Below, one piece after another: positions 1-20,906 of a stretch of 20,906 nucleotides of DNA (the stretch's first letter is position 1; each line of letters opens with the position of its first letter). This DNA comes from a virus. The notes beneath the pieces were generated by a model. That model saw only the letters and a program-made list of their open reading frames with translations, was not told where the DNA came from and made no database searches. The translations under genes and the position numbers were made by a program. The stretch spans positions 1 through 20,906 of the IMG/VR virus record IMGVR_UViG_3300047546_002568. One strand, written 5' to 3'.

Positions 1-1
1 T

Positions 2-343
2 GATTGGAGTGTGTGTATCATGACTGAAGGCCAGTTTGATGCGCTGAGTATTGGTGGTTGTGCGTACATGGGCAGCAACATCAGCGAGGAGCAGGCCAGT
101 CTGTTGTCCCGCCTGCGCCGCCGAATCATAGTGGTTCCTGATCAAGATGAAGCAGGTCTGGCCATATGTGAACGTGCATTTGAACTGGGCTATCAAGTGA
201 GCATACCCAGTTGGCATGATAATGTCAAGGATGTAAATGATGCTGTGGTTCGTTATGGTCGGTTGCCCACTTTGTTAAGCATACTACAAAATGCCACCAG
301 CAGCCGAATAAAAGTAGAAATGGCGAGAAAGCGATTTAAATGA
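2..343 (+). CDS. DNA primase, C-terminal part (Toprim), truncated by window start
   Basis: This is the end of a replicative primase, which lays RNA primers for lagging-strand synthesis. The reading frame is open from base 2, so the true start lies outside the window; the GTG at 11 is internal. Two Toprim signatures are visible: MTEGQFDALS, with the conserved glutamate, and about 30 residues later VVPDQDEAG, the acidic D-x-D metal-binding motif. A short basic tail (EMARKRFK) ends the protein. The stop codon overlaps the start of the helicase gene (ATGA, 340-343), so the two are translationally coupled, as suits T4 gp61/gp41-type partners that form a primosome. The N-terminal zinc-binding part cannot be checked here. 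Family assignment is firm; whether it is closer to T4 gp61 or to DnaG is not decided. Confidence 0.85.
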   Translation, partial: DWSVCIMTEGQFDALSIGGCAYMGSNISEEQASLLSRLRRRIIVVPDQDEAGLAICERAFELGYQVSIPSWHDNVKDVNDAVVRYGRLPTLLSILQNATSSRIKVEMARKRFK

Positions 344-1761
344 CCGAATACAGTCGTGATATACAAGAAGTTTTTGTGCGCATGATGATTACTGACTACA
401 GTTTGTTTACTCGTGTCAGCAACATCATGAATCCAGACAACTTTGACAAATCTTTGCGGGCCACTGTGAGATTTCTCAAAGAGTACAGTGAAAAATACAA
501 CAGCTTGCCCACTGGCACTCAGATAAATGCCACCACTGGCGTCACAATAGACGTGATCCCTGCCATGCGTGAGAGTGACAGTGCATGGTTTCTGGATGAA
601 TTTGAAAGCTTTACCAAGCGACAGGAGCTGGAGCGGGCAATTCTTAAAGCAGCAGACTATCTGGAAAAGGGCAACTACGATCCAGTGGAAAAGCTGATCA
701 AGGATGCAGTTCAAATCAGCCTGCAAAAGGACATGGGCACAGATTACTTTGCTGATCCACGAGCCCGGCTACTGGCCATCAAGAACAACAATGGTCAAAT
801 CAGCACTGGCTGGCCCTGTCTGGATGCCAAGCTGTATGGTGGGTTCAATCGCGGAGAACTGCAAATCTTTGCTGGTGGTTCAGGTTCGGGCAAGAGCTTG
901 TTCATGCAAAATCTCAGCGTAAACTGGGCCACTGCTGGCTTGAATGGTGTGTACATTTCACTGGAACTCAGTGAAGAATTGTGCGCCTGGCGTATAGACA
1001 GTATGATCACTGACACCAGTGCCCGTGAAGTATTCAAAAATCTGGATGATGTGGAAATGAAGGTGCGCATGCTGAGCAAAAAGGCCGGGCAGTTCCACAT
1101 CAAATATCTACCAGCACAGAGCACAGTGAATGATCTGCGTGCCTATATCAAGAATCTGGAAATTGAAACTGGTCACAAGACAGATTTCTTGTGTGTGGAC
1201 TATCTGGACTTGTTGATGCCCGTGAGTGCCAAGGTCAGTCCCAGCGACTTGTTCGTCAAGGACAAGTATGTGAGTGAAGAATTGCGTAACCTGTCAAAAG
1301 AATTGAATGTGTTGCTGGTCACAGCGGCTCAGCTTAATCGTAGTGCAGTTGAAGAAATTGAATTTGATCACAGTCACATTTCAGGTGGTATCAGTAAAAT
1401 CAATACTGCTGACAATGTGTTTGGTATCTTTACCAGCCGTGCCATGCGTGAACGCGGACTTTATCAAATTCAGATGATGAAAACTCGCAGTAGTTCAGGC
1501 GTGGGGCAAAAAATTGACCTGGCATTTAACCAAGACACACTGCGCATTTTTGACAATGGTGACAGTACTGGCATGGCTCAAGCCTCGCAGACCACAAGCA
1601 ATATTCTAGACAAAATCAAGACCACTTCCAGTGCCAGACCTGCCAGCACAATCTCAGTGGATCAAAAGACTGGAGAAATACAATCTAGTGCCCCAGCTGC
1701 CCGTGTAGTGGCAGATGTAAGATCCACCGCACTGAACCGCCTGCTAAAAAACTCTGGTTAA
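340..1761 (+). CDS. 41: Replicative DNA helicase, DnaB type (T4 gp41-like)
   Basis: A 473-residue hexameric 5'-3' helicase that unwinds the phage replication fork and works with the primase encoded just upstream. The N-terminal 150 residues are helical, as in DnaB/gp41. The RecA-like core carries Walker A GGSGSGKS (residues 179-186, K185), an ELS motif after the next strand, Walker B FLCVDYLDLL (D287), and AAQLNRS with the sensor glutamine Q331. The length matches T4 gp41 (about 475 residues). The last 60 residues are rich in Ser, Thr and Ala and probably flexible. It starts at ATG 340 in an ATGA overlap with primase. The order primase-helicase is shared with many T4-like phages. Assignment is confident. 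Confidence 0.93.
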   Translation: MTEYSRDIQEVFVRMMITDYSLFTRVSNIMNPDNFDKSLRATVRFLKEYSEKYNSLPTGTQINATTGVTIDVIPAMRESDSAWFLDEFESFTKRQELERAILKAADYLEKGNYDPVEKLIKDAVQISLQKDMGTDYFADPRARLLAIKNNNGQISTGWPCLDAKLYGGFNRGELQIFAGGSGSGKSLFMQNLSVNWATAGLNGVYISLELSEELCAWRIDSMITDTSAREVFKNLDDVEMKVRMLSKKAGQFHIKYLPAQSTVNDLRAYIKNLEIETGHKTDFLCVDYLDLLMPVSAKVSPSDLFVKDKYVSEELRNLSKELNVLLVTAAQLNRSAVEEIEFDHSHISGGISKINTADNVFGIFTSRAMRERGLYQIQMMKTRSSSGVGQKIDLAFNQDTLRIFDNGDSTGMAQASQTTSNILDKIKTTSSARPASTISVDQKTGEIQSSAPAARVVADVRSTALNRLLKNSG

Positions 1762-1783
1762 TACCCATCCTTGACCAAAAATT

Positions 1784-1791
1784 GATAAATA
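1784..1791 (+). promoter_or_regulatory. Candidate T4-type late promoter box GATAAATA
   Basis: GATAAATA followed by C lies 7 bases before the ATG at 1799. It differs from the T4 late box TATAAATA only at the first base. If used, transcription would start within one or two bases of the ATG. No Shine-Dalgarno sequence is visible. Confidence 0.5.
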
Positions 1792-1798
1792 CACTACC

Positions 1799-2050
1799 AT
1801 GAAAAAAAATACTCGCAGTTTACTGGAGGAATTGAACGCCATTGGTGAAAAGCGTGACACCAAGCATATAATTGAGTCACGGGCAGCCAATGTCATAGCC
1901 AGTGCCATCCACTTGATGGAAGTTATAGAACGTAACTTTACTGCTGAGCAAGCTGCTGTGCTGGAGAAAAAGCTGCTGGTTGCTATTAAAAACCGCGATC
2001 AGGGCAAATTCAGTCGTAGCTTGAAGAAAAGCGAAAACGAGCCTAAATAA
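1799..2050 (+). CDS. Small conserved T4-like phage protein, function unknown
   Basis: An 83-residue, mostly helical, charged protein. It begins MKKNTRSLLEELNAIGE and carries IIESRAANVIASAIHLME in the middle, an arrangement I recognise from small hypothetical proteins of aquatic T4-like phages. The end is basic and polar (SRSLKKSENEPK). There is no transmembrane segment, metal site or known catalytic motif. The N-terminus resembles the short leaders on several proteins further right (M-K-x-x-x-x-LLEEL), so it might be head-targeted, but this is weak. It has its own possible late promoter at 1784 and no visible ribosome-binding site. The coding call is supported by frame, position and composition; no function is claimed. 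Confidence 0.75.
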   Translation: MKKNTRSLLEELNAIGEKRDTKHIIESRAANVIASAIHLMEVIERNFTAEQAAVLEKKLLVAIKNRDQGKFSRSLKKSENEPK

Positions 2051-2077
2051 TAGCATATTATAATTCGGGCCGCCAGG

Positions 2078-2085
2078 GATAAATA
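2078..2085 (+). promoter_or_regulatory. Candidate T4-type late promoter box GATAAATA
   Basis: GATAAATAC sits 42 bases before the ATG at 2128. It leaves a leader of roughly 35 bases that holds a short GAGGT/ACCTC inverted repeat (2092-2106) and a strong AAGGAG ribosome-binding site (2115-2120). Confidence 0.55.
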
Positions 2086-2127
2086 CTTGTAGAGGTGCAT
2101 GACCTCACAACATTAAGGAGATATATC

Positions 2128-2538
2128 ATGGCAGGTTTTCCAAGAGTAAGCGGTGACAACAAAGGCGTTGCCGTATTTGACGTTCCAACATTCACCAACA
2201 CTGGTGCTAACGCTATTGTTAGTGGCCAGACAGTTCAGCCACAAGGCCCCAAGCTAAATTTCTTCACTGTAAATGATGCTAACCTGGAGCCCGTGAGCAG
2301 TGATACTGGTACAGCAGTGACATACATTCTGCAAACTGTTACTCAACTGAGTACCATTCACATGTATGAGTACACAGATGCTGGTGCTAACGGCACCATC
2401 GCTCTGGCCATCTACCCAACAGCTGGTCAGACCGCAGCCAGTCTGCAAACTGCTATCCGTGCCCTGGGCACAGTGAGCAACGTGGACCTGAGTGCTGCTG
2501 TTGTAGCCAACGGTGCTACATTCACTGCAGTAAGCTAA
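2128..2538 (+). CDS. Probable abundant late virion protein, monocistronic, unknown family
   Basis: A 136-residue protein beginning MAGFPRVSGDNKG. The start at ATG 2128 is chosen because AAGGAG lies 7 bases upstream; an in-frame GTG at 2095 lies within the leader. The sequence is rich in Ala, Thr, Val, Gly and Asn with few charges and alternating hydrophobic residues, as expected of a beta-rich capsid or tail surface protein. It contains only a few Lys/Arg and no cysteine. The gene is flanked by a late promoter box (2078) and an intrinsic terminator (2559), so it forms its own transcription unit, which usually goes with high expression. A head decoration or other virion surface protein is an inference; I recognise no named family. 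Confidence 0.8.
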   Translation: MAGFPRVSGDNKGVAVFDVPTFTNTGANAIVSGQTVQPQGPKLNFFTVNDANLEPVSSDTGTAVTYILQTVTQLSTIHMYEYTDAGANGTIALAIYPTAGQTAASLQTAIRALGTVSNVDLSAAVVANGATFTAVS

Positions 2539-2558
2539 TAGTTCGCATCGTGAACGCC

Positions 2559-2587
2559 AAGCCCGGTTTTATCACCGGGCTTTTTTA
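2559..2587 (+). terminator. Intrinsic (rho-independent) terminator
   Basis: A perfect 8-bp stem AAGCCCGG / CCGGGCTT (2559-2566 and 2575-2582) with an 8-base loop is followed by a T run (2581-2586). It lies 20 bases after the stop at 2538 and closes the preceding gene's transcription unit. It is the only clear terminator found in the window. Confidence 0.9.
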
Positions 2588-2591
2588 TTGG

Positions 2592-2599
2592 CTTAAATA
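2592..2599 (+). promoter_or_regulatory. Possible degenerate late promoter box CTTAAATA
   Basis: CTTAAATA lies directly after the terminator and 8 bases before the ATG at 2608; it overlaps the AAGG ribosome-binding site (2599-2602). It matches the T4 late core TATAAATA at six of eight bases. A promoter is needed somewhere after the terminator, which raises its plausibility, but the match is weak. Confidence 0.3.
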
Positions 2600-2607
2600 A
2601 GGTTACT

Positions 2608-3063
2608 ATGAAAATAAGATGCCAGACATTGTTTGATATAACTCAAACACCTTATAGCAACCGACGGGGGATGCTAGAGGCAGAACCCGATCAGGACGCA
2701 GTTAAACAACGCATGCAACAGGCTAACTTTGAAACCATACTACAAATCATCAGTATGCGTAGTCAGCCTGAAAATATCTCTAGTCCCACAGTGGTGCCTA
2801 CAAAACTGGGCCCAGAAAGTCCCTGGGGCAACGCATATCGCAGCAAAAAAGCCATTCCCAGCTGGCAGTTTGAATTTACTGTTAACTATAAACAGGTGTT
2901 TGCACAGAATGACCAGAAATTGGGTGCTTTGCTACAAGATTGCCGCGGTGTGCCCATGATCAAGGATCTGGGTGAATGGCCCTTGATAGAAACCACACTG
3001 AACACTAGCCCAGAATTACGAAACATTGTATTTGAGATAGTAGATGAACAAACACAGTTTTGA
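2608..3063 (+). CDS. Conserved T4-like phage protein, function unknown
   Basis: A 151-residue soluble protein. ATG 2608 is preceded by AAGG (2599-2602). It opens MKIRCQTLFDITQT, followed by QQANFETILQIISMRSQPEN, and a middle section with aromatic, beta-like segments (SWQFEFTVNYKQVF) and LGALLQDCRGVPMI. I recognise this pattern from hypothetical proteins of aquatic T4-like phages, where it occurs beside the next gene. No signal peptide, membrane segment or catalytic motif is visible. Its end overlaps the following gene by 20 bases, so translation is probably coupled. A structural or assembly role is possible but not shown. Confidence 0.8.
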   Translation: MKIRCQTLFDITQTPYSNRRGMLEAEPDQDAVKQRMQQANFETILQIISMRSQPENISSPTVVPTKLGPESPWGNAYRSKKAIPSWQFEFTVNYKQVFAQNDQKLGALLQDCRGVPMIKDLGEWPLIETTLNTSPELRNIVFEIVDEQTQF

Positions 3064-3541
3064 GCGATTGGAAGCTTTGGCTGGCCAGGCCATCAACGAC
3101 CTGATGCGAAACCTTATATATGAGGATGAGGGAGTGTATGTGATGTACGAGCAGTACTACATAACCCAACAACCGGGCTATTATGGAGTGTATCGCTACC
3201 GTGATGATACCCAACGCAGCTTTAACCGTTTGAGAAACGCTGCCGCCTGGTGCACCCTGGACTACTATGGCAAACTGTATGAGTCCAATCGGGTGATATA
3301 TCTGGATCAGAAGCTGGAGAGCCTAGAAATAGACAAAGCCATACATGCCCGCCAAAAAGGCAAATCTGATGTAGACTTGCGCAGCATAGCCATGGTCAAG
3401 CATCAGCACGACATGTACAACCAAAAGATATTTCGCGGCGAATTAGATAAATACATTATCATGGCCAAACAGTGCCAACAACGAGGATTTGAAAATGAAC
3501 TTACAAGAACTGCAAGAAAACAAAAAGAGCAAGCTGGTTAA
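3044..3541 (+). CDS. Conserved T4-like phage protein, function unknown
   Basis: A 165-residue protein starting at ATG 3044, inside the end of the previous gene. The N-terminal half is Tyr-rich (YITQQPGYYGVYRYRDD). The second half is strongly helical and charged: NRLRNAAAWCTLDYYGKLYE, then a long stretch with alternating acidic and basic residues typical of coiled coil (about residues 90-150). It overlaps the next gene by 47 bases, which includes that gene's ribosome-binding site and a late promoter box. I recognise the AAAWC...YG pattern from T4-like phage hypothetical proteins. I considered a UvsY-type recombination mediator because of the helical, charged character, but there is no convincing sequence match. 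Confidence 0.78.
   Translation: MNKHSFERLEALAGQAINDLMRNLIYEDEGVYVMYEQYYITQQPGYYGVYRYRDDTQRSFNRLRNAAAWCTLDYYGKLYESNRVIYLDQKLESLEIDKAIHARQKGKSDVDLRSIAMVKHQHDMYNQKIFRGELDKYIIMAKQCQQRGFENELTRTARKQKEQAG
3446..3453 (+). promoter_or_regulatory. Candidate T4-type late promoter box GATAAATA inside a gene
   Basis: GATAAATAC lies within the 3' part of the preceding gene, 41 bases before the ATG at 3495. The 16 bases from 3448 (TAAATACATTATCATG) match those at 1786 (TAAATACACTACCATG) at 14 positions. It would serve the gene at 3495, whose SD (AGGA) is downstream of it. Confidence 0.45.
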
Positions 3542-4196
3542 GCGTGCTTTAAAAGAACACTATAGCATGGATCTAAATCTAGAGCGCATTGACATGGTGA
3601 ATGCCAAGCGCATGCTGGGTCGTGTTCGCGGCCTGTTAAAAGAATCACGTGCTGGCCGTAGCATACATAACAGTCATCAGGATCCTGGCTATATCAAGCT
3701 GGTCATGATGGAACAGGCCTTAAGCGACCATTTGAATGACCTGCGTGAGCATGCTCGTATCATGCTGGAAAACGAAGAAGTTCAAAAGAGTCAAGTGATT
3801 TTGGCTGCCCAGGACATGATTGACACCATGCAGAAAATGATTGAGCAAATCAGTAAAATGAATGCTGAAGAATTGCCTGCAGTTGTTGATGGAGTGCAGA
3901 ATGAGTTTGGTGTACAAGAGAGTGAGCAGTTCAATAGTAGTGTCAGTGAGACACTGACTACCCTTCAGGCCGCCATCACCCAGGCCAAGGGCTCACTGAC
4001 CAGCGCGCTGAACGGCATCACTGGCGCCGGCGGCCCTGAAGCTGACATGGGTATGGGCATGGCCCCGCCCGCTCCTGGCGAAGAAGAAGTTGAGGTTGAT
4101 GCAGAAGTAGGCGGTGAAATGCCCGAACTGCCAGAACTTCCAGAACCCGACGAAGAACCCGAAGATTTGGGTGGTGCTGGCCGCGAGACCAGATAA
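3495..4196 (+). CDS. Scaffold-like acidic-tail protein of T4-like phages, function unknown
   Basis: A 233-residue protein. The ATG at 3495 is preferred over the in-frame TTG at 3489 because AGGA (3483-3486) lies 8 bases upstream of the ATG. Residues 1-60 are basic and helical and include RMLGRVRGLLKESRAGRS; residues 60-130 form a helical, Met/Glu-rich stretch; residues 150-175 are Ser/Thr/Ala-rich; the last 50 residues are Gly, Pro, Met and very acidic (EEEVEVDAEVGGEMPELPE). This two-part design, helical body plus disordered acidic tail, resembles scaffold or DNA-mimic proteins, and similar proteins occur in aquatic T4-like phages. No enzyme motif is seen. It overlaps the next gene by one base (TAATG). 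Confidence 0.78.
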   Translation: MNLQELQENKKSKLVKRALKEHYSMDLNLERIDMVNAKRMLGRVRGLLKESRAGRSIHNSHQDPGYIKLVMMEQALSDHLNDLREHARIMLENEEVQKSQVILAAQDMIDTMQKMIEQISKMNAEELPAVVDGVQNEFGVQESEQFNSSVSETLTTLQAAITQAKGSLTSALNGITGAGGPEADMGMGMAPPAPGEEEVEVDAEVGGEMPELPELPEPDEEPEDLGGAGRETR

Positions 4197-4534
4197 TGCG
4201 TTTATTTGAGTTTGAAGATGACGACAGCCTGAAAATCAAACTTTCGGGCTTAGTTCGTCAGTTGCGCAGTCGTGCAGTTGACACTGGGGCCAAAGAACCC
4301 TACAGTTTAACTGCCCTGCGTAATAAATTGCAAGACGCAGACATCAATTTAGACGATGATGAACTGCGTGATATGCTGGATGAACCGCCTCTGAAGAATA
4401 TCATACAAAATATCAAGGGTGACCAGGTGTACTTCAAGGGCATAGGCCCTGACACTGAAGAAGTGGATCAAGAGAAAAAAGACAGCACTCTGGACAAAAT
4501 GGCCAAACGAGCCAGCAAAAAACCTGAACTTTGA
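4196..4534 (+). CDS. Small acidic protein with MRLFEFED leader, function unknown
   Basis: A 112-residue, hydrophilic protein. It opens with the short leader MRLFEFEDDD, then has a conserved-looking domain (KLSGLVRQLRSRAVDTGAK, then LRNKLQDADINLDDDELRDML and PPLKNIIQNIKGDQVYFKG), and ends in a charged, lysine-rich tail. The body reads like a small alpha/beta domain. The leader belongs to a set of M-[KR]-[IL]-x-[ED]-type N-termini found on several unrelated proteins in this window (see findings). It starts one base into the upstream stop codon, so it is translated with that gene. Its stop codon overlaps the -35 region of the promoter that follows. I recognise the domain from other T4-like phages but know no function. 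Confidence 0.75.
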   Translation: MRLFEFEDDDSLKIKLSGLVRQLRSRAVDTGAKEPYSLTALRNKLQDADINLDDDELRDMLDEPPLKNIIQNIKGDQVYFKGIGPDTEEVDQEKKDSTLDKMAKRASKKPEL

Positions 4535-4536
4535 CA

Positions 4537-4565
4537 TTGACAATTCACATTAGACTTGTTATAAT
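4537..4565 (+). promoter_or_regulatory. Consensus sigma70 promoter with extended -10
   Basis: TTGACA (4537-4542), a 17-base spacer and TATAAT (4560-4565) are exact consensus, and TGT before the -10 gives an extended -10 element. A second TTGACA (4531-4536) overlaps the upstream stop. The expected transcription start is about 4572, the A of the exonuclease start codon. It would be read by unmodified host polymerase, so it marks an early gene. Confidence 0.85.
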
Positions 4566-4571
4566 CGGCTA

Positions 4572-5255
4572 ATGTACAATCCCAAATTTAACTACGCGAA
4601 ACTAGAACGTAAAAGTATTGATGGTCAACGGCGTTATGCCACGCCGGACGGTGAGCGCCTGCCCAGTGTAACCACCATTCTGGATGCAACCAAACCCGAA
4701 GCGGCAAAAAAAGCCCTGCAAGAATGGCGCCAGCGTGTGGGCCCCCAAAAGGCACAAGAAATCACCACTGAAGCTGCTGGCCGCGGCACTCGCATGCACA
4801 AGTGGCTGGAAAACTATGTAAAAACTGGTCAAACAGGCGATCCGGGCACCAACCCCTACAGCATTCAGAGCCATAAAATGGCTCATTCTATTATCACTCA
4901 GGGCTTGGCCAAGTGCAATGAGTTCTGGGGCACTGAAGTGAGCTTGTACTATCCGGGAATCTATGCGGGAACAACTGACTTAGTTGGAGTACATGATGGT
5001 AGTCCCGCCATCATGGATCACAAGCAATCTAATAAACTCAAAAAGCGTGAGTGGATTGAGGATTATTTTCTGCAATTGGCAGCATATGCCGAAGCACACA
5101 ATAAAGTACATGGCACTGATATTCGCAAGGGTGTGATTTTCATGTGCACCGCAGACAACATCTATCAAGAGTTCATCATTGAAGGCGCTGAGTTTGATGC
5201 CTGGACTGATCGTTGGTTTGACCGAGTGGCACAGTACTATCAACAATTTGTATAA
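4572..5255 (+). CDS. Phage exonuclease, PD-(D/E)XK (RecB/Cas4-like) fold
   Basis: A 227-residue nuclease of the RecB-like PD-(D/E)XK group, a family widespread in aquatic T4-like phages as 'phage exonuclease'. Visible motifs in order: LPSVTTIL near residue 30, the GTRMHKWLE helix around residues 72-80, GTTDLVG with D136, the D-x-K element D149-H150-K151, and QLAAYAEAH (Q168, Y172), the final QxxxY motif of RecB-type nucleases. All expected active-site residues are present, so it should be active on DNA ends; host DNA breakdown or recombination are the likely roles. It sits behind a consensus early promoter, in line with early action on host DNA. There is no Shine-Dalgarno sequence before the ATG and the predicted transcript starts at the ATG itself. 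Confidence 0.88.
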   Translation: MYNPKFNYAKLERKSIDGQRRYATPDGERLPSVTTILDATKPEAAKKALQEWRQRVGPQKAQEITTEAAGRGTRMHKWLENYVKTGQTGDPGTNPYSIQSHKMAHSIITQGLAKCNEFWGTEVSLYYPGIYAGTTDLVGVHDGSPAIMDHKQSNKLKKREWIEDYFLQLAAYAEAHNKVHGTDIRKGVIFMCTADNIYQEFIIEGAEFDAWTDRWFDRVAQYYQQFV

Positions 5256-5273
5256 TCAAACCAGTCCCGTTGG

Positions 5274-5281
5274 GATAAATA
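5274..5281 (+). promoter_or_regulatory. Candidate T4-type late promoter box GATAAATA
   Basis: GATAAATAG, 24 bases before the fibre gene ATG at 5306. The predicted start would be near 5288, within the hairpin that follows. It suits a late structural gene. Confidence 0.55.
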
Positions 5282-5305
5282 GTATATCTACTCCCAAGAT
5301 ATACT
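5281..5305 (+). promoter_or_regulatory. Perfect 9-bp hairpin directly abutting the fibre start codon
   Basis: AGTATATCT (5281-5289), loop ACTCCCA, AGATATACT (5297-5305); the ATG begins at the next base. No Shine-Dalgarno sequence lies between. Whether it acts in RNA (translation control of long read-through transcripts) or in DNA is open. Confidence 0.6.
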
Positions 5306-7000
5306 ATGGCCATTATACAAATATCAAGAATACAAAACCGCACAGGCAATATTGATGAACTGCCACAGTTGACTGTGGGTGAACTGGGCTGGGCTAGCGA
5401 TGCACGAAGACTGTTCATTGGCAATGATCCTGATGTGCTGGGGCCCAATCCAGACAACACTGAAATTCTGACTCAGTACAGTGAAATTCAGGCTGCGGGT
5501 GCCAACACCCAAGTACAATTCAATCAGGGTGGTACGTTTGGCGCCAGTAATGCATTCACATTCAACAGCAGCAGCAATGCTCTGACTTTGACTGGCACGC
5601 TGGCAGTTTCCAGCAATGCCAGTTTTGGTGGCAATGTGGCCATTGCTGGTAATCTGAGTGTCAGCGGCAACATCACCTATTATGACATCATCAATAGTCG
5701 TACTAGTGATCCCATAATAGAACTGGGTGGCGGGGCCAACGGTTCACCACTGTATGGCAATGACGGCAAGGACCGCGGTACTTTGCTGCACTATTATACT
5801 ACCACCAACCTAGACGCATTCATGGGCTGGGACAACAGCAATGGAGAATTTGCGTTTGGCAGCAACGTAACCAATGTCAATGATGTTATAACTTTCAACA
5901 CCCTGGGTAATGTCAGAGCACAAACCTTTATAGGCAACGTTGTAGGCAATGTGGCCGGCAACATCACAGGTAATGTAGCAGTACCAGGTGCCAATACTCA
6001 AGTGATGTTCAATAATTCTGGCCTATTGGGAGCCAGTCCTAATATGACATTCAATGGTACCACGTTGGGTGTAGTTGGTGCGGTATCCGCCACCAGCTTT
6101 TCTGGAAACGGTGCCAATCTTACAAACATCACAGGAGCCAACGTCACTGGTGCTGTGGCCAATGCCACCTATGCCACCAGTGCTGGTAGTGCCACCAGTG
6201 CTGGTAGTGCTACAACTGCTGGTACAGTAACTACGGCAGCACAGCCCAACATCACATCAGTGGGCACACTGACTAGCTTGACAGTATCAGGCAATATTTC
6301 TGGCGGCAACGTTGATGGTATCATACGCCCAACTGCTGGAAACACCACTGCGGGTATTATATTTCCTGCAAATCCAGGAGGTGGCGGTGGCGACCTAGCC
6401 ACAATACAATACTACGCCGAGTCTGGTGAATCTACTGTACTAGAATTAAAAGTCACAAACGATGCTGTCAGTCCAAGTGGTCCTGATTACATTAGACTGA
6501 ATGCCACTGGTGGCACTGTGATTGACAACACACTCACAGTGACCAACCTGTCAGCCGGCTCTATATCAACGCCAGGATCAATCACTGGTAACTGGACACT
6601 GGCTGGGGGCAGCCAGATCAATGCCACTTACGCTGACCTGGCCGAATATTATCTGGCTGATGCACCTTATGCAGCTGGCACAGTACTGGCCTTTGGTGGT
6701 GTACATGAAGTCACAGTCAGCGACAGCACGAATTACCAGCGTATAGCAGGTGTAGTAACAACCAACCCAGCATATGTAATGAATGTGGGACTGGCAGAAA
6801 CTGGCACTTGCATAGCATTGGTAGGCAGAGTTCCCGTACGTGTTACAGGAAAAATAAATAAAGGCGATCTATTAAGGGCAAGTCCAGATGATGCTGGAGT
6901 TGCTGTGGCTGGCGGTGATGGTGGCATCATAGGCCGAGCCATTCAGCCCTATGATAGTGTACAAATAGGCACTATTGAAGTGATGGTAGGAAGAACATAA
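5306..7000 (+). CDS. Fibre-type virion structural protein, repeat-rich
   Basis: A 564-residue structural protein. Residues 1-60 match the common phage fibre N-terminus: RIQNRTGNIDELPQLTVGEL, followed by RRLFIGND. The middle (about 65-370) is low in charge, rich in Asn, Gly, Ser and Thr, and built from short repeats: GANTQVQFNQGG at about 70 recurs as GANTQVMFNNSG near 230; SGN/GNV turns and an 18-bp tandem repeat (6173-6226) lie between. The C-terminal 130 residues are a separate domain with YADLAEYYLADAPY, GTVLAFGG, IAGVVTTNPAY and ALVGRVPVRVTGKINKGDLL, resembling the trimerising or self-cleaving C-terminal chaperone domains of phage appendages (Peptidase_G2-like); this is a fold-level guess. 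A tail fibre or other adhesive virion appendage is likely. There is no SD before the ATG, only a hairpin. Confidence 0.85.
   Translation: MAIIQISRIQNRTGNIDELPQLTVGELGWASDARRLFIGNDPDVLGPNPDNTEILTQYSEIQAAGANTQVQFNQGGTFGASNAFTFNSSSNALTLTGTLAVSSNASFGGNVAIAGNLSVSGNITYYDIINSRTSDPIIELGGGANGSPLYGNDGKDRGTLLHYYTTTNLDAFMGWDNSNGEFAFGSNVTNVNDVITFNTLGNVRAQTFIGNVVGNVAGNITGNVAVPGANTQVMFNNSGLLGASPNMTFNGTTLGVVGAVSATSFSGNGANLTNITGANVTGAVANATYATSAGSATSAGSATTAGTVTTAAQPNITSVGTLTSLTVSGNISGGNVDGIIRPTAGNTTAGIIFPANPGGGGGDLATIQYYAESGESTVLELKVTNDAVSPSGPDYIRLNATGGTVIDNTLTVTNLSAGSISTPGSITGNWTLAGGSQINATYADLAEYYLADAPYAAGTVLAFGGVHEVTVSDSTNYQRIAGVVTTNPAYVMNVGLAETGTCIALVGRVPVRVTGKINKGDLLRASPDDAGVAVAGGDGGIIGRAIQPYDSVQIGTIEVMVGRT
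6173..6226 (+). repeat. 18-bp tandem repeat inside the fibre gene
   Basis: GCCACCAGTGCTGGTAGT occurs twice exactly (6173-6190, 6191-6208), followed by a third diverged copy (6209-6226). It encodes ATSAGS units and lies in frame, so copy-number change would alter fibre length without breaking the frame. Confidence 0.85.
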
Positions 7001-7001
7001 C

Positions 7002-7979
7002 ATGAACGATATCAGAAAACTAATTGACATACTAAATGAAACTACAGTGGCTGGTGCCGTGGGTGGTGGTCCTGCAGTGCCACTGGGTGCAACACACAAG
7101 CGTATGGAAGAAGAACAGACCCATGAAACCGGCATGCCCGAAGTGATTGAGTATGGCAACTGGGAAAATAGCGCACTGGTTACTGAAAAGAAAACCCGTA
7201 GCATGCGCCCCAAGAGCAAACGAATTGTAAAGAGTGTTTATGGCGTTGATAACACCAGTGCTGAAGGTGGTGAGGCCAGTGAGAGCAAAGAACCACAGGA
7301 TAAAAAGAAAAAAGTTAGTGAAAGTGCTCAGTCAGTGGCTGAGGACCAGGACTTACAAGAACAAGACCTGATAGTAAATCCTGCTGCTGTGAAAAAGGCC
7401 ATGGGTATTATTGCCCGAGATAAAGTCAGAACCGATCATGAGGTAGAGATGGCTCGCAGTGATCTGTTGGCTACTATAAAAAATGCTCAATCACTATATG
7501 CCATGCTTAAAGATCGCAGCGAGGACCAGGGCCTTGAAGGTTGGGTACAAGAAAAACTCATCAAGGCCAATGACTATCTGAATGCTGTCAAAGAATACTA
7601 CGATGAAAAAATGATGCAGGAACCAGGTGGTTCAGCAGGCGAAGGTGTGGCGGAAGGTAACAAGGAAAACAAAGCTAAGAAAAATGCTTATGTTTCCCAA
7701 ATCATTCAGAAGAAGCTAGATCCTTCAGTACTGCCATCCTTAAAATATGGTAGACAAGAACTTAAAAAATCACAAAACGAAGGACAGGGTGTGGCGGAAG
7801 GCACGTGTCCTGAATGTGGTGGTCCTGCTTTCAGTGAAGCTAGTATTGCTGAAGCCAAAGATGCCTGCTATCACAAGGTCAAGAGCCGTGTGAAAGTCTG
7901 GCCCAGTGCCTATGCCAGTGGTCAACTGGTACAGTGCCGCAAGCGTGGTGCCAAGAACTGGGGCACGGGCAAGAAATGA
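7002..7979 (+). CDS. Mosaic protein with GVAEG motifs and C-terminal Cys/basic module
   Basis: A 325-residue protein of unknown function, with AGGAAG 8 bases before ATG 7002. Parts in order: leader MNDIRKLIDILNET; a Gly/Ala stretch and charged linker; a basic patch (KKTRSMRPKSKR); a helical domain at about 145-210 (EMARSDLLATIKNAQSLYAM, then EDQGLEGWVQEKLIKANDYL) that I recognise as a recurring module in aquatic T4-like phages; GVAEG at about 216; GQGVAEGTCPECGG at about 263-276 with a C-x2-C pair; and a C-terminal basic module after SIAEAKDAC (YHKVKSRVKVWPSAYASG, then QCRKRGAKNWGTGKK). The V-A-E-G and I-A-E-A sites resemble T4 prohead protease sites. I infer a head-packaged, cleavable mosaic. 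ATGA overlap with the next gene. Confidence 0.75.
   Translation: MNDIRKLIDILNETTVAGAVGGGPAVPLGATHKRMEEEQTHETGMPEVIEYGNWENSALVTEKKTRSMRPKSKRIVKSVYGVDNTSAEGGEASESKEPQDKKKKVSESAQSVAEDQDLQEQDLIVNPAAVKKAMGIIARDKVRTDHEVEMARSDLLATIKNAQSLYAMLKDRSEDQGLEGWVQEKLIKANDYLNAVKEYYDEKMMQEPGGSAGEGVAEGNKENKAKKNAYVSQIIQKKLDPSVLPSLKYGRQELKKSQNEGQGVAEGTCPECGGPAFSEASIAEAKDACYHKVKSRVKVWPSAYASGQLVQCRKRGAKNWGTGKK
7644..7657 (+). repeat. Dispersed 14-bp coding repeat, copy 1
   Basis: GGTGTGGCGGAAGG, in frame as Gly-Val-Ala-Glu-Gly. It is identical at all 14 bases to copy 2 (7788-7801). Confidence 0.85.
7788..7801 (+). repeat. Dispersed 14-bp coding repeat, copy 2
   Basis: GGTGTGGCGGAAGG, again in frame as GVAEG, here directly before a CPECGG cysteine pair. 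Confidence 0.85.
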
Positions 7980-9127
7980 AAACGGATCAGTTGCTGGATC
8001 TGTATGAACAGGCACTAGAAGAAAATCTTCGTGACTGGTTCAAAGAGAAGTGGGTTCGTTTTGGGCCTGACGGCAAGATTCGCGGAGACTGTGCTCGTGG
8101 AGATGACAGTGAGGGCAAACCCAAATGTCTGCCACAAAAGAAAGCACATGCTCTGGGCAAGAAGGGCCGTGCCAGCGCAGCCCGCCGCAAACGCCGTGAG
8201 GATCCCAATCCTGAACGCCGTGGCAAGGCCATCAATGTAGCCACTAAGAAAAAGACCAATGAAGGCTTGGACAGTTTAGAGCCATTTGATCGCGGCGTCA
8301 TAAACTACATGCAAGACAACTCTTGGTTATCTGCTGAGCGTGCCTATTTTAGAATGATAGGCCTGCAAAAGAAAAGAGATACAAGACAGTCCGAGTACGA
8401 AGAAATGATACGGCGTTACATAGAGTTGTACGACAAATACAAAGGTCAGCAGGGTTTGGCGGAAGAACAACTGGATGAACTCAAGTGCTGGGACGGTTAT
8501 CGCCGGGTACCTGGTAAAGCTCCAGGGTCTCCAGGCAGTTGCACCCGAGCCACAGCCGAGAGCATGGATGGAGTCAGTCAGGGAACTCACATGTTCACCA
8601 GCGAGGAAAATAGTCCTGAACGGAGAGGTCACGTGGCCTCATATGGTCGTGGCGGTCGTGTGGGCATTCTGAACAAAGAAAGAATTTTAAAGGCTGCAGA
8701 CTTCAAAACCCGACAGCCTGACCATCAACAAAGCCAAGCCCAGTTGTATGCGGCTGACGGCAGCAGCCCGCAGGGCATACGCAAAGACTTGATACTGAGT
8801 GCAGCAGATACCCAAACCATCAGCCGATTCATTAGAAATTTCTTTCAGAATCAGGCACTGAACAGTTCTCATGGATGGCTTTATGAATTCATGAGCGAAC
8901 CACAACGCATACAGGGTTTAATTCAGCAGCTTAACCGTGATCCCAGAACACTGGAGTTTGTCAAGCAGGTCCAGAATCCTCGGCATATACAGGCATTCCG
9001 GACAGCACTAAGCAGCATAAGAACAGTTACAGAAAAATGGAGTGCAAAATACAAGCGTAGTATTAACTGCTCTAATCCCAAAGGGTTTAGTCAGCGTGCT
9101 CATTGTCAGGGCAGACGGAAAAAATAA
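7976..9127 (+). CDS. Mosaic basic protein with three Cys-pair modules
   Basis: A 383-residue protein. ATG 7976, in an ATGA overlap with the upstream stop, is chosen over an upstream in-frame ATG at 7934 that lies inside the previous gene. Parts: leader MKTDQLLDLYEQALEENL; module 1 (about 16-80), LRDWFKEKWVRFGPDGKIRG then GDCARGDDSEGKPKCLP and a Lys/Arg-rich run ending RREDPNPERRGKA, like DUF5872-type modules in aquatic phages; a helical stretch; QQGLAEE at about 160; module 2, KCWDGYRRVPG...GSC; a helical domain (about 230-360); and a C-terminal module 3, KYKRSINCSNPKGFSQRAHC. Each short module has a pair of cysteines. The protein is strongly basic. DNA binding and head packaging are inferred; no enzyme motif is seen. 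Confidence 0.75.
   Translation: MKTDQLLDLYEQALEENLRDWFKEKWVRFGPDGKIRGDCARGDDSEGKPKCLPQKKAHALGKKGRASAARRKRREDPNPERRGKAINVATKKKTNEGLDSLEPFDRGVINYMQDNSWLSAERAYFRMIGLQKKRDTRQSEYEEMIRRYIELYDKYKGQQGLAEEQLDELKCWDGYRRVPGKAPGSPGSCTRATAESMDGVSQGTHMFTSEENSPERRGHVASYGRGGRVGILNKERILKAADFKTRQPDHQQSQAQLYAADGSSPQGIRKDLILSAADTQTISRFIRNFFQNQALNSSHGWLYEFMSEPQRIQGLIQQLNRDPRTLEFVKQVQNPRHIQAFRTALSSIRTVTEKWSAKYKRSINCSNPKGFSQRAHCQGRRKK
8453..8466 (+). repeat. Dispersed 14-bp coding repeat, diverged copy 3
   Basis: GGTTTGGCGGAAGA, two mismatches from GGTGTGGCGGAAGG; encodes Gly-Leu-Ala-Glu-Glu just before the KCWDGY module. Confidence 0.75.
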
Positions 9128-9129
9128 TC

Positions 9130-9963
9130 ATGCGATTGGATGATGTTTTACTGGAATCTGGCCAGCGTGATCGTATTGTTGCACGACAACTGGCGCGAGA
9201 AATACACCAGAACGTTCAGGACCTGACTGAAATCATTCGTTCAGGCAGCCGGATTGCTGCTGGCAATCCACACTACGTACAGGGCCTGCGAGATGATATC
9301 AGCCGTCTGTACACCGAGTTGCTGGATCTGGGCTTTGAGTATGATCCACAATCACCTGACTTCATGCGCCCTCTTACTCTGGATGAAGCCAGCAAAGGTC
9401 AGCGTGACCGTGAACGCCGTGCTCGTGCTGAAAGAGAGCGTGCCGACCAGATAGCCAACGCTCGGGCAAAAAAAGAAATAGAAGATACCATGGCATCAGC
9501 ACAGCGAGCCATAAGGCAGGCTCGTATTAATAGACAGCTGGATCCCACCAGACAATTTGCCCCTAAACCCGAAGAACCCGAAGCATACACTTTTGGTGGG
9601 GTCACTGTGCCCATTGAGCGTACGGAGCTAGAACCTGAAGGTGGCAACTATGTGCTGTTTCGGATAATACCTGATCCCGAACGACCATCCATCATGGCCT
9701 ATTGGCTGCATGACCGTGATGCCGAAGTTCAATTACGGGACGGCAGTCGTGGTTATCAAAGTGCTGTTCGCTTGCGCCAGAATGCAGTGGTGAAGGGCAC
9801 AGGTTACATGGCCAATCTACTAGAGCAACTGCGTCTGCGTGGCGCAGTACAAGTGATATTTGACCGTGAAATCTCACGCAAATATCCAGAATTCACCAGC
9901 AAGATCAAATATTACATAGATCATAACATGGATGACTATGTAAATTACGAAACTCAAAGATAA
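9130..9963 (+). CDS. Coiled-coil protein with MRLDDVLLES leader, function unknown
   Basis: A 277-residue protein. ATG 9130, two bases after the upstream stop, is preferred over an in-frame TTG at 9103 that would overlap that gene. It opens MRLDDVLLESGQRDR, one of the related leaders in this cluster. Residues 20-85 are helical; residues 90-150 are very rich in Arg, Glu and Ala (RERRARAERERADQIANAR) and should form a long charged helix or coiled coil; residues 155-277 look like a folded alpha/beta domain (YTFGGVTVPIERTELE, then NYVLFRIIPDPERP and AVRLRQNAVVKG). No known family is recognised. Its position in the mosaic cluster suggests a virion or packaged protein. Confidence 0.75.
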   Translation: MRLDDVLLESGQRDRIVARQLAREIHQNVQDLTEIIRSGSRIAAGNPHYVQGLRDDISRLYTELLDLGFEYDPQSPDFMRPLTLDEASKGQRDRERRARAERERADQIANARAKKEIEDTMASAQRAIRQARINRQLDPTRQFAPKPEEPEAYTFGGVTVPIERTELEPEGGNYVLFRIIPDPERPSIMAYWLHDRDAEVQLRDGSRGYQSAVRLRQNAVVKGTGYMANLLEQLRLRGAVQVIFDREISRKYPEFTSKIKYYIDHNMDDYVNYETQR

Positions 9964-9969
9964 TAAATA
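9962..9969 (+). promoter_or_regulatory. Candidate T4-type late promoter box AATAAATA
   Basis: AATAAATA overlaps the upstream stop region and lies 9 bases before ATG 9979, with AAGGA (9969-9973) between. It would serve the small gene at 9979 and the Dps-like gene after it. Confidence 0.45.
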
Positions 9970-9978
9970 AGGATAGTT

Positions 9979-10098
9979 ATGAGAACTTACCGATTCAGAG
10001 CCTTGTGTGCCAGTGGCGAATGGCAAGATTTTGAGTGCGAAGCCGAAAACTTCGCAGCGGCACGTGTGCTGTTGGATGAGTTTATCCGGAACAATTGA
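9979..10098 (+). CDS. 39-residue conserved-looking small protein
   Basis: A complete 39-residue frame with a good ribosome-binding site (AAGGA at 9969-9973, 5 bases before ATG) and a late promoter box just upstream. The sequence starts MRTYRFRALCASGEWQDFEC and continues EAENFAAARVLLDEFIRNN: a short beta hairpin followed by one helix, a compact plan seen in small proteins of T4-like phages. It fills an otherwise empty gap between two genes and ends 9 bases before the Dps-like gene. Function unknown. Confidence 0.7.
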   Translation: MRTYRFRALCASGEWQDFECEAENFAAARVLLDEFIRNN

Positions 10099-10107
10099 AA
10101 GTAAAAA

Positions 10108-10551
10108 ATGCTAGCAGATACCCTAAAAACCCTACTGGCCACCAGTTATGCCTTTGTGATCAAGGCACAGAACTTTCACTGGAATGTTGAAGGCCCCAAT
10201 TTCCCTCAATATCATGAATTTCTGGGCAACTTGTACAACGAAGTGTATGATAATGCAATTGACCAGACCGCAGAGTTGATACGCCAACTGGACAGTTATA
10301 CACCCGGTAGCATTGCCCGATTTGCTGAACTGAGCCAGATACCTGACCAGACCAAGATACCTCGTGCCGAACTCATGATGGCCGAACTGTCACAAGACAA
10401 TGCCCGATTGTTAGAAATGTGGAAGGCAGCATTCCCCATAGCCGAACAGGCCAACGAGCAGGGTATTGCTGATTTTATTGCCGGGCGCATTGATGCTCAT
10501 GGCAAGCATCAGTGGATGCTGCGCAGCATACTGAAAAAGGAACGGGCATGA
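10108..10551 (+). CDS. Dps-like ferritin-fold protein
   Basis: A 147-residue member of the Dps/ferritin-like group. Dps proteins form 12-subunit shells, bind DNA or iron, and oxidise Fe(II) with peroxide. The family signature NFHWNVEGPNF followed by QYHEF is clear, with H24 and H36 at the Dps spacing of 12, then D52 and E56 at positions matching the later ferroxidase ligands of E. coli Dps (D78, E82) if one residue is inserted. The Asp expected four residues after the second His is G40/N41 here, so metal binding may be altered. The TAELIRQLDSYTPGS and GKHQWMLRS stretches are typical of the phage group. It lies in a late-type cluster of mosaic proteins, so virion association is possible. Its stop overlaps the next start (ATGA). 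Confidence 0.88.
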   Translation: MLADTLKTLLATSYAFVIKAQNFHWNVEGPNFPQYHEFLGNLYNEVYDNAIDQTAELIRQLDSYTPGSIARFAELSQIPDQTKIPRAELMMAELSQDNARLLEMWKAAFPIAEQANEQGIADFIAGRIDAHGKHQWMLRSILKKERA

Positions 10552-11042
10552 AAATCACTGAACTACTGAACGAGAGTCAGCAAGGTGTGGCGGAAGATTC
10601 TATAAACGAAGTATCTAGTGCCTACTTGCAACGAGCACAGTCTGCTGCCCGTGATAAGTACAACCTGGCCGCTGCTCCGGATAATAATTTACCCGACAGT
10701 GAAGCACAAGCACTGATGCGATTTTATGGTGAAAAAGAAAAGAAGTTTGGTGCCGGGGCAAAAGCAAAACAAGAGCAAGAGGCCCGGGCCAGAGCATTGA
10801 AGAAAATCAACCCTTCAGCAGCCGCCATGAGAAAAGCTGGAATAGCAGAAGAGCCACTGGCAGAACTCAGCCCCAAAACATTGGCCAGCTACAAGAAGAA
10901 AGCCGGAGCACAAGCCAGTGAATTAGACAAACGGGCTTTCCACAAAGACACTGATCCTGAGCAGGCCAAACAAGACATTGCCAAAGCCAACAAGCGTTTC
11001 AGCGGCATAGTCCGTGCCACTAAGAAGGAATTTGGCAAGTGA
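10548..11042 (+). CDS. Lys/Ala-rich mosaic protein with MKITELLNES leader and GVAED
   Basis: A 164-residue basic protein. ATG 10548 (ATGA overlap with the Dps-like gene) is preferred over an in-frame ATG at 10512, inside that gene. It opens MKITELLNESQQGVAED, which joins the leader type seen on neighbouring proteins to the repeated GVAE motif. The middle is Ala/Lys/Glu-rich and probably disordered or helical (GAGAKAKQEQEARARALKK). After GIAEEPLAE begins a C-terminal module, LSPKTLASYKKKAGAQASEL, ending AKANKRFSGIVRATKKEFGK, which I recognise as a recurring short module of aquatic T4-like phages. Cleavage after VAE, IAE or LAE would release it. Role unknown; a packaged DNA-binding peptide is an inference. 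Confidence 0.72.
   Translation: MKITELLNESQQGVAEDSINEVSSAYLQRAQSAARDKYNLAAAPDNNLPDSEAQALMRFYGEKEKKFGAGAKAKQEQEARARALKKINPSAAAMRKAGIAEEPLAELSPKTLASYKKKAGAQASELDKRAFHKDTDPEQAKQDIAKANKRFSGIVRATKKEFGK
10584..10597 (+). repeat. Dispersed 14-bp coding repeat, copy 4
   Basis: GGTGTGGCGGAAGA, one base from copies 1 and 2, in frame as Gly-Val-Ala-Glu-Asp, 10 residues after the start of its gene. Confidence 0.82.
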
Positions 11043-11443
11043 AAATCCGTGAACTACTTCAGGAATTTGCCATTGCGCCCGGCGGAGATGGCGACGATGA
11101 GCCAGACGAAGAAATACTACGCAGATTAGCCGCACAATGGTGGAATGGCACAGCGCAAGAAATGTATAAAGCTGAAAAAACTCTAGCTGCTATGGGCTGG
11201 GAAATAGGTGAAGATGAGGGCTATGATCAAGGCGGTGTATTTGTTATTCGTGCAGGTGATGAACACGGTAAAAGTTATATTAGTTGGCCACACGAAGAAC
11301 TGCTAGACATTCAAGAAGCTCAACCACCTGGTCGCTATTTGACCGGCAAAGAAAAGGTCAAAAACATCAGCCCAGTCCTGACCCGACCCTATGGAAAGGC
11401 CAAGCAAACCACACTGATGAAAAATTTCTTTGGGAGTAGTTGA
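11039..11443 (+). CDS. Small acidic protein with MKIRELLQEF leader, function unknown
   Basis: A 134-residue protein starting with GTG 11039, which overlaps the upstream TGA (GTGA); no ATG alternative keeps the leader. It opens MKIRELLQEFAIAPGG, followed by an acidic linker (DGDDEPDEE). The core, LRRLAAQWWNGTAQEM, then KTLAAMGWEIGEDEGYDQGG and VFVIRAGDEHGKSYISWP, reads as a small alpha/beta domain and is a pattern I recognise from other aquatic T4-like phages. The last 30 residues are basic. No catalytic motif is evident. It ends in a TGATG overlap with the next gene. Confidence 0.73.
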   Translation: MKIRELLQEFAIAPGGDGDDEPDEEILRRLAAQWWNGTAQEMYKAEKTLAAMGWEIGEDEGYDQGGVFVIRAGDEHGKSYISWPHEELLDIQEAQPPGRYLTGKEKVKNISPVLTRPYGKAKQTTLMKNFFGSS

Positions 11444-11859
11444 TGCGACACTGGCAAGAATATGTACGAGCCAGTTATGAAGTTATCATGGTGGCCGAAG
11501 AACGCAGCAACATAAACCTGGAACACGAGGTTGAAGCGTTTGTGGTACATACGTTTGCTCGTTACATGGAACAGCCTAACATACCCACCGATGCCATTGC
11601 CATAAAAATGATGACAGCCACCAGTGCCAAAGGCGACAACCGTAAGCGTCAGTTTGAGCAAATAGCCGAAGAATGCCTATTGATAGATGGACTGGAACTA
11701 AACAGCCGTCGCTGGCCCAGCCGTAAATACTTCCGTGACATGGGACGGTTAGCACTAGAACATCGTGCCTGGACTGACCGACCGCCTGAATTGTTTTATG
11801 AACGAGTTGCTGGGCAATTTGACCAGTTGAGTACTGTATTACATAGTGTGAGAATATGA
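11443..11859 (+). CDS. Helical protein of unknown function
   Basis: A 138-residue soluble, mainly helical protein. ATG 11443 overlaps the upstream TGA and is preferred over TTG 11440. The sequence includes RHWQEYVRASYEVIMVAEE at the start, VEAFVVHTFARYMEQPNI, EECLLIDGLELNSRRWPSRK and LALEHRAWTDRPPELFYERV. The pattern of conserved aromatic and charged residues suggests a real folded family, and similar proteins seem to occur in other aquatic T4-like phages, but I know no function and see no metal-binding or nucleotide-binding motif. It ends in an ATGA overlap with the GIY-YIG gene. Confidence 0.7.
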   Translation: MRHWQEYVRASYEVIMVAEERSNINLEHEVEAFVVHTFARYMEQPNIPTDAIAIKMMTATSAKGDNRKRQFEQIAEECLLIDGLELNSRRWPSRKYFRDMGRLALEHRAWTDRPPELFYERVAGQFDQLSTVLHSVRI

Positions 11860-12450
11860 GAATAAACGAAATAGCATTAGGGCGCAGTGTACGCTATCCA
11901 TTCTTTAGCATCTTTGATGTAGTACAGCAGAAGGTACCTGGTCAACCGGGCCTCAAGATCCGTTTTCAGCGCCGCGGCAAACTACCACCAGAAGTAATGC
12001 AAAGTGGCATCTATGCCTGGCATCACCCTGACTGGGGCTATTTCTATGTGGGCATTGCCAGCAAGAACAACTTCCGTGAACGTTGGTACAAGCATATACA
12101 GAAACTTCTAGACCAGTGTACCTCTGCTGCACAAATGCGCAACTGGAAACAGTTTGCTGACCGTTTTGCTGCTGCAGGTTACGGCATGGACGACCTGAAG
12201 GACATTACCCTGAGATTCTTCCCCATACCACCAGACCTGGGCGATGATCCAGAAACATTCAAACGCAAGCTGGGTGCTATAGAGGACCGTATCGTGGCTG
12301 CACTGAATCCGGCCTGCAACTATCAACACGATCCCACGAGACCTAGTAGTACAAAATACCCACAACCCAGAACAACACCGAACTCGCCTTAGGACCGAGT
12401 GGGCGGCTGCTGCCCGTGTGACTGGACTCGCTACCCAGAAGCCCAAGTGA
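11856..12450 (+). CDS. GIY-YIG endonuclease-domain protein; C-terminal tail continues after an apparent +1 frameshift
   Basis: A GIY-YIG nuclease-fold protein, which would cut DNA with one metal ion. In-frame, it ends at TAG 12390-12392 (178 residues). Motifs: G51-I52-Y53, Y64-V65-G66, the catalytic-type arginine in NNFRERWYKH (R74 or R76), and a C-terminal glutamate E143 in AIEDRIVAALNPACN, so the active site looks complete. It opens MRINEIALGRS, like nearby leaders. The last in-frame residues after about 167 look unlike coding sequence, whereas the +1 frame reads RTEWAAAARVTGLATQ and ends at TGA 12448-12450. A shift at CCC 12366-12368 (skip one base) joins both into about 197 residues and removes a gap before the next gene. 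Sequencing error, mutation or programmed shift are all possible. Repair, restriction of competitors or homing are possible roles. Confidence 0.78.
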
Positions 12451-12452
12451 GC

Positions 12453-12460
12453 ACTAAATA
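12453..12460 (+). promoter_or_regulatory. Possible late promoter box ACTAAATA
   Basis: ACTAAATAC lies 5 bases before ATG 12466 with no Shine-Dalgarno sequence between. It matches TATAAATA at six of eight bases and shares the trailing C and TATCATG-like sequence with the boxes at 1784 and 3446. Transcription would begin at about the ATG. Confidence 0.35.
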
Positions 12461-12465
12461 CTATC

Positions 12466-12948
12466 ATGCGATTATCTGATTTTGAATTTCACGACACGAC
12501 CCGACTGGACCAGATGCTGGAAAAACTAATGGCCATGATTGTGCATGGGCAAGAACTGGACAGCAATTATTGTGGTTTAGTGGCCGCTTGTATTATTGAT
12601 AATAACAATCGTGTTGCATGTGGTCTCAGCCATTATGGACCTGATGGACGCAGGAGGCATGCTGAACGTGTGGCTCTTGACAGATATCGTGAGCGTTGGG
12701 GAGATCCAGAATCTGGCAGCATATGTGTGACCACACTAAGTCCCTGTACCAGTCATATACGTGATAGATATGCTGAAAGTTGCAAAGACCTCATAAACCA
12801 AACACAAATACGCAAAGTATACTGTGGGTATCTGGATCCCACACAACAGGATTTGACTGGTAAAACTTTTAGTTTGCGTGAAACACGCAATCCAGATATC
12901 CGTGCCACTTGCAAGATTATTGCACACCAGTTTTTAGGTAAAATTTAA
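12466..12948 (+). CDS. Cytidine/RibD-like deaminase family protein
   Basis: A 160-residue zinc deaminase of the cytidine deaminase superfamily. The zinc and proton-shuttle motif H65-A66-E67 (RRHAERVAL) and the second zinc element LSPC (C94) with a later C106 are clear. The C-x11-C spacing is longer than in dCMP deaminases (PC-x2-C) and nearer to RibD-type enzymes (PC-x8-C), and the later KVYCGYLDPTQQDLTGK recalls the RibD 'DPNP' region. Substrate is unknown: a free nucleotide, a pterin or pyrimidine intermediate, or a base. It opens MRLSDFEFHD, like the leaders of the preceding cluster, so it may be packaged or may be an intracellular enzyme for nucleotide modification. It stands alone between a late-type box and the dsbA-like promoter. 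Confidence 0.82.
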   Translation: MRLSDFEFHDTTRLDQMLEKLMAMIVHGQELDSNYCGLVAACIIDNNNRVACGLSHYGPDGRRRHAERVALDRYRERWGDPESGSICVTTLSPCTSHIRDRYAESCKDLINQTQIRKVYCGYLDPTQQDLTGKTFSLRETRNPDIRATCKIIAHQFLGKI

Positions 12949-12985
12949 TCACGTAAAAACCCTTGACATTCTGCGTAAACGTGAT
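12948..12985 (+). promoter_or_regulatory. Inverted repeat ATCACGT...ACGTGAT spanning the promoter
   Basis: A 7-bp inverted repeat with arms at 12948-12954 and 12979-12985 encloses the -35 box and reaches the -10 box of the next promoter. The same ATCACG/CGTGAT arms occur as a compact hairpin before the clamp gene (16376-16392). A protein operator is possible. Confidence 0.4.
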
Positions 12986-12990
12986 AGACT
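12963..12990 (+). promoter_or_regulatory. Sigma70-like promoter, TTGACA-16-TAGACT with extended -10
   Basis: TTGACA (12963-12968) is exact; after 16 bases lies TAGACT (12985-12990), four of six to consensus, preceded by TGA, giving an extended -10. It would start transcription near 12997, leaving a 26-base leader with AAGGAA (13013-13018) before ATG 13023. Confidence 0.65.
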
Positions 12991-13022
12991 AAGTATCTAT
13001 TCACTTATATACAAGGAACAAC

Positions 13023-13298
13023 ATGTCAGATAATTTTGATACACCAGTCACATTCAGTGGTGACCAAAAAATCAAACTCACGCAACTGATCAACGAAGGC
13101 ATGCAGGTCATGCACGAGATTGATACCCTGAACGAAGGTCTAAATGATACCATCAAGGCCATTGCCGAAGAACTGAACGTCAAGAGCAGTGTGCTCAAGA
13201 AGGCCATTCGTGTGGCACATAAAGCTGAGTTTGGGAAAACTCAAAAAGAACAAGAACTGCTGGAAACCATCCTCACAACTGTGGGCAAAACTCTTTGA
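13023..13298 (+). CDS. dsbA: DsbA-like double-stranded DNA-binding protein (T4 type)
   Basis: A 91-residue helical protein. Its core, LNEGLNDTIKAIAEELNVKS followed by SVLKKAIRVAHKAEF, aligns by eye with T4 DsbA (YNELIKDIRIRAKDELGVDG, then a basic helix with a His-Lys pair). T4 DsbA binds double-stranded DNA near late promoters and modestly regulates late transcription; it is not the thiol oxidoreductase of the same name. Length is nearly equal to T4's 89 residues. ATG 13023 has AAGGAA 4 bases upstream and its own sigma70-like promoter, so it may be made early. Its stop codon overlaps the next gene's TTG start. Identity rests on short similarity and on the position before the polymerase. Confidence 0.72.
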   Translation: MSDNFDTPVTFSGDQKIKLTQLINEGMQVMHEIDTLNEGLNDTIKAIAEELNVKSSVLKKAIRVAHKAEFGKTQKEQELLETILTTVGKTL

Positions 13299-13585
13299 CC
13301 AGATTAGTGCGTGGAATCATAAACTGGATACAGGAGGACTGGCGTTCACATCCAGTACGATGTGTGCTGGAAATCTTGGCCTGGTTCATGAGCATCGGGT
13401 GTAGTTTCACCATGATGTTGACCCTGCCTAACCCACCATTTATAATACTGTATCCACTGTTTATGACACAGTGTGCCATCTTTGCCTGGGCGGCCTGGAC
13501 ACGCCAGAGTTCGGGCATGCTGGCCAACTACCTACTGTTAGTAACCATTGACAGTGTGGCACTAATCAGATTGTTTACCCTATGA
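13295..13585 (+). CDS. Small integral membrane protein, three predicted TM segments
   Basis: A 96-residue inner-membrane protein. The start is TTG 13295 (TTGA overlap with the upstream stop) or GTG 13307; no ATG is available upstream of the conserved part. Predicted membrane segments: about residues 22-44 (VLEILAWFMSIGCSFTMMLT), 48-68 (PFIILYPLFMTQCAIFAWAA) and 75-95 (MLANYLLLVTIDSVALIRLF). The first 20 residues are amphipathic and include NWIQEDWRSHP. The short positively charged loop WTRQSS lies between TM2 and TM3. A protein of this type directly before the polymerase gene is familiar from aquatic T4-like phages, but its role is unknown; membrane tethering, lysis timing or superinfection exclusion are guesses. 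It ends in an ATGA overlap with gp43. Confidence 0.8.
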   Translation: MTRLVRGIINWIQEDWRSHPVRCVLEILAWFMSIGCSFTMMLTLPNPPFIILYPLFMTQCAIFAWAAWTRQSSGMLANYLLLVTIDSVALIRLFTL

Positions 13586-16329
13586 GTTATATTGACGCAG
13601 TATTAGATAAGGACAGAGATACCATCCGCGTGGTAGAACGAGGCGCGGATGGTAAGCGGCACATCATTGAATATCCCACAAACTATGTGTTCTACTATGA
13701 GGATCCCCGAGGCAAGTATCGTACTGTATTTGGTGATCCTGTAAGTCGTTTCAGCACACGCAAGCGACAGGAGTTCCAGAAGGAGCTGCGCATCATGAAC
13801 AGCAAGCGCATCTACGAAAGTGATGTGAATGTGGTGTTCCGTTGCCTGGCTGATAACTATCTGGACAAACCTGCCCCCCGACTGCACACAGCCTTCTTTG
13901 ACATTGAGGTAGACTTTGATCCTGAAAAGGGTTTTAGCCCCACAGATGATCCTTTCAATCCAGTCACAGCCATCAGTGTGTACATGGATTGGCTGGGTCA
14001 ACTGGTGACCCTGTGCATTCCTCCACGCAGCATGACGGCCGAAACTGCGGCCGAAATCAGTGGTAGTTTTGAAAACACATTTGTGTTTGACAACGAGAAG
14101 GAGATGTTTGAAACATTTTTTGCCTTGATTGAAGATGCTGATGTGTTGACTGGCTGGAACTCGGGAGGCTATGACATTCCCTACATGGTCAACCGTGTGA
14201 CCAGAGTCATGAGCAAGGATGACACACGCAAGTTTTGCCTGATGGGTGAACTGCCCAAATCCAGAACTTATGAACGATTCGGTCGTGAAGAAACTACCTA
14301 CGACCTGGTGGGCCGTATTCACATTGACTATCTGGAATTGTACAAGAAGTACAACTACGAACAGCGCCACAGTTACAAACTGGATTACATTGGCGAAATG
14401 GAAGTGGGCGAGAACAAGACACAGTATGAGGGCACACTGGATCAGTTGTACAACCGTGACTGGCGCCGATTCCTGGAATACAACCGCCAGGATACCATGC
14501 TGCTGTACAAGATTCATGCCAAACTACAGTTTCTGGATCTAGCCAACCAACTGGCACATGAAAACACAGTGCTGCTGCCCACAGTGATGGGTTCAGTGGC
14601 CATGATTGAGCAAGCAGTTATCAACGAGGCACACAGTCGTGGCCTCATCGTACAAGACAAGGAACGAAGGGGAAATACTGATGATGAAGAACAAACCGCG
14701 GCAGGTGCCTATGTTGCTACGCCCAAAAGAGGAATCCACGAATGGGTTGCCGCAGTTGATATCAACTCGCTCTATCCCAGTACTATTCGGGCCCTCAACA
14801 TGGCGCCGGAAACCATCATCGGGCAACTCCGACCCACTCTGACTGAACAGTACATCGCTGATAAAAAGGCCCGGCTGGCCGCTGACAAACGCAACAAGAA
14901 TGCTGAAGATATCAGTGGCCCTGTACTCTGGGAAGGCCTATTCGGCAGTCTGGAGTACACTGCGGTCATGAATCAGGAACGCGGTACCATGTTGACCATT
15001 GACTGGGAACGTGGTGGCAGCGATGACCTGAGTGCAGCCGAAGTCTGGCGGCTTATCTTTGACAGCAATCAACCCTGGATGCTGAGTGCCAATGGCACCA
15101 TCTTTACTTACGAACGTGAAGGCATCATCCCTGGTCTGCTCAGTCGTTGGTACAGTGAACGAAAGCAGATTCAGCGAAAGTTGAAAGAGAGCACAGATAA
15201 AGCCGAGCAGGAGTTTCTGGACAAGCGACAACTGGTTCGTAAGATTTTGCTTAACTCGGCATATGGCGCTCTGTTGAATCAGCATTGCCGTTTCTATGAC
15301 CTGCGCATTGGTCAGAGTACCACACTGAATGGTCGTCAGATCGTCAAGCACATGAGTGCTCATTTGAATGAGCAGATCACAGGTGATTATGACCACACTG
15401 GGCAATCAATTGTGTATGGTGATACAGACAGTTGCTATTTCAGCATCTGGCCCATCATTCGCCGTCAAGTGGATGCTGGTGAATTGAACTGGAACAAAGA
15501 GCGAGCAGTGGAAGTTTATGATGAACTAGCTGAGAATACCAACGCCAGTTTCCCTGAGTTCATGGAGCGTGCCTTCCACTGCCCCCGTAAGAATGGTGAA
15601 ATCATCAAGGCTGGTCGTGAACTGGTTGGAGACCGTGCACTGTTCATTACCAAGAAACGCTATGCAGTAAACATCTACGACAAAGAAGGCAAGCGTAAAG
15701 ACACCAATGGCAAACTAGGTCAAATCAAGGCCATGGGCCTGGACCTGAAGCGCAGTGATACTCCCAAGTTCATTCAGGAATTCTTGTTCAGTGTGCTTGA
15801 GAATGTACTAGCTGGTCATGGTCGTGATCAGATTGTTCAGCAAGTTGTTGATTTCAAACGACAATTGCGGGAAATGGACAGTTGGTTGAAGGGTAGCCCC
15901 AAGAGTGTGAACAACCTGACCATGTACGCACAACGGGCCGAGCAAGCAGTAAAACAAATGAACACCAAACTGTTCAAGACTGGTGCAGATCGCGGTGAAG
16001 CCAACATGCCGGGCCATGTTCGCGCCAGTTTGAACTGGAACTACTTGCGCAAGTTGCATGGCGACAACTACAGTCAACAGATTGTGGACGGCATGCGCAT
16101 TGTGGTTTGTAAACTGCGAGACAATCCACTGGGCATGACCAGTGTGGCCTATCCCACTGATGAACTGAGATTGCCCAGCTGGTTTACAGAACTGCCATTT
16201 GACGACAGCGAAATGGAACGAGTACTGGTGGATGAAAAGATTGATAACTTGCTGGGTGTTCTGGATTGGGACATGCGCAAGGCCACCGATATCAACACAA
16301 CTGTAAATGATTTGTTCGTATTTGGCTAA
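13582..16329 (+). CDS. 43: DNA polymerase, family B (T4 gp43-like)
   Basis: A 915-residue replicative polymerase with proofreading, similar in length to T4 gp43 (898). Exonuclease motifs: FFDIEVD (D107, E109), TGWNSGGYDIPY (N193, D198) and YNRQDTM (D304). Polymerase motifs: A, DINSLYPS (D393); B, KILLNSAYGALL (K554, N558, Y561, G562); C, YGDTDSCYF (D614, D616). All catalytic residues are present, so both activities should be intact, and the gene is a single uninterrupted frame with no intron or split. The C-terminus (TELPFDDSEMERVLVDEKID, then TTVNDLFVFG) probably binds the sliding clamp encoded next. It starts at ATG 13582 in an ATGA overlap with the membrane protein gene. Confidence 0.97.
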   Translation: MSYIDAVLDKDRDTIRVVERGADGKRHIIEYPTNYVFYYEDPRGKYRTVFGDPVSRFSTRKRQEFQKELRIMNSKRIYESDVNVVFRCLADNYLDKPAPRLHTAFFDIEVDFDPEKGFSPTDDPFNPVTAISVYMDWLGQLVTLCIPPRSMTAETAAEISGSFENTFVFDNEKEMFETFFALIEDADVLTGWNSGGYDIPYMVNRVTRVMSKDDTRKFCLMGELPKSRTYERFGREETTYDLVGRIHIDYLELYKKYNYEQRHSYKLDYIGEMEVGENKTQYEGTLDQLYNRDWRRFLEYNRQDTMLLYKIHAKLQFLDLANQLAHENTVLLPTVMGSVAMIEQAVINEAHSRGLIVQDKERRGNTDDEEQTAAGAYVATPKRGIHEWVAAVDINSLYPSTIRALNMAPETIIGQLRPTLTEQYIADKKARLAADKRNKNAEDISGPVLWEGLFGSLEYTAVMNQERGTMLTIDWERGGSDDLSAAEVWRLIFDSNQPWMLSANGTIFTYEREGIIPGLLSRWYSERKQIQRKLKESTDKAEQEFLDKRQLVRKILLNSAYGALLNQHCRFYDLRIGQSTTLNGRQIVKHMSAHLNEQITGDYDHTGQSIVYGDTDSCYFSIWPIIRRQVDAGELNWNKERAVEVYDELAENTNASFPEFMERAFHCPRKNGEIIKAGRELVGDRALFITKKRYAVNIYDKEGKRKDTNGKLGQIKAMGLDLKRSDTPKFIQEFLFSVLENVLAGHGRDQIVQQVVDFKRQLREMDSWLKGSPKSVNNLTMYAQRAEQAVKQMNTKLFKTGADRGEANMPGHVRASLNWNYLRKLHGDNYSQQIVDGMRIVVCKLRDNPLGMTSVAYPTDELRLPSWFTELPFDDSEMERVLVDEKIDNLLGVLDWDMRKATDINTTVNDLFVFG

Positions 16330-16375
16330 ATTGCCATTGCTTTTCTCTATCAAAACCCGTAAAATCACCACACAT

Positions 16376-16392
16376 ATCACGCATATCGTGAT
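16376..16392 (+). promoter_or_regulatory. Hairpin ATCACG-CATAT-CGTGAT in the clamp leader
   Basis: A perfect 6-bp inverted repeat with a 5-base loop in the 89-base gap before the clamp gene. Its arms equal those of the larger inverted repeat before the dsbA-like gene. It could be an operator or an mRNA structure. The rest of the gap holds a weak TTGCTT-17-TAAAAT promoter-like pair (16337-16365). Confidence 0.45.
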
Positions 16393-16400
16393 CCTAAATA
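16393..16400 (+). promoter_or_regulatory. Possible late promoter box CCTAAATA
   Basis: CCTAAATA lies 18 bases before ATG 16419, with AAAGGA (16406-16411) between. It matches the T4 late core at six of eight positions; weak on its own. Confidence 0.3.
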
Positions 16401-16418
16401 ATCACAAAGGAAACAAAC

Positions 16419-17165
16419 ATGACTACTGATGTAACCAAAGATGTACTAATGGACTTGATTCAGCATACCCTGCAGCTGGGAGTAATTGACCTGGTCAAGG
16501 TAACTGGCACAAAAACAGATACCAATATCAACGCAGCCGCTGAAGATCGCAGCGTTATCATGAACGCACGATTCAAGTCACCTGTTCTGGCATTTGAGGG
16601 TGTGTTCGGCATGCCCACACTGGGCAAACTCAAAACTATCCTGAGCTTCAGCGATGAGTATGACGAAAATGCCCGCATCACTGTGACCCGGCAACAGCGC
16701 AATGGTGTAGACGCTCCCAGCGCCATTCACTTTGAAAACAAAACTGGTGACTTCGTTAACGACTATCGCTTGATGACTCGTGAACTGGTTGAAGAAAAGG
16801 TCAAGAATGTCATGTTCAAGGGTGCTGCCTGGAACATTGATTTCAGTCCTGAAATCGCCGGCGTCACTCGCCTGAAGAAGCAATCAAGTGTGCACAATGA
16901 AGAAACTGTGTTCACCACCAAGTTTGTAAACGGTGGACTTACTGTGCGATTTGGTGATCCTGCCACACACCAGGGCAACTTTGTGTTCCATGCCAGTCCC
17001 AATGGCAGCATGACCAAGGAATTGAAGTGGCCAGTCAAGCAGTTTGTGAGCATCATGGACCTGCTGGGTGACAAGCATGTGTACATCAGTGATCAGGGTG
17101 TCATGCGCATCACTGTTGACAGCGGTATTGCCGAATACGAATATCTGCTGCCTGCACAATCATGA
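16419..17165 (+). CDS. 45: Sliding clamp (T4 gp45-like)
   Basis: A 248-residue DNA polymerase processivity clamp, slightly longer than T4 gp45 (about 228). In T4 the trimer also links the late sigma factor to RNA polymerase and so drives late transcription, which would fit the late boxes found throughout this window. Visible family features are a beta-rich two-domain pattern: VFGMPTLGKLKTILSFSDEY in domain 1, then DYRLMTRELVEEKVK between domains, and KELKWPVKQFVSIMDLLGDK with DQGVMRITVDSG near the end. AAAGGA lies 7 bases before ATG 16419. It follows the polymerase gene directly. Clamp-loader genes (44, 62) are not in the window. Its stop overlaps the next start (ATGA). Confidence 0.88.
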   Translation: MTTDVTKDVLMDLIQHTLQLGVIDLVKVTGTKTDTNINAAAEDRSVIMNARFKSPVLAFEGVFGMPTLGKLKTILSFSDEYDENARITVTRQQRNGVDAPSAIHFENKTGDFVNDYRLMTRELVEEKVKNVMFKGAAWNIDFSPEIAGVTRLKKQSSVHNEETVFTTKFVNGGLTVRFGDPATHQGNFVFHASPNGSMTKELKWPVKQFVSIMDLLGDKHVYISDQGVMRITVDSGIAEYEYLLPAQS

Positions 17166-17536
17166 TTCGCAGCATCACAACAGGTCCAGGCCTGACAGTT
17201 TCGGGTGGTAGTCCACCTACCACCTATATCAACAACTACAGTGGTATGCCTGGCGTGGGCAACATGCGCTACAACCCCAGTAGTAATAATATTGAGGTGT
17301 TTGATGGCATGAACTGGCAGGCCATGCAATCTTCATATGCCAGCATTGATCTGGATGCTGAAACACGCAGTTTGCTGGACTGGGCCCGTGCCCGCCGAAA
17401 CCGCGAATATGAAATGGAACGCCTGGCACGAGATTACCCTGCTCTGGCAGATGCCAAGGCTGCAGTGGATCAGGCACAAGAACAACTGGAAGTATTGGCC
17501 GCACTGGCCCGTGATGACAAACTAAATGCAAGATAA
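17162..17536 (+). CDS. Small structural-type protein, function unknown
   Basis: A 124-residue protein in an ATGA overlap with the clamp gene. Residues 1-55 are of fibre or baseplate type: TTGPGLTVSGGSPPTTYINN, then GNMRYNPSSNNIEVFDGMNW, a short beta motif often found in phage fibre proteins (RYN...EVYDG.W). Residues 60-124 are helical and charged (ETRSLLDWARARRNREYEME) and could form a coiled coil, perhaps for oligomer formation. I recognise the combination from other aquatic T4-like phages. It is unusual to find a virion-type protein between the clamp and a DNA-modifying enzyme gene; it may be a passenger. It overlaps the next gene by 11 bases. Confidence 0.75.
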   Translation: MIRSITTGPGLTVSGGSPPTTYINNYSGMPGVGNMRYNPSSNNIEVFDGMNWQAMQSSYASIDLDAETRSLLDWARARRNREYEMERLARDYPALADAKAAVDQAQEQLEVLAALARDDKLNAR

Positions 17537-19037
17537 TCTATCAGCCAAGCATGACCCTGAATGGGCCATGTTCCTGCCAGCCATCAGTAGTTTCTATATC
17601 AGTGGTCTGGGACAGCAACGATGTGGTCAACAGTATTTTGATCCGCAACGCATGCCCAAACAGATTCAAGACACTGAAATGCTGAACTTTCTGAACAGTC
17701 AAAAGGGCTTGTACACTTACAAGTGGGGCCTTTATTCTGCTGGTCACGCCGATCTGGACACCTCTAAAGTAAATCCACAAGAAGACCTGATTCGCAATCG
17801 TGAAGCCGGCACATTCTTGCTGGGCGATAGTGGTGGATTCCAGATCAGTATGGGTGTCTGGCCCGCCAACTGGAGTGATCCCAACTGTCCCCTGGCCATG
17901 AAGAAGCGCCAGCAGGTGTTAAACTGGATGGACACCTACATGGACTATGGCATGGTTCTGGATATTCCCACCACCACTCTGGGACGTCCAGAGGTCATGA
18001 AAAAGGTGGGCATCAACAGCTACCAGGATGCTGTTCGTGCCACCCAGATCAACAATGATTACTTTATTAACAATAGAACTGGTCGTTGTAAGTTCCTGAA
18101 TGTGTTGCAGGGCACCACTCATGAAGAGGCCGAAACCTGGTACCAGACCATGAAGGACTATTGTGATCCACGGAAATATCCTGGTCGCAACTTCAATGGC
18201 TGGGCTGCTGGTGGTCGCAACAAACTGGATGTGAAAATGATCCTGACCCGTTTGGTCACTATCATTCATGATGGACTTCTGGAACCAGAGCAGCACGACT
18301 GGATTCACTATCTGGGCATCAGCTGGATGGAGTATGCCCTGCTTTATACTGATATTCAGCGAGCCATTCGCAAGTACCATAATCCCCGCTTGACCATCAG
18401 CTTTGACTGCGCCAGTCCATTTTATGCTGCTGCCAAAGGTCAGGCATACCATACCAATCGCATTGAGCATGGTAAAAAGTGGAGTTATAAAATGGATGCT
18501 ACTGCTGAAAACAAGGCATTTGCTGGTGATACTCGCCCATTTGCCCAGGCTGTCCTGCAGGAAGGCGTCCATAAACAGTTTACAAGTAGTCCCATCACTG
18601 ATAGAATGACCTTAGGTGACTTATGCTATCGTGGTGTAGGTGCACTGGGCAAGCATGGTAAAGAAACTAAAACCAGTTGGGATACTTTGAGTTATGTGTT
18701 GTTACAAGGACACAATGTCTGGATGCATATCAATGCAGTACAAGAGGCCAATCGCAAGTATCAACAAGGTGTGATTCCCAGCATGCTTATGGAAGAACGA
18801 TTCAGTCGTGTGTTTGTGCGTGATGTGATTGATGCAGTGTTTGCTGCAAAAAACAAACAGCGCAGCCTGGAGATCATCAACGAGCATGACTGGCTCTGGA
18901 CCAAGTTCTACAAAAACCTTGATACTAAAGCAGCCTTTAATAGTTTGTTTGAAGTAGTAGAATCCACCACGGATGATGTTGCAGACACTGAAGAACTGGA
19001 TGCAGATGCAGCCATGGTGGCCAACCTAGGAGAATGA
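17526..19037 (+). CDS. dpdA: tRNA-guanine transglycosylase-like protein, probable DpdA (DNA 7-deazaguanine insertion)
   Basis: A 503-residue enzyme of the TGT superfamily. TGTs swap guanine for a 7-deazaguanine by forming a covalent link to the nucleic acid; DpdA members act on DNA. Conserved elements matching Z. mobilis TGT: GDSGGFQ (D101; D102-Q107 there), MVLDIPTT (D146; D156 there), NVLQG (Q195), WAAGG (G229-G230) and FDCASP with D294 at the place of the nucleophile Asp280. The TGT zinc site (C-x-C-x2-C...H) is not seen, and about 120 residues extend beyond the usual core, both unlike queuosine tRNA TGT. In a phage, beside a QueD-fold gene and a glycosyltransferase, the DNA role is more likely. 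ATG 17526 overlaps the upstream gene by 11 bases; ATG 17568 is an alternative start. Confidence 0.85.
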   Translation: MQDNLSAKHDPEWAMFLPAISSFYISGLGQQRCGQQYFDPQRMPKQIQDTEMLNFLNSQKGLYTYKWGLYSAGHADLDTSKVNPQEDLIRNREAGTFLLGDSGGFQISMGVWPANWSDPNCPLAMKKRQQVLNWMDTYMDYGMVLDIPTTTLGRPEVMKKVGINSYQDAVRATQINNDYFINNRTGRCKFLNVLQGTTHEEAETWYQTMKDYCDPRKYPGRNFNGWAAGGRNKLDVKMILTRLVTIIHDGLLEPEQHDWIHYLGISWMEYALLYTDIQRAIRKYHNPRLTISFDCASPFYAAAKGQAYHTNRIEHGKKWSYKMDATAENKAFAGDTRPFAQAVLQEGVHKQFTSSPITDRMTLGDLCYRGVGALGKHGKETKTSWDTLSYVLLQGHNVWMHINAVQEANRKYQQGVIPSMLMEERFSRVFVRDVIDAVFAAKNKQRSLEIINEHDWLWTKFYKNLDTKAAFNSLFEVVESTTDDVADTEELDADAAMVANLGE

Positions 19038-19038
19038 A

Positions 19039-19242
19039 ATGGATTATAGTGACCGTATTCGTGAATTGGAAGCAAAGCACCGCGAACTAGATACCAACAT
19101 TGCAGTCATGGAAATGGGCTTTGCTGATGCCATGCTGCTGAACGAAATGAAGAAACAAAAGTTAGCTTACCGTGACGAACTCAGCCAGTTGCGCAAGCTT
19201 CAGTATGAAGAAAGCCAGCGTGTGGGGTATGGAGACGAATGA
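19039..19242 (+). CDS. DUF465/YdcH-like small coiled-coil protein
   Basis: A 67-residue helical protein. The pattern RIRELEAKHRELDTNIAVME followed by LLNEMKKQKLAYRDELSQLR matches the DUF465 (YdcH) plan: two helices that pack as a hairpin, with the L-K-K-x-K-L-x-x-x-D-E motif. TAGGAGAA (19027-19034) gives it a strong ribosome-binding site just after the DpdA-like stop codon. Members are common in alpha-proteobacteria and in some phages, with no settled function. Its place between two deazaguanine-type genes could make it a small partner, but a link is not shown. It overlaps the next start by four bases. Confidence 0.72.
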   Translation: MDYSDRIRELEAKHRELDTNIAVMEMGFADAMLLNEMKKQKLAYRDELSQLRKLQYEESQRVGYGDE

Positions 19243-19697
19243 TGCAACAAGAACAAGCACAGGCTGAAAAGCGCCAGCGAATTAGTGATCGTGCACGCCG
19301 CATGATCTGGGTGACTTTCCGTCGGGAAGGCATTCACAGGTACCCAGCAGCACAGGATGACCCTGCTCTGGCAACCGGAGACCAGTATGACGTATCGTTT
19401 TTGGCCTATCCTCATAGGCATATTTTTCATTTCACTGTGGCCATTCAGGTATGGCATAACGACAGAGATGTGGAATTCATTCAATTCAAGCGATGGCTTG
19501 AAGGACTGTATTCTGGCGCACAAGGTGTTTTGTCGCTAGATTACAAAAGCTGCGAAATGATTAGCGATGATTTATATGAACAAATCGCTAGTCGTTACCC
19601 AGACCGTGACATTGAAATCACCGTCAGTGAAGATGGTGAGAACGGTGCCACGATTCATTATAAAACTCATCAACCCATTCAACAACTAGCCATCTAA
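19239..19697 (+). CDS. QueD/6-pyruvoyl-tetrahydropterin synthase-fold protein, catalytic triad altered
   Basis: A 152-residue T-fold protein (M1 at ATG 19239; the ATG at 19242 is equally good behind GGAG 19231-19234). QueD makes 6-carboxy-tetrahydropterin in the 7-deazaguanine pathway. Features: GIHRYPAA (H33) and PHRHIFHFTV (H59, H61) supply the three zinc histidines; DRDVEFIQFKRWLEGLY matches the family's 'DFxxLK' stretch; SCEMISDDLYEQI matches the C-terminal 'PTxENxxxxI' helix; VSEDGENGA gives the pterin-binding Glu (E131). However, the catalytic Cys four residues before the HxH is L55, and the Asp-His pair is D101-Y102. So zinc and pterin or purine binding look kept but the standard chemistry may not be. 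I recognise it from other T4-like phages, where it is often unnamed. Confidence 0.75.
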   Translation: MMQQEQAQAEKRQRISDRARRMIWVTFRREGIHRYPAAQDDPALATGDQYDVSFLAYPHRHIFHFTVAIQVWHNDRDVEFIQFKRWLEGLYSGAQGVLSLDYKSCEMISDDLYEQIASRYPDRDIEITVSEDGENGATIHYKTHQPIQQLAI

Positions 19698-19707
19698 GGA
19701 GCAACAA

Positions 19708-19938
19708 ATGGCACGACAACAACATCAACCTAACCCCCGCGTCCGTCAAATTTTTGATGACCTGGAACGGTATCTGGCCTTCTGCCAGGACTATGGATAC
19801 AAATTTGACGAGAGCACACTGTATGACATGCGTAACTACGCCTGGCAACAGTACACCAAGTGCGTGGGCAACAAAAACTTCAAGGACCAGTGGGCTGATG
19901 ATGCTCGCAAGATGAACAATGTGGTAACATTTGACTGA
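19708..19938 (+). CDS. Small conserved T4-like phage protein, function unknown
   Basis: A 76-residue soluble protein with an excellent ribosome-binding site (AAGGAG at 19697-19702 overlapping the upstream stop). The sequence MARQQHQPNPRVRQIFDDLE, then YLAFCQDYGYKFDESTLYDM and NYAWQQY, suggests a small helical domain with conserved aromatics. I recognise similar proteins from aquatic T4-like phages, where they are hypothetical. There is no catalytic motif. It lies one base before the glycosyltransferase start and so shares its transcript. Confidence 0.75.
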   Translation: MARQQHQPNPRVRQIFDDLERYLAFCQDYGYKFDESTLYDMRNYAWQQYTKCVGNKNFKDQWADDARKMNNVVTFD

Positions 19939-19939
19939 C

Positions 19940-20906
19940 ATGAACAGCATATTCATTGTGCCCATTGAGCCCATTGATCAGCGATATACTGCTCAATGGT
20001 ATGTGAACATTCCTGCCACCATCAGGCAGCAGGTGCGTGATCAGGGCTTGCCCTTTGCAGTGATCACAGTAGATGGGCAGAGTGTGCCTGATGGTACTAC
20101 ACAGGGTGCCTTTCTGGACTTTGCAGCCACCAACGCCTACAAGGCCAGTCAGGTGCAGGCCATCAGTGAATTGTTCATGATTGGTCGTGTGCAACCAGGT
20201 GACAGGTTTCTGGTCACAGATGCCTGGAATTTTGCCATCACTGCCATCCGTTACATGAGCGACCTGCTGGAGATTCCAGTGGAGATTCATGGCATCTGGC
20301 ATGCTGGCGCCTATGATCCCAGTGATATTCTGGGTATGCGCATGAGCAAGCCCTGGCCCTGGGTACAGGAGCAGGCCTGGTTCATGGCCCTGGATTACAG
20401 CTACTTTGCCACTGACTTTCATCTGGACATGTTTGCCTACAACCTGGGCATTGACAAGTCACAGTGGGGGCATAGGCTGATTCGCAGCGGTCAACCACAT
20501 GACCAGATTGTGGCTCCACTTGAGAGCTATCAACAGGTGGTCAAGGACCGCCAGGTGATCTGGCCTCATCGGTACAACGATGACAAGCAGCCGGTTATTG
20601 CTGAGGATCTGGCACAGACCTTTGACATGATCATCACACAAAAGATGAATCTGAGCAAGGCTGATTATTATGCTACTCTGGGTCGCACACAGGTGATCTT
20701 CAGTTGTGCCTTGCATGAAAATCTGGGCATCAGTGTCATGGAAGGTTGCCTGGCTGGTGCAATTCCAGTGGTACCAGACCGCTGTAGTTATGCTGAAATG
20801 TATCTGCCAGAGTTCAAGTATCCCAGCAAGTGGACTCAGAACTACGCCATGTTTGAAACGCATCGTGAGGAACTGGTGGCGTTCATTCGTGAGCGTCTGG
20901 ACAATC
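19940..20906 (+). CDS. GT-B glycosyltransferase, 3' end cut by window
   Basis: An open frame of 322 codons from ATG 19940 to the window edge with no stop. The C-terminal half has GT-B hallmarks: VIWPHRYNDDKQP around residue 210-225 (the 'PHR..EKxP' strand), then ATLGRTQVIFSCALHENLG and an E-x7-E pair, E260 and E268, followed by GCLAGAIPVVPDRCSYAEMY, which binds the nucleotide sugar in GT4-type enzymes. The N-terminal half (MNSIFIVPIEPIDQRYTAQW, GDRFLVTDAW, PVEIHGIWHAGAYDPSD) is an acceptor-binding domain of a type I recognise from aquatic T4-like phages. In T4, GT-B enzymes glucosylate hydroxymethylcytosine in DNA; here a modified base, virion protein or host surface are possible acceptors. 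The DNA idea rests on neighbours only. Confidence 0.85.
   Translation, partial: MNSIFIVPIEPIDQRYTAQWYVNIPATIRQQVRDQGLPFAVITVDGQSVPDGTTQGAFLDFAATNAYKASQVQAISELFMIGRVQPGDRFLVTDAWNFAITAIRYMSDLLEIPVEIHGIWHAGAYDPSDILGMRMSKPWPWVQEQAWFMALDYSYFATDFHLDMFAYNLGIDKSQWGHRLIRSGQPHDQIVAPLESYQQVVKDRQVIWPHRYNDDKQPVIAEDLAQTFDMIITQKMNLSKADYYATLGRTQVIFSCALHENLGISVMEGCLAGAIPVVPDRCSYAEMYLPEFKYPSKWTQNYAMFETHREELVAFIRERLDN

Follow-up and report, generated by a model that had tools for sequence, protein, structure and literature searches.

A Putative Phage 7-Deazaguanine DNA-Modification Operon Harboring a QueD-like Protein and a Glycosyltransferase

The analysis of the viral window (i.e., the whole stretch of 20,906 nucleotides) revealed a compact set of genes whose best explanation, which we consider rather likely, is a phage operon for the modification of DNA with 7-deazaguanine, in which a QueD-like protein (QDL) would process the base and a glycosyltransferase (GT) would probably glycosylate it. 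The deazaguanine part of the cassette is well supported; the glycosylation of DNA is probable. The folds of the encoded proteins, their catalytic residues, the gene order and the pathway partners in relatives, and the mutual exclusion between QueC and QDL/GT were all computed directly.

Organization of the Cassette

The cassette spans positions 17526-20906 of the + strand and, according to the ORF list, embeds five ORFs, the last of which is open at the window end (Table 1). The junctions, in gene order, are a 1-base gap, a 4-base overlap, a 10-base gap and an overlap; the last one becomes a 1-base gap if the GT gene starts from the ATG at 19940, which is the likely start and the one corresponding to that of its relatives. 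The first-pass annotation had placed a tRNA-guanine transglycosylase (TGT) homologue, a PTPS-fold protein and a GT together on this strand; the ORFs and the fold matches bear this out and all three genes are real, but two small ORFs (67 and 76 aa) had been overlooked. A megablast search of the window DNA against phage records did not retrieve any match. The folE, queD, and queE genes are missing from the window itself because it ends inside the GT gene.

Table 1. Features of the cassette and the data on which each assignment is based.
Feature	Position	Strand	Length and basis
DpdA-like DNA guanine transglycosylase (TGT fold), predicted	17526..19037	+	503 aa; ORF, AF2 model, fold match, invariant residues
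DUF465 small protein	19039..19242	+	67 aa; Pfam DUF465, E 6.8e-10
QDL, QueD-like PTPS-fold protein	19239..19697	+	152 aa; phrog_17812, model, alignments, hhalign to QueD
S76, small conserved ORF	19708..19938	+	76 aa; recurs in related loci
GT4-type (GT-B) retaining glycosyltransferase, type GTa, predicted	19931..20906	+	open 3' ORF, family alignment

The Transglycosylase

Probing Pfam, NCBIfam and the PDB sequences with the transglycosylase gave no meaningful match; therefore, structure and gene neighborhood were used. All the matches listed for its AlphaFold2 model (pLDDT 77.5) are TGTs acting on tRNA, with a VIA-align Z of 17.8 over 317 residues and a Foldseek value of 1.5e-6. The comparison of a predicted structure with TGTs, which had been proposed as a check, thus recovered the TGT fold. 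The two residues D101 (in the motif LGDSGGFQ) and D294 (in the motif SFDCASP), already pointed out when the protein was first described as DpdA-like, are present as described and are invariant across the sequences of ten divergent relatives; their predicted roles are those of general acid/base and nucleophile, respectively.

Since this fold is common to tRNA TGTs, and glycosylated queuosine occurs in vertebrate tRNA, one might suppose that the transglycosylase and the GT modify host or phage tRNA, yielding something like queuosine and its mannosyl/galactosyl derivatives. We consider this very improbable. The identity with the tRNA TGTs matched by structure is only 13-16%, and the CxCxxC (or CxxC) motif, belonging to the CxCxxC...H structural zinc site of tRNA TGTs, is absent from the window protein and from six related or DpdA2-type phage proteins. 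Moreover, the lack of both QueC and QueF (see below) implies that no preQ0 or preQ1 is made by the phage, and the alignment of the window DpdA family with the nt-1-type DpdA2 family, reported as acting on DNA, has an hhalign probability of 95%. The assignment to tRNA TGTs was rejected on the basis of the missing zinc motif and of the pathway context. As for the position of the protein relative to the named subfamilies DpdA1 (phage 9g) and DpdA2 (nt-1), a tblastn search (E 1e-5) retrieved only the PA5oct group, Phosso and Vibrio phage 2.275.O, and the window DpdA would be placed, by sequence, in a group that has no name as yet and lies apart from the nt-1 DpdA2 family.

The QueD-like Protein

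QDL matches phrog_17812 (E 3.7e-33), the function of which is unknown in PHROG. Its profile retrieved only chance matches from the PDB sequences, whereas the fold search with its model (pLDDT 91.6) gave PTPS (Z 13.2) and Escherichia coli QueD (Z 12.2). The zinc triad H33/H59/H61 is invariant (n = 34 sequences) and, according to the alignment, SCE106, E131 and the substrate-pocket positions are retained. Four residues before the HxH/HxY motif, QDL has Leu55 where QueD has the catalytic Cys, and the catalytic Asp-His (DH motif) of QueD is missing from the alignment; both are retained in the neighboring phage QueD family. Because the catalytic Cys/His are missing, and a separate true QueD coexists with QDL in relatives, QDL is not QueD; it is a PTPS-fold paralogue of it. 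Hence, of the previous description as a QueD/PTPS-fold protein, the fold stands and the QueD identity does not.

We propose that QDL is an enzyme processing 7-carboxy-7-deazaguanine (CDG), the likeliest reaction being its decarboxylation to 7-deazaguanine. DpdL is said, in work by Cui in 2023, to be a CDG decarboxylase. The conservation of the PTPS fold, of the zinc triad and of the pocket could also suit another catalyst or a helper (e.g., a second QueD or a carboxylate derivatiser), with the GT attaching its sugar to the carboxylate of CDG as a glycosyl ester or amide, the carboxylate providing the acceptor oxygen; in carboxymethylcytosine, a carboxyl group is known to serve as the handle for hypermodifying DNA (PMC12783734). 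The loss of the QueD Cys/His pair and the coexistence with a true QueD speak against this possibility, which we regard as improbable.

Gene Neighborhood in Related Loci and the QueC-less Branch

The neighborhood was counted in viral contigs retrieved by the transglycosylase alone, the denominators being those with enough sequence; QDL is present in 52/54, the GT in 40/41, FolE in 37/37 and QueD in 33/34 of them, and these contigs, being related, are not independent samples. The conserved run has the same order as the window and continues with FolE, QueD and QueE; since this order is seen in dozens of contigs, the arrangement is not due to chance. The search for folE and queE, suggested for the rest of the genome and run here in relatives, thus located both genes in the same run. 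This, the fold and the missing zinc motif of tRNA TGTs together give good support to the original view of a DpdA-based 7-deazaguanine cassette. The cultured phages Paride/PA5oct, Phosso, ACP17, X1 and BUCT-ZZ01 harbor the GT and QDL with FolE and/or QueE, and further contigs, classed with the genomes of bacteria or archaea, contain the same modules as well. The viral scan with the Paride transglycosylase retrieved nothing, and that with the ACP17 GT retrieved ACP17 itself and no new contigs. The genes for DpdA, QDL and the GT bear the label "hypothetical protein" in the Pseudomonas phages Paride and PA5oct and in ACP17, a phage of Acidovorax.

The outcome was different for queC and queF, for which a search had also been suggested: QueC was not found in the complete records of Paride, Phosso, ACP17, BUCT-ZZ01, phiST and RHph_I1_18, and the QueF-profile matches (about 17 bits) in several contigs lie under the family cut-off and apparently correspond to FolE, a protein of the same fold. 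A QueC-like match in X1 (16 bits) was likewise discarded as below the cut-off. All the records with a clear QueC have neither QDL nor GT, and this holds in two DpdA families; the QDL-positive record of locus L131 has two borderline QueC-profile matches. This mutual exclusion suggests that QDL and the GT mark a QueC-less branch, and the absence of QueC points to a route departing from CDG rather than one to preQ0 or archaeosine.

The Glycosyltransferase

Fifteen out of 25 members of the GT family match Glycos_transf_1 (best value 8e-12), while the window copy alone matches it weakly (E 0.21). The EX7E motif at 263-271 (E263/E271) and the R...K nucleotide-sugar residues, R214 and K219, are invariant (n = 25 sequences). 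These data agree with the GT-B glycosyltransferase originally recognized in the cassette, and the window protein is GT4-like, of the type that we refer to as GTa; it loses about 30-35 C-terminal residues at the window end. It shares 40% identity with the protein of Phosso, 35% with that of Paride and 32% with that of ACP17. GTa and GTb are homologous and very divergent (about 20% identical), and occupy the same slot; some relatives harbor an additional second GT with a sugar epimerase/dehydratase. The GT of Xanthomonas phage PhiXhv-12 (24%) was rejected as a member of the family, as it lies in a glucosamine-gene neighborhood with no DpdA or QDL; the "QueC" match of this phage is an annotated glucosamine-fructose aminotransferase.

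GT4 enzymes are usually lipid, glycan (polysaccharide) or protein glycosyltransferases, and QDL occurs with the pathway and no neighboring GT in phiST, Bakedbeans, Ahp1 and MA9V-3. Hence, DpdA, QDL, FolE, QueD and QueE might introduce an unglycosylated base into DNA (e.g., 7-deazaguanine or CDG), with another target for the GT, such as the O-antigen of the host or a structural protein of the phage. We consider this unlikely, although the least so of the alternatives, since T4-like phages, a cyanophage, X1, ACP17 and the Paride group all keep the GT adjoining DpdA/QDL/FolE, and in Phosso it adjoins QDL and FolE. The GT + QDL pair also occurs with another DpdA family, the one to which nt-1 DpdA2 belongs; the GT often overlaps a pathway gene or sits within about 20 bases of one, and it is missing where QueC takes the place of QDL. 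The sugar decoration of the inserted base proposed at first is therefore a fair reading of an adjoining GT that is real and recurrent, and DNA would be its target.

Proposed Pathway

In the modification pathway that we favor, the DNA target, the reaction of QDL, the acceptor atom and the sugar are what we infer. FolE, QueD and QueE, presumably encoded beyond the contig end as in relatives, would convert GTP into CDG, which, in the absence of QueC, would not be converted to preQ0. The zinc-binding QDL would then process CDG, most likely by decarboxylation to 7-deazaguanine, and the DpdA-like enzyme would swap guanine in the phage DNA for that base, with D294 as the nucleophile and D101 as the acid/base. 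The GT4 glycosyltransferase would move a sugar from a nucleotide-sugar onto the inserted base, and the sugar-decorated product would protect the phage genome against restriction and defences of a similar kind. If the decarboxylation is real, the acceptor site of the GT is unclear, since 7-deazaguanine has no ordinary oxygen acceptor.

A more specific proposal, whose chances we judge to be evenly balanced, is that the phage DNA acquires a glycosylated 7-deazaguanine by a route that leaves CDG without QueC. The sugar might sit at C7 as a C-glycoside or form an ester with the carboxylate, and in some relatives the second GT and the epimerase would add another sugar; guanine hypermodification of this kind would then extend to several phage groups that are not related to one another.

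Comparison with Known Systems

The DpdA2 cassettes of the Vibrio phage nt-1/KVP40 type, found in T4-like phages, the DpdA2 family of which is related to the window protein according to hhalign, also have the transglycosylase by FolE, QueD and QueE (Hutinet 2019, PMC6884629; ISME J 2025, PMC12028318), and dPreQ0/dPreQ1 have been measured in phages of this family (PMC12028318, PMC6884629). In nt-1, however, QueC adjoins DpdA2, there is no QDL or GT, and the window DpdA falls in a separate sequence group; ACP17, X1 and BUCT-ZZ01 have an nt-1-type DpdA2 plus GT and QDL. Vibrio phage 2.275.O harbors a transglycosylase that groups by sequence with the window DpdA (E 4e-20) and adjoins QueF-like, YhhQ, QueC, amidotransferase and FolE genes, but it differs in having the QueC/QueF branch, without QDL and GT. 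Cellulophaga phage phiST has QueD, QueE, FolE and a QDL homologue (34%, E 2e-9), no QueC and, unlike the window, no GT.

The T4 alpha/beta-glucosyltransferases represent the case of a phage GT decorating a modified base, 5-hydroxymethylcytosine, in its own DNA; the window GT is instead GT4-like with an EX7E motif, nor did the window reveal a hydroxymethylase. The queuosine tRNA mannosyl/galactosyltransferases are a precedent for the glycosylation of a 7-deazaguanine nucleoside, although in eukaryotic tRNA; they target queuosine at its cyclopentenediol, which the window cassette does not make. To our knowledge, sugar decoration of phage DNA concerns hydroxymethylated pyrimidines, and the 7-deazaguanines of DNA carry small groups; neither a description of this cassette nor a report of a glycosylated 7-deazaguanine in DNA was found in the literature searched, which excluded Cui 2023 and a 2024 review. 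If true, attaching a sugar to 7-deazaguanine would combine both strategies on guanine; it would represent a novel chemical camouflage against bacterial defences, confront restriction and anti-modification enzymes with a fresh substrate, and extend the range of glycosyl acceptors by an unusual one.

The Small ORFs

The DUF465 gene lies directly 3' of DpdA in 27/66 loci with enough sequence, and the protein is not universal in the family. S76 was found in all the loci with enough downstream sequence (51/51), including the QueC-type loci L021 and L022.

Gene Organization of the Cassette

The window is a 20.9-kb virus record whose remaining genes point to a fragment of a T4-like phage genome. ORF calling revealed five tightly packed ORFs from 17526 to the window end (see the table). 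The first-pass annotation had proposed a cassette of a transglycosylase, a QueD/PTPS-fold protein, and a glycosyltransferase (GT); these three genes do lie on one strand, but the run also embeds two ORFs that it did not name. The gene content of the window stops at 20906, and the downstream cassette genes were read from relatives.

Features of the window and of related loci (L numbers)
Locus	Feature	Position	Strand	Remarks
Window	ORF 1, transglycosylase	from 17526	+	503 aa
Window	ORF 2, DUF465 protein		+	67 aa
Window	ORF 3, PTPS-like protein (QDL)		+	152 aa
Window	ORF 4	19708-19938	+	76 aa
Window	ORF 5, GT	from TTG 19931	+	325 aa, truncated by contig end; start in relatives (family alignment), ATG equivalent to 19940
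Window	Cytidine/dCMP-deaminase-like protein	12466-12948		phrog_174, weak (E 0.012)
Window	Dps/ferritin-like DNA-protection protein	10108-10551		candidate, by eye only
L021	Sister-lineage region examined	8265-12835
L022	Sister-lineage region examined	196-8887
L022	Methyltransferase-like ORF	1743-2366		by eye
L022	QueC	2896-3684
L092 (Vibrio phage Bakedbeans)	Protein with C-terminal QDL	7227-8378		383 aa
L016	Second GT4-like glycosyltransferase	within 18103-20267
L069	Second GT4-like glycosyltransferase	within 19104-21265
L094	Phosphoribosyltransferase	within 3435-3905
L100	Phosphoribosyltransferase	within 11742-13332
L101	Phosphoribosyltransferase	within 11957-12589
L154	DpdA-like gene	10001-11392		between integrase-like ORFs

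The Transglycosylase

Sequence searches with the transglycosylase did not retrieve any match from Pfam, NCBIfam, or the PDB. A model computed from an alignment of 16 relatives (pLDDT 77.5, pTM 0.81) nevertheless takes the TGT fold, and the matches listed by Foldseek and VIA-align were exclusively tRNA-guanine transglycosylases (scores 1.5e-6 and Z 17.8, the latter over 317 residues at 5.4 A). D101 (LGDSGGFQ) and D294 (SFDCASP), already reported as kept, are invariant even in the Paride, Phosso, and Vibrio phage 2.275.O relatives (28-35% identity); neither the window protein nor the relatives checked have the CxCxxC zinc motif that tRNA TGTs carry. Furthermore, its profile matches (hhalign 95%, E 2.8e-8) a second phage family, to which the founding DpdA2, the phage nt-1 protein YP_008125322 (PMC6884629), belongs. 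In 2.275.O, the related transglycosylase is accompanied by QueF-like, YhhQ, QueC, amidotransferase, and FolE genes. Fold, conserved aspartates, missing zinc motif, family link, and these neighbors lead us to call the predicted enzyme DpdA-like. We know of no named member of its sequence group.

DpdA-like genes with about 24-34% identity to the window protein also occur in bacterial genomes (L151-L166; e.g., Limnohabitans, Polynucleobacter, Sphingomonas), with no FolE, QueD, QueE, QDL, or GT nearby; one (L154) has the look of a mobile island.

Conservation of the Neighborhood

Eighty contigs were retrieved with the window transglycosylase, and only those with enough downstream sequence were scored. 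Near DpdA we found QDL (52/54), the 76-aa ORF (51/51), GT (40/41), FolE (37/37), QueD (33/34), and, within 9.9 kb, QueE (21/33); since the contigs are related to one another, these counts are not independent. The pattern persists, with differing gene orders, in distant cultured phages: Paride (DpdA-GT-QDL-...-QueE), Phosso (QDL-GT-...-FolE-...-QueE, DpdA elsewhere), ACP17 (QueD-FolE-...-DpdA2-GT-QDL-QueE), X1 (FolE-...-GT-DpdA2-QDL-QueE), and BUCT-ZZ01 (QueE-PRTase-...-QueD-FolE-GT-DpdA2-QDL-GT), as well as in five contigs filed as bacterial or archaeal genomes (DpdA 36-59% identical). The cassette is real, widespread, and unannotated.

The neighbor retained most constantly is the 76-aa ORF, which occurs in QueC and QDL/GT versions alike. 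A phosphoribosyltransferase (Pribosyltran; L094, L100, L101, and others) recurs inside the cassette, and a YhhQ-type Vut_1 transporter does so in several contigs.

QDL and the Absence of QueC

QDL belongs to phrog_17812, of "unknown function" only. Its model (pLDDT 91.6) has the PTPS fold claimed for it (Z 13.2 against a PTPS, 12.2 against E. coli QueD), and H33, H59, H61, S104, C105, E106, and E131 are invariant (n=34), comprising the zinc triad and the counterparts, by alignment, of the GCE and Glu conserved in phage QueD. The identification as QueD, however, does not hold: Leu55 occupies the catalytic-cysteine position, the Asp-His motif that phage QueD proteins retain is lost, and relatives encode QueD in a gene of its own, a few kilobases distant. 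QDL is therefore a QueD paralogue. In Bakedbeans, it adjoins FolE as part of a possible fusion.

Two contigs (L021, L022) whose DpdA, 61% identical to that of the window, is its sister in the tree possess QueC and lack QDL. L022, the one with enough downstream sequence, also lacks GT, and where QDL and GT would lie it has a methyltransferase-like ORF, a further ORF, and QueC, which suggests a preQ0-type base, perhaps methylated, in this lineage. Likewise, Vibrio phages 2.275.O and nt-1 have QueC and neither QDL nor GT. Conversely, Paride, Phosso, ACP17, BUCT-ZZ01, phiST, and RHph_I1_18, whose records are complete, have QDL but no QueC; in the QDL-positive record of L131, the QueC profile gave two matches, both borderline. 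Both DpdA families thus show the switch.

A 7-carboxy-7-deazaguanine (CDG) decarboxylase was reportedly named DpdL by Cui et al. in 2023. The gene content of phiST (QueD, QueE, FolE, and a QDL homologue) would fit QDL acting as such an enzyme, and DpdL is a lead for its identity.

The Glycosyltransferase

The window GT by itself scores poorly against Glycos_transf_1, which is matched by 15 of 25 family members (best 8e-12); the family alignment shows no variation at R214, K219, or the EX7E glutamates E263 and E271. Relatives fall into two homologous but divergent types, about 20% identical and in the same slot: GTa (the window, Paride, Phosso, ACP17, X1, and 45 contigs retrieved with the window copy as query) and GTb (contigs retrieved by DpdA, and BUCT-ZZ01). 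In contigs whose GT is most similar to that of the window, the GT stop and the FolE start are often separated by about 20 bases or less. The switch between QueC and QDL suggests that QDL and GT act on the CDG branch and that GT depends on QDL: QDL is present in every GTa or GTb locus sequenced on both flanks, while several phages have QDL without a neighboring GT.

Proposed Pathway

According to known pathway chemistry and the gene content of relatives, CDG would be made by FolE, QueD, and QueE. QDL would modify it, most likely by decarboxylation; DpdA, given its fold and residues, would swap the resulting base into DNA, and GT, placed here by gene association only, might then attach a sugar. 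That the cassette serves 7-deazaguanine DNA modification is very probable; that the base is glycosylated, as had been proposed, is more likely than not. 7-Deazaguanine itself offers no ordinary oxygen acceptor, so that C7 or N2 would be used, or the CDG carboxylate would survive and be esterified.

A second GT4-like glycosyltransferase lies after QueE in L016, L069, L011, L013, L028, L045, L048, L051, L053, L055, and L078, and in several of them a GDP-mannose-dehydratase/epimerase-like protein comes next, possibly for a second sugar or a sugar-nucleotide step; these predicted genes would favor sugar chemistry.
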